In this document: positions 1 to 64,000 of the stretch, in pieces
Position numbering within the stretch: the first letter of the stretch is position 1
How the letters are laid out: each line of letters starts with the position of its first letter
Source: Lentibacillus amyloliquefaciens
GTDB lineage: Bacteria > Bacillota > Bacilli > Bacillales > Amphibacillaceae
Direction of reading: 5' to 3'
DNA: 64,000 nucleotides
Assembly (NCBI RefSeq): GCF_001307805.1
Contig: NZ_CP013862.1
Coordinates: 3,596,001-3,660,000 of the forward strand
The notes under the pieces: generated by a model
The model's input: only the letters and a program-made list of their open reading frames with translations
What the model was told of the DNA's origin: nothing
Database searches by the model: none
Program-made: the position numbers and the translations under genes

Positions 1-228
1 ACTGCCGGAGAAATGTTTGAACTTGATGCAATTGCAGCAGTTGTTATTGGCGGTACAAGTCTGATGGGAGGCCGCGGGCGGATTACCGGCACATTAATCG
101 GGGCTCTGATAATCGGGGTTATTGACAATGGTCTGAATCTCATGAATGTTTCGTCCTTCTATCAGCAGATTGTGAAAGGTGGCGTCATTCTGCTTGCGGT
201 TTTACTGGATAGGAAGTCCAATAAATAA
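1..228 (+). CDS. rbsC: Ribose-type ABC transporter permease, C-terminal fragment (cut by window edge)
   Basis: The reading frame is open from base 1 and ends at 228, giving the last 75 residues of a membrane protein. The stretch with [15 protein letters not shown] and the following [19 protein letters not shown] segment is typical of the C-terminal end of RbsC/AraH-type permeases, which form the membrane channel of the high-affinity ribose importer. It ends in a hydrophobic helix and a short basic tail. The substrate-binding protein gene begins 20 bases downstream with its own ribosome site, so the two belong to one operon whose ATPase and regulator lie outside the window. Ribose as substrate is inferred from the family; a related sugar is possible. 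Confidence 0.9.
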
Positions 229-247
229 ATTTAAGGAGGAGTTTCAA

Positions 248-1192
248 ATGGCTGAATGGTTGAAAAGAATAGGGGTTTTGGCAGTATTGCTGCTGGTTGT
301 CAGTGCTTGTTCTACAGATAGTCCTGGTTCATCGGATGAAGGCGGGGAGAGTTCTGAAGGATCTTCAGATGATTCAGTAAAAATTGGATTGTCCGTTTCA
401 ACTTTGAATAATCCTTTTTTCGTGACATTGCGTGATGGTGCAGAAGCTGCGGCAGAGGAAGCCGGTTATGAGATTGTGGTAACCGATGCTCAGGATGATG
501 CGTCAACACAATTGAGTGATATTGAGGATTTATTGCAGCAAAATATTGATGTTCTGCTAGTTAATCCTGTTGACTCTGAAGCAGTTGTCACGGCAATTGA
601 GTCCGCCAATTCCCAGGACGTTCCTGTCATTACGGTTGACCGCAGTGCGGAAGGTGGAGATGTTGTAAGCCACATCGCCTCTGATAACGTTTCAGGTGGT
701 GAGATGGCTGGTGAATTTATTGCCGATCAACTGGGTGAAAGTGGAAACCTGGTTGAATTGCAGGGTGTACCCGGCGCATCTGCCACTAGAGAAAGAGGAG
801 AAGGTTTCCATAATATTGTGGATGAAATCGACGGTTTGGATGTTGCTGCTCAGCAGTCGGCAAACTTTAACCGCTCGGAAGGTTTGAACGTTATGGAAAA
901 TATCATTCAAAGTACTGACCAGATTGATGCCGTATTCGCTCACAACGATGAAATGGCACTCGGAGCATTAGAGGCACTTCAATCCAATGGTATGTTGGAG
1001 GATGTTATTGTAGTTGGCTTTGATGCAACAGACGATGCTGTTGCAGCTGTCGAAGAAGGAACCATGGATGCAACGATTGCCCAACAGCCGGAATTAATCG
1101 GGCAAAATGCGATTGACGCAGTAGGCTCAGTCGTCAATGATGAATCTGTCGATGAATTTATTCCTGTTGAATTGCAGATGGTGACGGAATAG
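248..1192 (+). CDS. rbsB: Ribose-type ABC transporter substrate-binding lipoprotein
   Basis: A 314-residue periplasmic-binding-protein-family lipoprotein that captures ribose (or a similar sugar) outside the membrane and delivers it to RbsC. The ATG at 248 is chosen because a strong site (AAGGAGGA, 233-240) sits just before it; the upstream in-frame ATG overlaps rbsC and lacks a site. A basic start, a hydrophobic core and the lipobox VVSAC place the lipidated cysteine at residue 21, followed by a Ser/Gly/Glu-rich linker. The mature part starts with KIGLSVSTLNNPFFVTL, characteristic of RbsB, and contains the hinge-type motif FAHNDEMALGALEAL. A terminator follows directly, so this is the last gene of the rbs operon. 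Confidence 0.92.
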   Translation: MAEWLKRIGVLAVLLLVVSACSTDSPGSSDEGGESSEGSSDDSVKIGLSVSTLNNPFFVTLRDGAEAAAEEAGYEIVVTDAQDDASTQLSDIEDLLQQNIDVLLVNPVDSEAVVTAIESANSQDVPVITVDRSAEGGDVVSHIASDNVSGGEMAGEFIADQLGESGNLVELQGVPGASATRERGEGFHNIVDEIDGLDVAAQQSANFNRSEGLNVMENIIQSTDQIDAVFAHNDEMALGALEALQSNGMLEDVIVVGFDATDDAVAAVEEGTMDATIAQQPELIGQNAIDAVGSVVNDESVDEFIPVELQMVTE

Positions 1193-1207
1193 AGGTTGTA
1201 TCGAGGA

Positions 1208-1244
1208 ACAGGTCATGTCACTTAGGTGGATGGCCTGTTTTTTT
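1208..1244 (+). terminator. Rho-independent terminator after rbsB
   Basis: ACAGGTCAT pairs with ATGGCCTGT (one G-T pair) across a 13-base loop and is followed by a run of eight T. It lies 15 bases after the rbsB stop. Confidence 0.85.
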
Positions 1245-1479
1245 ATCTTGTAAATTGGGAACAAAGGTTCTAATTTTGATCAATAGGGGGAAGAAGAGGC
1301 TATACACTTATCCGGAATGAATTAATTATAGGGATGTGGTAAACTCAGATTTTTAGTTTGGTTTGGAGGAATACTGCCAAATGATGTCGCTAATCACTGG
1401 CGAATATTTTGTATAGATGAGAGGAATTGGGGAAAGCTAAATGTGCCAATGACTTAAATCATACAAAATGGTGATGTGA

Positions 1480-1791
1480 ATGAAAGGTTTAATTTTAAAA
1501 AGCACCTTGATGGTTGCTATGATTTCTTTGATACCAATTTTGACAGCAGTAGAGGCTAAGCCGGTTGAAGAGGGAACAGAGGCGCATAATTGGCAAGAAT
1601 ATAGCACACATTATGAAATAATCGAAGCCGGATCGCATGAATATACATACTGGAAGAATTTCATTGAACGAACCCGTACATGTGACATTTCCCACAAAAT
1701 GAAATCAGTCGTATATTATTGCGACGTGCATGGTCACACAGATTCTGAAATCTATCTTGATGAAACCATTCATAGTCATGAACATGACTAA
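1480..1791 (+). CDS. Small secreted protein of unknown function, Cys/His-containing
   Basis: A 103-residue protein not recognised as a known family. The N-terminus (residues 1-26) is a good Sec signal peptide: a basic start, a hydrophobic core, and AVEA before a likely cleavage site. There is no lipobox, so release or wall retention is likely. The mature region is acidic, with two cysteines (in RTCDISH and YYCDVHGH) that could form a disulfide, and ends in a His-rich tail (HSHEHD) that could bind metal. The ribosome site (GGTGATGTG) is weak. A terminator follows at once and the preceding gene ends in one, so it is monocistronic. Metal binding is a guess from composition only. Confidence 0.6.
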   Translation: MKGLILKSTLMVAMISLIPILTAVEAKPVEEGTEAHNWQEYSTHYEIIEAGSHEYTYWKNFIERTRTCDISHKMKSVVYYCDVHGHTDSEIYLDETIHSHEHD

Positions 1792-1794
1792 TCA

Positions 1795-1832
1795 ATGGGG
1801 CAGAGGAGACTTCCCTGTCCCATTTTGTTTTT
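1795..1832 (+). terminator. Rho-independent terminator
   Basis: ATGGGGCAG pairs with CTGTCCCAT (one G-T pair), followed by a T-rich tract. It lies directly after the small secreted protein gene. Confidence 0.8.
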
Positions 1833-1911
1833 GTGTGTGATTGCGTTTTCATAAGGGTTTATAGTAAACTGGAAATTGGATTGAACCAAATTAACACGGG
1901 GAGGTTATAGT

Positions 1912-3459
1912 TTGGTACTACCTTACAAGCATGAACCATTTACTGATTTTACTGATAAACAAAATCGCTCTGAATACGAAGCGGCTCTTAGAAAAGTTGA
2001 AAGTGAGCTGGGTCGGGATTATCCGCTGGTTATTGGCGGTGAAAAAATCTACACTGATGATAAGCTGACGTCAGTAAATCCGGCCAATAAAGAGCAAGTG
2101 ATCGGAAAAGCCTCTATGGCAACAGAGGACCATATTGACAAGGCTATGGAAGAGGCGAAAAAAGCTTTTAAAGAATGGAAAAAATGGACCGCTGAAGAAC
2201 GTGCGGAAGTCCTGTTCAAAGCAGCAGCGATTGCACGCCGACGCAAGCATGAGATTTCCGCATGGATGTCTTATGAAGCGAACAAGCCATGGGGCCAGTC
2301 TGATGCTGATACAGCTGAAGGCATTGACTTTATGGAATATTACGGGCGTCACATGATCGACCTTGGACAAGGCAAGGAAATCAATGACCGTCCCGGTGAA
2401 AACAACAAATATTTCTATCAGCCATTGGGACCCGGTGTTGCCATTCCACCATGGAATTTTGCCTTTGCGATTGTGACCGGGACAACGGTCGGCCCGATTG
2501 TAGCCGGCAATCCGGTATTGATGAAACCATCTGAAAATACACCGGTTATCGCGTATAAGTTAGTCGAGATTTTAGAAGAAGCAGGCCTGCCAAAAGGCGT
2601 TGTCAACTTCTTGCCGGGCGATCCAGCAGAAATCGGCGACTACCTTGTTGATCATAAAGACACACATTTTATTAACTTTACTGGTTCACGCGCAACAGGC
2701 ACACGTATTTATAACCGTGCATCTGTCGTTCAAGAAGGACAAACCCACTTAAAGCGTGTCGTTGCTGAAATGGGCGGAAAGGATACAATCATTGTTGATA
2801 ATGATGCCGATGTGGATCTTGCTGCCAAATCAATTGTTGATTCAGCATTCGGTTTCCAGGGACAGAAATGTTCGGCATGTTCCCGGGCAATCGTCCATCA
2901 GGATGTATATGATGACGTGCTGGAAAAAGCTATTGAAAAAGCAAAAGCGTATACAACAGGCAACCCTGGCGAGGAAGATGTGCCGATGGGCGCTGTCGCT
3001 AACCAAAAGCAGTTTGATAAGATTAAAGATTATATTGAAATCGGCAAAAAGGAAGGCGAGCTTGCTTACGGTGGGGAAACCGATGATTCCAAAGGTTATC
3101 ATGTCCATGCAACCATTTTTAAGGATATGGATCCAGAGGGACGCATTATGCAGGAGGAAATCTTTGGACCGGTTGTCGGATTTGCCAAAGCGAAAGACTT
3201 TGATGAGCTGCTGGATATCGCCAACAATACAGACTATGCGCTGACCGGCGCGGTTATTTCAAACAACCGTGCACATTTGAACCGTGCCCGTTATGAATTT
3301 GAAGTCGGCAACTTGTACTTCAATCGCGGATGCACCGGATCAATCGTCGGTTATCAGCCATTCGGCGGATTCAAGATGTCCGGAACAGACGCCAAAGCCG
3401 GCGGACCGGATTACCTCTTGAACTTCCTGGCACCTAAGACTGTGACGGAAGCGTGGTAA
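1912..3459 (+). CDS. rocA: L-glutamate gamma-semialdehyde (P5C) dehydrogenase
   Basis: A 515-residue aldehyde dehydrogenase of the RocA/PruA group. It oxidises glutamate semialdehyde (from proline or arginine breakdown) to glutamate with NAD+ in the cytoplasm. The TTG start at 1912 is supported by GGGGAGGT at 1898-1905. Visible hallmarks are the PPWNFAFA segment, the general-base motif EMGGKD (Glu286) and the nucleophile in GQKCSACSR (Cys320, with the second Cys at 323). The C-terminal block [21 protein letters not shown] is typical of the P5C branch rather than other ALDHs. Length matches the family (about 515). It stands alone between terminators, with no proline dehydrogenase nearby, so it probably serves proline/arginine catabolism or osmolyte turnover from a separate locus. 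Confidence 0.95.
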
Positions 3460-3483
3460 AATATAAATTTTTGAATGAAAAGG

Positions 3484-3515
3484 AGCGGTGGTTGTTAAAA
3501 CTGCCGCTTTTTTTT
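3484..3515 (+). terminator. Terminator after rocA
   Basis: AGCGGTGG pairs with CTGCCGCT (with wobble pairs) over a short loop and runs into eight T. Confidence 0.75.
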
Positions 3516-3570
3516 GTGAGAGGGACAAAGACACGGTTCCACAATGTGTAAATTGAATCAATATAATATA

Positions 3571-3605
3571 AAAACTGCTGATTCTATAAGAGACCAGCAG
3601 TTTTT
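3571..3605. terminator. Bidirectional terminator between rocA and the SsuA-like gene
   Basis: AAAACTGCTG and CAGCAGTTTTT form a perfect stem flanked by A and T tracts on either side, so it can stop transcription on both strands. It lies 40 bases after the stop of the minus-strand ABC operon. Confidence 0.8.
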
Positions 3606-3645
3606 AATGAAGATCAGAGAACATAAAGCAATATCCTATCGTCCT

Positions 3646-4647
3646 TTACTGAATAAACGTTTTATTTACAAATCCTTCAAAGTCAGGCTTTTCTTTCAGG
3701 AATTGCAGGTCATGGGATGAATTACCGAATTCCTGGATGACGTCTGCATTGACTTCATACGTGAAGTTGGTGCGTTCCCAGGCGTTCTCCATGACGCTTT
3801 TTTCCAGTTGCTGATCTGTGATCTCAGCAATGCCGTCGATGGTAATATCAATCGCTTCGTCAGGGTTGTCGTTAATATATTGAACGGCTTCTTTATGGGC
3901 ATCAACTAATTTTTGGACCTGTTCACTGTTGTTTTCAACCATGTCATCGGATGTAACCATAACAGCTGCCGGCAGCGTTTTGCCAAACGAAATCTCACTG
4001 GTTGGAATGACAACGTTGGCATCTACTTCTGCTTCCATGACGGATGCCCATGGTTCAGGTGCTGTGGCGACATCCACATCGCCATTTTCAAACATTGACT
4101 GATAGCGTGCCGGTTCACCGGTTACATGTTTCATAGAGCCGCCGGTGCGTTCAGAGGTGATGCCTCTTTCCTTCATATAGGTTTCGAATTGAACATTGTG
4201 CGTGCACCCGACACGAGGTGAAATGAATGTTTTGCCTTCAACGTCTTCCCAGGATTTAATTCCGCTCCCGTCACGGGAAACAATCACGGTCCCGCCGGTG
4301 GAAGATGCGCCGATAATCTGCGCCTCCACTCCGGAAATGAAGCTGTTCATGGCAGGCCCCGGTCCGACAAGTCCGCCTTCGATTTCACCGGCTGCCAATG
4401 CTTTCATAAATGTGGCACCGTCAGGAAATGTTTGATATTCGATGTTGACATTTTCGCCGAGATGATCCTTATACATTTCTTTTTGTTTGGCAACCATCGC
4501 CGGTGCGTGGTTCAAATTAGGGAAGTAGCCAATCGTAACCGTTTCACTTTCACTATCATTATTGCCTGAAGCCTCACTGCTGCCGCCACCACATGCGGCA
4601 AGAATCAAGATTATACTAATTGCCAGAAGTCCTAAAAATTTTCTCAA
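3646..4647 (-). CDS. ssuA: ABC transporter substrate-binding lipoprotein, SsuA/TauA/NrtA type
   Basis: A 333-residue lipoprotein that binds the substrate of the import system encoded just upstream. The start is TTG at 4647, with AGGGGA nine bases before it. The lipobox LAAC puts the lipidated cysteine at residue 19, followed by Gly/Ser/acidic linker residues. The mature domain starts TIGYFPNLNHAPAMVA and has an EPWAS motif in the second half, both typical of the NMT1/SsuA-like family (aliphatic sulfonates, taurine, nitrate, thiamine precursors). It is the last gene of an ssuB-ssuC-ssuA operon. No monooxygenase (SsuD/TauD) gene and no THI-box-like leader are present, so sulfonate is the best guess but the substrate is unproven. 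Confidence 0.8.
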   Translation of the reverse strand: MRKFLGLLAISIILILAACGGGSSEASGNNDSESETVTIGYFPNLNHAPAMVAKQKEMYKDHLGENVNIEYQTFPDGATFMKALAAGEIEGGLVGPGPAMNSFISGVEAQIIGASSTGGTVIVSRDGSGIKSWEDVEGKTFISPRVGCTHNVQFETYMKERGITSERTGGSMKHVTGEPARYQSMFENGDVDVATAPEPWASVMEAEVDANVVIPTSEISFGKTLPAAVMVTSDDMVENNSEQVQKLVDAHKEAVQYINDNPDEAIDITIDGIAEITDQQLEKSVMENAWERTNFTYEVNADVIQEFGNSSHDLQFLKEKPDFEGFVNKTFIQ

Positions 4648-4714
4648 CTTAAAAATCCCCTCTCTTTTGTTTTGAAAAATTGACGCTTAGTAATCGGGTA
4701 TAAATCGCCGATTG

Positions 4715-5476
4715 TTAAGCTGCTTCTCCCATTCCCCAGCGTCTGAGTACTTTATTTTCAATCCGCTGGAATACAAGCTGGTCGACAATGGAACCAATTA
4801 CGCCAATAATGATAATGATTCCAATTACGAGACTCATGTTGTTAAAATCGGACGCATAGCTGAGTGTATAGCCCAATCCCGGACCGGTACTCAGCATTTC
4901 GCCGGCCATCAATGCACGCCAGCTGAATGCCCATGCCAGCCGAACGCCGGTTACAGCATGTGGAATGGATGCCGGGACAACGACTTTGAAAAATAAATCC
5001 ATACCCTTTGAACCCATCGTGCGTGCTGCCTGCATATAAATTGGGGCGACATTTTTGATGCCGATGCGCATATTCATTGTCATGACAAATGTTCCGCCGA
5101 TAACAACAACAAAAATGATTGATGCTTCGGTAAAGCCAAACCAGATGATGGCGAGCGGTACCCAGACTATGCTCGGAACACTTTGCAGGGCTAAAATCAT
5201 CGTGCCGAGGGTTTCGTCCGCTGTCTTCACTTTGGCAAGCAGTACACCGAGCAGTGTCCCGATCACCAGTGAAATAGCGAGTCCGATGAAAAGATGCCGG
5301 AAACTGGCTACGATATCATAGACAAGTGTCATGTCACTAAAGCCGGCATAGATTGTTTCAGCAACTGTCAACGGGCTTGGAATCATGGACTCGGGCCAGA
5401 TGCCGAGCAGATAGATCCCGTGCCAAATTAAAAGAAGAGTCGCAAAAAATATAATGCGTTTAATAATTACCGGCAT
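4715..5476 (-). CDS. ssuC: ABC transporter permease, SsuC/TauC type
   Basis: A 253-residue inner-membrane permease with about six transmembrane segments. The cytoplasmic EAA loop (MQAARTMGSKGMDLFFKVVVP, around residues 150-170) docks with the ATPase. The ATG start has GAGGAG seven bases upstream. It overlaps the end of the ATPase gene by 17 bases, which suggests coupled translation, and it precedes the binding-protein gene by 67 bases. Sequence features (WPESMIPSPLTV, LQSVPSIVWVPLAIIWFGF) are those of the SsuC/TauC/NrtB family. Substrate specificity cannot be read from the permease. Confidence 0.88.
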   Translation of the reverse strand: MPVIIKRIIFFATLLLIWHGIYLLGIWPESMIPSPLTVAETIYAGFSDMTLVYDIVASFRHLFIGLAISLVIGTLLGVLLAKVKTADETLGTMILALQSVPSIVWVPLAIIWFGFTEASIIFVVVIGGTFVMTMNMRIGIKNVAPIYMQAARTMGSKGMDLFFKVVVPASIPHAVTGVRLAWAFSWRALMAGEMLSTGPGLGYTLSYASDFNNMSLVIGIIIIIGVIGSIVDQLVFQRIENKVLRRWGMGEAA

Positions 5477-6242
5477 ATTGCAACTCCTCTTTCATGACGT
5501 TTTCAATCTCTGTTTTCAAAATAGCCATGACATCTTCTTCCATTTTGGCCATATCCTGCTGCTGCCGCGGTCGTTCAAGATCAACTTTGAAGTCCGAAAT
5601 GATTGTTCCCGGTCGTGCGCTCATGATCATAACACGATCTGATAGTTTAATAGCTTCCCGGATGCTGTGTGTGACAAATACGATCGTCTTTTTCGTGTCG
5701 AGCCATATTTTTTCAACCTCTTCCTGCAATACCTGGCGCGTTTGTTCATCGAGTGCACCGAATGGTTCATCCATAAGGAGCAGTCCGGAATCCATTGCGA
5801 GAGCTCTTGCAATCGCAACACGCTGCTGCATCCCTCCGGAAAGTTCGTGCGGGTAATTGTCGGAAAACTGGCTGAGATGGACCATTTTCAGGTAATATGC
5901 AGCTGCCTGCTCCTGTTCATTTTTGTTCAGTCTTTTCCGCAATGGAAAGGTGACATTTTCTTTTACAGACATCCATGGAAATAATGCAGGTTCCTGAAAT
6001 ACCATGCTTTTATCCGGACCGGGCTCTGTGATCTCTTTATTTTCCAAACTGACCGAACCTGATGAGGGCTTCGACAGTCCTGCAATGATTGACAGCAAAG
6101 TTGATTTACCACAGCCGGATGGGCCCAGTAATGATATAAATTCACCTTCATTAATGTCCAAATTAATATTTTCTAAAGCCTGAAGCGGCTGCTCATCGTC
6201 TCGCTGGAATGATTTGGCGATGTTGCTGATGTCCAGGTACAT
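5460..6242 (-). CDS. ssuB: ABC transporter ATPase, SsuB/TauB type
   Basis: A 260-residue ATP-binding subunit that powers the SsuBCA-like importer. Walker A is GPSGCGKST, the signature is LSGGMQQRVAIARAL, Walker B is LLLMDEPFGALDE, and the switch His is in VFVTHSIREA. The ATG at 6242 is preferred because AGGAG lies 13 bases before it; a GTG at 6266 would add eight residues but has no clear site. It is first in the operon, behind a good vegetative promoter at 6315-6343. The gene order ATPase-permease-binding protein differs from B. subtilis ssuBACD, and the oxygenase is missing. Confidence 0.88.
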   Translation of the reverse strand: MYLDISNIAKSFQRDDEQPLQALENINLDINEGEFISLLGPSGCGKSTLLSIIAGLSKPSSGSVSLENKEITEPGPDKSMVFQEPALFPWMSVKENVTFPLRKRLNKNEQEQAAAYYLKMVHLSQFSDNYPHELSGGMQQRVAIARALAMDSGLLLMDEPFGALDEQTRQVLQEEVEKIWLDTKKTIVFVTHSIREAIKLSDRVMIMSARPGTIISDFKVDLERPRQQQDMAKMEEDVMAILKTEIENVMKEELQYAGNY

Positions 6243-6314
6243 AGGCGGATACTCACTCCTGTTCACTGTTCGCTCTAATCCTTATTAACTTTATCGGAAA
6301 TATGCGTTTTAAGC

Positions 6315-6343
6315 ATTTTACCATGGATTGATGAATTTTCCAA
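6315..6343 (-). promoter_or_regulatory. Sigma-A promoter of the ssuBCA-like operon
   Basis: On the minus strand TTGGAA and TAAAAT are separated by exactly 17 bases, about 70 bases upstream of the ATPase start. Confidence 0.65.
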
Positions 6344-6365
6344 TAGGCGAATTAACTAAAGTTGA

Positions 6366-6635
6366 AGAAGACTCCGGGGTTATCTCTATCAGGACGGCCG
6401 ATTAGTAAGGTCGAGTGCCTATTCGTTTGAACTGCTTGAGCGGATAGGCGGGGGCGATGCGTTTACAGCCGGTATTTTACACGGGATAGCATCCGGCATG
6501 AGCCCTGCTGAGGCGGTTGAGTTCGGCACTGCCTCAGGCGTTTTGAAGCATATGGTATATGGGGATCATAATCAGTACACAGCAGATGAAATCAATACAT
6601 TTATGGAAAATCACGGTTCAGATGTCAGCAGATAA
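6366..6635 (+). pseudogene. kdgK: Remnant of 2-keto-3-deoxygluconate kinase (PfkB family), C-terminal 89 codons only
   Basis: In frame 3, between a stop at 6363 and TAA at 6633, the translation contains GYLYQDGRLV, then RIGGGDAFTAGILHG and AVEFGTASGVLKH. This matches the C-terminal third of KdgK-type sugar kinases, including the PfkB catalytic motif with its conserved Asp (GGGDAF). The first about 230 residues are absent and no start or ribosome site is present. The promoter of the divergent ABC operon abuts it. It is therefore a decayed gene whose 5' part was deleted. KdgK phosphorylates KDG in pectin/hexuronate breakdown; no other gene of that route is in the window. Confidence 0.8.
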
Positions 6636-6660
6636 TGCTGGTCTAATACTCATTACAAAG

Positions 6661-6694
6661 AAAGCCGATATCTTCCCAGAAGATATCGGCTTTT
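6661..6694. terminator. Strong bidirectional terminator
   Basis: AAAGCCGATATCTTC pairs perfectly with GAAGATATCGGCTTT over a 3-base loop. It is flanked by A and T tracts, so it can end the kdgK remnant transcript and the minus-strand dipeptidase. Confidence 0.9.
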
Positions 6695-6705
6695 ATAGTG
6701 ATGTG

Positions 6706-7752
6706 TTACTTCCACGTCTCTTCCAAAACACGCACCCAGTTGCCATGTGTGATTTTCTGCAGCTCGTCATCATGAAATCCGTGGGCTTTCAAGCGTTCAA
6801 GCAGGTTTGGCAGGCCTGTGACATCTTTTAATGAATCAGGAACACTAGTACCGTCAAAATCAGAGCCTAGTGCGACATGATCGACTCCGAATTTCTCAGC
6901 GATATAGGCAACGTGCCGGACTATTTTATCGAGTGATATGTCGGTTTCAAGACCGCCGTCTTCCCGAAGCATGTTAACAGCATAGTTAATCCCGGCAACA
7001 CCATTAGACTCGGCGATCGCTTCGAGCTGGTTATCGGTCAGGTTCCGGGCAATCGGACTGATCGTGTGGGCATTGGAATGGGTTGCCACAAGCGGTGCCT
7101 CCGTGATGGCGGCAACATCCCAGAACCCTTTTTCATTGAGATGCGTGGTATCGATCATAATGCCAAGTTTATTACATTCACGGACAAGTGCTTTCCCGTC
7201 ATCAGTAAGTCCGGGCCCCGTGTCAGGGGAAGATGGATAGCGGAAAGGTACGCCTTCACCATAAGCGTTTGGCCGGCTCCAGACGATGCCGAGCGACCGA
7301 AGCCCTGCCTGATAAAGCACGTGAAGGGCATCGAAGTTAGTGTCAATCGCTTCAGCGCCTTCAATATGGAAAATGGCGGCCATAATGTCATTTTGGAGAC
7401 AATGTTTTAGTTCCTCAGCTGTCCTGACGACCTTTAACTGACCACGAGCTTCAGATTCAAGCTTAAATAAACGGGCTGCCAATGCGTTCGTGAAATCAAG
7501 CGCCCTTTCCTGACTTATTGGCGAAGGCAGCGGTACATCATAGCCATTTTCGGTGAGGTGATCTTCCGGTCCGGCATTGTCGTTTTCATTAGGTGTGAAG
7601 ACTGCGAAAAAACCGCCCCCAAGACCACTTTTCTGAGCACGGGGAAGATCGATGTGACCGGCCGAACTTTCGGTGAAAAATGACGGGGCATTTGACATTT
7701 GAAGTCTTAGAAGTGTATCGTTATGCCCGTCGAAAATTGGATGAGTTGTCAT
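6706..7752 (-). CDS. Membrane-type dipeptidase, peptidase family M19
   Basis: A 348-residue zinc dipeptidase related to renal dipeptidase; family members cleave L-L or L-D dipeptides. The zinc ligands can be read as HND near the start (His10, Asp12), the bridging Glu131 in HIEGAEAI, His204 in DTTHLNEKG and His225 in ATHSNAH, and a GSDFDG motif lies near the C-terminus. There is no signal peptide, so despite the family name it is probably cytoplasmic. The ATG start has AAGGAG at good spacing. It stands alone with a terminator just downstream. A role in recycling D-containing dipeptides is possible but cannot be shown here. Confidence 0.9.
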   Translation of the reverse strand: MTTHPIFDGHNDTLLRLQMSNAPSFFTESSAGHIDLPRAQKSGLGGGFFAVFTPNENDNAGPEDHLTENGYDVPLPSPISQERALDFTNALAARLFKLESEARGQLKVVRTAEELKHCLQNDIMAAIFHIEGAEAIDTNFDALHVLYQAGLRSLGIVWSRPNAYGEGVPFRYPSSPDTGPGLTDDGKALVRECNKLGIMIDTTHLNEKGFWDVAAITEAPLVATHSNAHTISPIARNLTDNQLEAIAESNGVAGINYAVNMLREDGGLETDISLDKIVRHVAYIAEKFGVDHVALGSDFDGTSVPDSLKDVTGLPNLLERLKAHGFHDDELQKITHGNWVRVLEETWK

Positions 7753-7880
7753 TAAATTCGCTCCTTTTTATTTCGTTTTGTGACTGTATCATATCATACG
7801 ATTCAGCTTAAGGGTTTATTGTTTTCGGCCGAGGTGAATATCTGGCTGCTGAAATCATGGCACGCCCGGCTAAAATCTTT

Positions 7881-7980
7881 TTCGCGTGGATTTGGACGCA
7901 ATTCGCGTGATTATCGTGAATTTCGCGTAGTTCTCTCCCTATTTCGCGCAGTCACCACAGGATTTCGCGCGATCCCACGG
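7881..7980. repeat. Short tandem array with 21-bp period, TTCGCG family (copy 1)
   Basis: TTCGCG cores occur at 7881, 7902, 7922, 7943 and 7964, i.e. spacings of 21, 20, 21 and 21 bases. The best-conserved unit reads TTCGCGCGATCCCACGG. A second array with the same core and an exact 21-bp period lies at 19586-19680, and two degenerate units lie at 28762-28787. A 69-residue open frame across it (7780-7989) has no ribosome site and low-complexity composition, so I do not call it a gene. This array fills most of the 367-base gap upstream of the exchanger gene. Confidence 0.75.
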
Positions 7981-8031
7981 CTTCGGTAGACGAAAAACAT
8001 ACCCTCAAGGTGCACGTAAAGCAGGTTTTAA

Positions 8032-8060
8032 TTGGCTGGATATGTCAATTGCTTTAAAAT
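8032..8060 (+). promoter_or_regulatory. Candidate sigma-A promoter of the cation exchanger gene
   Basis: TTGGCT and TAAAAT are 17 bases apart, 60 bases before the TTG start. The -35 box is imperfect. Confidence 0.4.
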
Positions 8061-8119
8061 GATAATTATGGGGTAAATTAAAGTATGGGGAGGAGTCAGG
8101 AAGATAAGGAGTTGTTAGA

Positions 8120-9112
8120 TTGGTATTTGTCTGGTTTCTTTTAGCAGCTGCACTAACCGTCTATACAGCATTAAAACTATCTGTTTATGCTGACGTAATC
8201 AGTGAAAAGACGGCAATGGGCGGCATGATTGTCGGGACAATCCTCCTGGCGGGGGCGACGTCCTTGCCGGAAGTGACGACAAGTTTTTCAGCTGTCATTA
8301 TTGATAATATTGATATTGCCGTTGGAAATATGCTTGGTTCGAATCTTTTTAATGTGTTCATTTTAGCTGCATTTGATTTATATTACAGGAGGCACAGATT
8401 ATTTCATCTGGCAAGCAGCAATCACAAATACACGGCTTTACTCGGATTGCTTCTGATGATTTTAGTGTCTGCGGCGCTGATTGCCGGAATCGATTTTACT
8501 ATTTTTGGAATTGGTGCTGATGCACTTGTGATAATGCTGGTCTACATAGCTGGGATGGCGGTGATCAGTAAGATGCCGTCACCCGAGGTAACTGAACAGG
8601 AAGCAAAAGCAGTAACCGATGGACCGGCTGAGAAGCAAGATATTTCGATCAAACATGCCGTCATCGGATTTATCATTGCTGCTATTTTTATACTTGGAGC
8701 CGGGACACTTCTCTCAATAACAGGTGATAAAATTGCTGTTGTGACAGGGATGGGGTCCAGTTTTGTGGGCAGTTTCCTGATTGCAGCAACAACCTCGCTG
8801 CCTGAAGGGGTCTCTGTCTTTTCAGCTTTACGTTTAAAAAATGTCAATTTGGCAATCGGTGCCATTCTCGGCAGCAATATGCTGAATATGTTCATACTGG
8901 CGGCTTCAGATGTTGTTTATCAAAAGGGTTCGATTTTTACCGATGGGTCCGGTTCGCACTTGTTAACAGCCATCGGTGGCTCACTGCTTGTCGCTGTCAT
9001 CATTTGGGCGTTTATGCGAAGACGTTCACCATCCCTTTGGAGCTACAGCATTCCTTCCATCATAACGGTTATCGGCTATTTTATTGTACAGTATCTGATA
9101 TTTCATAGTTAA
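8120..9112 (+). CDS. Sodium/calcium exchanger family (CaCA) membrane protein
   Basis: A 330-residue integral membrane protein with about ten helices in two inverted halves. Each half carries the alpha-repeat signature: GATSLPEVTTS with GSNLFN, and ATTSLPEGVSVFSA with GSNMLN. The Glu in each SLPE motif is the ion ligand in this family. The halves are separated by a hydrophilic loop around residues 150-178. The TTG start at 8120 has AAGGAG at 8106-8111. Known members exchange Ca2+ or other cations for Na+ or H+; the ion pair cannot be told from sequence. It is monocistronic, with its own terminator. Confidence 0.88.
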   Translation: MVFVWFLLAAALTVYTALKLSVYADVISEKTAMGGMIVGTILLAGATSLPEVTTSFSAVIIDNIDIAVGNMLGSNLFNVFILAAFDLYYRRHRLFHLASSNHKYTALLGLLLMILVSAALIAGIDFTIFGIGADALVIMLVYIAGMAVISKMPSPEVTEQEAKAVTDGPAEKQDISIKHAVIGFIIAAIFILGAGTLLSITGDKIAVVTGMGSSFVGSFLIAATTSLPEGVSVFSALRLKNVNLAIGAILGSNMLNMFILAASDVVYQKGSIFTDGSGSHLLTAIGGSLLVAVIIWAFMRRRSPSLWSYSIPSIITVIGYFIVQYLIFHS

Positions 9113-9117
9113 TTTAA

Positions 9118-9152
9118 AAACTGTCATAGCGGCTGCGCTGTGGCAGTTTTTT
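9118..9152 (+). terminator. Terminator after the CaCA gene
   Basis: AAACTGTCATAGC pairs with GCTGTGGCAGTTT (wobble pairs) and is followed by a T run. Confidence 0.75.
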
Positions 9153-9274
9153 GTTTGATTACTGTGAAGTTCACCATTAAATTCGCCGATGGTCCCAGTC
9201 ATCACCGGAATTTCAATTCTGCCAATTCCTGAGAATTTCATGTATAATGGGAGCCGAAAAGGGGGGCGGTGAAT

Positions 9275-10162
9275 TTGAATAAAAAAACATTTATCTTAGC
9301 GTTCATGACAATCATTATTTGGGGATCCACATTCGCTGCCATTCGTGCAAGTCTTCATGGCGGATACAGCTCGGGGCACTTGGTGCTGACAAGATTTTTG
9401 ATCGCATCAGGTGCGTTCGCGCTTTACGCTTTATTACCGGGCACGAAATTCGGCTTGCCGAAAAAGGAAGATCTGATTAAAATCCTGGTGCTCGGATGGA
9501 TTGGCATCACCGTTTATCACACTGGTATTACGTTCGGTGAGCAGACTGTAGGAGCCGGTGCGACAGCCATGATTGTTGCATCAGCGCCGATATTTACGGC
9601 GATCATTGCGATTTTTGCGTTAAATGAATATCCGAGTTTTTTCGGCTGGATCGGTCTTGGCATTGGGTTTATCGGAATTTTTCTGATTACACTCGGTACA
9701 ACTGGCTCAGGATTCAGTTTGTCATCGGGGGCGCTGCTGATTGTCATCGCGACGATAGCCACATCGATCTTTTTTGTGTTTCAAAAAACGCTGCTTCCCA
9801 AGTATCGGCCGGTTGAATTAACGGCCTATTTCACCTGGGCGGGGACGTTGCCGCTCTTAATTTTTTCACCCGGGCTGTTTGATACTATACAAGGAGCGAC
9901 GCTTGAGGCCCATTTAGCAGCCATCTATGTTGGTGTTTTCCCTGCCGCTATTGCTTACGTCCTGTGGGCTGTTGCGCTTTCTTCAGGCAAAGCCGGCGCA
10001 GTGACAAGTATGATGTATATTGAACCGGTCTTTGCGATCCTTGTTGCCTGGGTTTGGTTAAAAGAGTTGCCGAGTCTGCTGTCAGTCGCAGGCGGAGTGA
10101 TTGCCATTTCGAGTGTTCTTTTGGTGAATATATTTGAACGGAGGCGGCGGACAGCCAATTAG
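9275..10162 (+). CDS. EamA/DMT-superfamily transporter, RhaT/YdcZ-like ten-helix exporter
   Basis: A 295-residue membrane protein made of two EamA domains with about five helices each. It opens with the typical MTIIIWGSTFAAIRASL helix, and the second half has the conserved AYVLWAVALS and MYIEPVFAILVAW segments. Members export amino acids or other small metabolites. TTG at 9275 is preferred because the G-rich ribosome site (9261-9266) is eight bases upstream; the GTG at 9269 would be only two bases away. The gene is monocistronic and ends in a strong bidirectional terminator. No substrate can be assigned. Confidence 0.85.
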   Translation: MNKKTFILAFMTIIIWGSTFAAIRASLHGGYSSGHLVLTRFLIASGAFALYALLPGTKFGLPKKEDLIKILVLGWIGITVYHTGITFGEQTVGAGATAMIVASAPIFTAIIAIFALNEYPSFFGWIGLGIGFIGIFLITLGTTGSGFSLSSGALLIVIATIATSIFFVFQKTLLPKYRPVELTAYFTWAGTLPLLIFSPGLFDTIQGATLEAHLAAIYVGVFPAAIAYVLWAVALSSGKAGAVTSMMYIEPVFAILVAWVWLKELPSLLSVAGGVIAISSVLLVNIFERRRRTAN

Positions 10163-10182
10163 TTTCATATCTGTTTGTATTG

Positions 10183-10224
10183 AAAAAACGCGGAACACCC
10201 TCGATGAGGATTCCGCGTTTTTTT
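10183..10224. terminator. Bidirectional terminator between the EamA and flavodoxin genes
   Basis: AAAACGCGGAA pairs with TTCCGCGTTTT, with A and T tracts on both flanks. It separates two convergent genes. Confidence 0.85.
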
Positions 10225-10238
10225 GATATTGGATTCAT

Positions 10239-10682
10239 TTACTTAAGATTCAACACAGCATCTGCAAATCCGGTGCCGTGCTCAATATCTTTATCATCCG
10301 GTTCTAGTTCGAATTTGAACTTTTCCTCGTAAACGGCTGCACCACGCTCTTTTGCTTTTGCTGCAAGCGTATCAATTGCAGGGCCGTATATATCGTAATA
10401 GGCATCGCACGAGCCGAAGACGCCAACTGTTTTTCCAGTTAAATCAACCTCATCCAAGTCGAAATAGAAATCTTCCACTTCAAATGGAATATCATCATCC
10501 CATGAATAGGAGCCAAACAGGATGCTGTCAAACTCTTCCAGGCGGTTTGGTTCGATCGGATCGAGGTCAAACGATTTATGGTCCACCTCATGGCCGTTTG
10601 ATTTCAAATGCTCGGTCATCTCTTCAGCCATGATTTCAGTGCTGCCTGTCAGACTTGCGTATAATACTAAGACTTTTGCCAT
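10239..10682 (-). CDS. Short-chain flavodoxin
   Basis: A 147-residue flavodoxin, an FMN-carrying electron-transfer protein that can replace ferredoxin under iron shortage. The phosphate-binding loop SLTGSTE follows the first strand (VLVLYA). FMN-stacking aromatic positions are plausible in GSYSWDDD and GSCDAYYDIYG. The protein is acidic, as expected. AAGGAGATG lies before the ATG. Upstream is a promoter with a Fur-like 7-1-7 box inside its spacer (10733-10747), consistent with the Fur control known for the ykuN/ykuP flavodoxins of B. subtilis. Confidence 0.92.
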   Translation of the reverse strand: MAKVLVLYASLTGSTEIMAEEMTEHLKSNGHEVDHKSFDLDPIEPNRLEEFDSILFGSYSWDDDIPFEVEDFYFDLDEVDLTGKTVGVFGSCDAYYDIYGPAIDTLAAKAKERGAAVYEEKFKFELEPDDKDIEHGTGFADAVLNLK

Positions 10683-10718
10683 GTCATATCATCTCCTTAA
10701 ACTTGCTGACCTGTATTT

Positions 10719-10748
10719 ATTATACATTCTGATGAGAATTAGTTTCAA
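10719..10748 (-). promoter_or_regulatory. Sigma-A promoter of the flavodoxin gene
   Basis: On the minus strand TTGAAA and TATAAT are separated by 18 bases, about 36 bases upstream of the start codon. Confidence 0.7.
10733..10747. promoter_or_regulatory. Fur-like operator overlapping the flavodoxin promoter
   Basis: TGAGAATTAGTTTCA matches the Bacillus Fur 7-1-7 consensus TGATAATNATTATCA at 11 of 14 defined positions. It lies between the -35 and -10 boxes, where bound Fur would block transcription. Confidence 0.5.
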
Positions 10749-10904
10749 TTGAAACACGACATGTTTATGAATGTTGAAGGAAATTATTAATCAATTGAAT
10801 CATAATATTCCTCAATAAAGCCCTGTTCAAACACATTTCACCTCCATCTTCTCAGTCGTTTTATACCTGCTGTTGTTAGGGAGTGATAATTTTAATTCAG
10901 TTAT

Positions 10905-11060
10905 TTAATCGGTCTCAACATTAAGCGTTTCTGTGAACTCCTGTGAATTCCAGTCAACTTTCATGAGGAACGATATCAGAGCAGTGACAGCTATAATCGA
11001 TACATATGCGGTGTAAAATGCATCTAATGATGACATTTTCATTTGACCCATATCAATTTT
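10905..11060 (-). pseudogene. Remnant of an MFS (DHA2-like) transporter, C-terminal end only
   Basis: On the minus strand a frame from 11060 to the TAA at 10905 reads as 51 residues. SSLDAFYTAYVSIIAVTAL is followed by more hydrophobic residues and an acidic tail. This resembles the last transmembrane helix and tail of EmrB-type drug exporters. A stop (TAG, 11061-11063) closes the frame on the 5' side and no ribosome site is present. The rest of the roughly 800-base gene-free stretch (10683-11497) holds the flavodoxin promoter on one side and the doeA control region on the other. Confidence 0.45.
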
Positions 11061-11289
11061 CTAAGGAAAATCGTTTCATCATGGTGTGATTTGAGGCAGC
11101 ACCGGAACCTTTCAATCGTAATTGTATGATGTTTTTTCATAATCGTTTCAGGGTAAAGAAAAATAACTCCGTAAACCTTAAGACTCATTCATATAAAATC
11201 CTGAGCACAAGTAAATCGCTTTTATTCGAAGCAAACTGGCGTAATAATCGCCTATTTGTAGTTAAATATTCAAATTGTTCAAATAATGA

Positions 11290-11318
11290 TTGACACTGCA
11301 ATATTTCGTGAATATAAT
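11290..11318 (+). promoter_or_regulatory. Sigma-A promoter of the ectoine hydrolase gene
   Basis: A consensus TTGACA and TATAAT are 17 bases apart. The predicted start near 11325 gives a leader of about 170 bases that carries the operator and a cre-like site. Confidence 0.8.
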
Positions 11319-11331
11319 ATAATTAAACGAA

Positions 11332-11346
11332 TGTCGACAATCGACA
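11332..11346. promoter_or_regulatory. Operator candidate 1 for the FCD-type GntR regulator
   Basis: TGTCGACAATCGACA lies 13 bases after the -10 box of the doeA promoter. The identical 15-mer lies 17 bases after the -10 box of the gntR promoter (13922-13936). The half-site GTCGACAA recurs at 11435. Placement just after the transcription start suits repression. Confidence 0.65.
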
Positions 11347-11445
11347 GACTAGTCCAATTTACTTATATGAATAAATGTCGGTTCAATTCTAATATCCTAT
11401 TAATATAGTTCATTAAGAAGTATCTCCATATAACGTCGACAAATT

Positions 11446-11459
11446 AGTAAGCGTTTTCA
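11446..11459. promoter_or_regulatory. cre-like site in the doeA leader
   Basis: AGTAAGCGTTTTCA matches the CcpA site TGNNANCGNTNNCA except at the first base. It lies in the leader, where CcpA could act as a roadblock. Confidence 0.4.
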
Positions 11460-11497
11460 TAAAAGCAGTAAAAAGAACGATGGGGGAGGGATCATCT

Positions 11498-12685
11498 GTG
11501 TTGGCATTTCCTATTTCTGAATTTCATGAACGATTGAACCAAACAAAACGCAGGATGGCTGAGGCCGGGGTTGACTTGCTGATGGTAACAGACCCGGCTA
11601 ACATGAACTATTTGACAGGGTATGACGCATGGTCTTTTTATGTCCATCAAATGCTTATCGTGACCCTTGATGAAGAACAGCCGATTTGGATTGGACGCGG
11701 TCAGGATGCAAACGCAGCGCTTCATACGACATGGCTGGAGGAGAATCGTATCATTTCATACGGTGATGATTATATTCAGTCGTCTGTGAAACATCCAATG
11801 GACTTTATATGTGACGTTTTAAAACTGAATAACTATGATAAGAAGATAATAGCAGTTGAAATGGATGCATATTATTTTACGGCTAAAAATTATGTGCGGT
11901 TAACAGAAGGTCTTCCGGATGCCATCTTTAAAGACGGGACAAATATGGTTAACTGGGTGCGCATTATAAAATCTGACCGTGAAATTGCCTATCTTAAACA
12001 AGCTTCACGAATTTCGGAAAATGCTATGCAAGTTGCGTTTGATATGATTAATGAGGGTGTCAGAGAATGTGATGTTGTTGCAGAAATATCCCATGCACAA
12101 ATCAGCGGCACCGAAGATTTTGGCGGAGATTACCCGTCGATTGTTCCGCTCTTGCCGACCGGGGAAAAGACATCAGCGGCTCATCTGACCTGGTCTGATG
12201 ACAGATTCAGAGATGGCGACCCTGTCATAATCGAATTGGCTGGTGTGTACCGCCGTTACCATTCACCGCTTGCACGGACAGCTGTGATAGGCCGCCCGTC
12301 AGAGGATATGCAGTACGTTTCGGATGTCGTCCTGGATGGCATCAATACAACACTTAATGCGGTCCGCCCCGGCATAACATGCGGAGAGCTTGAAGGGGTC
12401 TGGCGCAGTGTGATTGAAAAAAGCGGCATTCGAAAGGAGTCGAGGATGGGTTATTCGGTAGGGCTTAATTATCCGCCTGACTGGGGTGAGCATACAGCGA
12501 GCCTTAGACCTGAAGACCAGACAGTTTTGGAACCGAACATGACCTTTCATCTGATTCCGGGCATCTGGATGGAAAAAATGGGTGTGGAGATCAGTGAATC
12601 ATTCCGTGTGACTGAAACAGGCTGCGAAGTTCTTGCCGAATTTCCGCGTGAACTCATGATCAAACCGAACATTCGGCTGGCATGA
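11498..12685 (+). CDS. doeA: Ectoine hydrolase (DoeA/EutD), M24-fold
   Basis: A 395-residue creatinase/aminopeptidase-fold protein. It matches the ectoine hydrolases that open the ectoine ring to N-acetyl-2,4-diaminobutyrate. The N-terminal creatinase domain has TDPANMNYLTGYDAWSFYV; the C-terminal pita-bread domain spans about residues 165-390. Metal-ligand positions of true M24 peptidases are altered: the usual Asp is Glu246 in IIELAGVY, and the next is His in YRRYHSPLART. This agrees with described ectoine hydrolases, which use a Glu nucleophile and no metal. GTG at 11498 is chosen because GGGGAGGG (11483-11490) lies seven bases before it and inside the longer ATG frame from 11480. Its promoter shares an operator with the downstream regulator. 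Confidence 0.85.
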   Translation: MLAFPISEFHERLNQTKRRMAEAGVDLLMVTDPANMNYLTGYDAWSFYVHQMLIVTLDEEQPIWIGRGQDANAALHTTWLEENRIISYGDDYIQSSVKHPMDFICDVLKLNNYDKKIIAVEMDAYYFTAKNYVRLTEGLPDAIFKDGTNMVNWVRIIKSDREIAYLKQASRISENAMQVAFDMINEGVRECDVVAEISHAQISGTEDFGGDYPSIVPLLPTGEKTSAAHLTWSDDRFRDGDPVIIELAGVYRRYHSPLARTAVIGRPSEDMQYVSDVVLDGINTTLNAVRPGITCGELEGVWRSVIEKSGIRKESRMGYSVGLNYPPDWGEHTASLRPEDQTVLEPNMTFHLIPGIWMEKMGVEISESFRVTETGCEVLAEFPRELMIKPNIRLA

Positions 12686-12744
12686 TACTTTGGGCTTAAG
12701 GAGATTGATTATGATTTTTGGCTTTTACCTGTCTGGCCCTTTTT

Positions 12745-12782
12745 AAAATAGCCGTACCAGCTGGCGCGTGGTACGGCTATTT
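12745..12782. terminator. Strong bidirectional terminator after doeA
   Basis: AAATAGCCGTACCA pairs perfectly with TGGTACGGCTATTT over a 9-base loop. It separates convergent doeA and the hydroxyacid dehydrogenase gene. Confidence 0.9.
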
Positions 12783-12791
12783 GTCGTTGTA

Positions 12792-13775
12792 TTATTTTTT
12801 CTCCCATGATTCAGGATTAACCAGATTGGGCGGCTTCTCATCGTTTATGCCGGCTTCAAGGTTTTGGGCGGCAAGCTCTGACATGGCAAGCTCGGTTTCA
12901 TGTGTGGACGAGCCCATGTGCGGGGTTGTGACCACATTATTCATTTTTAAGAGCGGGTTATCCGGCTCAACCGGCTCCCTCGCAAATACATCAAGACCGG
13001 CTGCGGTGATGTCCCCATTTTCGAGTGCTTCAATCAGATCTTTCTCCACAATGGTTTTGCCGCGCGATCCGTTAATGAAAATAGCCGATTGTTTCATCAG
13101 CTGAAATTCCCGTTTTCCGATCATACCTTCCGTTTCCTTTGTCAGCGGGGTGATCATACAGACAAAATCGGATTCCTGCAGCAGCTCATCAAGATTGCGA
13201 TAGCCTGCGGAATAAGCTTCTTCAGCATCCGGCTTCCGACTTCGGCTGTGATATAAAATATCCATGTCAAAGCCAAAATGTCCCCGCTGGGCAATGGCTT
13301 TTCCGATTCGTCCCATGCCGATGATGCCGAGTGTTTTGTGATGAATATTAATGCCATAGTGTTCTTCTCCGATTGCTTCAGCCTGCCAATGACCATTTTT
13401 GACAAAGTTGTCCAGTTCCGGAATGCGTCTGGCAGTTGCTGTAAGTATGCTGAACACGGCGTCTGCCACTGTGTCAGTGAGGATTCCCGGTGTGTTGGTT
13501 CCCATAACTTTCCGTTTTGTCATTTCATTCAATTCCAGGTTGTTGTATCCGACCGAGACATTGCTGATGACTTTCAGATTCGGAGCGTTATCAAGCAATT
13601 CACGGTCAACAGGCGTTTCTAGTCCGATAATTCCTTCTGCCTCACTGAGATGTTCCAAAAATTCAGGATCCTTTTTGGTGTCGATGTTTTTGAAAAAACC
13701 GACATCATATTTTTCTTTCAGATCATCCAGAACCGGCTGTTCTACCCGGTTGTATGCCACAATTTTCTTCTTCAA
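12792..13775 (-). CDS. D-isomer-specific 2-hydroxyacid dehydrogenase (glyoxylate/hydroxypyruvate reductase type)
   Basis: A 327-residue NAD(P)-dependent enzyme reducing a 2-keto acid to a D-2-hydroxy acid, or the reverse. The Rossmann motif is GMGRIGKA. The catalytic Arg lies in NGSRGKTIVE, Glu in FAREPVEPDN and His in TPHMGSSTHE. It closely resembles the D-glycerate dehydrogenase/GyaR group, but 2-keto-acid specificity cannot be fixed. The start has a weak site (GGAGGGTTTG). It diverges from the gntR gene, with the two -35 boxes 26 bases apart, and lies inside the ectoine region, so it may reduce a keto acid formed there. Confidence 0.85.
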   Translation of the reverse strand: MKKKIVAYNRVEQPVLDDLKEKYDVGFFKNIDTKKDPEFLEHLSEAEGIIGLETPVDRELLDNAPNLKVISNVSVGYNNLELNEMTKRKVMGTNTPGILTDTVADAVFSILTATARRIPELDNFVKNGHWQAEAIGEEHYGINIHHKTLGIIGMGRIGKAIAQRGHFGFDMDILYHSRSRKPDAEEAYSAGYRNLDELLQESDFVCMITPLTKETEGMIGKREFQLMKQSAIFINGSRGKTIVEKDLIEALENGDITAAGLDVFAREPVEPDNPLLKMNNVVTTPHMGSSTHETELAMSELAAQNLEAGINDEKPPNLVNPESWEKK

Positions 13776-13820
13776 ATCAAACCCTCCATTTCAAGCTGTC
13801 TTATATAGTCTCTTTCTTTT

Positions 13821-13849
13821 AAAATAGACGCAAATTAACTTAGAGTCAA
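13821..13849 (-). promoter_or_regulatory. Sigma-A promoter of the 2-hydroxyacid dehydrogenase gene
   Basis: On the minus strand TTGACT and TATTTT are separated by 17 bases, diverging from the gntR promoter. Confidence 0.55.
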
Positions 13850-13875
13850 TTAATTTCAAATTATCAAAATTTTGG

Positions 13876-13904
13876 TTGACAATGATAAACGTCTAAATTA
13901 TGAT
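13876..13904 (+). promoter_or_regulatory. Sigma-A promoter of the gntR-aminotransferase operon
   Basis: TTGACA and TATGAT are 17 bases apart and lie 18 bases upstream of the operator. Confidence 0.7.
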
Positions 13905-13921
13905 AATGGTAAGATGTTTTT

Positions 13922-13936
13922 TGTCGACAATCGACA
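13922..13936. promoter_or_regulatory. Operator candidate 2 for the FCD-type GntR regulator
   Basis: TGTCGACAATCGACA, identical to 11332-11346, sits between the promoter and the regulator start. This suggests autoregulation. Confidence 0.65.
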
Positions 13937-13974
13937 TAGAGCAATAAGATATTTACAGAAAGGAGCATTTGGTT

Positions 13975-14652
13975 TTGCAGCCTAATAGTGCTATTATGCA
14001 AAAACCATTAAGTGAGCTGATTGCTGATGAACTGAAGCAGAAGATCTGGAATGAAGAAATTCAGCTTGGTGAACGGCTGCTGGAAACAGATCTGGCGGAA
14101 AGTTATGATGTCAGCCGCAGCACAATCAGGGAAGCTCTGAAGATCCTTGAAAGTGAAGAGCTCGTTGTCAGCCAAGCACGAAAAGGAACTTACGTAGCTG
14201 ATTTCACCAATCAAGATATTAATGAAATGATTGAATTGCGGACGCTTCTCGAATCACATGCCTTTACGCAAGCGATAAACCGCCTTGAATCGCATCATAC
14301 GAAGGATTTGGAAGCAATCGTAGACGAGATGAAACAAAAGGCAGATGAAAAAGACTGGAACGGCTTATTTGATTTGGATATGAAGTTTCATAGTTATGTA
14401 GTCGGTTTATGCGGGAATACAAGAATCATAAAGATATATGATTCACTTCAGGTGCAAATCAGAACATTTCTGATGCATCTTGACAGGTACTACTCAAGCA
14501 CACAGGCATTTTATAATGAGCACAAACAATTGCTGGAAGCATTAGTCTCGAATGACGTGCATATTGTGAATGATAGAGTCAGAGAGCATATCGAATATGT
14601 CGAGACTAAACTGCTTGGGCAAAGTAGTGATATAGAATTTAAGGAGGTATGA
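13975..14652 (+). CDS. GntR-family regulator, FadR/FCD subgroup, of the ectoine region
   Basis: A 225-residue transcription factor. The N-terminal winged helix (about residues 10-70) has ETDLAESYDVSRSTIREALK. The C-terminal helical FCD ligand domain has ELRTLLESHAFTQA, a metal-type DLDMKFHSYVV segment and a later REHIEYVE. TTG at 13975 lies nine bases after AAAGGAG; a TTG at 13969 would be too close. It is followed after three bases by the aminotransferase gene, so the two are cotranscribed. Described ectoine catabolic regulators are of the MocR (EnuR) or Lrp/AsnC (DoeX) type; an FCD GntR here would be a different solution. The effector is unknown. Confidence 0.85.
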   Translation: MQPNSAIMQKPLSELIADELKQKIWNEEIQLGERLLETDLAESYDVSRSTIREALKILESEELVVSQARKGTYVADFTNQDINEMIELRTLLESHAFTQAINRLESHHTKDLEAIVDEMKQKADEKDWNGLFDLDMKFHSYVVGLCGNTRIIKIYDSLQVQIRTFLMHLDRYYSSTQAFYNEHKQLLEALVSNDVHIVNDRVREHIEYVETKLLGQSSDIEFKEV

Positions 14653-14655
14653 CAA

Positions 14656-16008
14656 ATGAGTAAAAAATTTGCTAATGTCAAAACCAATCTGCCGGGACCA
14701 AAGGCCAAAGAAATTCTCGACCGCAGACATAACATTGTGCCCGGTGGTGTCAGCTATGGTGTGCCGACATTTGTGGATACGGCGAAGGGTGCACTCCTGA
14801 AAGACGTTGACGGGAATCAGTTCATTGATTTTGCAGGTGCAATCGGTGTCAATAATGTTGGGCATAGCCATGATAATGTTGTAAGCGCTTTACAAGATCA
14901 GGCTGAAAAGTATATTCATACAGGTTTCAATGTCATGATGTACGACCCGTATATTGAATTTGCGGAGAAACTGGCAGAACTTGCGCCAGGCAGTTTTGAC
15001 AAGAAGGTCATGTTTCTGAACAGCGGGGCAGAAGCTAACGAAAACGCGATTAAAGTTGCGCGTAAATATACGGAACGTCAGGCTGTCGTTTCATTTACCG
15101 GTGGCTTTCATGGACGCACATTGATGACAATGTCAATGACAGCTAAAGTGAAGCCATACAAATTTGAATATGGTCCGTTTGCTCCGGAAGTATATCATGC
15201 GCCGTTTCCGTATAATTATCGCCGGCCGGAGTCAATGAGTGAAGATGCCTATGCAGATTATTTATTGAAACAAGTAGAAGATTTCTTCATTACAGAAGTT
15301 GATCCGAGTCAGGTGGCCGCCTTCATAATGGAGCCTGTACAGGGCGAGAGCGGTTTTATCATTCCAAATAAAAAGTTCGTCCAAGGGGTATATGAATTGT
15401 GCAAACAGCATGGCATCCTGTTTATTGCTGATGAAATCCAGACAGGGTTTGGCCGGACCGGCAAGTATTTTGCAATGGAGCACTTCGGTGTTGAACCTGA
15501 TCTGGTTACTGTTTCCAAATCGATGGCTGCCGGGCTGCCGATCAGCGGTGTCATTGGACGCCAGGAAGTAATGGATGGTACAGGAGCCGGTGAATTGGGC
15601 GGCACATACTGCGGAAGTCCACTTGGCTGCCGTGCAGGCTTGGCAGTGCTGGAAGTCATGGAAGAAGAAAACTTGAATGGTCGCGGCGCTGCAATTGGCC
15701 AAAAGGTCATGGAAAAATTCAGCACCATGTATGACCGGTTTGACGCGATTGGTGATTATCGCGGACTTGGCGCTATGTGTGCGCTTGAGTTTGTCAAAGA
15801 CCGAAGCAGTAAAGAACCGGATAAAGAGATGGCACCCCAGGTATTGAAAGAGGCACGTGAACGTGGGCTGATTGCGCTGAAAGCAGGTGTTTATGATAAT
15901 GTCGTTCGTTTGTTGATGCCGCTTGTGATTACCGATGAGCAGCTTGAGGAAGGACTTGATATTCTGGAAGAGGCGATTGAAGCGGCAACAGCAAGTGTGA
16001 AGGTTTAA
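14656..16008 (+). CDS. Class-III aminotransferase: diaminobutyrate transaminase (DoeD) or 4-aminobutyrate transaminase
   Basis: A 450-residue PLP enzyme of the omega-aminotransferase group. The phosphate/aromatic segment is NSGAEANENAIKVAR, the PLP-Asp lies in FIADEIQTGFGRTG and the Schiff-base lysine is Lys288 in VSKSMAAGLP. Overall it is closest to GabT-like proteins, which move the terminal amino group of GABA, ornithine or 2,4-diaminobutyrate to 2-oxoglutarate. The ribosome site is a full AAGGAGG. Linked to an ectoine hydrolase and a semialdehyde dehydrogenase, its likely substrate is 2,4-diaminobutyrate, giving aspartate semialdehyde (the DoeD step). Genuine GABA transamination is the alternative. 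Confidence 0.8.
   Translation: MSKKFANVKTNLPGPKAKEILDRRHNIVPGGVSYGVPTFVDTAKGALLKDVDGNQFIDFAGAIGVNNVGHSHDNVVSALQDQAEKYIHTGFNVMMYDPYIEFAEKLAELAPGSFDKKVMFLNSGAEANENAIKVARKYTERQAVVSFTGGFHGRTLMTMSMTAKVKPYKFEYGPFAPEVYHAPFPYNYRRPESMSEDAYADYLLKQVEDFFITEVDPSQVAAFIMEPVQGESGFIIPNKKFVQGVYELCKQHGILFIADEIQTGFGRTGKYFAMEHFGVEPDLVTVSKSMAAGLPISGVIGRQEVMDGTGAGELGGTYCGSPLGCRAGLAVLEVMEEENLNGRGAAIGQKVMEKFSTMYDRFDAIGDYRGLGAMCALEFVKDRSSKEPDKEMAPQVLKEARERGLIALKAGVYDNVVRLLMPLVITDEQLEEGLDILEEAIEAATASVKV
14879..14895. promoter_or_regulatory. Intragenic cre-like near-palindrome
   Basis: TTGTAAGCGCTTTACAA inside the aminotransferase gene resembles CcpA sites (TGTAANCGNTTNCA) with one extra base in the right arm. Intragenic cre sites are known in B. 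subtilis, but this could be coding coincidence. Confidence 0.25.
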
Positions 16009-16119
16009 GCAATCGAAATTAAGGCTAGAGTTCTCTAAACGGGCTGGTACAAAATCTTAAGCAATTCGGGGAAAACCATTTGCCAGCCAATTTACTGAAA
16101 ATACAGGAGGGACGCAGTT

Positions 16120-17562
16120 ATGGCAGTACAAACAAAAAATTATTCAATGTACATTAATGGTGAGTGGTCAGGCAGTGAGCTTGATACAATGGACGTTGTG
16201 AATCCGTCAAATGGTGAAGTAATCGGGACCGTGCCATACGGCGGTGAAAACGAAGCAGAACAGGCTGTTGATGCGGCTTATGAGGCGTTTCAGTCATGGT
16301 CTGAACTGACGGCATACGACAGGGCCGGATACCTGGAAAAACTGAATCAGCTGATGCTTGATAATCAGGAAGAAATGGCTGAAATAATGACGCTGGAAAT
16401 GGGCAAACCGATAAACGAATCGAGAGGGGAAGTTAAGTACGCTGCTTCATTCCTTAAATGGTTTGCCGAAGAAGGGAAACGCATTTACGGTGAAACGATC
16501 CCTACCCACGCAGCCGGCAAGCGTCTGCAAGTGTGGAAAAAGCCAGTCGGTGTTGTGACCGCTATTACACCATGGAATTTCCCGGCAGCTATGCTGACAC
16601 GTAAGATGGGGCCGGCTCTTGCATCAGGTTGCACATTTATTATGAAACCATCCAGCGACAGTCCGCTGACAGCCGTTAAACTGATGGAACTTGTTGAAGA
16701 AGCCGGATTTCCAAAAGGCGTCGTCAACCTTCTAACAGGCTCATCATCCAAAATCGCCAAAGTATCTATGGAAAACAAGAAAGTCCGCAAAGTAACATTT
16801 ACAGGCTCTACAGAGGTTGGCAAAACGTTAATTCGTCAGAGTGCCGACCAGGTGAAAAAATTATCGCTTGAACTTGGCGGGCATGCACCACTGGTCGTCC
16901 TTGATGATGCGGACATTGATCAGGCAGTAGAGGGAACAGTCGCTTCCAAGTTCCGCAATTCCGGCCAGACATGCATTTGCGCCAACCGGGTGTATGTTCA
17001 GGAAGGCATTTACGATGAGTTTGTCGAAAAGCTGACAGCAGCTGTTAAGGAGTTAAAAGTCGGCGATGGCATGGACGAATCCAATCAAATTGGCCCATTA
17101 ATTAATCAGGATGGTCTCGATAAGGTGAAACGCCATGTTGATGATGCCGTTTCAAAAGGGGCACAAGTGGAAGTCGGCGGTGAAACTGTAACTGAATATG
17201 AAGGCCTCTTTTATCAGCCGACTGTCATCAAAGATGTGAATCAATCAATGGTTGTCATGCAGGAAGAAACGTTCGGCCCTGTCACACCTGTTGAGAAAAT
17301 CACATCAGATGAGGAAGCGGTCAAAGTAGCTAATGACACACCATTTGGTCTGGCAGCATACGTCTTTACGGAAAATGTCTCCAGAGGCACACAGCTGATT
17401 GAAAAGCTCGATTTTGGCATTGTTGGCTGGAATAATGGTGCGCCATCTGCTGCACAGGTGCCATTCGGCGGCATGAAAGAAAGCGGTATTGGTCGTGAAG
17501 GTGGTCATGAAGGCATTGAAGAATTTGTTGAGTCACAATATGTATCAATTGGCATGAAATAA
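16120..17562 (+). CDS. Succinate/aspartate semialdehyde dehydrogenase (GabD/DoeC type)
   Basis: A 480-residue NAD(P)+-dependent aldehyde dehydrogenase. The N-terminal part has ITPWNFPAAM, the general base is Glu251 in LELGGHAP and the nucleophile is Cys285 in SGQTCICANR. The C-terminal signature FGGMKESGIGREGG is that of the GabD family. AGGAGG lies eight bases upstream of the ATG. It follows the aminotransferase by 111 bases without a terminator. In an ectoine pathway it would oxidise L-aspartate semialdehyde to L-aspartate (DoeC step); if the transaminase is GabT, it would make succinate from succinate semialdehyde. Family resemblance alone favours GabD, context favours DoeC. Confidence 0.85.
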   Translation: MAVQTKNYSMYINGEWSGSELDTMDVVNPSNGEVIGTVPYGGENEAEQAVDAAYEAFQSWSELTAYDRAGYLEKLNQLMLDNQEEMAEIMTLEMGKPINESRGEVKYAASFLKWFAEEGKRIYGETIPTHAAGKRLQVWKKPVGVVTAITPWNFPAAMLTRKMGPALASGCTFIMKPSSDSPLTAVKLMELVEEAGFPKGVVNLLTGSSSKIAKVSMENKKVRKVTFTGSTEVGKTLIRQSADQVKKLSLELGGHAPLVVLDDADIDQAVEGTVASKFRNSGQTCICANRVYVQEGIYDEFVEKLTAAVKELKVGDGMDESNQIGPLINQDGLDKVKRHVDDAVSKGAQVEVGGETVTEYEGLFYQPTVIKDVNQSMVVMQEETFGPVTPVEKITSDEEAVKVANDTPFGLAAYVFTENVSRGTQLIEKLDFGIVGWNNGAPSAAQVPFGGMKESGIGREGGHEGIEEFVESQYVSIGMK

Positions 17563-17586
17563 GACCTCAGAAAGGATGGGTGTCTG

Positions 17587-17973
17587 ATGAAAGAAGTCAT
17601 CCAAACGCTGAATGCACCTCAACCGGGAGGACCGTATTCACAAGGCGTTAAAACCGAATCGTTCATCTTCGTCTCCGGACAGGATGGCATCAAGCCGAGT
17701 GGTGAGTCTGTAGGGGCATCGATTGCTGCTCAAACTACTGCGGCCCTTCGGAATATCAAACATATACTGGCGGAAGCTGATGCTGATTTATCAAGTATGG
17801 TATATGTGACATGCCATTTGACCGATTTGAATGATGAAACAGTCCGCGAATTCAATGAAGCCTATGAATCTTATTTCAAAAATGTTGACGTAAAGCCTGC
17901 CAGGATTACGATCGGAAGCCAGTTATTGGAAACAGATGTTGAAATAACGGCAATTGCCGCAGTGGAGCGGTGA
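17587..17973 (+). CDS. RidA/YjgF/YER057c/UK114-family enamine/imine deaminase
   Basis: A 128-residue protein of the RidA family. Trimeric members hydrolyse reactive enamines and imines released by PLP dehydratases. Conserved elements are PGGPYSQGVK near the start, the FVSGQ segment and the Arg in KPARITIGS that binds the carboxylate. It starts 24 bases after the dehydrogenase gene with GAAAGGATG upstream, so it is in the same operon. Its presence suits the nearby EutB-type PLP dehydratase, whose product would be an unstable enamine. No terminator is obvious; a GC-rich repeat begins 76 bases later. Confidence 0.88.
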   Translation: MKEVIQTLNAPQPGGPYSQGVKTESFIFVSGQDGIKPSGESVGASIAAQTTAALRNIKHILAEADADLSSMVYVTCHLTDLNDETVREFNEAYESYFKNVDVKPARITIGSQLLETDVEITAIAAVER

Positions 17974-18049
17974 ATTTTATAGTAGCTTTTTTCTCAAGGA
18001 TTGTTTTTTTTACAAAAAATCCATAAACTGCGATGCACTTGCTGTGACT

Positions 18050-18237
18050 CCGCTCCGGAAATACACTACAGCTTTCCGCGGGCGGCAGTCAATTCCTGCG
18101 GGAAAAGCAATGGCTGAAGAATCCCGCAGGACAAGGAATACTGCGACAGCGACACATCTTCGTGAGAAAAAGTGTTTTTCTTTTTCGAGGAAGCTGAAGC
18201 GTTGCCCTAAGGTGAGCGACTGCCCGGAGCGGAAATC
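18050..18237. repeat. Dispersed GC-rich repeat, CCGCTCCGGAAAT family (copy 1)
   Basis: It starts with CCGCTCCGGAAATACACT, then TTTCCGCGGGCGGCAGTC. It ends GACTGCCCGGAGCGGAAATC, so the ends form an inverted repeat. The internal GAGGAAGCTGAAGCGTTGCCC block also occurs in the larger copy at 39183-39441. It fills half of the 414-base gap between ridA and the amidohydrolase gene. No coding sequence is credible here. Confidence 0.75.
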
Positions 18238-18335
18238 AACCCTGTCGCAGTTTATATCAATTATGATGATTACAGAGCAACAAAATTTATGAAAAAAGCT
18301 TTAATGTAAATACCAGCTTAAAGAGATAGAGTGGC

Positions 18336-18364
18336 GGAATCGGCTTTAATGCCGATTCTATCTT
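18336..18364. terminator. Hairpin before the amidohydrolase gene
   Basis: GAATCGGC pairs perfectly with GCCGATTC over TTTAAT and is followed by TATCTTCTT. It ends about ten bases before the ribosome site at 18374, so it could be a terminator of the upstream unit or a leader hairpin. Confidence 0.5.
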
Positions 18365-18387
18365 CTTAAAACAGGGAGGGGGTCAGA

Positions 18388-19584
18388 TTGACGTCCAGCG
18401 CTATCAAATCAGCGGCAAAACATATGCAGGATCAACTGTCACAATGGCGTCAGCATTTGCACCGCCATCCGGAATTAAGTTTTCAGGAAGTTGAAACGGC
18501 ACGATTTATTGCAAAAAATCTTGAACAGATACCTGGTATGAACGTGACTACGGGAGTCGGCTTTCCAACAGCAATAATGGGAACGATTTCATCAGGTTCC
18601 GGTCCGACCGTCGTTATCAGGGCAGATATGGATGCCTTGCCGATACAGGAAGAAAATGAATGTAGTTATAAATCGATGAACAACGGGATTATGCATGCGT
18701 GCGGTCATGATGCACATTCAACGATTGGATTGGGGACTGCCAGTTTAATAGGTAATTTGTTTGAACAAGGCGAGTTGGAGGGGACGGTTAAATTTCTTTT
18801 TCAACCGGCGGAAGAGATGGCAGATCAATACGGGTCAACAGGGGCACCGTACATGATCAAAGCCGGTGCTTTGGAAGAGGCTGATTGGGCACTTGCTTTG
18901 CACATGAGTCCGGAAGATGAGCCGGGTCAGGTGAAAGTTCATGACGGGTACAGCATGGCCAATGTTGATGTGTTTGAAGCTGTGGTCACTGGCAGCGGCG
19001 GTCACGGTGCATATCCGCACCTGGGCAAAGATCCTGTCTGGATGCTCGGCCCGGTGCTTCAGGCCTTGCATGGAATAGTGGCACGCCGCGTATCACCGCT
19101 CGAATCAGCTGTTATAAGTGTGGGCAGTATTCAAAGCGGGTCAGCAAGCAATGTGATTCCCTCAGAAGTACATGTGACAGGGACAATTCGCAGCTATCAT
19201 CCGGATACGCGTGAATTACTGCACAATGAACTGGAAAAAGCATTTTCATTAGTCCGGCCGCTTGATGGGGACTATCAATTAACTATCAAGCCTGAAGATC
19301 CTGCCCTTTATAATGATGCGGGTGTAAATCATATCATCAGGCAAACCATCAGTGAATTATATCCTGATTTTCACATGCTTGATACACCATTTGGATTGGG
19401 CGGCGAGGATTTTGCCCATATGACTCAAGAAGTTCCTGGTGCCATGTTTTTCCTTGGGTGTGCTGTTGGCGATGACGCGGTTCGCGATTTGCACACACCG
19501 CATTTTGATATTGATGAAAACGTGTTGCCTATCGGGGCAGCAATTCTGGCAGAGTCAGCCCGGCGTCTTTTAAGTAATCAATGA
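18388..19584 (+). CDS. M20D amidohydrolase; candidate N-acetyl-diaminobutyrate deacetylase (DoeB-like role)
   Basis: A 398-residue metal-dependent amidohydrolase of the AmhX/HipO/N-acyl-amino acid deacylase group. It has RHPELSFQE near the start, the metal motifs RADMDALP and MHACGHDAH, Glu-Glu in PAEEMAD and a His in GEDFAH late in the chain. The dimerisation domain lies around residues 190-300 (GSGGHGAYPH). TTG at 18388 has a strong G-rich site. Described DoeB/EutE proteins are of the aspartoacylase-like family, absent here. This enzyme therefore could be a non-orthologous replacement that removes acetate from N-acetyl-2,4-diaminobutyrate. That role is inferred from position only. Confidence 0.78.
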   Translation: MTSSAIKSAAKHMQDQLSQWRQHLHRHPELSFQEVETARFIAKNLEQIPGMNVTTGVGFPTAIMGTISSGSGPTVVIRADMDALPIQEENECSYKSMNNGIMHACGHDAHSTIGLGTASLIGNLFEQGELEGTVKFLFQPAEEMADQYGSTGAPYMIKAGALEEADWALALHMSPEDEPGQVKVHDGYSMANVDVFEAVVTGSGGHGAYPHLGKDPVWMLGPVLQALHGIVARRVSPLESAVISVGSIQSGSASNVIPSEVHVTGTIRSYHPDTRELLHNELEKAFSLVRPLDGDYQLTIKPEDPALYNDAGVNHIIRQTISELYPDFHMLDTPFGLGGEDFAHMTQEVPGAMFFLGCAVGDDAVRDLHTPHFDIDENVLPIGAAILAESARRLLSNQ

Positions 19585-19585
19585 C

Positions 19586-19680
19586 TTCGCGCAGTTATAC
19601 TGCTATTTCGCGCGATCTCACAGCCAATTCGCGCGGTTACCATAAGAATTCGTGCGATCCCATGACAAATTCGCGCAGAA
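19586..19680. repeat. Short tandem array with exact 21-bp period, TTCGCG family (copy 2)
   Basis: TTCGCG or TTCGTG cores start at 19586, 19607, 19628, 19649 and 19670, each exactly 21 bases apart. Units read like TTCGCGCGATCTCACAGCCAA. It sits directly after the amidohydrolase stop and before the dehydratase gene. Confidence 0.85.
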
Positions 19681-19737
19681 GCACCTATATCCAGAAGGCA
19701 ATTAACTGCCCTCATGACTTCAAAAAGGGGGGATAGA

Positions 19738-20736
19738 ATGACAGCGAAACAAGTTACTCAGCAGGATGTATGGGCGGCTAAACAGCGCATAGCACCGATT
19801 GTTTCTAAATCGCCGTTAATTTACTCTGATCAACTATCCGACTATGCAGGGATTCCGGTTCATTTAAAACTGGAAAATCTTAATGTCAGTCATTCGTTTA
19901 AAATCAGGGGAGCAGCCAATAAGATTCTCAGTTTATCACCTGAAGAGCAAGAGCGTGGTGTGACAACATTTTCAACTGGCAATTTCGGGATGAGTGTTGC
20001 GTATGTTGCCGGACAGCTCGGTATTGATGCCATCATTTGCATTTCTAATCGCGTGCCCAAAGCAAAAGTGGAAGCATTAAAAAGCTCAGGAGCACAGATC
20101 GAAATTCATGGTGTTTCTCAGGATGATGCCGAAAAGCGCAGTTATCAGCTTGAAAAAGAGCATGGGCTGACAGTGGTCCACCCATTTGACGATGCGCATA
20201 TCATTGCCGGTCAAGGCACAATTGGACTGGAGTTACTGGAAGATTTGCCTGATGTGGATACGGTAATCGGCGGCTTATCGGGCGGCGGACTGCATTCAGG
20301 TCTCGGTGTGGCACTGAAATCGGCTGCGTCAGGGATTAAAGTTCTTGGCGCCTCAACTGAAAAAGGTCCCGCAATGTATGAAAGTATTCAAAAAGGCAAG
20401 CCGGTTGTGATAGAAGAGCAGGATACACTTGCTGATAGTCTCCTTGGCGGTGTCGGATTGGAAAATAAATACACTTTCAATATGGTACAGCAATATGTTG
20501 ATGACATCCAGCTGCTTAACGAAGCGGAGATTGGCGTGGGGATGGCTTTCATGCTTGATAAACATCGAATGATGGTGGAAGGTGCAGCAGCCTCAGGCAT
20601 CGGTGCCATTCTGAATAACCGCTTCAGTCTTGGTTCCAGAGCTGTCGTCGTTATCAGTGGGTCAAGTGTTGATACGGAAACAATCATGAATGTGATGGAA
20701 AAATATGGTGATGCAATCCCGGAATTTAAATACTAG
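19738..20736 (+). CDS. eutB: EutB-like PLP dehydratase (threonine/serine dehydratase fold type II)
   Basis: A 332-residue PLP enzyme of the threonine dehydratase/serine racemase fold. The Schiff-base lysine is Lys55 in SHSFKIRGAAN, the substrate loop is STGNFGMSVAYVAG, and the phosphate-binding glycine loop is GGLSGGGLHSG. It ends without an ACT domain. ATG at 19738 has AAGGGGGG upstream. Its resemblance and its linkage to doeA suggest EutB, the dehydratase of hydroxyectoine utilisation clusters, possibly acting on a 3-hydroxylated diaminobutyrate or aspartate. Serine or threo-3-hydroxyaspartate dehydratase activity is an alternative. It is followed by dat after 14 bases. Confidence 0.72.
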   Translation: MTAKQVTQQDVWAAKQRIAPIVSKSPLIYSDQLSDYAGIPVHLKLENLNVSHSFKIRGAANKILSLSPEEQERGVTTFSTGNFGMSVAYVAGQLGIDAIICISNRVPKAKVEALKSSGAQIEIHGVSQDDAEKRSYQLEKEHGLTVVHPFDDAHIIAGQGTIGLELLEDLPDVDTVIGGLSGGGLHSGLGVALKSAASGIKVLGASTEKGPAMYESIQKGKPVVIEEQDTLADSLLGGVGLENKYTFNMVQQYVDDIQLLNEAEIGVGMAFMLDKHRMMVEGAAASGIGAILNNRFSLGSRAVVVISGSSVDTETIMNVMEKYGDAIPEFKY

Positions 20737-20750
20737 AGGGAGGTTTTACA

Positions 20751-21605
20751 GTGAGTAAGATGTTATACAATGACCAGATTATGGAGCGGGACAACAATAT
20801 TAACATTGAGGACCGCGCTTATCAGTTTGGTGATGGGGTGTATGAAGTCATTGGTGTTTATGACGGCACCCCGCTGATGATGGATGAACATATGGAGCGG
20901 CTGGAAAGAAGTGCCCGGGAATTGCGGTTGAATCTGCCTCTTCCGGTCAGCGAAATCAAAAATAACCTTGAGAAGCTGGTGGATGTTAATGAACTTGAAG
21001 AAGGCATTATTTATATGCAAGTGTCCCGTGGTATCGCGTCGCGTGAACATGCGTTTCCTGAACCCGGCACTCAGGCTGTCACAATTGCTTATACACGTGA
21101 AGAAACCCGGCAATCAGACCTTGAAGATAAAGGCGGCACCGCAGTACTGACAGAAGATATCCGCTGGCTGCGCTGTGATATTAAAACACTCAACCTGCTC
21201 CCGAACGTGATGGCGAAACAAAAAGCAGTGGAAAATAATTCGGTTGAAGCGATTCTCCATCGTGGTGATATTGTAACAGAAGCGAGCGCATCGAATGTTT
21301 TTATTGTCAAAAACGGTGAGCTCTATACACACCCGGCTGATAATTATATTTTAAATGGTATTACACGCAAATCAATCATCCAATTATGTAATGAGCTGAA
21401 TATTAAAGTGAATGAACAGACCTATACGGTCGATGAGCTCCTTAGTGCTGATGAAGTTTTCATTTCTGCAACAAAACAGGATATTATTCCGATTTTGAAA
21501 GTTGACGACCAAATGATAGGTGATGGCAAGCCCGGTAAGATTACTCACAAGATTTTAAAATCGTTCCGTTCACTTTATCAAAAAGAAATTAGAAATAAAG
21601 CTTAA
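20751..21605 (+). CDS. dat: D-amino acid aminotransferase (class IV)
   Basis: A 284-residue fold-type IV PLP enzyme that interconverts D-amino acids and 2-keto acids, usually D-alanine with D-glutamate or pyruvate. Tyr31 lies in FGDGVYEV, the Schiff-base lysine is Lys145 in DIKTLNLLPNV, and Glu lies in VTEASASNVF. This agrees with the Bacillus D-aminotransferase numbering. The GTG start has AGGGAGG at good spacing. It is placed between the EutB-like dehydratase and an alanine racemase-family gene, forming a D-amino-acid-centred set. It could supply D-glutamate for peptidoglycan or handle a D-amino acid from hydroxyectoine. Confidence 0.88.
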   Translation: MSKMLYNDQIMERDNNINIEDRAYQFGDGVYEVIGVYDGTPLMMDEHMERLERSARELRLNLPLPVSEIKNNLEKLVDVNELEEGIIYMQVSRGIASREHAFPEPGTQAVTIAYTREETRQSDLEDKGGTAVLTEDIRWLRCDIKTLNLLPNVMAKQKAVENNSVEAILHRGDIVTEASASNVFIVKNGELYTHPADNYILNGITRKSIIQLCNELNIKVNEQTYTVDELLSADEVFISATKQDIIPILKVDDQMIGDGKPGKITHKILKSFRSLYQKEIRNKA

Positions 21606-21675
21606 AAAGTGTGCTTGTCACTGCCGTTAAACTTCATATCATATCGCGTCTCATGATGCGTAGGGGGGAAAAGTT

Positions 21676-22809
21676 TTGGCACATCCATCAACTATAACGG
21701 CGCATGGACCAACTGTAGCGGAAGTCGACCTTGAGGCATTTAAGGAAAACGTCAGGACATTTAAAAGGTTGGTTGGAAATAGTAGGCTCATGGCTGTTAT
21801 TAAAACAAATGCCTATGGACACGGTGTTGTTCCTTCCGGTGAGGCAGCTGTACGGGCCGGTGCTGATTGCCTTGGTGTGACAATGGTCGAGGAAGGTGCA
21901 CAGCTCAGGGCGGCTGGAATTGATGTGCCCATTCATATTTTAAGTTCAATTATGAGCTGGCAGGCAGCGGATCTTGTCGCCTATGATCTTACTGCGTCCG
22001 TCTCCTCCCTTGACTTGGCACATGCCCTGAATAGAGAAGCCGTCCGGCAAAATAAGGCGGCCTCCGTTCACTTGAAAATCGATACCGGTCTCCACCGGTT
22101 CGGCATCCAGCCTGAAGAAGCTCTTGATTTTTGCCGGGCTTCATACGAATTACCCGGTCTGGAATGGGAAGGGATTTATACCCATTTTTCCAGCGCTGAT
22201 GAAGGTGAATGGAACACAACTGAAAAGCAATATGCATCATTTATGAATACAATCGCGACGCTGAAGAAAGACGGATACTATTTTCCGGTGCGTCACGCCG
22301 GGGCATCCACGATTGCTATCGAGCGGAGGGATATGTATTTGGATATGGTCAGATGCGGTATTGCTTTGTTTGGCTACCCGCCTGAAGAACGGCAAGACAG
22401 CATGATTTCATTGAAACCGGTGATGGGGCTGAAGTCACGTCTTCTGCATGTGCATGAACTTCCTCCCGGTTCGCCCGTTGGATATGGCGGCAGTTATGTT
22501 ACATCAGACTATGAAAAAATAGCAGTCGTGCCTATCGGGCATGGCGATGGATACCACCGGGCTTTGTCCAACAATGGGCAAATGCTTGTACGCGGCCAGC
22601 GTGCTGAAATAATTGGGGAGGTATCACTGGACCAGACGCTGATCAATGTGACCGGCATACCGGGTGTGAGTGCGGGTGATGAGGTTGTTTTAATGGGTGA
22701 GCAGCAAGGTGATTATATTTCCGGACGTGAAATAGCCGGCTGGATGGATAGTATCGTTGATGAAGTACTGTCAGGCTTAAAAGAACGGGTTGAAAGAATC
22801 TATAAATAA
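21676..22809 (+). CDS. alr: Alanine racemase family protein
   Basis: A 377-residue fold-type III PLP racemase. The Schiff-base lysine is Lys43 in VIKTNAYGHG. The C-terminal half has VGYGGSYVT, corresponding to the catalytic Tyr region. The usual VPIGYADGY motif reads VPIGHGDGY here, an unusual His/Gly. The TTG start has AGGGGGG upstream. A house-keeping alr would normally lie elsewhere, so this linked copy may be a catabolic racemase acting with the neighbouring aminotransferase and dehydratase. Racemisation of alanine is the default; a broader or different substrate is possible. Confidence 0.85.
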   Translation: MAHPSTITAHGPTVAEVDLEAFKENVRTFKRLVGNSRLMAVIKTNAYGHGVVPSGEAAVRAGADCLGVTMVEEGAQLRAAGIDVPIHILSSIMSWQAADLVAYDLTASVSSLDLAHALNREAVRQNKAASVHLKIDTGLHRFGIQPEEALDFCRASYELPGLEWEGIYTHFSSADEGEWNTTEKQYASFMNTIATLKKDGYYFPVRHAGASTIAIERRDMYLDMVRCGIALFGYPPEERQDSMISLKPVMGLKSRLLHVHELPPGSPVGYGGSYVTSDYEKIAVVPIGHGDGYHRALSNNGQMLVRGQRAEIIGEVSLDQTLINVTGIPGVSAGDEVVLMGEQQGDYISGREIAGWMDSIVDEVLSGLKERVERIYK

Positions 22810-22865
22810 AGATATAATAATTAAAATCAGAATATTTTAATAAAAATGAAAAGAGGGGTTAGGTG

Positions 22866-24413
22866 ATGGACTTCTTATCAGTCGTACCGCCGATTGTTGC
22901 GGTTGTTTTGGCTATTGTGACCAAGCGTGTATTGCTGTCACTCTTTATCAGTATATGGGTCGGCGGGCTGATTGCAGCAGGCGGCAACCCGTTTGAAGCA
23001 GTCAGTGTCACATTTACTTGGATAAAAGATGTCATGATTGATCCGTGGAATGCACGTTTCCTTGTGATGACTGCATTACTCGGGTGTGGTGCTGCATTCA
23101 TGTTTAAAACCGGTGGGTCACAAGGGCTGATTAACGTTTTGGAGAGTAGATTAACCACTGGAAAACGCGTGCAGTTTTTATCTTACTTCTTAGGGCTTAT
23201 CATCTTTTTTAATGACTATGTAAATTCTGTGATTGTTGGCAATGCTTCAAAAGACATTGCTGCCAAGCATAAAATTTCAAGGGAAAAATTATCTTATGTA
23301 CTTGATTCAACAGCTGCACCGATTGCCACCATCGGCCCTGTTTCCGACTGGATCGGCTTTCAGGTATCATTGATCGCGGGCGCTTTTGGCAGCCTTGCGA
23401 TTGTCGGGCTGGAACCATATTTTGCTTTTCTCCAATCGATTCCGTGGAACTTTTATGCGATTTTATGTTTGCTGGCGGTTCCAATGATTATTGCGGGTAA
23501 GGATTTCGGACCGATGGCAAAAGCAGAGGAACGTGCCAAAGAAACAGGCAAACTGATTCCAGAGGGGTCCACGCCACTGTCTTCAGTCGGAGAAGACCTT
23601 GGGGAACCACATAAAAAAGATGCGAGTGTCTGGAACTTTATCTTGCCGCTTGTTGCGCTTATTTCAGTAAGTATGTGGGCTTTATGGTATGTTGGCGGCG
23701 GTGCAGAAGGCAATTCAATCATGGATGCGCTTGCTGAAACGGATGTTTCCGTGGCGCTGACATGGGGTGCTTTTGCCATGACAGGTGTCGGGCTCATTAT
23801 GGGGCTTATCCAGGGCATGAGTCTTCGGGATTGCGAAGATACCCTGCTTGGAGGGATCAGAACGATGCTTCCGGCGCTGATTATTATTCTGCTTGCCTGG
23901 TCAATCGGTACCGTCACCTCAGAACTTGGAACAGCTGAATTTGTCGTCTCCGCAACAGAAGGGTGGATGACAGCGGCTCTCTTGCCATTTTTGATTTTTA
24001 TCATTGCAATGTTTATTTCATTTGCGACAGGTACTTCGTGGGGTACGATGTCGATTTTGACTCCAATTGCTATTCCATTGGCGTTTAACTTTGGCGGTGA
24101 AGAACTGATTCCGATTGTTATCGGTGCTATTTTCGCAGGTGCTATATTCGGGGATCATGTTTCGCCAATATCCGATACGACAGTTATGGCATCTATTTTT
24201 GCTGAATCTGATCACATTGCCCATGTTAATACACAAGCACCTTACGCACTTGTTCCGGCAAGTATTGCAGGTGTGATGTATTTGTTGTATTCCGTAGTCG
24301 GAAGCAGTATCGTGCTCTTAATCGCCGGTATTGTTGCCCAGTTCTTCATTTTGCGTTACTTGGGCAACCGGCATGCTAAAAAACATAATAATAGTGAACA
24401 CAAAATTGCCTAG
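22866..24413 (+). CDS. nhaC: Na+/H+ antiporter, NhaC family (copy 1)
   Basis: A 515-residue membrane protein with about twelve helices. Typical NhaC elements are IFFNDYVNSVIVG, STAAPIATIGPVSDW, FATGTSWGTMSI and the GDHVSPISDTTVMAS block. The ATG at 22866 is used rather than the GTG three bases before it. It begins 56 bases after alr, with GAGGGG upstream, and may be the last gene of the ectoine-linked operon. NhaC members exchange Na+ for H+, but several transport organic anions or amino acids with Na+. Within a catabolic cluster it could be a substrate transporter. Confidence 0.85.
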   Translation: MDFLSVVPPIVAVVLAIVTKRVLLSLFISIWVGGLIAAGGNPFEAVSVTFTWIKDVMIDPWNARFLVMTALLGCGAAFMFKTGGSQGLINVLESRLTTGKRVQFLSYFLGLIIFFNDYVNSVIVGNASKDIAAKHKISREKLSYVLDSTAAPIATIGPVSDWIGFQVSLIAGAFGSLAIVGLEPYFAFLQSIPWNFYAILCLLAVPMIIAGKDFGPMAKAEERAKETGKLIPEGSTPLSSVGEDLGEPHKKDASVWNFILPLVALISVSMWALWYVGGGAEGNSIMDALAETDVSVALTWGAFAMTGVGLIMGLIQGMSLRDCEDTLLGGIRTMLPALIIILLAWSIGTVTSELGTAEFVVSATEGWMTAALLPFLIFIIAMFISFATGTSWGTMSILTPIAIPLAFNFGGEELIPIVIGAIFAGAIFGDHVSPISDTTVMASIFAESDHIAHVNTQAPYALVPASIAGVMYLLYSVVGSSIVLLIAGIVAQFFILRYLGNRHAKKHNNSEHKIA

Positions 24414-24540
24414 AAGCTTAGCACGGCAATCAGGGAGCTCGAACGTGAGCTTAGCGGTGAGCTGAAGTTATTGAAAAGGCAACGTGAGTGTGAGTATGTC
24501 TCTCGAAGCCGGAAATGAGTTTTTGAATGGCAAAAAGACA

Positions 24541-24662
24541 TCGAGAGTGACTCTCGAGTCCATTTCAATGGGAATGTAACATCGAAACGTCCTCGAGAGC
24601 GGTTATCGAGTCCAATTCATGGCGCGAGCAGTATCAAAAAAGCCTCGAGAGCAATTCTCGAG
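24541..24662. repeat. 52-bp tandem repeat, each unit with a CTCGAG hairpin
   Basis: TCGAGAG arms start at 24541, 24593 and 24645. The matching right arms (CTCTCGAG, TTATCGAG, TTCTCGAG) start at 24551, 24603 and 24655, so the period is exactly 52. The first and third units form perfect 7-8 bp stems; the middle one is decayed. A weaker unit may precede at about 24489. The 450-base gap (24414-24863) contains this array, then a terminator and the promoter of the next gene; I see no coding sequence. Confidence 0.75.
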
Positions 24663-24761
24663 GCCAAACTGCACTGTAAATCCATCGAAAAGGACTTAAG
24701 AACATGTCTTAACATCAGTGAGAGCAGTCGTCCCCAGTTACTAAAACAACTTTTAAGCTCA

Positions 24762-24798
24762 GCCAGTCTTGTCCTAACGGGGGAGGGCTGGTTTTTTG
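24762..24798 (+). terminator. Rho-independent terminator
   Basis: AGCCAGTC pairs with GGGCTGGT (one wobble) and is followed by TTTTTT. It ends the nhaC unit. Confidence 0.65.
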
Positions 24799-24825
24799 TT
24801 GCAGACGGCGCAATTTTGTATAATA
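24797..24825 (+). promoter_or_regulatory. Sigma-A promoter of the aldo/keto reductase gene
   Basis: TTGTTG and TATAAT are 17 bases apart, 38 bases before the ATG. It begins inside the T run of the preceding terminator. Confidence 0.55.
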
Positions 24826-24863
24826 GATATGTGACCGTAAGAATTTGAATTGGAGGGTACGTT

Positions 24864-25691
24864 ATGATTGAGCATCTGCAAGATACAGTTACGTTAAATA
24901 ATGGCGTCAAAATGCCAGGGTTTGGGTTGGGCGTCTATAAAGTTGATGAAGAAGTTGCCGTTGATTCGGTGAAAGCAGCTTTAGAGAATGGCTATCGAAG
25001 CATTGATACGGCATCATTTTATAACAATGAAAAAGGCGTCGGAAAAGGCATCAGAGAATCTGGTGTTCCGAGAGAAGAAATTTTTATTACATCAAAAGTG
25101 TGGAACGATGAACAAGGCTATGAGGAGACGCTTGAAGCATTTGAGCGGAGCCTTGAAAAACTTGGCTTGGATTATCTTGATTTATACCTGATCCATTGGC
25201 CAGTCAAAGGGAAGTATCAAGATACATGGAAAGCAATGGAAAAATTATATAATGAAGGAAAAGTCCGCGCAATTGGTGTCAGTAATTTTCATGTTCATCA
25301 TTTGCAGGATTTAATGTCTAATAGCAAGGTAAAACCTGTTGTTGATCAAGTGGAGTACCATCCACATTTGTCTCAGGAGAAATTGAGAGCATTTTGCGAG
25401 GAAGCTGATATCAAGCTTGAAGCGTGGTCCCCGCTGAAAAAAGGCAGGTTGTTCGATGAACCGGTGATTTCAGAGCTTGCTGATAAATACGGCAAAACGT
25501 CTGCACAAATCATTTTGCGCTGGGATGTGCAAAATAACGTTATAACGATACCAAAATCAACGCATGCACATCGGATAAAGGAAAATGCTGATATTTTTGA
25601 TTTCACCCTGACAGATGAGGAAGTGACGCGGATTAGCAGTCTGAATAAGGACGACCGGACAGGCAAGAATCCGGATAGTTTTGACGAGTAA
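24864..25691 (+). CDS. Aldo/keto reductase (YvgN/YtbE-like)
   Basis: A 275-residue TIM-barrel NADPH-dependent reductase. The catalytic tetrad is visible: Asp48 and Tyr53 in [11 protein letters not shown], Lys78 in ITSKVWN and His111 in LIHWPVKG. The NADPH-binding [13 protein letters not shown] segment lies near the C-terminus. The closest B. subtilis relatives reduce glyoxal, methylglyoxal and other aldehydes, so a detoxification role is likely. GGAGG lies before the ATG. It is monocistronic between its own promoter and a terminator. Confidence 0.92.
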
Positions 25692-25798
25692 TCACCTCAG
25701 GGCTTATGGTTCTCTTACAAACAGCCTGATTTCAACTGCATGTTACACATTCGAGGATGCTGGTCTTAAGTATTCGCGACATACATGAAACTGCAAAT

Positions 25799-25836
25799 GA
25801 CTCCTTTCACCTTATTTAGGTAGAGGGAGTCTTTTT
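25799..25836 (+). terminator. Terminator downstream of the aldo/keto reductase gene
   Basis: GACTCC and GGAGTC, extended by CCT/AGG, form a stem followed by CTTTTTC. The rest of the 385-base gap holds only AT-rich DNA and the next promoter. Confidence 0.7.
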
Positions 25837-25979
25837 CATGTTCAGGCAAGGAGGCTAGCCGTAACTAACTGATAAGCTTCCGGTTTTTTGCTGTTTTTGC
25901 GGCCATTTCTTCAAATGACTATTTTTTCTTTAGGAAACCTTCATAACAATTTTAGTTTTCGCAAATATTCATTGTGTAT

Positions 25980-26007
25980 TTAAATTCTATTCGACACGTT
26001 TTATAAT
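25980..26007 (+). promoter_or_regulatory. Candidate promoter of the first AbgT gene
   Basis: TTAAAT and TATAAT are 16 bases apart. The -10 box is perfect and the -35 box weak. Confidence 0.35.
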
Positions 26008-26076
26008 GTTAGAAGTGCGCTTTTGACTAATTATTTTTCAGAATATTATCTAAAGGATGATTGAGAGGAGAATTTG

Positions 26077-27636
26077 ATGGAGAAGCAAAGAAAGGGCGTC
26101 TTTCAGCGGTTTTTGGACGGCGTTGAATTTATTGGTAATAAACTGCCGCATCCAATTACATTGTTTGCCATTTTAGCAGGAATTGTACTCATTTTGTCCG
26201 CTGCTTTGCAGCCTCTGGGCATTAGTGTGGAACATCCTGGTGAAGATGGCGAAATGGTTGAAATTAACAACCTGTTAAATGCTGAAGGTCTGAAATATAT
26301 TTTTGGGAGCATGACAGATAACTTCATCGGCTTTGCGCCGCTTGGTGTTGTTCTCGTAACCATGCTCGGTATTGGTGTCGCAGAACGTACCGGGTTGATC
26401 AGTGCGTTATTGCGTGGGTTTGTATTATCCATACCTAGACGATTTATAACGGTTGGCCTTGTTTTTGCCGGTATTATGTCCAGTGTTGCATCTGACGCCG
26501 GATATGTTGTTTTGCCGCCGCTTGGCGCATTGATTTTTGCTGCGATGGGCAGACATCCATTGGCTGGTCTGGCAGCTGCGTTTGCCGGTGTATCGGCAGG
26601 GTTCAGTGCCAATCTGGTGCTGTCCGGTACAGACGTGATGCTTGGTGAGCTGACGATTGCTGCTGCTTCAACAATTGACCCGGCATATGCGGAAACTATG
26701 AATATTGCCATGAACTGGTTTTTCATAGCTGCTTCGGTATTTGTCCTGACATTTTTGGGTAGCTGGGTAACCGAACGCGTTGTTGTACCGCGTTTAGGTA
26801 CGTATAAAGGTGAAGATGGAGAAGATGATGAAGGGAACAACAATGCGCTTGAAGGACTTAAGCCTGTTGAGAAAAAAGGTTTAATCTTCTCCGGCATTTC
26901 TTTGCTTGTTGGACTTATTCTGACAGCACTGCTTATCTTGCCGGAAAATGCCCCGTTGCGCGGGACTGAAGGCAATTATATGGATCAAATCATCCAGTCG
27001 CCATTTATGAGTTCGCTGGTGCCGATTATTGCAATACTATTCTTCATACCGGGACTTGTATATGGCATGGTGACTAAAACGATCCGCAATGACAAAGACG
27101 TTGCTGCACAGATGACTGATACAATGGCATCGATGGGGATGTTCATTGTGCTCGCCTTTACAGCAGGTCAATTTGTTGCGTATTTCAATGAATCAAATAT
27201 GGGTCTGGTGCTTGGTGTTTATGGTGCCGAGTTTCTCGACAGCATCAACCTGACAGGTATCCCGTTAATTTTGATGTTTGTTATTATTACAGGTTTCATT
27301 AACTTGTTTATCGGAAGTGCTTCGGCTAAATGGGCGATGATGGCTCCGATATTTGTACCGATTATGATGCAGCTTGGTTATTCACCTGAACTGACACAAA
27401 TGGCTTATCGTGTTGCTGACTCAACAACAAATATCATTACACCGTTGATGACCTACTTTGCAATCATTATTGCGTTTGCCCAAAAGTATGATAAGAAAAT
27501 GGGTATTGGTACTATGATTTCGGTTATGCTGCCATACTCGATATACTTCCTGGTCGGCTGGACAATTATGCTGGTTATCTGGATGCTGCTCGGCACTCCA
27601 TTGGGACCGGGTTCACCGATTCAATATGGCGGATAG
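26077..27636 (+). CDS. AbgT-family transporter (copy 1)
   Basis: A 519-residue membrane protein of the p-aminobenzoyl-glutamate transporter family, related to MtrF and YdaH, which can export antimetabolites such as sulfonamides. It begins with a family-typical VEFIGNKLPHPITLF, contains SDAGYVVLPPLGA and HPLAGLAAAFAGVSAGFSAN, and ends with YRVADSTTNIITPLM and a PLGPGSPI tail. GAGAGGAG lies six bases before the ATG at 26077. It is monocistronic. A closely related paralogue is at 60895, and each is flanked by a copy of the same structured repeat. The substrate is unknown. Confidence 0.88.
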   Translation: MEKQRKGVFQRFLDGVEFIGNKLPHPITLFAILAGIVLILSAALQPLGISVEHPGEDGEMVEINNLLNAEGLKYIFGSMTDNFIGFAPLGVVLVTMLGIGVAERTGLISALLRGFVLSIPRRFITVGLVFAGIMSSVASDAGYVVLPPLGALIFAAMGRHPLAGLAAAFAGVSAGFSANLVLSGTDVMLGELTIAAASTIDPAYAETMNIAMNWFFIAASVFVLTFLGSWVTERVVVPRLGTYKGEDGEDDEGNNNALEGLKPVEKKGLIFSGISLLVGLILTALLILPENAPLRGTEGNYMDQIIQSPFMSSLVPIIAILFFIPGLVYGMVTKTIRNDKDVAAQMTDTMASMGMFIVLAFTAGQFVAYFNESNMGLVLGVYGAEFLDSINLTGIPLILMFVIITGFINLFIGSASAKWAMMAPIFVPIMMQLGYSPELTQMAYRVADSTTNIITPLMTYFAIIIAFAQKYDKKMGIGTMISVMLPYSIYFLVGWTIMLVIWMLLGTPLGPGSPIQYGG

Positions 27637-27639
27637 TTC

Positions 27640-27757
27640 AAAGTGAAACTTCAATCAGTGGGGGGTTCCACTGATTGTTAGTTGAACGAATCGGACATTT
27701 AGGGACAGTTAACCACTGTTTTTTCGGTGGTTTCCTGTCCCTTACATGCGGGATAAA
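27640..27757 (-). repeat. Two-hairpin structured repeat, copy A (inverted orientation)
   Basis: Read on the minus strand it has the flank ATCCCGCATGTAA, an outer stem GGGACAG/CTGTCCC with inner ACCAC/GTGGT, the flank TAAATGTCCGATTCGTTC, and a second hairpin CAATCAGTGG/CCACTGATTG. Copies B (28821-28982) and C (60693-60855) share flanks and the second hairpin but have different outer-stem bases that still pair. It starts just after the AbgT stop. Confidence 0.75.
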
Positions 27758-27795
27758 AACCTTTCACTTCCTTTAGAGGAGGTGAAAGGTTTTTT
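27756..27795 (+). terminator. Terminator downstream of AbgT
   Basis: AAACCTTTCAC pairs perfectly with GTGAAAGGTTT and ends in a T run. The A tract on the left lets it also serve the minus-strand yitT gene. Confidence 0.8.
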
Positions 27796-27821
27796 GCTTG
27801 GTAAAATAGTGCTGTTAAACA

Positions 27822-28655
27822 TTATCTGCCTTTATACCCTTTCCGGAAAATTTCCTGCACAGGGTGGACGGTGACGTATGCATCCGGGTCAATTTCAGAA
27901 ATGATTTTTCGAAAAGGTACAATTTCGTACCGATTGATTACCAGGTAAAGAACTTCCCGTTGTGAGCGGGTGTACCCGCCTTGTCCGTCCAATATCGTAA
28001 TGCCCCGTGCCATCCGATTGGTGACAGCTTCCAAAACTTCGCCGGGTGATGTGGAGATAATCAGGACAGCTGTCCGCTCATTGGCGCCTTCAACGACAAC
28101 ATCGATAATTTTTGCCCCGACATAAACGGATACGAGTGTGTACATAGCACGTTCCTGGCCGATAACAAATGCCGAGCCTGCAATCACGGCAATATCAATG
28201 ATCAGCATCCCTTTACCAATTGTCCAGCCGAATGCTTGGTTGGCGAGTCTTGCTAAAATGGCTGATCCTCCCGATGTTCCGCCTGCCCGAAAAATCATGC
28301 CAAGGCCCAATCCGACGCAAAGGCCGGCGAATAATGCCGCCAGCAGCGTATCATCATTAATGTCGTTTCCCCAAGCAACTGTAACATGCAAGAAAAGTGA
28401 TGAAAAAATAATAGCGATAATCGTATAGATGGTGACCCGTCTAGCAAAAAATTTATAACCAAAAGCAACAAGTGCCGTATTCAACACAAAGTTAACAATA
28501 CCCGGCGACCAATCAAACAGATAGTGGAAGACAATCGTTATACCAATTACACCGCCCTCCGATAAACGGTTTGGAATGGCAAAATAATTGACGCCTATTG
28601 CAAATATGAATGAGCCGGCAATAATCAAAAGTATGTCCCGTATTGCATTGTTCAA
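27822..28655 (-). CDS. YitT-family membrane protein (DUF161/DUF2179)
   Basis: A 277-residue protein with about five to six N-terminal transmembrane helices (residues 10-165) and a soluble C-terminal DUF2179 domain that includes RMARGITILDGQGGYTRSQRE. This is the layout of YitT/YpjC/YvjA-type proteins, widespread in spore formers and without a settled function. The TTG start at 28655 has AAGGAGGGG at good spacing. It lies between two copies of the structured repeat. A transport or small-molecule role is suggested for the family only by its topology. Confidence 0.88.
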   Translation of the reverse strand: MNNAIRDILLIIAGSFIFAIGVNYFAIPNRLSEGGVIGITIVFHYLFDWSPGIVNFVLNTALVAFGYKFFARRVTIYTIIAIIFSSLFLHVTVAWGNDINDDTLLAALFAGLCVGLGLGMIFRAGGTSGGSAILARLANQAFGWTIGKGMLIIDIAVIAGSAFVIGQERAMYTLVSVYVGAKIIDVVVEGANERTAVLIISTSPGEVLEAVTNRMARGITILDGQGGYTRSQREVLYLVINRYEIVPFRKIISEIDPDAYVTVHPVQEIFRKGYKGR

Positions 28656-28761
28656 GCGGACCCCTCCTTTGCAGATTCAGAAATAGTTGTTGTCTATTAT
28701 AACGAAATCGTCCCGCTTTGAGAAATGAATGAGGGTTAACTTGAAAAAAGCATTTCAGTGG

Positions 28762-28787
28762 TTCGCGCAATAGACTTATATATCGCG
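28762..28787. repeat. Degenerate two-unit TTCGCG element
   Basis: TTCGCG at 28762 and ATCGCG at 28782 are 20 bases apart, resembling a decayed copy of the 21-bp arrays at 7881 and 19586. Confidence 0.35.
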
Positions 28788-28820
28788 CCCGAAAGTTGAT
28801 TCAAATTGCGGAATACACGC

Positions 28821-28982
28821 ATTTTATCCCGCATGTAACTGGCAGTAAGAACCCCACCTTAAATGTTCGAGTATACGATGAAGGTTAGGTGGGGGTCAAC
28901 TGCCAGTAAATGTCCGATTCGTTCATCTAACAATCAGTGGGGGGAAGAAAGAAAACCTCCACTGATTGAAGATTCACTTTAT
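28821..28982 (+). repeat. Two-hairpin structured repeat, copy B
   Basis: The left flank is ATTTTATCCCGCATGTAA. The outer stem ACTGGCAGT/ACTGCCAGT (28838-28846 with 28899-28907) is perfect, and the inner stem is CCCCACCT/AGGTGGGG. Then come TAAATGTCCGATTCGTTC and the second stem CAATCAGTGG/CCACTGATTG. It occupies most of the 409-base gap between yitT and the ComA-like gene. Confidence 0.85.
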
Positions 28983-29012
28983 GAAAATGCGGGAACGTTA
29001 TAGTGCAGCATC

Positions 29013-29048
29013 TAAAAAAATAACCGGACAGTTAATCTGCCCGGTTTT
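29013..29048 (-). terminator. Terminator of the ComA-like/MmgE-like operon
   Basis: AACCGGACAG pairs with CTGCCCGGTT over TTAAT. On the minus strand it is followed by TATTTTTTT. It lies 17 bases after the stop at 29065. Confidence 0.8.
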
Positions 29049-29064
29049 GTAAGATGGAAAGCAA

Positions 29065-29895
29065 TTATTTAGCTTCATTAAAGGTAATGACGCGTCCCCA
29101 CAGGTCCTTAGTTCCCCAAATGCCGCGACGCAGAGCTTCCAGCTGAACAATCTGGCTGTGATCGACAAATACGTTCACTTCAGGGCCATAGTTTTTGATA
29201 TACCATTCAAAAACATCAGGGTCCGCTGCTTCGAACATAACGTTTTCGGTGCCGAGCTCACGGGCGAACTGTGTGGCAATTTCTGTCCGCCAGTCATTGA
29301 CGCTTTCAGTGATGCCTTCTGATTCAATCATCAACATATAAGCACCCGCTTCAAGACAGCGTTTGCCGACTTCAATCGCTTGTGAAGGATCGGTGATGCC
29401 TTCAGCTTCATTTTGTTCCGCAGTGTTGGTTCCACCGGCTCCGAATTGGACACCGATTTCCGGCTTGGCGAGAAGTCCTTTATTCTGTACCTTTTTAACC
29501 AGACGTACAATGTCATCGGTCGGCATGGTGATGAACCCGGTTGAAATTTCAATAATATCAAAACCGAGACGTTTACACTCATCAAGGTAATGGTCGACCG
29601 CTTCCGGCCCTTGGGTCAGAACGGTTTCCATAAAACCGCCTGTAGATACTTTCACATCATATTCATGGGCAAGGTCAAGCAATTCCCGCAGTTTATCTTC
29701 CGGATACAGGGTAAATGCACCGCCTGAAAACTTCAAGATGTCAACATAATCGCCCATTGTTTCCATAATATCGCGGAGGTAATTGGTACCCATAACGGTA
29801 TAGTATGGGCCGCGGATTTCAGTCAGTCCTTTGTTGCGCGGTTTTTCCTGGCGGCTGTTCATACGGATTTTTTGGAAAGCTCTTTGGTTACTCAT
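29065..29895 (-). CDS. Phosphosulfolactate synthase-like protein (ComA/YitD family)
   Basis: A 276-residue TIM-barrel protein of the ComA family. In methanogens ComA adds sulfite to phosphoenolpyruvate to make phosphosulfolactate. Bacterial relatives such as YitD are poorly understood. Recognisable segments are KFSGGAFTLYPEDKL, KVSTGGFMETVLTQG, the DIIEISTGFI strand and the late FEAADP and VNVFVDHSQI blocks. ATG at 29895 is used because GAGGAGG ends nine bases before it; the ATG at 29904 touches that site. It overlaps the upstream MmgE/PrpD gene by 8 bases, so the two are translationally coupled. No sulfopyruvate decarboxylase or sulfolactate dehydrogenase is nearby. Confidence 0.82.
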   Translation of the reverse strand: MSNQRAFQKIRMNSRQEKPRNKGLTEIRGPYYTVMGTNYLRDIMETMGDYVDILKFSGGAFTLYPEDKLRELLDLAHEYDVKVSTGGFMETVLTQGPEAVDHYLDECKRLGFDIIEISTGFITMPTDDIVRLVKKVQNKGLLAKPEIGVQFGAGGTNTAEQNEAEGITDPSQAIEVGKRCLEAGAYMLMIESEGITESVNDWRTEIATQFARELGTENVMFEAADPDVFEWYIKNYGPEVNVFVDHSQIVQLEALRRGIWGTKDLWGRVITFNEAK

Positions 29896-31282
29896 ATGAT
29901 TCATCCTCCTCAGGTTTAATTTGACCAAGCAATTCCGTTAACTCGCTAACTTTCACATTTTCCAGATTTTTGATCGTATCGGCAATTTTACCGGCCAGTG
30001 TATTGTCGATGTCACGCGTCAGTCCATTGTATTTTTCCATCAGGACATCCCAGCTGGCAGGCTGTGTTTTGAATCCCTGATAATCGCGTTTTTCGACTTC
30101 AAAAATCTGTCCGTCGTTTGTTTCCAGTTCGATTCGGCACGCCATTTCATCCGGAAACCGGCTGCTGTAACTGTCATCAGGTCTGATATCAACTTTTTGC
30201 AGCAGTTCCTGAATATCCTCTCGTACGATGCGATCAGGATCATATTGTTCCGGCATGACTTGACCATCAAGGTAAGCGGCCGCCAGCATATATGGCAGGG
30301 AATGATCGGCTTCTTCTTTGTACCGGATCAGTTTCTTGCCGCCTTCTTCACCGCCGCCGATAATGTTATAAGCAACATCAAACGTGGTGAGCCGGATTTC
30401 TTTAATGTCTTTCGGTTTTATATTTTCACGGTCCCGAAGCTCAAGCAGTCCTTCAATGGATGATTGTGAGTGAATTTCAGCATTGAAGCGCTTGATGATG
30501 GTATCGGTGACGCGTTCAAGGTCTTCTGTTTCCCAATCGATTGTGAATTCGCCTGCAATCGAATCCATTAAGCCTTTATTCCCTTCAAAAACTTCCCGCG
30601 GTCCGGTGATGCCATATTTGGCAAGCATGCTTGCGTGCACAGCACCCATTGCCGTATTCGGGTAGGCGAGCCCTTTCCAGTTTGACAATTCACCGGTTCG
30701 GGTTACTCTGAGTGAATTGTAGCCTGTCGCGGCAATTGCGATGGCATTGGCAATCTGGCTGTTGTTAAGCCCCATTGCTCGTGCTGCTCCGGCTGCTGCA
30801 CCATATGCGCCCTGGACAGTATGGTCAAAGCCGTGTTTCCGGACCGGGGCAATATCTGACAGACGGCATTGTATCTGATAGGCAATTGCCAGTGCCAGCA
30901 AAAAATCTTTTCCACTTGTGTCGGCATACTCGGCAGCTGCGAGCACCGGTGCAATATTGTCAGATGGATGCCCGGTTTCTTCTTTTGCAAGATATGAATC
31001 ATTAAAATCGAGATAACGTACAGCCGCTCCGTTGAAAAATGCTGCGTAGTCAGGTGTTGTTTTACCGCCGCCAATCAGTGTGACGACCGATTCACCGCCG
31101 AGATCCTCTGTCATTTGGCGAATATTTTTGACAGGTTCACCGTTAAGTGCACCAATTGCAACACCGATTGAATCGAGCACGCGGCCTTTCAGTGCTTCTT
31201 TTGCCTCATCGGAAAGCTTCGTCCAATCGGCATTGTGAACCCATTCTGCCAGCTGTTCGACCATTGTTCTTTCCTTAGACAT
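29888..31282 (-). CDS. MmgE/PrpD-family protein (2-methylcitrate dehydratase / cis-aconitate decarboxylase fold)
   Basis: A 464-residue protein of the MmgE/PrpD family. Members dehydrate 2-methylcitrate or decarboxylate cis-aconitate without a cofactor. Visible family features are the N-terminal helical domain with LDSIGVAIGALNGEPV, AAFFNGAAVRYLDFNDSY, the GHPSDNIAPVLAAAEY block and the middle KGLAYPNTAMGAVHASMLA. ATG at 31282 has an excellent GGAGGTGATT; a longer frame from 31366 lacks a site. There is no prpB/prpC or mmgD nearby, so it is probably not a methylcitrate-cycle enzyme. It is the first gene of a two-gene operon with a ComA-like protein, which suggests the pair acts on one pathway of unknown substrate. 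Confidence 0.82.
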   Translation of the reverse strand: MSKERTMVEQLAEWVHNADWTKLSDEAKEALKGRVLDSIGVAIGALNGEPVKNIRQMTEDLGGESVVTLIGGGKTTPDYAAFFNGAAVRYLDFNDSYLAKEETGHPSDNIAPVLAAAEYADTSGKDFLLALAIAYQIQCRLSDIAPVRKHGFDHTVQGAYGAAAGAARAMGLNNSQIANAIAIAATGYNSLRVTRTGELSNWKGLAYPNTAMGAVHASMLAKYGITGPREVFEGNKGLMDSIAGEFTIDWETEDLERVTDTIIKRFNAEIHSQSSIEGLLELRDRENIKPKDIKEIRLTTFDVAYNIIGGGEEGGKKLIRYKEEADHSLPYMLAAAYLDGQVMPEQYDPDRIVREDIQELLQKVDIRPDDSYSSRFPDEMACRIELETNDGQIFEVEKRDYQGFKTQPASWDVLMEKYNGLTRDIDNTLAGKIADTIKNLENVKVSELTELLGQIKPEEDESYE

Positions 31283-31615
31283 GTGAATCACCTCCAAATT
31301 GATATATGGAACTTCCGCTTTAAACGGCGGTGAAAATGATAAATCATGCTCATGAACAGGAAACAACTGCTGTTCAACACCTCAGTGGCCACAAAGAGGA
31401 ATCTCAAAGGAAGTATCTTATCTTCCTTCACTTATTATGATATGACATTTAGTGATAAAAATAAATAATTATAACTTGTAAAATTGATATTAAATACTTA
31501 TATCATGTGATAAGTTTATGTTTTTGGGTTAGAAAGCATTCCTGTAATGATAAAAGCAAGTACTGTTTTACTGCTCTCACAAATATAATGATATTAGGAT
31601 TGCAGGAGGGATTCG
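31283..31615. other. AT-rich divergent intergenic region
   Basis: This 333-base stretch separates divergent genes. Apart from the two ribosome sites at its ends I see no clear promoter pair, repeat or coding sequence. AT-rich blocks around 31440-31520 could hold weak promoters. Confidence 0.4.
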
Positions 31616-32056
31616 ATGCGGAAAATAGCAGCCATCCTCGTTTTGGCCATAATCGGAGCTTTTATATTTATGCTCATTCACCAATCAGCAGATGACGAAG
31701 CAACTGAAGCAGTCACTGAATTTTATTCATATGAACAGGAAGCTGATTTCTCAGCTTCCTGGGAGATGTTTCATCCGATCATGAAAGAGAAGTTTGATAA
31801 AATTGATTATTTGCAAGACCGTGCACATGTATTTCTGAATCATTTTGGTGTGGAGACATTCAGTTTTACTGTAGGCGAGGCAACTGAAATTGAGGACTGG
31901 ACGATAGAAAATGATGCGGAGGTGATTGATACGGTCTATCAAGTGCCTGTTTCTTTAGGTTTTAAAGGAAAATACGGAAATTTCAGCTTGGTGCAGAACA
32001 CCTTTGCGACCAAAGTTAAGGGCGAATGGAAGATACTTTGGGACTATAAAAAGTAG
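31616..32056 (+). CDS. Membrane-anchored small protein, NTF2-like/DUF4878-type fold suspected
   Basis: A 146-residue protein with a single N-terminal helix (residues 4-22, IAAILVLAIIGAFIFMLIH) that serves as anchor or signal. It is followed by an acidic extracellular domain. The pattern of an early helix (AVTEFYSYEQEADFSASWEMFHP) and a C-terminal beta section ending GEWKILWDYKK resembles small NTF2-like domains of Bacillus surface proteins. There is no lipobox. AGGAGGG lies before the ATG. I cannot name a family with certainty. It is transcribed alone. Confidence 0.7.
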   Translation: MRKIAAILVLAIIGAFIFMLIHQSADDEATEAVTEFYSYEQEADFSASWEMFHPIMKEKFDKIDYLQDRAHVFLNHFGVETFSFTVGEATEIEDWTIENDAEVIDTVYQVPVSLGFKGKYGNFSLVQNTFATKVKGEWKILWDYKK

Positions 32057-32112
32057 AAAAGAGACTGGGATATAATTAAAACGTCCAAATCTAAAGATGA
32101 ACAATACACTAC

Positions 32113-32146
32113 TTGAGCATGAGGAGGCTCACCAGCCGCCCGCAGA
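32113..32146. repeat. Fragment of the GC-rich dispersed repeat
   Basis: GAGGAGGCTCACCAGCCGCC is the reverse complement of part of the repeat at 39183-39441 (near 39213-39232). Only about 35 bases are recognisable, between convergent genes. Confidence 0.5.
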
Positions 32147-32241
32147 GCATTTCTTTGTAGTTAAAACACTTTTGTGCCAGCCTCTTGTTTCCAGATTTTC
32201 CGGTAATGATGCGGCTGAATTGCTGCCGGCGATATCTATTC

Positions 32242-33921
32242 TTATTCACTTTCCACCCGATACAAATAAATTTTATAGATCGACTCATTATTTTCAAAGC
32301 TCCGTTCAAATGCAAGCTGATTTTCATCGTGATTTTCAATCGGCAATGCTGAAAGAACATAATCACCGCCCATGTCATTGAGTGCATCTGTATTGATATC
32401 CAGGTTATCGAGCGTTTTATCGCTGTTTTTTGTAAATATATAGTTTTCGCCAAGCTCAGCAACATACATATATATACGGCCGCCCCACGTATCAAAATAA
32501 TTTTCCAATGAAGCATTTTTCGCAAGTTCCGGTGCAATGATTTCTCTGAATTGATGCTTATATTCCAGCGGGAAGCTGTTATTATAAGTGTCCAGTGTAT
32601 AAAAGCCATTGAACTGTGCGACAGTGGGATGCATGGCGATACTTACAACGCGGTATTCAGACTGCTCCCGGCCGATATAGTCTTCAATTGATTCAAAGAG
32701 CTCTTCTGAATAAAACTCAGCATATGTCGGCTGGTTCAGTCTGTCATATTTCACTTCTTCATTCAGCCAAAATAAACTTAAGGTTTGGGCAATGAGCACA
32801 AGGATTACAAATGTTTTCCCGAATCGTATATGTTTCCATAAAATCCACAGTGCAAGAGCGAGTGCGATATACCAGATCATCGGATCGAGAAAATGAATGC
32901 GGCTGAAATTGAACGTATTGGCGATCATAAAGTTGTCTTTCACAATGCGCCAGCCTTCCCAGTACCAGAATGCATACCAGAGCGAGAGCAACACATTGGC
33001 GAGGAGCATAGCAATGAGCCATTTAGGATTTACCCGGCGGAAAGTTGCCACAACAAGAGCTATTCCAATAATCGGCAGAATGATATATGTATGGATAGCC
33101 ATATCATGGGTGTGTCCGGTCAAAAAGTTCTCGAAAAACAGACTTATGGTATCGCTAAGGTTGTTATGCCCCAGATTAAGTTCTTCGCGATGGGACGTAA
33201 AGCCTTCATTGATGAACATTGAGTAAAGAACCATATAGTTTTTAATCAGATAGATGCCACTCATGGCGGCTGTTGCTGTAAAAAGTGCCCAATTGCTTTG
33301 TTTCAAGCGAACCCAGTCAACCAGCCACAGAACCCCCATCAGACCAAGAAAGAAAACAAATGTTAAAATGAAACTGGAGAAAAATGGTATTAGCATTAAC
33401 GTTAGCCAATGGTACCAGGGTGTCTGCCAGCCACGGTCCCGGATGGATAGGAACAAATAAAGCGCAAGCGGCAGCCCGGCAATGGAAAGCCAGCCTGATG
33501 GCCAAAAAGGAAGCAAGGCAAACGTCAGAGCAACTCCCGTTATAATCCATTTGGAGCCTATAAACCTTCTCAAAAGTAAATACATCCCGAAAAATCCGGC
33601 AAATCTCATGATTGTCTGACCGATCGTATAGGCAGTCATCGGCTCAAACAGGACATAAAGCCATACCATGAAATCAAAAGGTGTGGCGAGCGTGCTTCGG
33701 GGGAGGCCATTGATGACATTCGGCAATTCGGTCATCGAAAAAAATTGGCCGCTTTCTGCCAGCAGTTTGTACCAAACAATATTCGAATCCAGATTATCGT
33801 GATGACGGATATGTGTATCTTCACCAAGAATGAAATACGGCGACAGATAAACGATGATAATCAGACAAGCTATCAGGATATGTTTATAATTTGAAAAAAT
33901 GTTTGATACGGCTGATGACAT
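32242..33921 (-). CDS. DUF6044/YkoS-like multi-spanning membrane protein, putative GT-C-type glycosyltransferase
   Basis: A 559-residue protein with about ten to twelve transmembrane helices in the first 400 residues and a soluble extracytoplasmic C-terminal domain of about 150 residues. The first external loop has an acidic/His motif (LGEDTHIRHHDNLDSN). In GT-C enzymes acidic residues of this loop are catalytic. It resembles B. subtilis YkoS (DUF6044). ATG at 33921 has AAGGA eight bases upstream and overlaps the aminotransferase gene by 38 bases. As last gene of a dTDP-sugar operon with a GT2 enzyme and a small flippase-like protein, it is the best candidate for the final transferase onto an envelope polymer. 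Confidence 0.75.
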   Translation of the reverse strand: MSSAVSNIFSNYKHILIACLIIIVYLSPYFILGEDTHIRHHDNLDSNIVWYKLLAESGQFFSMTELPNVINGLPRSTLATPFDFMVWLYVLFEPMTAYTIGQTIMRFAGFFGMYLLLRRFIGSKWIITGVALTFALLPFWPSGWLSIAGLPLALYLFLSIRDRGWQTPWYHWLTLMLIPFFSSFILTFVFFLGLMGVLWLVDWVRLKQSNWALFTATAAMSGIYLIKNYMVLYSMFINEGFTSHREELNLGHNNLSDTISLFFENFLTGHTHDMAIHTYIILPIIGIALVVATFRRVNPKWLIAMLLANVLLSLWYAFWYWEGWRIVKDNFMIANTFNFSRIHFLDPMIWYIALALALWILWKHIRFGKTFVILVLIAQTLSLFWLNEEVKYDRLNQPTYAEFYSEELFESIEDYIGREQSEYRVVSIAMHPTVAQFNGFYTLDTYNNSFPLEYKHQFREIIAPELAKNASLENYFDTWGGRIYMYVAELGENYIFTKNSDKTLDNLDINTDALNDMGGDYVLSALPIENHDENQLAFERSFENNESIYKIYLYRVESE

Positions 33922-34996
33922 GATCCACATCCTTTTCTTCAATACCATAATATAATGGCAGACGTACTATTTTATCGCTTTCAGCTGTTGTGAATATATC
34001 CTCCCCTGCAAACTTTCCAAACTGTTTCCCGGCATGCGAGGAATGCAGGGGGACGTAATGCGAAACGGCCATAATGCCGTTATCTTTTAAATGATTCATT
34101 AATTCATGACGATGCTCGGTTTTAATATAAAACATATGTGCATTGTGTGTGCACTCATCCGGCACATGCGGCAGCGAAATCGTTTCAATACTTTTGAGCC
34201 CGTCATAATACTTTCTCCATGTTTTCAATCTGTCGTCCATAATCTGACCGGCATGTTCAAGCTGGACCCAAAGATATGCCGCACTCAATTCGTTCAGCAG
34301 ATAAGACGAACCGACGTCGCGCCAGGAATATTTATCGACCATTCCTTTGGCAAATTGTTTCCGGTTGGTTCCTTTTTCCTGCAGTATTTCAGCGCGCTCG
34401 ACTGACGCCGTATGATTAATGACCAATGCGCCGCCTTCACCGCACGTGATATTTTTGGTTTCATGGAAACTGAAGGTGCTGAAATGACCGATTGTGCCCA
34501 GCTGTTTTCCGTTATATGTACTTGTCAATGCCTGGGCCGCGTCTTCAATTACCCATAAATTGTTCTTATCGGCTATTTCCATAATCGCATCCATATCACA
34601 GCCGATTCCGGCATAATGGACAACGGTAATGGCTTTCGTTTTATCGGTTACAGCTCTTTCAACGGCTGCGGGAGATATGTTCATCGTTTCAGGTTCAACA
34701 TCCACAAATCGGATGTTTGCGCCTCTAAGGGCAAAAGCATTGGCTGTTGAGACAAACGTATAGGATGGCATGATGATTTCATCGCCTGGATTTGTCTCAA
34801 TCAGAAGAGCGGTCATTTCCAATGCGCCTGTGCAGGAAGGGGTAAGAATCGCCTTTTCACAGCCAAGATAGTCTTCAAGCCAATTGGTGCACCTTAATCC
34901 GAATGGCCCATTGCCGGACAGCTTTTGATTGGCTATCGCTTCCTGTATTGCGGTTTCTTCTTTTCCGATATAGCATGGTTTGTTAAAGTTCAGCAT
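33884..34996 (-). CDS. rffA: dTDP-4-amino-4,6-dideoxygalactose transaminase (RffA/WecE)
   Basis: A 370-residue PLP enzyme of the DegT/DnrJ/EryC1 family that converts dTDP-4-keto-6-deoxyglucose to dTDP-Fuc4N with glutamate as donor. GDEIIMPSYTFVSTANAF is characteristic of the RffA/WecE branch, VIEDAAQAL holds the PLP Asp, and the Schiff-base lysine is Lys181 in SFHETKNITCGEGG, the same number as in E. coli. Length is nearly identical to WecE (376). GAGGTG lies before the ATG, ten bases after the preceding stop. It works after RmlA and RmlB in the same operon. Confidence 0.92.
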   Translation of the reverse strand: MLNFNKPCYIGKEETAIQEAIANQKLSGNGPFGLRCTNWLEDYLGCEKAILTPSCTGALEMTALLIETNPGDEIIMPSYTFVSTANAFALRGANIRFVDVEPETMNISPAAVERAVTDKTKAITVVHYAGIGCDMDAIMEIADKNNLWVIEDAAQALTSTYNGKQLGTIGHFSTFSFHETKNITCGEGGALVINHTASVERAEILQEKGTNRKQFAKGMVDKYSWRDVGSSYLLNELSAAYLWVQLEHAGQIMDDRLKTWRKYYDGLKSIETISLPHVPDECTHNAHMFYIKTEHRHELMNHLKDNGIMAVSHYVPLHSSHAGKQFGKFAGEDIFTTAESDKIVRLPLYYGIEEKDVDHVISRIKHFFKL

Positions 34997-35006
34997 TTCT
35001 TACACC

Positions 35007-35372
35007 TCACAATGATTGACTTGTTACGACGATGCCGGCAATTATCAAGCCAAGTCCCAAAACTTTTTGCATGGTTACAGGGTCCCCAAATAAGAAAATT
35101 GACAGCACAAACACCAGCAGAAATGAAAGACTCATAAACGGATAGGCATAGCTGATATTAAATTTGGTCATGGCGGCCATCCAGCTTAAGGCAGCAAGGA
35201 AGGCAGAGGCAAAACCGGATAAAATCCATGGGTTCAATAAAAGCTGAAAGAGAAACAAAAATTTATCCCATAGTCCGGCCGGAAGCGCCCCCACCTGATC
35301 CATCTGCCATTTCAATACAAGTTGACCGTAGACGGTGAAGATGACCGTTGAAAAAATATAATAATAGCCCAT
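35007..35372 (-). CDS. Small four-helix EamA/SMR-type protein, putative lipid-linked sugar flippase
   Basis: A 121-residue membrane protein with four helices, like ArnE/ArnF and other small DMT proteins that flip undecaprenyl-phosphate sugars. The helices are near residues 3-20, 46-66, 72-92 and 98-118. The segments SYAYPFMSLSFLLVFVLS and GLGLIIAGI are typical of the fold. Its ATG overlaps the stop of the upstream acetyltransferase (TAATG). The position between a GT2 polyprenyl-phosphate transferase and a GT-C-like protein supports a flippase role; drug export is the generic alternative. Confidence 0.75.
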   Translation of the reverse strand: MGYYYIFSTVIFTVYGQLVLKWQMDQVGALPAGLWDKFLFLFQLLLNPWILSGFASAFLAALSWMAAMTKFNISYAYPFMSLSFLLVFVLSIFLFGDPVTMQKVLGLGLIIAGIVVTSQSL

Positions 35373-36046
35373 TACGTTACCTCGCCGTTCAGTTTATGGT
35401 AGACATCCACCGTGTTCTTGAGCCGGAATCCGAGGGCATAAAACAGGTTCAATGACGCAACATTGGCAGCAGAGATGGAGGTGTACAATTCATCATACCC
35501 GGACTTCAGTTGCTCCTTGCACGCCATGCTGGTGAAGGCTTTGGCGAGACCTCGGGAACGGTATTCTTCACGCATGCCTAAGAGAAGTACTTTATCCGAT
35601 TCAAATCCGTAAAAGCCGGCTGTGTCGTTGTCATAGTTAAGCGCAATGATTTTCCCACTTTCGATTAAATCATTGACCCAATTCATGTACCTTGTGTCAG
35701 CCATTGAATCGGGAATGTTAAAGTCTCTGTGGAATCGACCGTGTGTGAAAACTTCCTCAGCAATTTCCAGGATTTCATCCGGATTATAATTTGTGGAAAG
35801 GCTCGTATGATCTTCATGAAAAAGTGTCAGATTGTCTTTTTTGCAGACGGGTTCAATTAAAGTATCCACATAATAAAATCCATGATCAAGCAGTGGTTTA
35901 GTGTTTTCAAGCGGGCTAATCTTGATTGTATAATGACCTTCATGCTGCTCTGTTTCCTTTAGAGCTTCTTCGTCTGTTGTCAACATCTCATAAGTGTTAA
36001 TGTTAAAATTTCGCTTGTCCCAAGGGGTTTCACGTAAATGGGTCAT
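35372..36046 (-). CDS. GNAT acetyltransferase, possible dTDP-fucosamine acetyltransferase (WecD/RffC role)
   Basis: A 224-residue protein whose C-terminal half is a GNAT domain: VLLLGMREEYRSRGLAKAFTSMA contains the acetyl-CoA loop (R-x-x-G-x-A), followed by ANVASLNLFYALGFRLKN. The N-terminal half has the WDKRNFNINTYEM opening seen in WecD-like proteins. ATG at 36046 has AAAGGTGAT at good spacing within the end of the upstream gene. With RmlA, RmlB and RffA in the operon, N-acetylation of dTDP-Fuc4N to dTDP-Fuc4NAc is the natural assignment, by context plus domain. Confidence 0.75.
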   Translation of the reverse strand: MTHLRETPWDKRNFNINTYEMLTTDEEALKETEQHEGHYTIKISPLENTKPLLDHGFYYVDTLIEPVCKKDNLTLFHEDHTSLSTNYNPDEILEIAEEVFTHGRFHRDFNIPDSMADTRYMNWVNDLIESGKIIALNYDNDTAGFYGFESDKVLLLGMREEYRSRGLAKAFTSMACKEQLKSGYDELYTSISAANVASLNLFYALGFRLKNTVDVYHKLNGEVT

Positions 36047-36050
36047 GTTA

Positions 36051-37001
36051 TCACCTTTCTTCATCCTTGTCTTCTGTCGTTTTTCGTATCAAATAAAGCG
36101 GTCTATTTTTCGTTTCGTTAAAAACTTTTCCGATATAGAGGCCGAGAACCCCGAAATTGAAAAAAATCAAACCGCCAATGAAATAAATTGAGACCATGAC
36201 ACTCGTCCAGCCCTGAACAGGCTGGTCAAGAAAGAAATAGCGTATGAACAAGTACATGCCATACACGAGTGAGCCAAGCGCCAATAAAAATCCAAATTGA
36301 ATGGACAGCCGGAGCGGTTTATTTGATTGGGATATGATCGCATCTGTTGCCAGCGTGACCAGTTTTTTAAGGTTATAGGTGGTGCTTCCTTCTTTTCGGG
36401 CATTGTGCTCGACCGGGACGTTTCCTGTTGTGTAGCCCATCCATTGAATAAATAGCGGGAAAAATCGATTTTGTTCACGCATCGTGCGATATGCTTCAAC
36501 GACTTTCTTTTCACTTATGCTGAAGTTGGCGATGCTGTGGTCAGATACAGACCCGCTGAAATAATCGTACACACGATAAAATAGCTGTGATGTTTTTCGT
36601 TTGAACCAGTTGTCCTGGCGTTCGGTACGATTGGCGAAGACCACTTCATAGCCTTCAATAGCTTTTTCATACAGCGTTTGTATTTCCTCGGGACGATCTT
36701 GAAGGTCACAGTCCATGACAACTGTCCAGTCGCCGGATGTATAATCCAGTCCTGCCGTGATGGCGTGATGCTGGCCAAAGTTTCGGGCAAAATCAATTCC
36801 CTTAATCCTGTCGTCCTGTTCGTGCAGTTCCTGGATCGTTTCCCATGCATTATCGGGACTTGCATCATTGACCAGGATAATTTCGAAGTCGGCTGGAATC
36901 GATTCGATTGTGGTTGCAGCACGTCTGCACAATTCTTTCAGGCAGCTTTTGCAGCCGTAGACAGGTACGACGATGGAGATCAATGGGAGACCTTTTCCCA
37001 T
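36051..37001 (-). CDS. GT2 glycosyltransferase, GtrB/DPM1-like (polyprenyl-phosphate sugar synthase)
   Basis: A 316-residue family-2 transferase. The catalytic domain has SIVVPVYGCKSCLKEL, LVNDASPD, the DCDLQDRPEEI metal motif and NRTERQDNWFKRKTSQLFYRVY. Two C-terminal transmembrane helices (about 230-255 and 265-290) anchor it. This layout matches GtrB/ArnC-type enzymes that move a sugar from a nucleotide donor to undecaprenyl phosphate on the inner face. It overlaps the rmlB stop by 22 bases and lacks a good ribosome site, suggesting coupled translation. Confidence 0.88.
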   Translation of the reverse strand: MGKGLPLISIVVPVYGCKSCLKELCRRAATTIESIPADFEIILVNDASPDNAWETIQELHEQDDRIKGIDFARNFGQHHAITAGLDYTSGDWTVVMDCDLQDRPEEIQTLYEKAIEGYEVVFANRTERQDNWFKRKTSQLFYRVYDYFSGSVSDHSIANFSISEKKVVEAYRTMREQNRFFPLFIQWMGYTTGNVPVEHNARKEGSTTYNLKKLVTLATDAIISQSNKPLRLSIQFGFLLALGSLVYGMYLFIRYFFLDQPVQGWTSVMVSIYFIGGLIFFNFGVLGLYIGKVFNETKNRPLYLIRKTTEDKDEER

Positions 37002-37993
37002 TGATTAACATACCATTCAACAGTTTTATAAATTCCTTTTTCAAAAGGGGTAGAAGGTGTCCAGCCGAGTGCGTTTTTAATTTTGCTGTAATCCACTGAA
37101 TAGCGGCGGTCATGGCCTTGCCTGTCATCAATGAACGTAATCAGTTCCTTATGACTGTATTGTCCCGGTTTTAAATGGTCAAGAATATCACAAATCATCA
37201 TTGCCAGTTCGTGGTTCGTTTTTTCATTTCCGCCACCGACATTGTATTTTTCTAATGTTTTGCCGTTATGATAAATCAAATCGAGCGCCTCACAGTGGTC
37301 CGTGACATAAACCCAGTCTCGCACATTCTTCCCGTCGCCGTAAATGGGGATTGGCTGACCTTTCAGTGCATTGGCTATGATGGTCGGAATGAGTTTCTCT
37401 TCGTGCTGAGCAGGACCATAATTATTGGAACTGCTGGAGGTTACAACATTCATGCCATACGTGTGACCGAAGCTTTTGACAAGCATGTCGGCTCCGGCTT
37501 TGGATGCGCTGTAGGGATTGCGCGGATCATAAGGTTTGCGTTCGTTAAATTTTTCATCAGAATCCAAGCCTAGTGATCCATAGACTTCATCAGTAGATAT
37601 TTGATGGAACCGCCGCGTATCAAGTTCATCGGCATTATTCCAAGCTTCCCGCGCTGCCTGGAGAAGAACGGCGGTGCCAAGCATATTTGATTCGATAAAT
37701 GTTTTAACATCTTTTATTGAACGATCGACATGGGATTCAGCGGCAAAGTTGACGACTCCGCCAATATCGTATTCTGAAAAAATATCATTTATGAATTGTT
37801 CATCCGCAATATCACCCTCGATAAAATGATAGTTTTCATCATCAATGACTGCTTCTAAGTTCTTTTTTGAACCGGCATATGTCAGTTTATCTATCGTCAT
37901 AATGTGGGTTTCGGGGTATTTCTGTCTGATATAACGGATGAAGTGCGAGGCAATGAACCCGGCACCGCCTGTCACCAGCATTGATTTATTCAT
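36980..37993 (-). CDS. rmlB: dTDP-glucose 4,6-dehydratase
   Basis: A 337-residue SDR-family enzyme turning dTDP-glucose into dTDP-4-keto-6-deoxyglucose. The NAD motif is TGGAGFIASHF, the catalytic region has STDEVYGSLG, and YSASKAGAD contains the Tyr-x-x-x-Lys pair. The C-terminal GGGNEKTNHEL is also typical. ATG at 37993 has GGAGATGG upstream; a longer frame from 38065 would run deep into rmlA. It overlaps rmlA by eight bases. Neither rmlC nor rmlD is present, so the product feeds the transaminase, not rhamnose. Confidence 0.95.
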   Translation of the reverse strand: MNKSMLVTGGAGFIASHFIRYIRQKYPETHIMTIDKLTYAGSKKNLEAVIDDENYHFIEGDIADEQFINDIFSEYDIGGVVNFAAESHVDRSIKDVKTFIESNMLGTAVLLQAAREAWNNADELDTRRFHQISTDEVYGSLGLDSDEKFNERKPYDPRNPYSASKAGADMLVKSFGHTYGMNVVTSSSSNNYGPAQHEEKLIPTIIANALKGQPIPIYGDGKNVRDWVYVTDHCEALDLIYHNGKTLEKYNVGGGNEKTNHELAMMICDILDHLKPGQYSHKELITFIDDRQGHDRRYSVDYSKIKNALGWTPSTPFEKGIYKTVEWYVNQWEKVSH

Positions 37994-38918
37994 TTTGAAC
38001 CATCTCCAGTACAGGGTTTTTGTCGATTTTTTCCCAGTATTGTTCAGTGTGTTTACGGTCGGCAATCTCCATCAAGTATTGCCCGTAATCGGTCTTTTTC
38101 ATTCTTTCGCCTTTTTGATGCAGTGATTGTTTGCTGAGATAGCCCAAATAATAAGCGATTTCTTCAAGACAGGCAATCTTGAAACCCTGGCGCTGCTCGG
38201 TGATTTTCACAAATTCCGCAGCATCGAACAAAGCTTCATGGGTACCGGCGTCCATCCAGGCAAAGCCTCTGCCCAATAGCTGCACATCAAGCTGATCGCC
38301 TTTCAGGTATTCTTTATTCAAGTCGGTAATTTCCGTTTCGCCACGCTTGGAAATTGGCAATCGTTTGGCGATTTGGACAGCACGGTAGTCGTAAATATAG
38401 AGCCCCGCTGCCGCGAAATCGGATTTTGGATCTTCCGGCTTCTCTTCCAGGGAGGTAACTTTCTGATTTTCATCGAACCCAACAACGCCAAACCGTCTCG
38501 GGTCTTTCACCCGAATGCCGAATATGGTGGCGTTCTTGTGATTTTGCAAGGCTTCCCTGAAAAGTGTGGTGAACCCCTGCCCATAGAAAATATTGTCGCC
38601 AAGGATTAACGTCACATCGTCATATCCGATAAAGTCTTCCGCTAAAATAAATGCATCCGGGATGCCGTTTGGTTCTGATTGTTCTTTAAAGTGCAAATTA
38701 ATGCCAAATGCCGAACCGTCTCCAAGCATTTCCCGGAAACGCGGGAGATCTTCCGGCGTCGTGATAATCATGATATCTTTTATGCCGCCGAGCATCAGGA
38801 CAGACAGCGGATAATATATCATGGGTTTATCATAGACGTTCAATAAGTGTTTGTTAACGCCGTTTGTACTTGGTGCGAGCCGTGTCCCGCTTCCTCCTGC
38901 CAGTATGATGCCTTTCAT
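37986..38918 (-). CDS. rmlA: Glucose-1-phosphate thymidylyltransferase
   Basis: A 310-residue nucleotidyltransferase making dTDP-glucose from glucose-1-phosphate and dTTP. The N-terminal signature GIILAGGSGTRLAPST is followed by YDKPMIYYPLS, ILGDNIFYGQG and the EEKPEDPKS segment. The tail (EIAYYLGYLSKQSL onward) is longer than in most RmlA proteins by about 15-20 residues. ATG at 38918 has GGGAGTGA upstream. It is the first gene of the seven-gene envelope-sugar operon. The promoter must lie in 38919-39170, where I see AT-rich DNA but only weak boxes. Confidence 0.95.
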   Translation of the reverse strand: MKGIILAGGSGTRLAPSTNGVNKHLLNVYDKPMIYYPLSVLMLGGIKDIMIITTPEDLPRFREMLGDGSAFGINLHFKEQSEPNGIPDAFILAEDFIGYDDVTLILGDNIFYGQGFTTLFREALQNHKNATIFGIRVKDPRRFGVVGFDENQKVTSLEEKPEDPKSDFAAAGLYIYDYRAVQIAKRLPISKRGETEITDLNKEYLKGDQLDVQLLGRGFAWMDAGTHEALFDAAEFVKITEQRQGFKIACLEEIAYYLGYLSKQSLHQKGERMKKTDYGQYLMEIADRKHTEQYWEKIDKNPVLEMVQNE

Positions 38919-39182
38919 TAAAATCACTCCCTGCAAGCTTTATGATTGTTTAGCCGTGCTCACTTTTCTTATAGTTTCCTATATATACTTATTGCCGTTT
39001 TTAAAGAAAATAATCTTACAATTTAATTTCATGTTGATTACAGACTATTAAGGGCAATTGGTGCTTTGGTCCTGTGTGTGAGACTTTTTTCATTTGGTCC
39101 TTTACGTGAATTTTATTGCTCGTTAATATCTTAGTTGATGTAAACGACGACGTATTATGAAAAATGTGTGAGTGCAATGATA

Positions 39183-39441
39183 CCGCTCCGGAAATACACT
39201 CCAGCTTTCCGCGGGCGGCTGGTGAGCCTCCTCGTGCTCGTCGCACTGCGGGGTCTCACCGATACCTTTGTTCCCGCAGGAGTCTGGAGTGTATTTCCTG
39301 CGCTAATATGGTCATTGATTGAAGCGGAGGGCAGTCGACTCCTGCGGGAAAACGGGCAGCTGAGATCTGAGCAGGAAGCGGTTTTTGCTTCCGAGGAAGC
39401 TGAAGCGTTGCCCGCGGAAAGCGACTGCCCGGAGCGGAAAT
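39183..39441. repeat. Dispersed GC-rich repeat, CCGCTCCGGAAAT family (copy 2, long)
   Basis: It begins CCGCTCCGGAAATACACT and ends CCCGGAGCGGAAATC, an inverted pair. Inside are further inverted segments (GAGTGTATTTCC near 39286, CTCCTGCGGGAA near 39339). A 188-base relative lies at 18050-18237. Open frames across it are artefacts of the GC content. It takes up much of the 658-base gap upstream of the acylase gene. Confidence 0.8.
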
Positions 39442-39576
39442 CAATCCTGCTACGTAGCTGTTCCTGGATTTTTGTCAAAAACAACAACCCCTTAGAAATG
39501 AGTCTTTATTTGCAGGACTTTGCTGGCTGACAGCGAAATATAGAATGAAAGAGATCATTTCAGAGGGGGTTTTTCA

Positions 39577-41958
39577 TTGGAAACACAAGAGGTGGTGGGA
39601 GCACCGGGGAAGAAAAAGCGAAATAAAAAAAAGATAACCTTCATCACACTTGCCGTGTTGGCAGCTATCGCTGTTCTGGCATTTATTTTTCTCAACCTTT
39701 ACATCAACCGGTCAATCGCACAGGTTGAGGGGGAGATTGAATTGCCGAAGCTAAGAGATGACGTGACCATCTTAACCGATGATAACGGGGTGCCACACAT
39801 CAATGCAAATAATGCGCATGACCTGTATATGGCACAGGGCTATGTTCAGGCAAACAGCAGGATGTTCCAGATGGAGATGTCACGCAGGCAGGCGTCCGGC
39901 ACATTAAGCGAGGTTGTTGGCGAGGCGTCGGTCGAACAGGATAAATATTTCAGGACACTGGGTTTAAGGCGGGCAGCTGAAGCGTCATATGACATCTATT
40001 CAGACGAAAGCAAGCAAGTATTGCAATGGTTTGCTGATGGCGTTAACGCATACATCGATGAGGCGACATCATCCAACAGCTTACCCGTTGAATTTACATT
40101 GATGGGGGCAGAGCCTGAAGAATGGACACCTATTGATTCATTGACAATCGGCAAATATATGGCGTTTGATCTGGGTGGTCACTGGGAACGTCAGGCGTTC
40201 AATTATTATGCCTTGAATCAATTTCCTCAAGAAAAAGCATATGAATTATTCCCTGCCTATCCTGAGAATAAGCCGACAATTATCGAAGAAGAGGAAGTGG
40301 ATGTTGCAGCAAGTTTTAAAGATGCCGTTATTCCCCACGCCTTTAATGGAAGCAATAACTGGGTCGTGAGTGGGGATAAAACCTCATCCGGCATGCCGCT
40401 CTTGGCAAATGATCCGCATCTTGGACTGGCAACACCGTCCATTTGGTATCAAATGCATTTGACATCCCCGGATACCAATGTCAGCGGGGTGATTTTTGCC
40501 GGCGTTCCCGGTATCATTCTCGGTCATAACGATTCGATTGCCTGGGGTGTCACTAATACAGGACCTGATGTGCAGCAGTTGTATGTGGAAAAGCAAAATC
40601 CTGAAGAGCCGCATGAATTTTTATATGACGGAAAATGGGAAGAGGCTGATGTGATTGATGAACCGATTGAAGTGAAAGACAGTGAAACGATCGATTATCA
40701 GGTGGTGGAAACGCGGCATGGACCGGTCATTTCGGAGTTTAGCAATGAATCTGCCGGTGGTACGGTGATGTCGCTTCGCTGGACGGCATTGGAAGCAACA
40801 ACAGAACTGGAGGCGATTTTGGAAATTAATCAGGCATCAGACTGGAATGAGTTTGAGCAGGGGCTGGAAAAATTTCTTGTACCTGCGCAAAATTTTGTGT
40901 TTGCAGGAAAAGATGGGACAATTGCTTATAAAGCGAATGGCAATATCCCCATCTATGACAAAGCGGAGGATGCGCTATTGCCGTTGGAAGGTTGGAAAAA
41001 AGAAAACGAATGGGAAGGCTATATACCATTTGACGAACTTCCCACTGTCATTAATCCTGATAAAGGTTTTATCGCAACAGCCAATAATAAAATTGTCGGC
41101 GAAGAAGATTACCCATATCATATCAGCCATGTCTGGGCACAGCCATACAGATATGAACGAATTTCAGAAGTTTTGTCAGCGGGCGAGAGTTTGACCGCCG
41201 ACGACATGAAAGCATTGCAAATGGACCAGACAAATTTGCAGGCACGTGAATTTGTACCGTTTTTTATGGAAGTCCTTGAGGGGCAAGATCTTACTGCAGA
41301 ACAGAATGAAGCACTTAAATTACTGTCTGATTGGGATTATACAGATGAAAAGCATGCTCCCCAGCCGCTGATATTCCATCGCTGGATGAATGAAATTGAA
41401 GCGATATTATATGACGATGAATTACCGAATGAGATAATGGAATTATTTGGCGGAAAGGGTCAGACAACCGATGAACTGCTGAGAAAAGGCGATGAATCGA
41501 TTTGGATTCAGGAAAATGGTGGGCTGCAAGAAGTACTGCAAACCTCACTGAACAATACGCTAAATCAGCTTAGAGATGAATATGGCAGTACGATGGATGA
41601 CTGGCAGTGGGGCGCTTATCATCAAGTTCAGTTTGATCATCCGCTCTCAGAAATCAGTCCGTTCCTTGCGTTCTTTTTTAATCGCGAAAATCCAATCCCG
41701 GTAGGCGGAAGCAGTGTTACACCAATGGCGGCCAGTTATGATGCCGCATCCGGAATTGTCAATCACGGTGCGTCATGGCGTTTTGTTATGGATACAGCCG
41801 AAGCGAAAAGTTATCAGCTCGTCGCACCGGGACAGGCCGGACATTTTAGAAGTGAATGGTATCATGATCAGATGGATGATTGGGCTCGCGGAGCATATCA
41901 CGTGACGAAAACAGAAGAAAATGATGGAATGAAATTAACATTGACACCAAACAGATGA
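39577..41958 (+). CDS. Penicillin acylase-family Ntn hydrolase, membrane-anchored
   Basis: A 793-residue protein of the penicillin/AHL/cephalosporin acylase family, made as a precursor that cleaves itself into alpha and beta chains. The new N-terminal nucleophile is Ser259 in FNGSNNWVVSG. Other family marks are DDNGVPHINANN, GYVQANSRMFQME, LLANDPHLGLATPSIWY and the late PGQAGHFRSEWYHDQMDDW. A basic stretch followed by one hydrophobic helix (residues 20-42) acts as signal or anchor, so it works outside the cell membrane. The TTG start has AGAGGGGG upstream. The substrate could be beta-lactams, acyl-homoserine lactones or other N-acyl amides; sequence does not decide. Confidence 0.9.
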   Translation: METQEVVGAPGKKKRNKKKITFITLAVLAAIAVLAFIFLNLYINRSIAQVEGEIELPKLRDDVTILTDDNGVPHINANNAHDLYMAQGYVQANSRMFQMEMSRRQASGTLSEVVGEASVEQDKYFRTLGLRRAAEASYDIYSDESKQVLQWFADGVNAYIDEATSSNSLPVEFTLMGAEPEEWTPIDSLTIGKYMAFDLGGHWERQAFNYYALNQFPQEKAYELFPAYPENKPTIIEEEEVDVAASFKDAVIPHAFNGSNNWVVSGDKTSSGMPLLANDPHLGLATPSIWYQMHLTSPDTNVSGVIFAGVPGIILGHNDSIAWGVTNTGPDVQQLYVEKQNPEEPHEFLYDGKWEEADVIDEPIEVKDSETIDYQVVETRHGPVISEFSNESAGGTVMSLRWTALEATTELEAILEINQASDWNEFEQGLEKFLVPAQNFVFAGKDGTIAYKANGNIPIYDKAEDALLPLEGWKKENEWEGYIPFDELPTVINPDKGFIATANNKIVGEEDYPYHISHVWAQPYRYERISEVLSAGESLTADDMKALQMDQTNLQAREFVPFFMEVLEGQDLTAEQNEALKLLSDWDYTDEKHAPQPLIFHRWMNEIEAILYDDELPNEIMELFGGKGQTTDELLRKGDESIWIQENGGLQEVLQTSLNNTLNQLRDEYGSTMDDWQWGAYHQVQFDHPLSEISPFLAFFFNRENPIPVGGSSVTPMAASYDAASGIVNHGASWRFVMDTAEAKSYQLVAPGQAGHFRSEWYHDQMDDWARGAYHVTKTEENDGMKLTLTPNR

Positions 41959-41973
41959 AGGAGAGGATTCGGC

Positions 41974-42651
41974 ATGGCAAATCAGGATAATGCCAAGAAA
42001 TTAGCAGGAGAAGCATCACTGCGGCACATTGAAAATGGGATGACAATCGGACTGGGATCAGGTTCAACGGTTTACTGGATGATGCGCAGGCTCGGTCAAT
42101 ATGTACAGGAAGGGCTTGATGTTAAAGGGATTGCCTCTTCCCGGCAAACTGAAAACTGGGCTAAGGAATTCGGTGTGCCGCTGACAAATTTTCACGAAAC
42201 ACAGCATATTGATATCACTATTGATGGGGCTGATGAGGTTGATGAAGCATGGAATTTGATTAAAGGCGGCGGCGGAGCGCTCGTCAGGGAAAAGGTGATC
42301 GCGGATGCAGCTGATAAGTTTGTCATCATTATAGATGAGTCCAAACTCGTCTCACACTTAGGAGATTTTCGTCTGCCGGTCGAAATATTGCCATTCGGCT
42401 GGGAAGTGACGGCTGAGCGAATTGCTGGCCTGGGAGGCGTATCGGCGCTGCGACAAGGAGCTGAAGGAGCTTTTGTTTCTGATAACGGCAACTATATTGT
42501 CGATTGTGATTTTGGTGCGATAAATGATCCGAAGTTGCTGCATCAGCATTTAAAGCAGTTGACCGGCGTTGTGGAAACCGGTTTGTTCGTCAGCATGGCT
42601 GATGACGTCATTGCCGGATATGCTGATGAGGCAAAATCGTTAAAGGAATGA
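41974..42651 (+). CDS. rpiA: Ribose-5-phosphate isomerase A
   Basis: A 225-residue enzyme interconverting ribose-5-phosphate and ribulose-5-phosphate. Family motifs are GLGSGSTVYWMM (phosphate loop), TIDGADEVDE with the catalytic Asp pair, IKGGGGALVREK with the catalytic Glu/Lys region, and VDESKLV-like IIDESKLVSHLG. AAGGAGAGG lies before the ATG. It starts 15 bases after the acylase gene, so they probably share a transcript. Many Bacillus species use RpiB; an RpiA here may be additional. Confidence 0.94.
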   Translation: MANQDNAKKLAGEASLRHIENGMTIGLGSGSTVYWMMRRLGQYVQEGLDVKGIASSRQTENWAKEFGVPLTNFHETQHIDITIDGADEVDEAWNLIKGGGGALVREKVIADAADKFVIIIDESKLVSHLGDFRLPVEILPFGWEVTAERIAGLGGVSALRQGAEGAFVSDNGNYIVDCDFGAINDPKLLHQHLKQLTGVVETGLFVSMADDVIAGYADEAKSLKE

Positions 42652-42777
42652 GATGACATAAGCTTTTAACGCCCAAATCGGCCTGGGGGGTGAAGTGATG
42701 GGGAATGAATTATTCCTCTGTCCCTGCTAGAATAGACTTAGAATTGAAAATGTCTAAGAATGAGGTTACATATACAG

Positions 42778-45432
42778 ATGAGTCGAATCATGGATATTTA
42801 TCAACAATTACAAAAAATCGGCGAGAATGGTGCAACTGCCGAGGAGATTGGCGATTCAATGGAGATTGATCGTTCAACAGCAAGCCGGTATTTAAATGAC
42901 CTTGTGAAAGCTAACCGCATTATCAAAATACCGGGCAAACCTGTAAAGTATACGATAACGCAGACCGAAGACGATCATTCTTCTGAGGGTAATGTCATAG
43001 GAAGCGGCGAAAGTCTCCAGCCGCTTTTGGAAACCGGGATGGCCGCATTATTATATCCATCCAGACCACTACCGATTCTCTTGACGGGCGAAACCGGAAC
43101 AGGTAAATCATATTTGGCTGAAAAACTATCCAATATGGCAATCGAGAACACAAAGGGTAACAACGATGTTCCGTTTATTGCGTTTAATTGTGCTGATTAT
43201 GCACAAAATCCGGAGCTGCTTGTCGGGCAGATTTTTGGCATTAAAGAGGGGGCCTTCACCGGGGCGACCGAGAATAAGACCGGACTTGTGGAACAGGCGG
43301 ATGGCGGTATTTTATTCCTGGATGAAATTCACCGGCTCCCGCCATCAGGCCAGGAAATGTTGTTTTATATGATGGACAAAGGGGTTTACCATCGTCTCGG
43401 GGAAGCGACCAGGGAACGCCGTGCTGAAGTGGCATTGATTGGAGCAACCACTGAAGAGTCTGAAAACTACCTGCTCTCAACTTTACTCCGTCGTTTTTCA
43501 GTGAAACTCGATGTGCCGCCATTAAGGGAGCGGACAACTGATGAACGTAAAGCACTCATTGACCACTTTTTGACGGATGAAGCAGCCAAAATGAAAGCGG
43601 AACTGTCGATTGAAGATACCTGCCGTCAAGCATTTCTTGCGTATGATTGTCCCGGCAACATCGGCCAGCTGAAAAGTGATATTCAAATTGCCTGTGCACA
43701 CGCTTATTTACGTTATTTGAATAAACAGGATGATAAAGTGCTTGTGAAGCTGGAGGATTTTCCCGGGGACAACCCAGTCAAAACGAGTAACATCCAACAA
43801 ACCAAATCAACTCGGAAAATTGAATCCGGCTCCCCGGCCAAGTCAACTTCTCATTTGTTTCCAAATATTTATGAGCGGCTTGATTCCAAAAATAAGGCTA
43901 GTCGGAACAGAGATAACGATGATTTGCAAAAGGTTGTGCTGGACTATATACGGGATTTGACGGAAGAGTATCAGCAGCCATCATTTTCCCGGAACAGCTG
44001 GCAGCACTTGATAGATGATGACTTATTTCAGGTGCTGGAGAATACATTGGATAATTTAAATGCCATCTTGCCTCATGAAATTCATAAAAGTCAGCTGTAT
44101 GTGATTGGTCTGCACTTGCAAAATTACCGGAATCATTTACGTGAAAATGTGCAAAAAGATCCCATTCCGGTCATGATTCACCCGAATGCTACCTATCGTC
44201 AGGCCGCTCTTCAGCTTGCCTCACAACTTCAGACAGAGCTGGGCATGGCTTTGCCGCATGAAGAGATCGAACTAATAGCCCATTTTCTGACACCGGAGCA
44301 GCATAAGACATCAGATTTAACGGTGGAACAGGAACTGGCAGTTATTCTTGTGACACATGGGAAATCAACGGCTTCTTCCATGGCGGAAGTAACCAATTAC
44401 TTGCTCGGGAATAATGTCATCAGTGCCGTTGATATGCCCCTGAATATTTCAACAGAAGAGACGTACAGTCGGGTGAAAGAGACGATAAACAGCATGCCTG
44501 ATATCAGAGGCGCCCTGCTCTTGGTGGATATAGGATCCTTAATTACAATGGGAGACGCGATCCAGCATGAATTGAATGTTCCGGTCAAAACGTTGTCGAG
44601 TGTGAATCTGCCAATGGTGCTGGAAGCCGGAAGACAGTCCCTTATTTCCGATCAGACGCTGGATGACATGTATCATGAGGCAAAGAAAGCGTTATTGAGA
44701 TTTACTGAAAAAGAACAGCAGGAAAACAGTCTGCAAAAGAAACGTCTTATTGCGACGGTTTGTTTCACCGGAGAAGGTGCTGCTCAGCTTTTAGAGTCAT
44801 GGCTGGAAAATCAGCTCTCAACAGTTGATCACGACGTCCTGATTCGCGCAGTAAGAATTGATCCTGTCACAAAAGACACGTCCGTTTTAACGGATTTGAA
44901 AGATTACTACGATGTTATTGCGATTATAGGAACGGTTCCGGTCACCATCGAAGGAATTCCATATATTCCGGCATGGGAGCTGCTACAAAATGAGGGAATC
45001 GCCCGAATGCAAAAACTGTTGGAGATTACAAGAAAATCGGCGGTACCGCAGATCGATGACCATGTCTCCGGTGATGACATATATGAACTGATTATTAGAG
45101 GACTCCAGGAAATCGTTACGTATTTCAACCCGAAGATATTGGCAGACCTGCTCAGAGAACAAATGCCGCCAATCCGCAATTATTATGGCTGGGACAGCAA
45201 CCGCGAACTTGGCATGTGGATGCATATTGGCAGTCTGATCGACCGTATTTTGGATACCAAGCTAAAAGAACAGACTGATCAATTCCTGTCATCGATTCCA
45301 TTGGATAATCTGACAGTCCTTTCTGAAGCGGAACGAGAAATCTGGAACCCGTTATTTAAACAACTTGATAGGACATTTCATATCGAACTCACCGATGATA
45401 TCAAACGTGAGCTCGTGAAACTCTCCCGTTAA
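42778..45432 (+). CDS. levR: LevR-type sigma-54-dependent activator with PTS regulation domains
   Basis: An 884-residue enhancer-binding protein. In order there are: an N-terminal winged helix (about 1-60); an AAA+ domain with Walker A TGETGTGKS (about 102-110), the sigma-54 contact loop GAFTGA (about 158-163) and LFLDEIHRLP; a PRD around 380-460; an EIIA-mannose-like domain with the phospho-His in VTHGKST (near 526); and a C-terminal PRD. Phosphorylation by PTS proteins sets its activity. ATG at 42778 has GAGG 12 bases upstream; an ATG at 42760 is an alternative. It surely acts on the -24/-12 promoter at 45558-45574 in front of the PTS genes, resembling CelR/LevR systems. Confidence 0.92.
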   Translation: MSRIMDIYQQLQKIGENGATAEEIGDSMEIDRSTASRYLNDLVKANRIIKIPGKPVKYTITQTEDDHSSEGNVIGSGESLQPLLETGMAALLYPSRPLPILLTGETGTGKSYLAEKLSNMAIENTKGNNDVPFIAFNCADYAQNPELLVGQIFGIKEGAFTGATENKTGLVEQADGGILFLDEIHRLPPSGQEMLFYMMDKGVYHRLGEATRERRAEVALIGATTEESENYLLSTLLRRFSVKLDVPPLRERTTDERKALIDHFLTDEAAKMKAELSIEDTCRQAFLAYDCPGNIGQLKSDIQIACAHAYLRYLNKQDDKVLVKLEDFPGDNPVKTSNIQQTKSTRKIESGSPAKSTSHLFPNIYERLDSKNKASRNRDNDDLQKVVLDYIRDLTEEYQQPSFSRNSWQHLIDDDLFQVLENTLDNLNAILPHEIHKSQLYVIGLHLQNYRNHLRENVQKDPIPVMIHPNATYRQAALQLASQLQTELGMALPHEEIELIAHFLTPEQHKTSDLTVEQELAVILVTHGKSTASSMAEVTNYLLGNNVISAVDMPLNISTEETYSRVKETINSMPDIRGALLLVDIGSLITMGDAIQHELNVPVKTLSSVNLPMVLEAGRQSLISDQTLDDMYHEAKKALLRFTEKEQQENSLQKKRLIATVCFTGEGAAQLLESWLENQLSTVDHDVLIRAVRIDPVTKDTSVLTDLKDYYDVIAIIGTVPVTIEGIPYIPAWELLQNEGIARMQKLLEITRKSAVPQIDDHVSGDDIYELIIRGLQEIVTYFNPKILADLLREQMPPIRNYYGWDSNRELGMWMHIGSLIDRILDTKLKEQTDQFLSSIPLDNLTVLSEAEREIWNPLFKQLDRTFHIELTDDIKRELVKLSR

Positions 45433-45464
45433 ATGTGTGCAATAAAGATTGCACACATTTTTGT
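45433..45464 (+). terminator. Terminator after the levR-like gene
   Basis: ATGTGTGCAAT pairs perfectly with ATTGCACACAT over four bases and ends in a T run. Confidence 0.85.
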
Positions 45465-45557
45465 GTTGGATTTTTTGTGGAAAAATAGATTGATGGCAAT
45501 ATGGCCAGTCTTGGTATGCGTGTGCTTGAAAAGGGTCTGATTTCTTTTTAAGAGAAT

Positions 45558-45574
45558 TTGGCATGAAATTTGCA
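45558..45574 (+). promoter_or_regulatory. Sigma-54 (-24/-12) promoter of the PTS operon
   Basis: TTGGCATGAAATTTGCA matches the consensus TTGGCACGN4TTGCW at all key positions (GG and GC spaced correctly). It lies about 85 bases upstream of the first gene, with an activator gene next to it. Confidence 0.88.
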
Positions 45575-45660
45575 TTATAAAGGTGGATGCAGACACACTG
45601 CAATTTCATGCATGAAAGTTTACCTAACGTGGAAACTACAAAATAGATTGGAGGGATAGG

Positions 45661-45891
45661 ATGAACAAATTAAAGCGGTTTTTTATTATTTATGCCTCGG
45701 TTTTTGCATTCATTTGGATTGGTTATGGTCTTTTTTCGGTGGTAACCGGGAAGCCTTCAGCTAATCTTATCCTCGGGTATGGAATTGCATTTTCTATTGT
45801 TATTTTTGCTGCATCATGGTTTGCATACTGGCTGATGGGCCATTATAAAAAAGTCGATAAGATGGCTAAAGATATTTTAACCAAAAAATAA
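45661..45891 (+). CDS. Small two-helix membrane protein of the PTS operon, unknown function
   Basis: A 76-residue protein with two helices (about 7-27 and 36-60) and a basic C-terminal tail ending AKDILTKK. GGAGGG lies before the ATG. It is the first gene after the sigma-54 promoter and 24 bases before the IIB gene, so it is made together with the transporter. I do not recognise a family. An accessory or chaperone role for the IIC subunit is a guess. Confidence 0.7.
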   Translation: MNKLKRFFIIYASVFAFIWIGYGLFSVVTGKPSANLILGYGIAFSIVIFAASWFAYWLMGHYKKVDKMAKDILTKK

Positions 45892-45915
45892 ATTTTTACA
45901 AAGGAGCGATTAGTT

Positions 45916-46230
45916 ATGGCAGATCAAACAAAAGTCATTATATTGTGCAGTTGGGGTGCTACGTCAAGTCAATTGGCCAAAAAAGTACAGGAAGCAGCTG
46001 AAAAAAGAGGTCTTGATGTTGAAGCATTCGCTGGGGGTACAGGTGAATTCAAGAAACAAGCAAGCCAATACGACGTTGCGCTGCTTGAACCGCAAGTGCG
46101 CCATCTAAAAAAAGAGGTATCCAAAGTGGCTGACGAGCATGATATTCCAATGGAGCTTGTTGATCAGCGGGCATTTGCTTTGATGGATGGTGAAAAAGTT
46201 CTTGATCAGATACTAAAATTGAAGAAATAA
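45916..46230 (+). CDS. PTS lactose/cellobiose-type IIB subunit
   Basis: A 104-residue cytoplasmic phosphocarrier. The phosphorylated cysteine is Cys11 in VIILCSWGATSSQLA, the hallmark of the IIB-cellobiose/lactose family. It passes phosphate from IIA to the incoming sugar at IIC. AAGGAG lies before the ATG. Gene order is small protein-IIB-IIC-IIA. Confidence 0.92.
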   Translation: MADQTKVIILCSWGATSSQLAKKVQEAAEKRGLDVEAFAGGTGEFKKQASQYDVALLEPQVRHLKKEVSKVADEHDIPMELVDQRAFALMDGEKVLDQILKLKK

Positions 46231-46246
46231 CAGGGGGTAAGTCAAC

Positions 46247-47545
46247 ATGAACATGGTAGAATGGATGGAAGATAAGTTAATGGAACCCTTGGGCAAAATC
46301 GCTCAAAATAAATATTTACAGTCAATTCGGGATGCGTTTGTCATCTTTGCATTGCCTGTGATTATAACAGGTGCGATTTTCTTGATCATTGCCAACCCTC
46401 CGACTTCCCTTGACTGGGGGATTATCAATGCGTGGGAAGATGCCATTGCACCGATTCAGGGACAGATTTTATTCCCGTATAATCTGACATTCGGGATTAT
46501 GGCGGTGACGGTCGCATTCGGTGTTGGCTACAGTCTGGCTATTCGGCATGATATGGATGCCGCTATGGCTGGTATACTGTCGATGCTGGCATTTTTCATG
46601 ACAGCGTTCCCGGTAACTGATATTACACAAGTTCCGTTTGGTGAAATTTTGAATTATCTGGGCGGACAAGGATTATTCGTAGCCATTATTTTAGGTATTT
46701 TAACGACTGAAGCGATGCGTTTTCTGATTAATAAAGGTGTGGCTTTTGAAATGCCTGCGGGGGTGCCGCCGTATGTTATGCGAACCTTTCGTGCACTCGT
46801 GCCATTTCTGCTTATTTTGCCTGCCGTGTGGGTGCTGGCATGGATCGTTTGGGCGAACTTTGGTGTGACCATTCCACAGGCAGTGCTTGATTTATTCAGT
46901 CCGCTTGTCTCGGCATCTAACTCATACTGGGCTGCACTTGGTATGATTCTGTTGATGCTGGTGCTTTGGTCGATCGGTATTCATGGCATGAACGTTGTGT
47001 CCTCTGTTGCGTATCCGTTCTGGATGACCCAGATGGCTAATAATGCTGATGCGATCAGTGCCGGCAATCCGGGTGAAGCTAACGGTATTGTTACCGAACC
47101 CTTTTTCCACATGTTTACACACATCGGTGGTTCCGGTGCGACACTTGGTCTTGCGATATTTCTGCTGTTTGCGACGTCAGTTCAATTAAAACAGGTGGGT
47201 AAAACAGCGATTATTCCATCACTTTTCAATATTAATGAACCACTGATTTTCGGGGTGCCGATTGTATTAAATCCATTATTAATTATCCCGTTCGTATTGG
47301 GGCCGGTTGTCATTGTGACGATTAACTATATTCTGTTTGCAACGGGCGTTATGCCGCCGGTTGTTGTACAGCCGCCATTTACGGTGCCAATTTTCTTCGG
47401 TGGTTTTATCGCAACAGGCGGATCGTTCGTTGCCGGATTGGTACAAATCATGAATGCAGTGATTGCTGCTCTCATTTATTGGCCGTTCTTCAAGCGATAT
47501 GATAAGCAGCTTGTTCAAGAGGAAAAAGCATCAGAAGAGGCGTAG
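46247..47545 (+). CDS. PTS lactose/cellobiose-type IIC subunit
   Basis: A 432-residue membrane channel with about ten helices. It starts with a family-typical amphipathic segment (KIAQNKYLQSIRDAF). It contains IHGMNVVSSVAYPFWMTQMANNADA and the substrate-binding region FNINEPLIFGVPIVLNP, which carries the conserved NEP motif. It moves and phosphorylates a beta-glucoside, chitobiose or related sugar together with IIB. The exact sugar is unknown because no phospho-glycosidase gene accompanies it. Confidence 0.93.
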   Translation: MNMVEWMEDKLMEPLGKIAQNKYLQSIRDAFVIFALPVIITGAIFLIIANPPTSLDWGIINAWEDAIAPIQGQILFPYNLTFGIMAVTVAFGVGYSLAIRHDMDAAMAGILSMLAFFMTAFPVTDITQVPFGEILNYLGGQGLFVAIILGILTTEAMRFLINKGVAFEMPAGVPPYVMRTFRALVPFLLILPAVWVLAWIVWANFGVTIPQAVLDLFSPLVSASNSYWAALGMILLMLVLWSIGIHGMNVVSSVAYPFWMTQMANNADAISAGNPGEANGIVTEPFFHMFTHIGGSGATLGLAIFLLFATSVQLKQVGKTAIIPSLFNINEPLIFGVPIVLNPLLIIPFVLGPVVIVTINYILFATGVMPPVVVQPPFTVPIFFGGFIATGGSFVAGLVQIMNAVIAALIYWPFFKRYDKQLVQEEKASEEA

Positions 47546-47578
47546 AAACAGCCAGGAATAAAGAGGAGTGTTTATTTT

Positions 47579-47911
47579 ATGAGTTATGAAGAGATTATGA
47601 CACAGCTGATTCTTCACGGCGGAAATGCCCGCGGTGCAGCTTATGAAGCGCTTGATGAAGCCGAAGAATATAAATTTGATGAAGCTGAAAAATTGCTGGA
47701 AGAAGCAAATGATGAATTTTTAAAAGGTCATAAATATCAGACCGAACTGATACAAAGTCAGGACGAAAAAGCAGTCCCTAGCTTCTTCATGATCCATGCA
47801 CAGGATCACGTGATGACGGCACAAGCAGAGCTTCAGCTTATTAAACGGATGATTGAACAATTGAAACAGACAGAGAAACTTGAAAAACGGATTGAGAAAC
47901 TGGAACAATAG
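47579..47911 (+). CDS. PTS lactose/cellobiose-type IIA subunit
   Basis: A 110-residue trimeric helical phosphocarrier. The active His is His73 in MIHAQDHVMTAQ, with the metal-binding Asp76 three residues on, as in LacF. Acidic helices (DEAEEYKFDEAEKLLEEAN) are typical. GAGGAG lies before the ATG. It takes phosphate from HPr and gives it to IIB. It ends before a moderate hairpin. Confidence 0.92.
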   Translation: MSYEEIMTQLILHGGNARGAAYEALDEAEEYKFDEAEKLLEEANDEFLKGHKYQTELIQSQDEKAVPSFFMIHAQDHVMTAQAELQLIKRMIEQLKQTEKLEKRIEKLEQ

Positions 47912-47925
47912 AATAAAGCAGTTGA

Positions 47926-47953
47926 GGGGTGGAAGAACGTTTCCATCCCTTTT
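47926..47953 (+). terminator. Hairpin between the IIA and oxidoreductase genes
   Basis: GGGGTGGAA pairs with TTCCATCCC (one wobble) and is followed by TTTTC. It may be a partial terminator or processing site within the operon. Confidence 0.5.
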
Positions 47954-47978
47954 CATTAATTGGATCGGAGGGCTGAGG

Positions 47979-48965
47979 ATGAAATTTGGAACAGTTGGTA
48001 CAGGTTGGATAACAGAGGCCTTTATTGAAGCCGCAAAGGAATCAGAAAGCTTAACATACACAGCGGTCTATTCCAGACAAGTGGAAAAAGCTAAAACCTT
48101 CGCTGAAAAACATAATGCAGAACTAGTTTTTAATAACATAAAAAAGATGGCAGCAAGTGAGGAGTTGGATGCTGTTTATATCGCCTCACCAAACGCGATG
48201 CATTTTGAACACGTCTTAACCTTTCTGGAACATAAGAAACACGTTATCTGTGAAAAACCGATATTTTCCAATTTAAAAGAATGGAACAAGGCCTATGAAA
48301 CGGCTGCTGACAATAATGTTTTTTTGTTTGAGGCCATGCGCAATCTCCACTCACCTAATTTTGCCAGCGTGCAGGAAGGGCTGCAAAAAATCGGCCAAGT
48401 CCGCAGCATGATCCTGCCATTTGTGCAATATTCGTCACGATATGATAAATACTTGGCAGGGGAGAAGCCGAATATATTTACAGCCAAATTTTCAGGTGGT
48501 GCCCTGGTGGATCTTGGGGTCTATCCATTAGCGCTTTCAGCGGGACTGTTTGGCAAACCTGAAACGGCAGCTTATTTTCCGGTGAAACTCGATAGCGGCG
48601 TGGATGGCAGTGGTGCATTGGTACTGACATATCCTGGATTTTCCGGAACGATTTTGTGCTCTAAAATAGCGCAATCTTCCAATCAGTGTGAGATCCACGG
48701 CGAAAAAGGGACACTGTTTTTTGACAATGCAGGGGATATGTACAATCCGAAAGTGGTTATGAACAGCACCAAGGAAGAAATAAGGCTCGAGGCAGATGAT
48801 CATCCAAATAATATGGTTTATGAAGCGAAAGAATTTGCCCGTATTATTAAATCCGGTGACACCGATAAATATGAGCGGCTGAAACAGATCAGTTACGATG
48901 TGCTTGAAGTTACTGAAAAAGTACGGAAAGAAAATGGAATTGTTTTTGATAGTGAGAAGGAATGA
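47979..48965 (+). CDS. Gfo/Idh/MocA-family oxidoreductase
   Basis: A 328-residue NAD(P)-dependent sugar oxidoreductase. The Rossmann start is KFGTVGTGWITEAF, and the EKP motif (CEKPIF, Lys93) is the conserved catalytic lysine. The C-terminal beta-sheet domain begins with SGGALVDLGVYPLAL. ATG at 47979 has GGAGGG upstream. Following the PTS genes, it may oxidise or epimerise the imported sugar or its phosphate, for example in the way 3-keto-dependent glycosidase systems start. The specific reaction is unknown. Confidence 0.85.
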   Translation: MKFGTVGTGWITEAFIEAAKESESLTYTAVYSRQVEKAKTFAEKHNAELVFNNIKKMAASEELDAVYIASPNAMHFEHVLTFLEHKKHVICEKPIFSNLKEWNKAYETAADNNVFLFEAMRNLHSPNFASVQEGLQKIGQVRSMILPFVQYSSRYDKYLAGEKPNIFTAKFSGGALVDLGVYPLALSAGLFGKPETAAYFPVKLDSGVDGSGALVLTYPGFSGTILCSKIAQSSNQCEIHGEKGTLFFDNAGDMYNPKVVMNSTKEEIRLEADDHPNNMVYEAKEFARIIKSGDTDKYERLKQISYDVLEVTEKVRKENGIVFDSEKE

Positions 48966-48989
48966 GGGCCACGAACGGGTCCTCTTTTT
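48963..48989 (+). terminator. Terminator after the oxidoreductase gene
   Basis: GAGGGCC pairs with GGGTCCTC-type bases over a short loop and is followed by TTTTTC. The rest of the 394-base gap up to the glycerate kinase is AT-rich and holds a palindrome and a cre site. Confidence 0.7.
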
Positions 48990-49245
48990 CTATAATGAAC
49001 ATTCTGAAGCCTTCTATAACATTTTGGGCTAAGCTACAATGCAATTTTCCTCGAACTATGGCTCTAAAACAAGGTTCATCTACAACAATACAACCAGTCT
49101 ATAGCGCTTTTGACCACATTATAGCGATACTTACATCGATTAAATCTCATCCAATTTTGTTGAATATCACAAATACCTGCATTAAGATAATGGATATCAG
49201 ATGGCATGATATTAAAAGTAATCAGGAGTAGAAGAGAAATATAAC

Positions 49246-49266
49246 TGTGCAATTGCACAATTTTTT
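49246..49266. promoter_or_regulatory. Palindrome TGTGCAATTGCACA upstream of garK
   Basis: A perfect 14-bp palindrome followed by ATTTTTT. It could be an operator for a glycerate/sugar-diacid regulator or, with the T run, a weak terminator. Confidence 0.4.
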
Positions 49267-49304
49267 AAATGCAATATATCTAACATTTCATATATTATGC
49301 TAAT

Positions 49305-49318
49305 TGTTAACGCTTTCA
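49305..49318. promoter_or_regulatory. cre site upstream of the glycerate kinase gene
   Basis: TGTTAACGCTTTCA matches the CcpA consensus TGNNANCGNTNNCA at every defined position, 41 bases before the ATG. It predicts glucose repression. Confidence 0.65.
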
Positions 49319-49359
49319 AAATATTATTAAATAAACATATATAAGAAAAGGAGTATAGT

Positions 49360-50478
49360 ATGAACATTGTGGTCGCGCCAGATTCTTTTAAAGGAAGTTT
49401 AACATCAATTAAAGCATCAGAAATTATGAAAAAAGCCATTACAATAATCGATAAAGACTGCCGTGTCAGTTTAAAACCAATGGCAGATGGTGGCGAAGGG
49501 ACATTGGAATCAATGCTTGCTTCTACAAAAGGACAGCGAATCTCCATAACATGTACGGGTCCATTAGGTGAAAAAGCAGACACATCGTATGCCATTGTTG
49601 ATTCACACACTGCAATCATTGAGTGTGCTAGTATTGCAGGGTTGGTTCAGGTGCCGGAAGATGAGCGAAATCCGGATTTAACCACAACTTTGGGAATTGG
49701 TGAGGCAATGATGGATGCACTGGACAAGGGCTGTACTTCGTTTGTCCTTGGTCTCGGAGGCAGTGCTACAAACGATGGCGGTTTAGGAATGCTTATGGCG
49801 TTGGGGATGAAAGCATGGGATCAAAAGGGTAGTGAAGTTGGTCCATACGGTAAAGATGTACAGCAAGTTAGTCGTGTAAGCTTTAAAGATATCGATGAAA
49901 GGCTTGCCGAAACTGATATTAAAGTTGCAAGTGATGTTGATAATCCGTTATGCGGCGAAAGGGGGGCAACTCATGTTTATGGGCCACAAAAAGGGTTGAG
50001 AAAAGAGGACCTGGAGCGATATGATTCTGCTCTGGACCGATACGGAGATGCAGTTGAATCTGTCTTGGAGAAACATTATAGAAATATACCCGGAGCAGGG
50101 GCAGCAGGTGGCCTCGGCTTTGCTTTATTAGCCATTGGAGGGAGTCTTGTTTCCGGGGCAAAACTTTTAGCGGATGCCATGAACACAGAAGAAGCAATCC
50201 AGAATGCTGACCTTGTTCTGACAGGTGAAGGGCAGAGTGATGAACAGACGCTTTACGGGAAAGCACCTGGCTATATTGCATCTTTGGCCCAAAAATATCA
50301 TGTTCCAGCTGTTTTGATTTCAGGCAGTTTGGATGGAAACTTGGATGTTTTAGGTGAAAAATTTTCGGGTTGTTTTTCAATCGTTAATAAGCCGTTGTCA
50401 CTCAAGGAGTGTATGGAAAATGCTGATCAACTGCTTTATGAACAGACAAAACAAGTAATTCGTTTATCCCGTATTTAA
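49360..50478 (+). CDS. garK: Glycerate kinase, GarK family
   Basis: A 372-residue kinase of the type-1 glycerate kinase family that phosphorylates D-glycerate (usually to 2-phosphoglycerate). Hallmarks are VVAPDSFKGSLTSIKASE at the N-terminus, KPMADGGEGT, FVLGLGGSATNDGG and GAAGGLGFALLAI, and late LVLTGEGQSDEQT. Length fits (about 380). AAGGAG lies before the ATG. A GntP-family permease remnant follows; intact garK-gntP pairs are common glycerate uptake units, so this strain may have lost the dedicated transporter. The cre site indicates CcpA control. Confidence 0.93.
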   Translation: MNIVVAPDSFKGSLTSIKASEIMKKAITIIDKDCRVSLKPMADGGEGTLESMLASTKGQRISITCTGPLGEKADTSYAIVDSHTAIIECASIAGLVQVPEDERNPDLTTTLGIGEAMMDALDKGCTSFVLGLGGSATNDGGLGMLMALGMKAWDQKGSEVGPYGKDVQQVSRVSFKDIDERLAETDIKVASDVDNPLCGERGATHVYGPQKGLRKEDLERYDSALDRYGDAVESVLEKHYRNIPGAGAAGGLGFALLAIGGSLVSGAKLLADAMNTEEAIQNADLVLTGEGQSDEQTLYGKAPGYIASLAQKYHVPAVLISGSLDGNLDVLGEKFSGCFSIVNKPLSLKECMENADQLLYEQTKQVIRLSRI

Positions 50479-50543
50479 CAGACAGTAAACCGGCGAAAAC
50501 GGCGGCTAACTGTCCCTAATTGTCCGTTTCTGTTCGGGCCAAC
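50479..50543 (+). repeat. Two-hairpin structured repeat, truncated copy D
   Basis: GACAGT pairs with ACTGTC around an inner CCG/CGG stem. The flank TAACTGTCCCTAATTGTCCG and TTCGGGCCAACA align with the same part of copy A. The second hairpin is missing. It sits exactly between the garK stop and the broken gntP gene. Confidence 0.5.
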
Positions 50544-50572
50544 AGGATGATGGTCTCAGGAGGCGTTGGCTA

Positions 50573-50998
50573 TTGACGTGGCGAAGTTACCCTTTGCTCC
50601 TTTTAATCAGTGGGGACAACCCCTACTGCATCCAGGGTTTTGGTGAAAATGCATTTTTCACCGGTGCAATGTTTATTTTTATCCCATTCCTGATTGCGGC
50701 TGCGTTAAAGTCAGCTCAAGGTTCTTCAACTGCTGCCCTTGTCATCACATCTACATTAATAGCACCGTTACTTCCGGAAGTTGGGGTAACTGGAGCGATT
50801 CCACTTGCTTTAGTGGTTATGTCAGTAGGTGCCGGTGCAATGGTTGTTTCTCATGTCAATGACAGTTACTTCTGGGTTGTGAAAGAATTTAGCGGCATGT
50901 CCGTGACTCAAGCATATAAAGCACAAACTGCCGGAACGTTATTACAAGGAATTGTGGCAATTATGGTTACGTTCATTTTGTGGTTACTGCTGGTTTAG
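50573..50998 (+). pseudogene. gntP: Truncated GntP-family permease, C-terminal third only
   Basis: The 141-codon frame contains IPFLIAAALKSAQGSSTAAL, MSVGAGAMVVSHVNDSYFWV and a last hydrophobic helix. These are clear signs of gluconate/glycerate H+ symporters (GntP/GntT), which are about 450 residues long. The first about 300 residues are missing. A TTG at 50573 with AGGAGG upstream could still start a short product, but residues before about 25 do not fit the family and three membrane spans would not make a carrier. Copy D of the structured repeat lies at the break. Confidence 0.8.
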
Positions 50999-51002
50999 TT
51001 AA

Positions 51003-51043
51003 AATAAGCGTTCAAGAGCTTGAAGGTCTTGGACGCTTATTTA
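51003..51043. terminator. Bidirectional terminator
   Basis: AATAAGCGTTCAAGA pairs with TCTTGGACGCTTATT (one wobble). It lies after the gntP remnant. Confidence 0.8.
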
Positions 51044-51091
51044 TTGTAAAGAATTAGCCCTGATTCCTTATGTTAAATTTCCCTTTTCCAG

Positions 51092-51874
51092 TCATAGCAA
51101 GCCAAGCTGTTTTAAACCATAGAAAATCCCGTTTTCGGCAACGGTGGCTGTCTTATGTTTCGCAAAGTTAAACAATTCCTCGGGGGAATTCCCCATTGCA
51201 AAACCTTCCTCGACAGCTTCAAGCATTTCCCTGTCATTCATGCCGTCACCGAAGGCAATCGCCTGTTCACGTGGGATGTCAAGCAGATGGAGTATCTGCT
51301 CGACCGAGTGGCCTTTATTGACTGTTGTCCGCAAAATGTCATAGGTATCTTCCGCTCCGTTTACATGAACCGGTGAAAGACGCAGGTTGGATGCAATCTC
51401 ATACAAAGAAGCTTGTTCCGGTGTCGCATTGATAACCGTTGCACCTAAAATTTTATTGGCCACTTCAGGGGTAAAAAGTTCATTTTGTGTCAGATTGAAA
51501 ACATCAGTAAATTCGGAAATAAGTGGCTTGTTTAAAGTCGTAAAGTAATTTTTGTTACGCGTATACATCACCAGTTCGTTACCATTTTTGGCTGCGATGT
51601 CCAAAAAATTTTCGATGTTGCGTTGCGGCATTGGTTCATCGACGATTGTCTTGTCCTGGTGAATGGCAAATGCCCCGTTATAAGCAATAAACGAGTGTAT
51701 ATCCAAGTCTTCTGCAAGCTCGCTGATTTCATGAAGCGGACGGCCTGTAGCGAGAAAAATCTCGACCCCTTGTTTTTTAACTGAAGAAATGGCTTGTTTT
51801 GTCGCATCAGAGTATGTATGGTCGGATTTTAATATGGTTCCATCAATATCAAGAAATAAAATTTTATATGTCAT
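51092..51874 (-). CDS. Cof-type HAD-IIB sugar-phosphate phosphatase
   Basis: A 260-residue HAD hydrolase. Motif I is FLDIDGTI (Asp9 nucleophile, Asp11 acid), motif II is the Thr in LATGRPL and motif III/IV is AFGDGMNDREMLEAV with the metal Asp. The C2B cap lies between about 85 and 185. Related YkrA/YwpJ proteins remove phosphate from sugar phosphates or flavin precursors. ATG at 51874 has GAGGAG seven bases before it. It is transcribed alone on the minus strand. Confidence 0.9.
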   Translation of the reverse strand: MTYKILFLDIDGTILKSDHTYSDATKQAISSVKKQGVEIFLATGRPLHEISELAEDLDIHSFIAYNGAFAIHQDKTIVDEPMPQRNIENFLDIAAKNGNELVMYTRNKNYFTTLNKPLISEFTDVFNLTQNELFTPEVANKILGATVINATPEQASLYEIASNLRLSPVHVNGAEDTYDILRTTVNKGHSVEQILHLLDIPREQAIAFGDGMNDREMLEAVEEGFAMGNSPEELFNFAKHKTATVAENGIFYGLKQLGLL

Positions 51875-51976
51875 ATGTGTCTCCTCTGTCAATGTAGTTA
51901 TAAAAGCATTTTAGCATAGGTGTTTATCTTTTGCGATGAAGTGGATGGCGGAATGGAGCAAGAAATAGGGGAAATG

Positions 51977-52060
51977 CTGAAATTCACACTGAATACGCTA
52001 AAGTTCAATACGTTTTCGCTAAAGTTCACAACTAATCTGATAAAGTTCACGCTTTCGAAT
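51977..52060. repeat. Short tandem array with 21-bp period, AAAGTTCAC family
   Basis: TTCA cores of the motif (C/A)TAAAGTTCA(C/A) start at 51983, 52004, 52025 and 52046, each exactly 21 bases apart. Because 21 is a multiple of three, both strands give heptad-like open frames (for example LKFTLNT, LKFNTFS, LKFTTNL). I reject these as genes for lack of a ribosome site. The array occupies the 325-base gap between the HAD gene and the SASP gene. Confidence 0.75.
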
Positions 52061-52199
52061 AAAGAGAACCGTTCAAATGTTGGGAAGCCTACTGCATATG
52101 CAATTTTTAACAGGGGTAAAAACGCCGTCAAAGCTAAAAGCTAATTTTGAACAGGTTCATTTCAGTATCTGTTCGAATTCCCACAAGGAGTGATCAGTT

Positions 52200-52397
52200 G
52201 TGGCAGAAAACAAAAATGATTTGCTGGTGACTGGAGCAGAGGATGCAATGGGAAACATGAAACAGGAAATTGCTCAGGAATTTGGCGTCCGGCCCGGCGC
52301 AGATACAACTGCACGTGAAAACGGTTCTGTGGGAGGCGAAATGGTCAAGCGAATGATCAAAATCGCTGAATCAGACATGTCCAATAAACAGCAATAG
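52200..52397 (+). CDS. Small acid-soluble spore protein, alpha/beta type
   Basis: A 65-residue SASP that coats and protects DNA in the dormant spore. The germination-protease site lies in KQEIAQEFGVRPG, and the DNA-binding block is RENGSVGGEMVKRMI. The GTG start has AAGGAGTGAT. It is monocistronic with a strong terminator. No clear sigma-G promoter could be read. This is direct evidence of a spore former. Confidence 0.93.
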   Translation: MAENKNDLLVTGAEDAMGNMKQEIAQEFGVRPGADTTARENGSVGGEMVKRMIKIAESDMSNKQQ

Positions 52398-52419
52398 GTT
52401 AAACGGAAATGTCCTGATG

Positions 52420-52453
52420 AAAGCCGCTCCGAGGTAATTGGAGCGGCTTATTG
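52420..52453 (+). terminator. Terminator after the SASP gene
   Basis: AAGCCGCTCC pairs perfectly with GGAGCGGCTT over an 8-base loop, followed by ATT. Confidence 0.8.
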
Positions 52454-52588
52454 AATGCCGGGCTGCAAACGTAATACCTGCGTATACATTACATCTTTTG
52501 CAACATGTGCTATTGTGATAATTAAAGTGCCTGAGCATTTTCAAATAACTATTGCACACAGCCGATAAATGGCAGGGGGAGATACAGG

Positions 52589-52744
52589 ATGAGCGATCAA
52601 TTTTTACTTAATCCGGATGAGGAATGGATCGTTCTCATTAAAGAGGCAAAAGCTGTCGGGCTGACTGTTGAGGAAATCCGGGAGTTTTTAGTGACAGATG
52701 ATCCAAAAAGAGTTTTTTGTTTAAATGTTCTAAATAAAGAATAA
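52589..52744 (+). CDS. SinI-like anti-repressor peptide
   Basis: A 51-residue protein with the Sin dimerisation motif: EEWIVLIKEAKAVGLTVEEIREFL aligns with the SinI/SinR helical hook (residue pattern EW-x-x-LI-x-EA-x-x-x-GL-x-x-EEIR-x-FL, given here in pieces). There is no helix-turn-helix, so it would act by pairing with a SinR-like repressor and freeing biofilm or sporulation genes. The ATG has a purine-rich site (GGGGGAGATACAGG). No sinR gene is in the window. A terminator follows at once. Confidence 0.8.
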   Translation: MSDQFLLNPDEEWIVLIKEAKAVGLTVEEIREFLVTDDPKRVFCLNVLNKE

Positions 52745-52749
52745 CTGCA

Positions 52750-52782
52750 GGTCTATTGAGAACGCTTAAATAGACTTTTTTG
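52750..52782 (+). terminator. Terminator after the SinI-like gene
   Basis: GTCTATT pairs with AATAGAC over a 10-base loop and ends in six T. Confidence 0.8.
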
Positions 52783-52883
52783 TTTAAAAATAAATTTTAA
52801 CTTCTATAAATGTAAATAATATGAGAAGATAGGGCATATATTTAAGATAGGTATGTCCATTATTCAGAAAGGGGGAGATAAGA

Positions 52884-54437
52884 ATGGAGTTTGGAATACT
52901 GTCTTTGCTGCCTCCGGTTATCGCGATTGTTCTGGCACTCATTACCAGAAATGTTATACCTGCTTTATTTGCCGGGGTGTGGCTTGGAGCAACAATGATG
53001 TATGACTGGAATCCATTTATGGGACTATATGCAAGTTTCAATGACTTTATTATTCCGAGCGTTGGAGATCCCTGGAGTGCGACTGTCCTGATTTATTGTG
53101 GGCTATTCGGTGTCCTGATAGCCTTTTTGCAAAAAACGGGTGGTGCCCACGCGATTGCAAATGCCATTTCCAAAAAAGCCAAAACAACGAAAGGCACACT
53201 GGGTTCAACAATGTTATTTGGACTGATTGTTTTCTTCGATGATTATTTTAATGCACTGACAGTTGGCAGTGTTATGCGTTCGGTGACAGATAAGATGCGT
53301 ATCTCACGCGAAAAGCTGGCATATGTGGTTGATTCAACATCAGCACCAATCAGTCTCTTGGGTCCTGTTTCCACTTGGGTTGTTTTTGTCATGGGACTGA
53401 TAGGGGCTCAATATACAGAGCTGGGGATATCCGAATCAGAGTACATGACATATATTTTCACAATCCCATTTAATTTTTATGCCATTTTATCTCTTGTGCT
53501 TGTTGCTATTATCATATTCACAAAATGGGATTTCGGGCCGATGGCGAAAGCGGAGTACCGTGCGAGAACCACAGGCAAGTTAATGCGTGATGACGCAGCG
53601 CCGCCATCCGATGATGAAATGCTGAATGTTGAGGTGGCAGAAGGCTATACACCTAAAATTCGGAATATGATTGTACCGTTAGTTGTGCTGATTGGAATGA
53701 TTCCACCGCTATTTCTGTGGACCGGCGGTTACCCTGAAAAGGGTTTTGTAACGGCGTTCGGGGAAGCTGATGGTGCAACATCGATTTTGATTGCTGCTTT
53801 TGTGGCTGGTATTGTAGCGCTATTGATGGGGATGCAGCAAAAGCTTTACACGTTTAAAGAGTCGATGTCACTGATTGTGAGCGGTTTTAGGAGCATGGTG
53901 CTTGTTTATATTATTTTGGCACTTGCCTGGTCAATTGGCGATGTGACGACTGAACTTGGCACAGCTGAATACCTCGTAAATTTTGCTGAACAAACAGCGT
54001 CACCTTCAGTCATACCGGTACTGATCTTCTTTATCGGTGCTATTGTCGCATTCACAACCGGAACATCATACGGAACCTTTGCAATTATGATTCCTATTGC
54101 GATGCCGATTGCTGCTTCAATGGATATATCGATGTATCTGGCTATTGCAGCTGTTTTCAGCGGCGGTGTTTTCGGGGACCATTGTTCACCAATTTCGGAT
54201 ACAACCATTTTGTCCTCGGCTGGTTCATCAAGTGACCACATTGATCACGTTAACACGCAGATACCATATGCAATCACTGCCGGGGTCAGCGGTGTGCTTG
54301 CTTTCTTCACTGCTGGGATGACCAAATCAAGCATATTGGGTCTTGTGATTGGTCTTGTAACACTTATTATTCTTGCCTTCATCTTGCATAAAGTGTGGGG
54401 AAAAATATTACCGAAATCATATGAAGGAAAAGCATGA
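52884..54437 (+). CDS. nhaC: Na+/H+ antiporter, NhaC family (copy 2)
   Basis: A 517-residue membrane protein with about twelve helices and the same block order as copy 1: VFFDDYFNALTVGSVMR, DSTSAPISLLGPVSTW, TGTSYGTFAIMIPIAMP and GDHCSPISDTTILSS. It is a paralogue of 22866-24413, not a recent copy. AGAAAGGGGGAG lies before the ATG. It is monocistronic. Likely Na+ extrusion, but organic substrates with Na+ are possible in this family. Confidence 0.88.
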   Translation: MEFGILSLLPPVIAIVLALITRNVIPALFAGVWLGATMMYDWNPFMGLYASFNDFIIPSVGDPWSATVLIYCGLFGVLIAFLQKTGGAHAIANAISKKAKTTKGTLGSTMLFGLIVFFDDYFNALTVGSVMRSVTDKMRISREKLAYVVDSTSAPISLLGPVSTWVVFVMGLIGAQYTELGISESEYMTYIFTIPFNFYAILSLVLVAIIIFTKWDFGPMAKAEYRARTTGKLMRDDAAPPSDDEMLNVEVAEGYTPKIRNMIVPLVVLIGMIPPLFLWTGGYPEKGFVTAFGEADGATSILIAAFVAGIVALLMGMQQKLYTFKESMSLIVSGFRSMVLVYIILALAWSIGDVTTELGTAEYLVNFAEQTASPSVIPVLIFFIGAIVAFTTGTSYGTFAIMIPIAMPIAASMDISMYLAIAAVFSGGVFGDHCSPISDTTILSSAGSSSDHIDHVNTQIPYAITAGVSGVLAFFTAGMTKSSILGLVIGLVTLIILAFILHKVWGKILPKSYEGKA

Positions 54438-54467
54438 TAACAAAGGCGTCATTGAGCCTTTGACATG

Positions 54468-54500
54468 AAGAGGACTGCTGGTTTTTTGAGTAGTCCTCTT
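54468..54500. terminator. Hairpin after nhaC copy 2
   Basis: AAGAGGACTGCT pairs with AGTAGTCCTCTT with a loop containing TTTTTT. There is no T run after the stem, so it may be a processing or weak termination site. Confidence 0.5.
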
Positions 54501-54571
54501 AAGTGAAACTGATGTGAAGTTTTTCTGATTGCGCACCTTTTCTGAAATCTTCTGTTTGTGCAAGCATTAAA

Positions 54572-54600
54572 TTGACTTTGTCTTTCCGAATCGATAAACT
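54572..54600 (+). promoter_or_regulatory. Sigma-A promoter of the small membrane protein gene
   Basis: TTGACT and TAAACT are 17 bases apart, 36 bases before the ATG. Confidence 0.5.
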
Positions 54601-54636
54601 AATATATAGTTCATAAAGATATGTTGAGGTGATTTC

Positions 54637-54915
54637 ATGTTTAGCTTAGCCTTGGTGATGGGCATTTCGGTACTTGTTGTCATTATGATTATTAATATTA
54701 TAGTCACCGTGGCATCTTCCGGCGGCTATGGCATTTACATACCGGCGGCTGCAGTAGCTGGTATCGGCGGCATTTTGGTGACCATTTCAGCCTTTGCCAA
54801 TATTGAAGTGATCGGCTTAGGTCTTGGGGGATGGGGCGGTGCCAGCTTGTTTGCTGCTGCGGTCGCATTCATTACGACATCAATTGTTGAAACCTATAGA
54901 CATGCACAAGCGTAG
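54637..54915 (+). CDS. Small membrane protein with three helices, unknown function
   Basis: A 92-residue, very hydrophobic protein: helices at about 3-26, 33-53 and 62-85, with a glycine-rich stretch (GLGLGGWGGASLF) before the last helix and a short polar tail. GAGGTGATTTC precedes the ATG. It resembles YesK-like small membrane proteins of Bacillus, but I cannot be sure. It has its own promoter and terminator. Confidence 0.75.
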   Translation: MFSLALVMGISVLVVIMIINIIVTVASSGGYGIYIPAAAVAGIGGILVTISAFANIEVIGLGLGGWGGASLFAAAVAFITTSIVETYRHAQA

Positions 54916-54925
54916 AATACAGTTT

Positions 54926-54964
54926 GAAAAGATATCTGCCTGATTGAAAGGGCAGATATCTTTT
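54926..54964. terminator. Strong terminator
   Basis: AAAAGATATCTGCC pairs perfectly with GGCAGATATCTTTT; A and T flanks allow use on both strands. Confidence 0.88.
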
Positions 54965-55080
54965 GATTTCAGCCGAAGAGCGGGTATGCACGGAAAACGC
55001 GATTTCAACGAGGGTAAATAGAGCTATCCTGCGTTTGAGCCAGACGTCAGTTTGCAGTGTCTATACATATGCCAGTCGAG

Positions 55081-55923
55081 TTAAATCAGATAGGTCTTTC
55101 CATCACTTTGTTTGACTTTTCCTTCTTTCATTAATCTGCCGAGCGCACGTTTGAAAGCCGCTTTGCTAATGCTGAACGTCCCGCGGATATCTTCAGGATC
55201 GCTTTTATCGCTAAAATGCATGAGGCCATCATTTTGCTCAAGATAATTTAGAATCGCGTCCGCATCTTCATGCATACCCTCTTGTTTAAGTGGTCTGAGA
55301 GAGACATTTAACGTGCCTTCTTCCTTTACGTCAATAATGCGTCCTTCCACCCATTCACCGAGGCGCGGTTCTTGTTTGCGCTCAGTATGGTGGATGAATC
55401 CGCGATAACTGTTTTTTGAAATCATGGCCGAACCTTCTTTGTTGGTGTGATATATCCGGCCGTTTATAGACTGATTCAGGAGATCAGTCGATGCAAGATT
55501 CCAATGCTCCTCGAAAATTTGTTCTGTTGCAGGCGTTGCCCTTAACCGGTTTTTCTTGTCGGCAGTCAGAGTGACAAACAACATGTCGCCTTCGACTGGC
55601 CAAACGCTTTCAAATAATGGAAGATCATCTTGTGAAACGAGCATTTCTTTTTCAATTCCGATGTCAACGAAAACACCTAGCCCGGAGACGACATCAACGA
55701 CTTCAGCCCAGTCAAATTCATCCACTTGGACTAAGGGGTGAGTTGTTGTCGCCAAAATAGCGCCCTTTCTATCATTATAGAGAAACACATCAGCTTTCTC
55801 GCCTTTCGTCAGTTTCGTTTCGGCCGCCTCATTAGGCAAAAATACATCGTTTTGTAGAATATATCCCGCTTCTGTCTGCCGAATCACTTGCATTGTCTGA
55901 ACTGCTCCAATTTTCATTTTCAT
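55081..55923 (-). CDS. cvfB: S1-domain RNA-binding protein, CvfB/YitL family
   Basis: A 280-residue protein with tandem S1-type OB folds followed by a C-terminal winged helix. The second S1 fold is visible in VVSGLGVFVDIGIEKEMLVSQDDL and the winged helix in RGTFSISKAAFKRALGRLMKEGKV. It is the homologue of S. aureus CvfB and B. subtilis YitL, which bind RNA. ATG at 55923 has AGGAAAG upstream; ATG at 55917 is also possible. A terminator-like hairpin stands 25 bases upstream in the leader, which could serve attenuation or autoregulation. Confidence 0.9.
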   Translation of the reverse strand: MKMKIGAVQTMQVIRQTEAGYILQNDVFLPNEAAETKLTKGEKADVFLYNDRKGAILATTTHPLVQVDEFDWAEVVDVVSGLGVFVDIGIEKEMLVSQDDLPLFESVWPVEGDMLFVTLTADKKNRLRATPATEQIFEEHWNLASTDLLNQSINGRIYHTNKEGSAMISKNSYRGFIHHTERKQEPRLGEWVEGRIIDVKEEGTLNVSLRPLKQEGMHEDADAILNYLEQNDGLMHFSDKSDPEDIRGTFSISKAAFKRALGRLMKEGKVKQSDGKTYLI

Positions 55924-55948
55924 GCCTTCTTTCCTGATATGTATTGGA

Positions 55949-55983
55949 AAAGGGGTACCCTTATTATGAAGAGTACCCCTTTG
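55949..55983 (-). promoter_or_regulatory. Hairpin in the cvfB leader, attenuator-like
   Basis: On the minus strand AAAGGGGTAC pairs with GTACCCCTTT and is followed by TTCC, 25 bases before the start codon. On the plus strand the same stem is flanked by A and T. Confidence 0.45.
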
Positions 55984-56060
55984 TTTACTAAAGTAACACA
56001 TAAGCTTTCATTTTATTGCCCCGAATGATTACTCGGGTGGAAAATATCATTTTCAGAGGC

Positions 56061-56206
56061 TGTTCAAAAAGTCCGGTAACAATGACACATCGAATTTCTT
56101 CGTTGGCTTGTTTCTCCGTTGCTCATGTATCTAAAGGCATACATTCCGCTACTCGAAACTGCGCCGCCTCGAAATTCTCGGTCCTTGTTATCCTCCTTTT
56201 TGAACA
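56061..56206. repeat. MITE-like element with inverted TGTTCAAAAAG ends
   Basis: TGTTCAAAAAG (56061-56071) and CTTTTTGAACA (56196-56206) are perfect inverted ends of a 146-base element. The next about 190 bases (56207-56395) are also non-coding, GC-richer, and may belong to a larger repeat that includes GCGCCAGTGAGAATAAGCAT. No transposase frame is present in the 595-base gap. Confidence 0.6.
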
Positions 56207-56518
56207 CGCATTTTCATCGATTTTCCTTTACCGCGGTCTATGTTCCACTGGTGTTTTCTAAACTTAAGCAACGTCAGCCCTTCCTGCTCTGACGTCCTTG
56301 CGACCCCGAAGCCGCGCCAGTGAGAATAAGCATCTTCAAAAACGAACTAGCAGAATGCCAGAAATGACGACTTATTTTACTTCCGATTAAGTTACTTTAC
56401 TACATTACTCAATGATTGTCAACTGCTGGCGCACTCTTTGATTGAGTGATAGACTGATATAGTGAATCTTTAATTAGTTACAGGGAATTTAATGATCATC
56501 TTTAATGGAGATGTTTTT

Positions 56519-57415
56519 ATGGCTATATTCTTTCAGGTCGTATTGCCGATTATGGCAGTATTTGGGGCAGGATTTGTCTTGCAGCGCATCCGGGTTCTTG
56601 ATGTGAAGTCGCTTGCAGCTGCATCGATTTATATCTTTCTGCCTGCTTTGGTGTTTACAAATTTATATGAAGCGAGCTTCAATCAAGGTTATACTGTAAT
56701 CGTCATTTATGCTTTTCTGTTATTATTTTTAATGATCGTTTTGATAAAAATATGTGCGAGGGTTTTCAAATGGACCGAATCGGTAGAAAGTGGTTCAATC
56801 CTGACAACGGCGTTTATGAATGGCGGCAATTATGGCGTGCCGGTCATTTTGTTCAGCATCGGTGAAGAGGCTATGCCATATGCTATCTTTTTAATGGTAC
56901 TTCAGACGATGATCATGAATGTGTTCGGTGTTTACTATGCTTCGCGCAGCACCAGTGGCTTCCTGCGCGCATTAAAAACAATTTTCAAGATGCCTGCAAC
57001 GTATGCGGCAGTTTTGGGGATTGGATTTCAGGCAATGTCGGTCAGCATACCTGAATCCGTCTATTCAACGTTGACTATGCTGGGTAATGCGGCCATTCCA
57101 TTAATGATGGTGATTTTGGGTATGCAGCTTGCTTCAATTACGTCGCTGAAATTCGATTGGCAGGTTATTTTGTCAGCTTCCATAACACGAATGGTCATTT
57201 CGCCTCTTTTTGCATTGCTGTTTATTTGGCTTGTGCCGGTTGAACCTGTCATTGGTGCAGTGATTGTCATTGTGGCTGCAATGCCGAGTGCGGCAACGAC
57301 AACGATGTATGCGATTGAGTTTGATTCGGAACCTGACCTTGTTTCGAGTATCACGCTTGTCACGACACTTGTCAGTATTATAACAGTCACCGTTTTGCTT
57401 AACATCATCACGTAA
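56519..57415 (+). CDS. AEC-family (auxin efflux carrier-like) transporter
   Basis: A 298-residue protein with about ten helices in two halves. It begins FFQVVLPIMAVFGAGFVLQ and has FMNGGNYGVPVILFSIGEEA and LGNAAIPLMMVILGMQLA, all typical of AEC carriers. ATG at 56519 has GGAGATG eight bases upstream; an ATG at 56492 is an alternative with AGGGA. Members move malate, malonate or other metabolites; the substrate is unknown. Confidence 0.88.
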   Translation: MAIFFQVVLPIMAVFGAGFVLQRIRVLDVKSLAAASIYIFLPALVFTNLYEASFNQGYTVIVIYAFLLLFLMIVLIKICARVFKWTESVESGSILTTAFMNGGNYGVPVILFSIGEEAMPYAIFLMVLQTMIMNVFGVYYASRSTSGFLRALKTIFKMPATYAAVLGIGFQAMSVSIPESVYSTLTMLGNAAIPLMMVILGMQLASITSLKFDWQVILSASITRMVISPLFALLFIWLVPVEPVIGAVIVIVAAMPSAATTTMYAIEFDSEPDLVSSITLVTTLVSIITVTVLLNIIT

Positions 57416-57492
57416 CGTGCCTTACATGTTTTCCGGTTCAACTGTCAGGGAAAGCTGTGGTTAACCAATGATTGCTTGAAAGGATGAACTAT

Positions 57493-57561
57493 ATGTTAAG
57501 AACGATTTTGATGGTGATTGGTGCAATTGTAGTCATAGGCTGGATTATTTCAATACTGTAA
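57493..57561 (+). CDS. 22-residue membrane peptide
   Basis: MLRTILMVIGAIVVIGWIIS plus IL then stop: one hydrophobic helix with a basic start. AAAGGATG lies at proper spacing before the ATG. It follows the AEC gene by 77 bases and could be in the same transcript. Short single-helix peptides are common in Bacillus membranes, but without conservation data the call is tentative. Confidence 0.45.
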   Translation: MLRTILMVIGAIVVIGWIISIL

Positions 57562-57607
57562 TCGGTATCTAATAAAAGCGATCAAGCCATGACGCGAAGC
57601 TTAATAA

Positions 57608-58228
57608 TTAAATTATATTAACAATGCCCAATAAAATGAGAAGGAATGGAGGCAGCAAGGTTAATTGCTGTGTCCATTTTTTTGTTGAGAGAAAGTGACC
57701 CATTCTGACACCAAAGAAAACCAACAGACCGCTCATCAAAGCAATTGACAGTGCCGTCACAATCGGTGAATATGAGAGCATCGCTGCGCCAAGTCCCGCT
57801 CCGAATGCATCAATTGCCAGTGCAGCACCTAACAAAAAAGCCTCTGATAGTGAGATGCTGCCGGATTGATCGAGGTCTGCCTGCTGTGGCTCTTTCATGA
57901 CAGCTTTGAATTGGTCCCATGTCTCTTGATCGGCTGAAAATGATCCAATCGTTTCCTTTTTGGAACGCAGCACATTGTATAAGCAATACACACCGATTAC
58001 AAGGATGATGCCCCCGCCGATATTATCCGCAATTGCAGGCGTGATAAACGTTTTAAGTACATTGCCGATTGTCATGGCCAGGTAGACGACCAGACCGGAA
58101 CAGAGCATAATAACGACGAGTGCCACAAGCGGTACATGAACACGTCTCACGCCATATGACATGCCAACCCCAAACCCATCGATACTGACGCCGAAAATTA
58201 ATAAAATTAATCCGGTATAGTGGAGCAT
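57608..58228 (-). CDS. ytaF: Sporulation membrane protein YtaF (MntP-like fold)
   Basis: A 206-residue six-helix membrane protein. It begins with LLIFGVSIDGFGVGMSYGVR and has the repeated LAIDAFGAGLGAAML in the second half. These two Asp-containing DGF/DAF motifs are shared with the MntP manganese exporters, from which YtaF derives. A soluble acidic insert (about 105-140) contains an EF-hand-like DLDQSGSISLSE. ATG at 58228 gives the family length (B. subtilis YtaF about 210); longer frames overlap the topB leader. It diverges from topB. Confidence 0.85.
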   Translation of the reverse strand: MLHYTGLILLIFGVSIDGFGVGMSYGVRRVHVPLVALVVIMLCSGLVVYLAMTIGNVLKTFITPAIADNIGGGIILVIGVYCLYNVLRSKKETIGSFSADQETWDQFKAVMKEPQQADLDQSGSISLSEAFLLGAALAIDAFGAGLGAAMLSYSPIVTALSIALMSGLLVFFGVRMGHFLSTKKWTQQLTLLPPFLLILLGIVNII

Positions 58229-58359
58229 CGATATCATTTTCCTTTCGTAATTGTCTAACATAGTGTATGGAAATCGCCGGATGGTGTGAAAGACGCACAT
58301 ATCAATGGAATTTGTGTTACAGTATGAAGAGAAAATCATTGAGAGAGGAATTATTTTTT

Positions 58360-60519
58360 ATGGGCAAAACAGTCGTATTAGCCGAAAAACCTTCTGTCGG
58401 TCGGGATATCGCCCGTGTGCTGAACTGTCACAAAAAGGGCAACGGCTTTATGGAAGGATCTAAATACATCGTAACGTGGGCGTTGGGGCATCTCGTAACC
58501 CTGGCAGACCCGGAGAAATATGAAGATAAATGGAAAACATGGCGTCTTGATGATCTGCCGATGCTTCCGGATGAGTTAAAACTTGTGGTCATTAAGAAAT
58601 CCGGCAACCAATTTAGCGCGGTAAAAACACAACTTAACCGCAAAGATGTCAGTGATGTTGTCATCGCCACCGATGCCGGCCGCGAAGGCGAACTGGTCGC
58701 CCGCTGGATAATTGAAAAAGCGCGTGTCAACAAGCCCGTGAAACGGCTCTGGATTTCATCGGTTACGGATAAAGCGATCAGGGAAGGCTTTAAAAATCTG
58801 AAACCGGGTAAGCAATATGAAAACCTTTATGCTTCTGCTGTTGCACGCTCGGAAGCCGACTGGTATGTCGGGCTGAATGCCACGCGGGCGCTTACAACGA
58901 AATATAATGCGCAGTTGTCGACCGGACGTGTACAAACACCGACACTCGCGATGGTGCGAGCAAGGGAGAAGGAAATAAACGAATTCAAGCCGCAGCCATT
59001 TTACGGTATTGAAGCAAAAACAAACACCGCTATGCGCGTGACATGGCAGGATAATAAGAACAACAGCCGAATATTCTCCAAAGAAAAAGCAGACAAACTG
59101 CTTGACCAATTAAAAAATAAGCCGGCAACAATTGTAAACACTAACAAGTCATACAAGAAAAAACACGCACCACAATTGTATGACCTGACAGAGTTGCAGC
59201 GGGAAGCCAATCGTATATTTGGGTTTTCCGGAAAACAGACACTGTCGCTGATGCAAAAACTATATGAACAGCATAAAGTTCTCACGTATCCGCGTACTGA
59301 TTCACGGGTTCTGTCGAGTGATATCGTCCCGACGCTAAAAGACCGGGTGAAAGCAGTCAATGTGGACCAATATGCTAAGACAGCAAGTAAATTGATGAAA
59401 AAGGAATGGAAATTGCCGAAATCAGTTGTCAATAACGCCGGAGTGTCTGATCACCATGCGATTATTCCAACAGAAGAATCCCCGGCTCTGGCGGATTTAA
59501 ATGACAAAGAACGGAAAATTTATGATCTGGTCGTGAAACGTTTCCTGGCCGTTTTGTCGGATCCGCATGAATACGAACAGCTGACAATCGAGGCTGAAAT
59601 CGGCGGTGAACGCTTTATCGCCAAAGGAAAAAATATTAAGAAGCAAGGCTGGAAAGAAATATACAGTGACAATGAAGCAGATGATGAACAGCAATTGCCG
59701 GATGTGCAACAAGGTGCTCAACTTTCCGGTATCAAGCTTAACCTGACGACTGGTGAAACAAAGCCGCCTGAGCGGTTCACAGAAGGAGCACTTCTGCAGG
59801 CAATGGAAAATCCGGTCCGCTATATGGATCAGGATGAAAAACACTTGGCTAAAACCATTAGCAAAACCGGTGGCATCGGAACCGTTGCCACCCGGGCGGA
59901 TATTATTGAGAAGCTGTTTAACAGCCAGCTTATGGAATTGCGCGGCAAACACATTTTCACAACATCAAAAGGCCGCCAGCTGCTTGAACTCGTTCCGGAA
60001 GATCTGCGTTCACCGGCACTGACTGCTGAGTGGGAGACCAAGCTTAGTCAGATTGCTGAAGGTAAATTGAACAAGAAGCATTTTATAGGTGAGATTAAAG
60101 GCTACACTGAGAAGATCGTTTATCAGATCAAAATGAGCGAGGATAAATTTAAACACGATAATTTGACCGGCAGCAAGTGCCCGGATTGCGGGAAATTGAT
60201 GATGGAAATTGATAACAAAAAAGGCAAAATGCTTGTCTGTCAGGACCGATCATGCGGCCATAAAAAGAACATTTTCAAGCGAACCAATGCCCGATGCCCG
60301 AACTGCCATAAACGGATGGTACTGCGCGGTGAGGGCGATGGTCAAACGTTCTCATGCCAGTGCGGGTTTTCTGAAAAGCTGTCAGCATTCAATAAACGGA
60401 AAGAACAGCAAAAGAACAAGAAAGTATCCAACAAAGACGTCAACAAATACCTGAAAAATCAGGATGACGGGTTTAAGAATAATGCACTGGCCGACCAGCT
60501 TTCCAAACTGAAAAAGTAA
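58360..60519 (+). CDS. topB: DNA topoisomerase III
   Basis: A 719-residue type IA topoisomerase. The TOPRIM domain has VLAEKPSVGRD and TDAGREGELVA, and the catalytic tyrosine is Tyr310 in LTYPRTDSR. CSTGRVQTPTL-like LSTGRVQTPTLAMV and GIGTVATRADIIEKL are also present. The C-terminal tail has two zinc-ribbon-like sets (CPDCGK with CQDRSCGHKK, and CPNCHK with CQCGF), then a basic end. ATG at 58360 has GAGAGG upstream. Length equals B. subtilis TopB (727). It decatenates DNA during replication and recombination. Confidence 0.95.
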   Translation: MGKTVVLAEKPSVGRDIARVLNCHKKGNGFMEGSKYIVTWALGHLVTLADPEKYEDKWKTWRLDDLPMLPDELKLVVIKKSGNQFSAVKTQLNRKDVSDVVIATDAGREGELVARWIIEKARVNKPVKRLWISSVTDKAIREGFKNLKPGKQYENLYASAVARSEADWYVGLNATRALTTKYNAQLSTGRVQTPTLAMVRAREKEINEFKPQPFYGIEAKTNTAMRVTWQDNKNNSRIFSKEKADKLLDQLKNKPATIVNTNKSYKKKHAPQLYDLTELQREANRIFGFSGKQTLSLMQKLYEQHKVLTYPRTDSRVLSSDIVPTLKDRVKAVNVDQYAKTASKLMKKEWKLPKSVVNNAGVSDHHAIIPTEESPALADLNDKERKIYDLVVKRFLAVLSDPHEYEQLTIEAEIGGERFIAKGKNIKKQGWKEIYSDNEADDEQQLPDVQQGAQLSGIKLNLTTGETKPPERFTEGALLQAMENPVRYMDQDEKHLAKTISKTGGIGTVATRADIIEKLFNSQLMELRGKHIFTTSKGRQLLELVPEDLRSPALTAEWETKLSQIAEGKLNKKHFIGEIKGYTEKIVYQIKMSEDKFKHDNLTGSKCPDCGKLMMEIDNKKGKMLVCQDRSCGHKKNIFKRTNARCPNCHKRMVLRGEGDGQTFSCQCGFSEKLSAFNKRKEQQKNKKVSNKDVNKYLKNQDDGFKNNALADQLSKLKK

Positions 60520-60530
60520 TTTTGTAACAC

Positions 60531-60561
60531 GAACGCATGGATTATTCAGTCCATGCGTTTT
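60531..60561 (+). terminator. Terminator after topB
   Basis: GAACGCATGGA pairs with TCCATGCGTTT (perfect except ends), followed by TT. Confidence 0.8.
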
Positions 60562-60692
60562 ATGGTGCACTTCAATGGGGATGGGTACCGAATTCAGTTT
60601 GAGGATGGCCGGAGCCCCTGCAAACTGGTATAAATCCCACTTCCCTCAGATAATAGGGATGAATCGATTCAGTTACGCTTGATATGATTCAC

Positions 60693-60855
60693 TATTTTAT
60701 CCCGCATGTAACTGACAGTAAGACCCCCACCTCAAATGTTCGCGTATACGATGAAGATTAGGTGGGGTATCAACTGCCAGTAAATGTCCGATTTGTTCAT
60801 CTAACAATCAGTGGGGGAAGAAAGAAAATCCCCACTGATTGAAGATTTACTTTAT
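60693..60855 (+). repeat. Two-hairpin structured repeat, copy C
   Basis: Nearly identical to copy B over about 160 bases: ATTTTATCCCGCATGTAA, stem ACTGACAGT/ACTGCCAGT, inner CCCCACCT/AGGTGGGG, TAAATGTCCGATTTGTTC, and CAATCAGTGG/CCACTGATTG. It ends 40 bases before the start of the second AbgT gene and fills most of the 375-base gap. Confidence 0.85.
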
Positions 60856-60894
60856 CATGTAAAATACGAACCGAGTAAGTTAGGAGGGTACATG

Positions 60895-62409
60895 ATGGCA
60901 GAGCAGAAAAAGAATGCCGGGTTCACGCGTTTTTTAAATACGATTGAACGGATTGGGAACAAGCTTCCGGATCCTTTCATGCTGTTTGTATCACTCGCTG
61001 TTTTGGTCATATTATTGTCCGGATTCATTTCATTGTTTGATGTGACCTTTAATCAGCCCGGAAGTGATGAACAGACATCCATTAAAAATCTGTTGTCAGC
61101 AGAAGGCTTGCAGTTTATGGTCACATCCGTCATTGAAAACTTTGTCGGCTTCACACCTCTCGGGATTGTGCTTACGATGATGCTTGGTGTCGGGTTAGCG
61201 GATAAAGTTGGTTTACTGGAGACGCTCATTAAGAATACGATTCTGCGTGCACCAAAGGCGTTGATTACATATGCGGTCGTATTTACCGGTATCTTAGGAA
61301 ATCTGGCTGCAGATGCTGCCTTTGTGATTGTCCCGCCACTTGCAGCGATGGTCTTCTACAATGTAGGAAGACATCCGCTGGCAGGATTGGCGGCTGGATT
61401 CGCAGGTGTCGGAGCCGGTTTTACAGCTAACATTATTGTGGCCAACACCGATGCTGTGTTATCCGGCATATCCACTGAAGTGATGCAGACGATTGAAGGA
61501 GCTCCCACCGTTACACCGGTCGACAATTGGTACTTCATGCTTGTTTCAACACTTGTACTGACAGCAGCTGGGGGATTGATTACGGAAAAAATTGTAGAGC
61601 CCAGACTTGGTCGATATGATGGTGGTTTGACGAAAACGTTTGATGAAACGACTGCATTGGAAAAAAGAGGACTTCGAAATGCTGTGATAGCGGCAGTCGT
61701 TTATATAGCACTACTGATCCTTGCCCTTGTTTGGCCGGATTCATCACTCCGAAATGACCAGGGTGGCATGATTCCATCACCGTTCATCTCCGGTATTGTC
61801 CCTGTTATTATGCTGTTTTTCATAACAATTGGTGTGACATACGGGGTAACATTGAAAAAAATTGATAACTCACGGTCTATTGCTAAATATATGGGGGAAG
61901 CAATGAAGGATATGTCAAGTTTCATTGTCCTTATTTTTGCTGTGTCCCAGTTTATTTCCTATTTTGAATGGACAAACATTGGTTCATGGCTGGCAGTCAC
62001 AGGTGCATCATTTCTGGATTCGGTTGATTTGACAGGTATTACTGTTGTTGTTCTGTTTATACTCCTGACAGCTTTGTTGAATCTGTTCGTTTATAGTGGC
62101 TCAGCACAATGGGCACTTGAAGCCCCGGTATTTCTGAAAATGTTTTATATTTTGGACTACCATCCAGCTTTCATTCAGGCTGCCTATCGTGTTGCCGACT
62201 CGTCTACCAATATTGTAACCCCGATGAATCCATACTTTGTGATCGTCCTGGCATTTATGAAAGAATACGATAACAAAGCCGGCCTTGGGACTTTGATGGC
62301 GCTCATGCTTCCATACAGTCTCATTTTCCTTACTGTCTGGATAATCCTGTTTCTGGTCTTTGTGATGTTGGGTGTGCCATTTGGGCCGGGTATCGGTGTT
62401 CATGTATAG
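60895..62409 (+). CDS. AbgT-family transporter (copy 2)
   Basis: A 504-residue paralogue of 26077-27636 with the same layout: IERIGNKLPDPFMLF, AADAAFVIVPPLAAMVFY, HPLAGLAAGFAGVGAGFTAN, YRVADSSTNIVTPMNPY and a final PFGPGIGV. ATG at 60895 is seven bases after GGAGG; the ATG at 60892 is too near. A longer frame from 60811 would read through the repeat and is not credible. It precedes an NhaC-type gene and is separated from it by a terminator. The substrate is unknown. Confidence 0.88.
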   Translation: MAEQKKNAGFTRFLNTIERIGNKLPDPFMLFVSLAVLVILLSGFISLFDVTFNQPGSDEQTSIKNLLSAEGLQFMVTSVIENFVGFTPLGIVLTMMLGVGLADKVGLLETLIKNTILRAPKALITYAVVFTGILGNLAADAAFVIVPPLAAMVFYNVGRHPLAGLAAGFAGVGAGFTANIIVANTDAVLSGISTEVMQTIEGAPTVTPVDNWYFMLVSTLVLTAAGGLITEKIVEPRLGRYDGGLTKTFDETTALEKRGLRNAVIAAVVYIALLILALVWPDSSLRNDQGGMIPSPFISGIVPVIMLFFITIGVTYGVTLKKIDNSRSIAKYMGEAMKDMSSFIVLIFAVSQFISYFEWTNIGSWLAVTGASFLDSVDLTGITVVVLFILLTALLNLFVYSGSAQWALEAPVFLKMFYILDYHPAFIQAAYRVADSSTNIVTPMNPYFVIVLAFMKEYDNKAGLGTLMALMLPYSLIFLTVWIILFLVFVMLGVPFGPGIGVHV

Positions 62410-62414
62410 ATTTT

Positions 62415-62445
62415 AAAATGACTCCTGAATCGGGGAGTCATTTTT
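62415..62445 (+). terminator. Terminator between AbgT copy 2 and nhaC copy 3
   Basis: AAAATGACTCC pairs with GGAGTCATTTT over a 7-base loop and ends in five T. Confidence 0.85.
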
Positions 62446-62523
62446 ATATTCTAAATTTCTTAAGTGTGTGATAAACTGTATAAAGATTCAAAATTCACTA
62501 TTTATGATGTAGGGGGAGCGAGA

Positions 62524-63999
62524 ATGTCAAATAACGAAGAATTAGACAAGGCGACCGGGGATAAGACTGTCCAGAAGTTGGATTTCTGGCTCGGTCCGTT
62601 CGGGGCGGCAGTTCCCTTACTGTTTTTTGTTGTCTGGGCAATTACAATCAGTGTGATGCAACTATCATCTGAGGTTGCACTTGTATTGGGAGCTATCATT
62701 GGCCTGACGCTTGGGCTCTTGTTGTGTAAAAGCAAATGGGAAGACTATGCACAGGGGTTGTTTGACGGATTAGCCCAGCCTGTTGGTGTCATCGCAATGG
62801 TGGCATGGTTTTATGCCGGCATGTTCGCGCAGGTTCTACAGGTTGGCGGACTGGTTGAAGGACTGGTTTGGATTGGTTCAGTAACAGGTGTTGAAGGCGG
62901 TATGTTTGTTGCATTAACATTTTTGTTGGCAGCAACTTTTTCAACAGCCGTTGGTACCGGGTACGGGACAACCGTTGCATTTTGTACACTAATGTACCCG
63001 GCCGGTGTTGCTGTAGGCGCTGATCCGACATTTATGTTTGCAGCTATTTTGGCCGGAGCGGTATTTGGTGACAACCTGGCACCGGTTTCCGATACGACAA
63101 TCGTATCAGCGACAACACAGGATGCTGATGTGCCCGGTGTTGTACGGAGCCGTTTCAAATATTCAATCGTCGCTGCTGTGCCGGCGGTCATCTTATTTGC
63201 CATATTTGGCGGCGGCGGAAGTGCCGCAGCCGGTCAGACTTCTGTAAGCTCCGTAATTGAATCAGTCAATGCGAGCGGGCTGATTATGCTTGTGCCTTTC
63301 GCGATCGTACTTATCCTTGCTTTATCCGGTCATCATCTGCTGACCTCATTGACATGGGGAATAATATCGGCCATTCCGCTGATTCTATTGTTAGATTTGG
63401 GAACGTTTGGTGATATTTTAAGCTTCAATCCGGATTCTGATGCTGTTGTCGAAGGTGCCTTGATTTCTGGTTTAACAGGTTACTTTAATATGGCGATCCT
63501 AATTCTCTTGATAGTGGGGGCAGCTCATTTGTTGAGACTGGGCGGAACAATGGCAGCCATCACGAAAGGCTTGGTCAAATGGATTCAAAACTCTGTCCGC
63601 AAAGCCGAGGTATCGATATGGGCGATTGTTTCATTACTGAATAGTTCAATTACCATTAACACGGCAGCTGAAATTGCGGCAGCGCCATTTGTGAAAGAAA
63701 TCGGTACCAAGTACAAAATTCACCGCTACCGAATGGCCAATATGCTTGATGCTGTGACATCAGCATTGGGCTATATATTTCCGTGGGGAGCACCGGTGTT
63801 GTTGGGCTGGTCAACCATTCAAACGATGAAAGAGCAATCATATAATTGGCTTCCGATCGTTGAGCCGAATGCAGTCTTCCCATTCGTCTTCCAAGGCTGG
63901 TTCCTGTTCATTATCATGCTCGTTGCAGCATTGACCGGCTGGGGGCTGCGTTATGAAGGAAAGAATGGTGAGGAGTTAAAAGAGAAACCGAATGATTAA
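62524..63999 (+). CDS. NhaC-family Na+/H+ antiporter-like transporter (copy 3)
   Basis: A 491-residue membrane protein with about twelve helices. AGAVFGDNLAPVSDTTIVSA and TAVGTGYGTTVAFCTLMYP correspond to the NhaC ion-site blocks. It differs more from copies 1 and 2, including SLLNSSITINTAAEIAAAPF in the second half. ATG at 62524 has GGGGGAG upstream; the longer frame from 62464 lacks a site. It ends one base before the window end, so it is complete. Na+/H+ or Na+-coupled organic-acid exchange are both possible. Confidence 0.85.
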   Translation: MSNNEELDKATGDKTVQKLDFWLGPFGAAVPLLFFVVWAITISVMQLSSEVALVLGAIIGLTLGLLLCKSKWEDYAQGLFDGLAQPVGVIAMVAWFYAGMFAQVLQVGGLVEGLVWIGSVTGVEGGMFVALTFLLAATFSTAVGTGYGTTVAFCTLMYPAGVAVGADPTFMFAAILAGAVFGDNLAPVSDTTIVSATTQDADVPGVVRSRFKYSIVAAVPAVILFAIFGGGGSAAAGQTSVSSVIESVNASGLIMLVPFAIVLILALSGHHLLTSLTWGIISAIPLILLLDLGTFGDILSFNPDSDAVVEGALISGLTGYFNMAILILLIVGAAHLLRLGGTMAAITKGLVKWIQNSVRKAEVSIWAIVSLLNSSITINTAAEIAAAPFVKEIGTKYKIHRYRMANMLDAVTSALGYIFPWGAPVLLGWSTIQTMKEQSYNWLPIVEPNAVFPFVFQGWFLFIIMLVAALTGWGLRYEGKNGEELKEKPND

Positions 64000-64000
64000 A

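Follow-up and report, generated by a model that had tools for sequence, protein, structure and literature searches.

In a 64,000-nucleotide stretch of the genome of the halophilic bacterium Lentibacillus amyloliquefaciens (the window, i.e., the whole of the DNA analyzed), genes predicted to act on ectoine very probably form one repressed regulon for ectoine and hydroxyectoine catabolism. Ectoines are common protectants against salt and also serve as a nutrient rich in nitrogen. Gene content tips slightly in favor of a module of D-amino-acid and D-hydroxy-acid enzymes having taken the place of EutC, and we give the same modest preference to a regulon with this replacement as the best explanation of the whole. 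The locus would be a second, differently built Gram-positive version of the pathway, with an exact putative operator and a candidate deacetylase, and it raises the puzzle of why an ectoine hydrolase should be accompanied by enzymes for D-amino and D-hydroxy acids. What sets it apart from the other Bacillales-type loci is not the M20 enzyme but the remaining features: the D-2-hydroxyacid dehydrogenase (HADH), the D-amino-acid transaminase (Dat), the alanine racemase (Alr), the FCD-GntR regulator, and the lack of EutC and EutA. The exchange of DoeB for M20 has already appeared in print, tentatively.

The available text of a 2026 survey calls Gram-positive catabolic clusters provisional, without biochemical confirmation (PMC13188858). 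A passage of PMC10203224 cites Sinobaca as a consumer, and a 2018 review, as far as its available text goes, describes the hydroxyectoine step only as envisioned (PMC5924519).

Gene layout and regulation

The genes that an earlier note had placed beside a DoeA-branch gene (FCD-GntR, GabT, GabD, RidA, M20, EutB-like, and NhaC) are all present as intact frames between 11480 and 24413 of the window (Table 1). That list was correct but incomplete, because it missed HADH, on the opposite strand, and Dat and Alr; apart from DoeA, no genes of the cluster are kept more constantly than these three. A TTGACA-17-TATAAT sequence without mismatch begins at 11290, the start given in the note.

Table 1 Features of the locus (positions are those of the window)
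Feature	Position	Strand	Evidence or remark
Promoter TTGACA-17-TATAAT (predicted), 5' of doeA	11290-11318	+	12/12 sigma-A consensus positions
Operator-like TGTCGACAATCGACA, 5' of doeA	11332-11346	+	Exact; kept in relatives
doeA-like, M24/creatinase fold, ectoine hydrolase branch	11480..12685	+	Profiles, tree, alignment
HADH, D-2-hydroxyacid dehydrogenase, GhrB/2-ketogluconate reductase-like	12792..13775	-	Profiles; 38/39 type I loci
Promoter TTGACA-17-TATGAT (predicted), 5' of gntR	13876-13904	+	11/12 sigma-A consensus positions
Operator-like TGTCGACAATCGACA, 5' of gntR	13922-13936	+	Exact; kept in relatives
GntR-family regulator (FCD type), presumably repressing both promoters	13969..14652	+	Profiles
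GabT-type omega-aminotransferase, DoeD role inferred	14656..16008	+	PRK06918 758 bits, cut-off 676
GabD-type semialdehyde dehydrogenase, DoeC role inferred	16120..17562	+	TIGR01780 656 bits, cut-off 646
RidA-family imine/enamine hydrolase	17587..17973	+	TIGR00004 100.5 bits, cut-off 106; Pfam above cut-off
M20D amidohydrolase, presumed N-acetyl-diaminobutyrate deacetylase replacing DoeB	18388..19584	+	Profiles, tree, alignment
EutB-like PLP dehydratase	19714..20736	+	PRK07476 392.7 bits, cut-off 413
Dat, D-amino-acid transaminase, genome's second copy	20751..21605	+	TIGR01121 368 bits, cut-off 277
Alr, alanine racemase, genome's second copy	21676..22809	+	TIGR00492 336 bits, cut-off 168
NhaC-type Na+/H+ antiporter-family transporter (predicted)	22863..24413	+	Family profile

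We compared the locus with 39 further loci whose DoeA is 65 to 92% identical to that of the window (type I) and with 63 other Bacillales-type DoeA loci (type II). Of the 39 type I loci, 38 preserve all or part of this gene arrangement, and thus the clustering is not due to chance; the remaining locus, L145, has DoeA without the rest of the cluster.

Both predicted sigma-A promoters, 5' of doeA and of gntR, carry the operator-like sequence. Sites of this type were found in 29 of the 39 type I loci, in none of 20 further family loci, and in none of the 63 type II loci (the last two sets share 4 loci). None of the four loci without gntR has a site; the exact operator is missing from 10 type I loci, 6 of which have gntR. 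TGTCGA-N3-TCGACA is a putative operator presumed to be under the FCD-GntR protein, which would repress both promoters until released by a pathway intermediate. Translation of doeA probably starts at GTG 11498 rather than at ATG 11480, because GGGGGAGGG at 11482-11490 resembles a ribosome-binding site and most of the relatives' upstream sequences compared lack ATG 11480.

Enzymes proposed for ectoine breakdown

The window DoeA scored 392 bits against the solved Halomonas elongata DoeA (6twj) versus 118 bits against the best Xaa-Pro dipeptidase, and it is 45% identical to the former and 47 to 48% identical to DoeA of Sinorhizobium meliloti. In a tree whose outgroup was the four further M24 proteins of this genome, it fell on the same side as 6twj and the annotated S. 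meliloti DoeA, and a branch with SH-aLRT support of 99 separated it from all four paralogues. We take the M24 metal ligands to be D, D, H, E, and E; at these positions the window protein has E252, P263, Y325, I359, and S372, and 6twj has E, P, Y, M, and T, while two of the four paralogues have all five ligands intact. The window protein missed the curated DoeA model TIGR02993 (491.5 bits; cut-off, 613), as did the other Gram-positive, haloarchaeal, and Shinella proteins scanned (type II, 524.7; haloarchaeal, 470.6; others, 416 to 441). TIGR02993 is an annotation rule; the protein is classed here, by sequence, as a member of the DoeA branch and not as a certified DoeA.

No match to the AstE/AspA-type DoeB was found in the whole genome with two models for which E. 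coli and Haloferax controls were positive. Among type II loci, 59 of 63 have an M20 enzyme at least 42% identical to that of the window, and so do 11 of 12 type I loci; M20 is absent from 3 of the 34 type I loci with enough sequence. In the M20 tree, the type I rows form one clade (support, 100), and the genome's two other above-cut-off M20D proteins lie beyond a branch with support of 99. M20 deacetylases for ectoine are an established annotation: the NCBIfam model DoeB2 (NF038260) describes an M20-type N-acetyl-diaminobutyrate deacetylase of the same M20D superfamily. The window M20 scored 234 bits (233.7) and one type II M20 240 against its cut-off of 550, and by its sequence the window enzyme is not DoeB2 but a separate M20D lineage. 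An amidohydrolase where DoeB would be expected, as pointed out in the earlier note, is the ordinary condition in Bacillales; in its available text PMC13188858 tentatively printed such a layout, with an amidohydrolase in place of DoeB/EutE, in 2026.

GabT passes the curated cut-off for GABA transaminase and GabD that for succinate-semialdehyde dehydrogenase; the labels DoeD- and DoeC-type, used before, therefore describe a presumed role and not a family. GabT is missing from 11 of 34 type I loci, 7 of which have an omega-aminotransferase upstream of doeA, accompanied in 2 of the 7 by alanine dehydrogenase.

Two readings of the cluster compete with an ectoine regulon. Database records of relatives frequently carry the name "M24 family metallopeptidase" or "Xaa-Pro peptidase," and a peptidase would imply a cluster for scavenging peptides and amino acids; given the bit scores, the tree placement, and the replaced metal-ligand positions, this is almost certainly wrong. 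Alternatively, a GABA or mixed amino-acid operon might adjoin an ectoine gene, with gabT-gabD serving GABA, M20 serving N-acyl amino acids, and Dat-Alr serving D-amino acids. By family, GabT and GabD, both above GABA-pathway cut-offs, do fit GABA metabolism better, and GabT is the only protein in the genome above the GABA transaminase cut-off of TIGR00700. However, the identical operator lies 5' of doeA and of the operon, the M20 is closely related to its counterparts in clusters that lack this gabT, and EutB is the closest model to the dehydratase. No MocR-type regulator, as in a gabTD operon with GabR, was found at the locus; as previously noted, the regulator is of the FCD-GntR type, without an aminotransferase domain. 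We consider this operon quite improbable. The DoeA branch and the co-occurrence of M20 with DoeA support the ectoine/hydroxyectoine reading. Two outcomes that the note had named as refuting it, a grouping of the DoeA-like protein with Xaa-Pro peptidases and a lack of co-occurrence between M20 and DoeA, thus did not arise.

A proposed D-enzyme module in place of EutC

The dehydratase is filed as EutB-like from its profile scores: it is below the curated cut-offs of both PRK07476 (Table 1) and TIGR02991 (346.6 of 413.35 bits), and the next best model reached only 277 bits. It is 44% identical to S. meliloti EutB, and Lys63 is conserved in 33 of 33 aligned rows. EutB is absent from 2 of 34 type I loci (L134 and L144), which retain Dat and Alr, and RidA varies, being present in 19 of 34 complete type I loci. 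EutC was found neither in the window locus nor in any of the 39 type I loci, in searches that included positive controls, and EutA was likewise absent from these loci (the genome-wide EutA search lacked a positive control). The note's statement that every step has a candidate passes over this absence and over HADH, Dat, and Alr. Elsewhere in the genome there are two full-length OCD-family proteins, with 24 to 29% identity to EutC in the aligned region, that would be conceivable sources of an imine reductase. Among type II loci, EutC is present in 47 of 63.

HADH, Dat, and Alr each occur in all 34 type I loci with enough sequence, and HADH, Dat, Alr, and GntR each occur in none of the 63 type II loci. 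Because EutC and Dat-Alr are found together in no locus examined, the hydroxyectoine step is testable by comparing the two types. The residues that we take to be catalytic in HADH are R238 (38/38 rows), E267, and H286 (37/38 each); those with known functional roles are, in Dat, R98 and H100 (34/34) and Y31 (33, with one gap) and, in Alr, K43 and Y270 (33/33). A tartrate/D-malate dehydrogenase (TtuC) is present in 25 of 33 relatives, and the clustered enzyme was above its cut-off in all three cases tested. The window has no clustered TtuC. At another place in the genome, a paralogue with 44% identity is the nearest match, and its sequence is divided between two frames.

In the proposed pathway, DoeA would open the ring to give N-acetyl-(3-hydroxy-)2,4-diaminobutyrate, M20 would remove acetate, and GabT and GabD would process the gamma-amino end. 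EutB would dehydrate 3-hydroxy-diaminobutyrate and RidA would hydrolyze the imine. The reduction thought to be EutC's elsewhere would fall to Dat, Alr, and HADH, joined in relatives by TtuC. In the chemistry that we prefer, EutB (from hydroxyectoine) and Alr plus Dat (from ectoine) would both lead to 4-amino-2-oxobutanoate, which HADH would convert to (R)-4-amino-2-hydroxybutanoate; GabT and GabD would take this to D-malate, and decarboxylation by TtuC would give pyruvate. The D-malate route itself is speculative and somewhat doubtful, and it has no clear last step in this genome because the clustered TtuC is missing and the paralogue is split. Equally tentative is the full proposal of a D-configured C4 pathway (D-diaminobutyrate, 4-amino-2-oxobutanoate, (R)-4-amino-2-hydroxybutanoate, D-malate) ending in pyruvate, shared by Lentibacillus and related genera, controlled by FCD-GntR at TGTCGA-N3-TCGACA, and with an independently assembled haloarchaeal analogue. 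The D-malate route offers no obvious gain over a direct route to aspartate. A precedent exists in the Acinetobacter carnitine locus, where, according to the available text of PMC6562126, a tartrate dehydrogenase lies next to a potential malate-semialdehyde dehydrogenase.

Dat, Alr, and RidA may instead simply replace EutC: EutB and RidA would yield 4-amino-2-oxobutanoate, Dat with D-alanine would form D-diaminobutyrate, Alr would convert it to the L form and supply D-alanine, and GabT and GabD would lead to aspartate, with HADH and TtuC in side functions. The mutual exclusion of EutC and Dat-Alr agrees with this scheme, as does the joint occurrence of EutB and EutC in type II (both in 43 loci, neither in 13, one only in 7), and the upstream omega-aminotransferases, two with alanine dehydrogenase, fit an alanine amino-group shuttle. 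But L134 and L144 keep Dat and Alr without EutB, whereas EutC usually accompanies EutB, and the frequencies of HADH and TtuC are left unexplained; we judge the scheme rather unlikely. A tartrate/glycerate route for hydroxyectoine seems less likely again. GabT and GabD would act first to give 3-hydroxyaspartate, and either EutB would deaminate this or Alr and Dat would convert it to oxaloglycolate, from which TtuC and HADH would produce glycerate. There are 3-hydroxyaspartate dehydratases among EutB relatives, HADH is closest to glyoxylate/hydroxypyruvate and 2-ketogluconate reductases, and TtuC is closest to tartrate dehydrogenase/decarboxylase. Against it, the window's glycerate kinase is 25 kb away and had no relative at E 1e-10 in 59 + 75 loci (self-match as control), and a haloarchaeal FAD/Fe-S protein stays unexplained.

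Related clusters

In its available text, Boas Lichty 2026 (PMC13188858) describes a putative Bacillales cluster, pucR-eutBCD-atf-abgB-thrA-adh, in which abgB is taken to be the M20 gene. It shares with the window DoeA/EutD, EutB, an amidohydrolase, and an aldehyde dehydrogenase, and both are without DoeB/EutE and EnuR. In contrast, the window has FCD-GntR instead of PucR, GabT-GabD-RidA instead of cystathionine-gamma-synthase-like (CGS-like) and homoserine-dehydrogenase-like (HSD-like) genes, Dat-Alr (with HADH and, in relatives, TtuC) in EutC's place, and NhaC where theirs have MFS, BCCT, UehPQM, or EhuABCD transporters. PucR, EutC, and CGS-like and HSD-like proteins were not found in the window, nor EutC, CGS, or HSD in any of the 39 type I loci. 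The main text of PMC13188858 mentions neither Lentibacillus nor GntR, RidA, or racemase.

The proteobacterial eutABCDE/doeABCD clusters (H. elongata, S. meliloti) share the DoeA branch, EutB, and the aminotransferase and dehydrogenase roles; unlike them, the window's genome has no DoeB match and its locus has no EutC, EutA, MocR-type regulator, or EhuABCD. Haloarchaeal plasmid clusters (Haladaptatus, Halorussus, Haloprofundus) combine DoeA, M20, a threonine-dehydratase, and an opposite-strand D-2-hydroxyacid dehydrogenase in 4 of 4 loci, with Rid in the two whose stretch extends to it; the annotation of these stretches lists neither Dat nor Alr. Identity to the window proteins is 25 to 27% for M20 and 27 to 29% for HADH, and the one dehydratase scanned is closest to ilvA. 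GdhB and an annotated FAD/Fe-S protein are present in 3 of the 4; the one FAD/Fe-S protein scanned is closest to YdiJ (514 bits; cut-off, 1350). Putative archaeal ectoine clusters are also reported in section 9 of PMC13188858.

The gene cluster and its relatives

The window spans positions 3596001 to 3660000 of a single-contig genome of 3.86 Mb. The earlier note had described an ectoine/hydroxyectoine gene region here, and we confirmed that the genes it listed are encoded at 11290-24413; its list left out three others, for a D-2-hydroxyacid dehydrogenase (HADH), a D-amino-acid transaminase (Dat), and an alanine racemase (Alr). The gene order is doeA-like, HADH (on the opposite strand), FCD-GntR, GabT, GabD, RidA, M20D amidohydrolase, EutB-like dehydratase, Dat, Alr, and NhaC-type transporter. 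Within the plus-strand operon (gntR to nhaC), neighboring genes lie 3 to 129 bases apart; only the ridA-M20 gap is longer, at 414 bases. At this locus, the closest named organism is Lentibacillus persicus, with a DoeA at 92%.

Positions of features in the window and in related sequences
Position	Strand	Feature
11290		Sigma-A match TTGACA-17-TATAAT, before doeA
11332		TGTCGACAATCGACA, predicted repressor site
11498		Probable doeA start (GTG)
13876		Sigma-A match TTGACA-17-TATGAT, before gntR
13922		TGTCGACAATCGACA, predicted repressor site
18336-18359		Weak terminator-like hairpin in the ridA-M20 gap
22790		Third sigma-A match, end of alr
26074-27636		AbgT-family transporter (scanned)
29065-31366	-	ComA-family (2R)-phospho-3-sulfolactate synthase gene adjoining an MmgE/PrpD-family gene
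49360-50998	+	Glycerate kinase, then a frame of 141 residues, probably a truncated permease, that aligns just with the final quarter of the GntP permease profile (338-438 of 440)
52884-54437		Another NhaC-type transporter, by look of sequence
60811-62409		Second AbgT-family transporter, by look of sequence
C1:3498724-3499763 (outside the window)		TtuC-type paralogue, near M20- and aldehyde-dehydrogenase-like genes
L028 3871-6317 (Bacillus locus)		Further DoeA, adjoining another M20D protein
L213 6992-9353 (Shinella locus)		Further DoeA, adjoining another M20D protein
L211 7311-9573 (compared locus)		Frames resembling the ComA-family and MmgE/PrpD pair, side by side (by eye)

DoeA was found at an E value of 1e-100 or better in 86 of 159 genomes of the family. 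We took all 39 other places with 65 to 92% DoeA identity (L121 to L159), whose window-like loci we call type I, and 20 of the 56 weaker places (L160 to L179). A search with the window DoeA gave 75 loci, from the best 80 of 255 stretches: 12 type I loci, all included in the 39, and 63 other Bacillales-type loci (type II). Four of the 20 weaker places are shared with this set.

DoeA and the M20 amidohydrolase

The window DoeA scored 392 bits against the solved Halomonas elongata DoeA (6twj; 45% identity); the highest-scoring Xaa-Pro dipeptidase gave 118. The earlier note had proposed a tree to set the protein against Xaa-Pro peptidases, and in a tree of 48 selected proteins (quick search, SH-aLRT support only) it grouped with DoeA: a branch with support of 99 separated the four remaining M24 proteins of the genome, which sit on long branches, from 6twj, the annotated Sinorhizobium meliloti DoeA, and the rows of type I, type II, and haloarchaeal loci. 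M24 peptidases have five metal ligands, D, D, H, E, and E, and two of these four paralogues (L001 and L002) keep them all; the window DoeA has E252, P263, Y325, I359, and S372 at these positions, and the residues in 6twj are E, P, Y, M, and T. On the score gap, the tree, and the replaced metal-ligand positions, we rejected the reading as an Xaa-Pro peptidase. The window protein (491.5) fell short of the NCBIfam DoeA cutoff of 613, as did one haloarchaeal protein (470.6) and the one scored from a type II locus (524.7). The further DoeA proteins in the Bacillus and Shinella loci are 46 to 47% identical to the window's.

DoeB, the classical deacetylase, had no match in the genome with two models. 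The M20 proteins of type I and type II clusters were at least about 44% identical to the window M20, and the genome's two other M20D proteins over the cutoff were 33.5 to 34.6% identical to it. In a tree of 40 selected proteins, again from a quick search with SH-aLRT only, the type I M20s formed one clade (support, 100) adjoining the type II M20s, which did not form one group; both M20D paralogues lay beyond a branch with support of 99. The window M20 is not DoeB2, scoring 234 against an NCBIfam cutoff of 550. Because the M20s of four haloarchaeal clusters are just 25 to 27% identical to the window's, DoeA seems to have gained an M20 partner on more than one occasion.

The earlier note had also pointed to M20 co-occurrence with DoeA, and an M20 relative is present in 59 of the 63 type II loci. 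For that reason, and because it is already in print (PMC13188858), we dropped the replacement of DoeB by an M20 enzyme as the novelty of the locus. The swap is ordinary for Bacillales; what stood of the note's interpretation was the DoeA branch and the ectoine reading. Boas Lichty et al. (2026; PMC13188858) reported such a type II cluster in a small group of species and called it tentative. Their cluster has no EutE and includes abgB, an amidohydrolase, which we take to be the M20 gene.

Operator and gene content of the two cluster types

The two best sigma-A promoter matches within 11200-25000 precede doeA and gntR; the third scores the same as the one before gntR. The only exact copies of TGTCGACAATCGACA in the window lie 13 and 17 bases downstream of these two promoters, a position that suggests repressor sites. 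The form TGTCGA-N3-TCGACA occurs in 29 of the 39 type I loci, in 21 of which a single site precedes doeA and another falls in the hadh-gntR gap, and in none of the 20 loci L160 to L179. Among the 75 DoeA loci, it was present in 12/12 type I and 0/63 others. All four loci without gntR (L131, L144, L145, and L152) lack the site, and no exact site was found in six gntR-bearing loci (L133, L138, L139, L140, L142, and L154). DoeA, the kinship of the M20s, the similarity to EutB, and the shared operator together point to an ectoine/hydroxyectoine regulon. Its definition by an operator is a new point, not found in the open-access literature searched.

HADH is present in 38 of the 39 type I loci (absent from L145). 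Five loci were left out of the downstream counts, four that end early (L137, L143, L147, and L154) and L145, which is DoeA alone; L124 was completed by L206. In the remaining 34, Dat and Alr were always present; the counts for the other genes were EutB (32; absent from L134 and L144), GntR (31), M20 (30, plus one partial), GabD (29), GabT (23), and RidA (19, plus one partial). GabT is missing from 11 loci; 7 of these encode an omega-aminotransferase upstream of doeA, adjoining alanine dehydrogenase in 2. Beyond Alr, a tartrate/D-malate dehydrogenase of the TtuC type was found in 25 of the 33 loci with room for it (one cut by the region end), and a complete NhaC in at least 12 of the 33. The three TtuC proteins scanned score 472 to 483 (cutoff, 470). 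TtuC and NhaC are not alternatives in one slot, since several loci, L206 for one, carry both.

Type II loci typically contain EutB, PucR, DoeA, EutC, a cystathionine-gamma-synthase-like (CGS-like) gene, M20, a homoserine-dehydrogenase-like (HSD-like) gene, an aldehyde dehydrogenase, and a BCCT or MFS transporter. Relatives of HADH, GntR, GabT, RidA, Dat, Alr, TtuC, and NhaC above threshold were absent from all 63, as was any GabT relative above 60% identity. EutC occurs in 47 and EutB in 46 (both, 43; neither, 13; EutC alone, 4 [L015, L018, L023, and L029]; EutB alone, 3 [L016, L031, and L043]); of the seven loci with just one of the two, most come from short or cut stretches. The CGS-like PLP enzyme (PRK08249) is found in 55/63 and the HSD-like gene in 52/63 (L037 and L033 among others). 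No EutC, CGS-like, or HSD-like gene was found in the 39 type I loci; at an E value of 1e-3, neither EutC nor EutA was detected in these loci or in the window by a search that included positive controls. EutC and Dat-Alr are mutually exclusive in the loci examined, a new point that we did not find in the open-access literature searched.

A possible D-malate route and the rest of the genome

One explanation of this exclusivity is that Dat and Alr merely replace EutC. They should then travel with EutB, but Dat, Alr, and TtuC persist in both of the loci that lack EutB. Any role for Dat, Alr, HADH, and TtuC is inferred. A speculative route would lead from 4-amino-2-oxobutanoate through (R)-4-amino-2-hydroxybutanoate, D-malate semialdehyde, and D-malate to pyruvate; a D-hydroxyacid made early and oxidized late would fit it. 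In an Acinetobacter carnitine locus, a predicted tartrate dehydrogenase stands beside a potential malate-semialdehyde dehydrogenase (PMC6562126). In each of four loci on haloarchaeal plasmids (L180, L183, L184, and L185), DoeA and M20 have a distantly related D-2-hydroxyacid dehydrogenase nearby, and a threonine dehydratase accompanies DoeA; three have GdhB and an FAD/Fe-S protein, which in the one scanned is YdiJ-like, below that family's cutoff. No glycerate-kinase linkage was found as support for a tartrate route. The D-malate route is weakened for this strain because the window has no clustered TtuC, and the genome's paralogue (44% identical) is a match split over two overlapping frames.

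The genome encodes another Alr (407 bits) and another Dat (334 bits) outside the cluster, so the copies within it are not necessarily there for the cell wall. All 34 aligned cluster Dats have R98, H100, and K145, and also A240, K242, and D244, three positions occupied by S, T, and E in the Dat encoded outside the cluster; the substrates may differ. The genome's two ornithine-cyclodeaminase-family proteins are just 24 to 29% like EutC. The genome also carries an ectoine synthase, which makes it probable that the cell produces ectoine as well. The ComA-family and MmgE/PrpD-family genes downstream of the cluster are an unusual pair.
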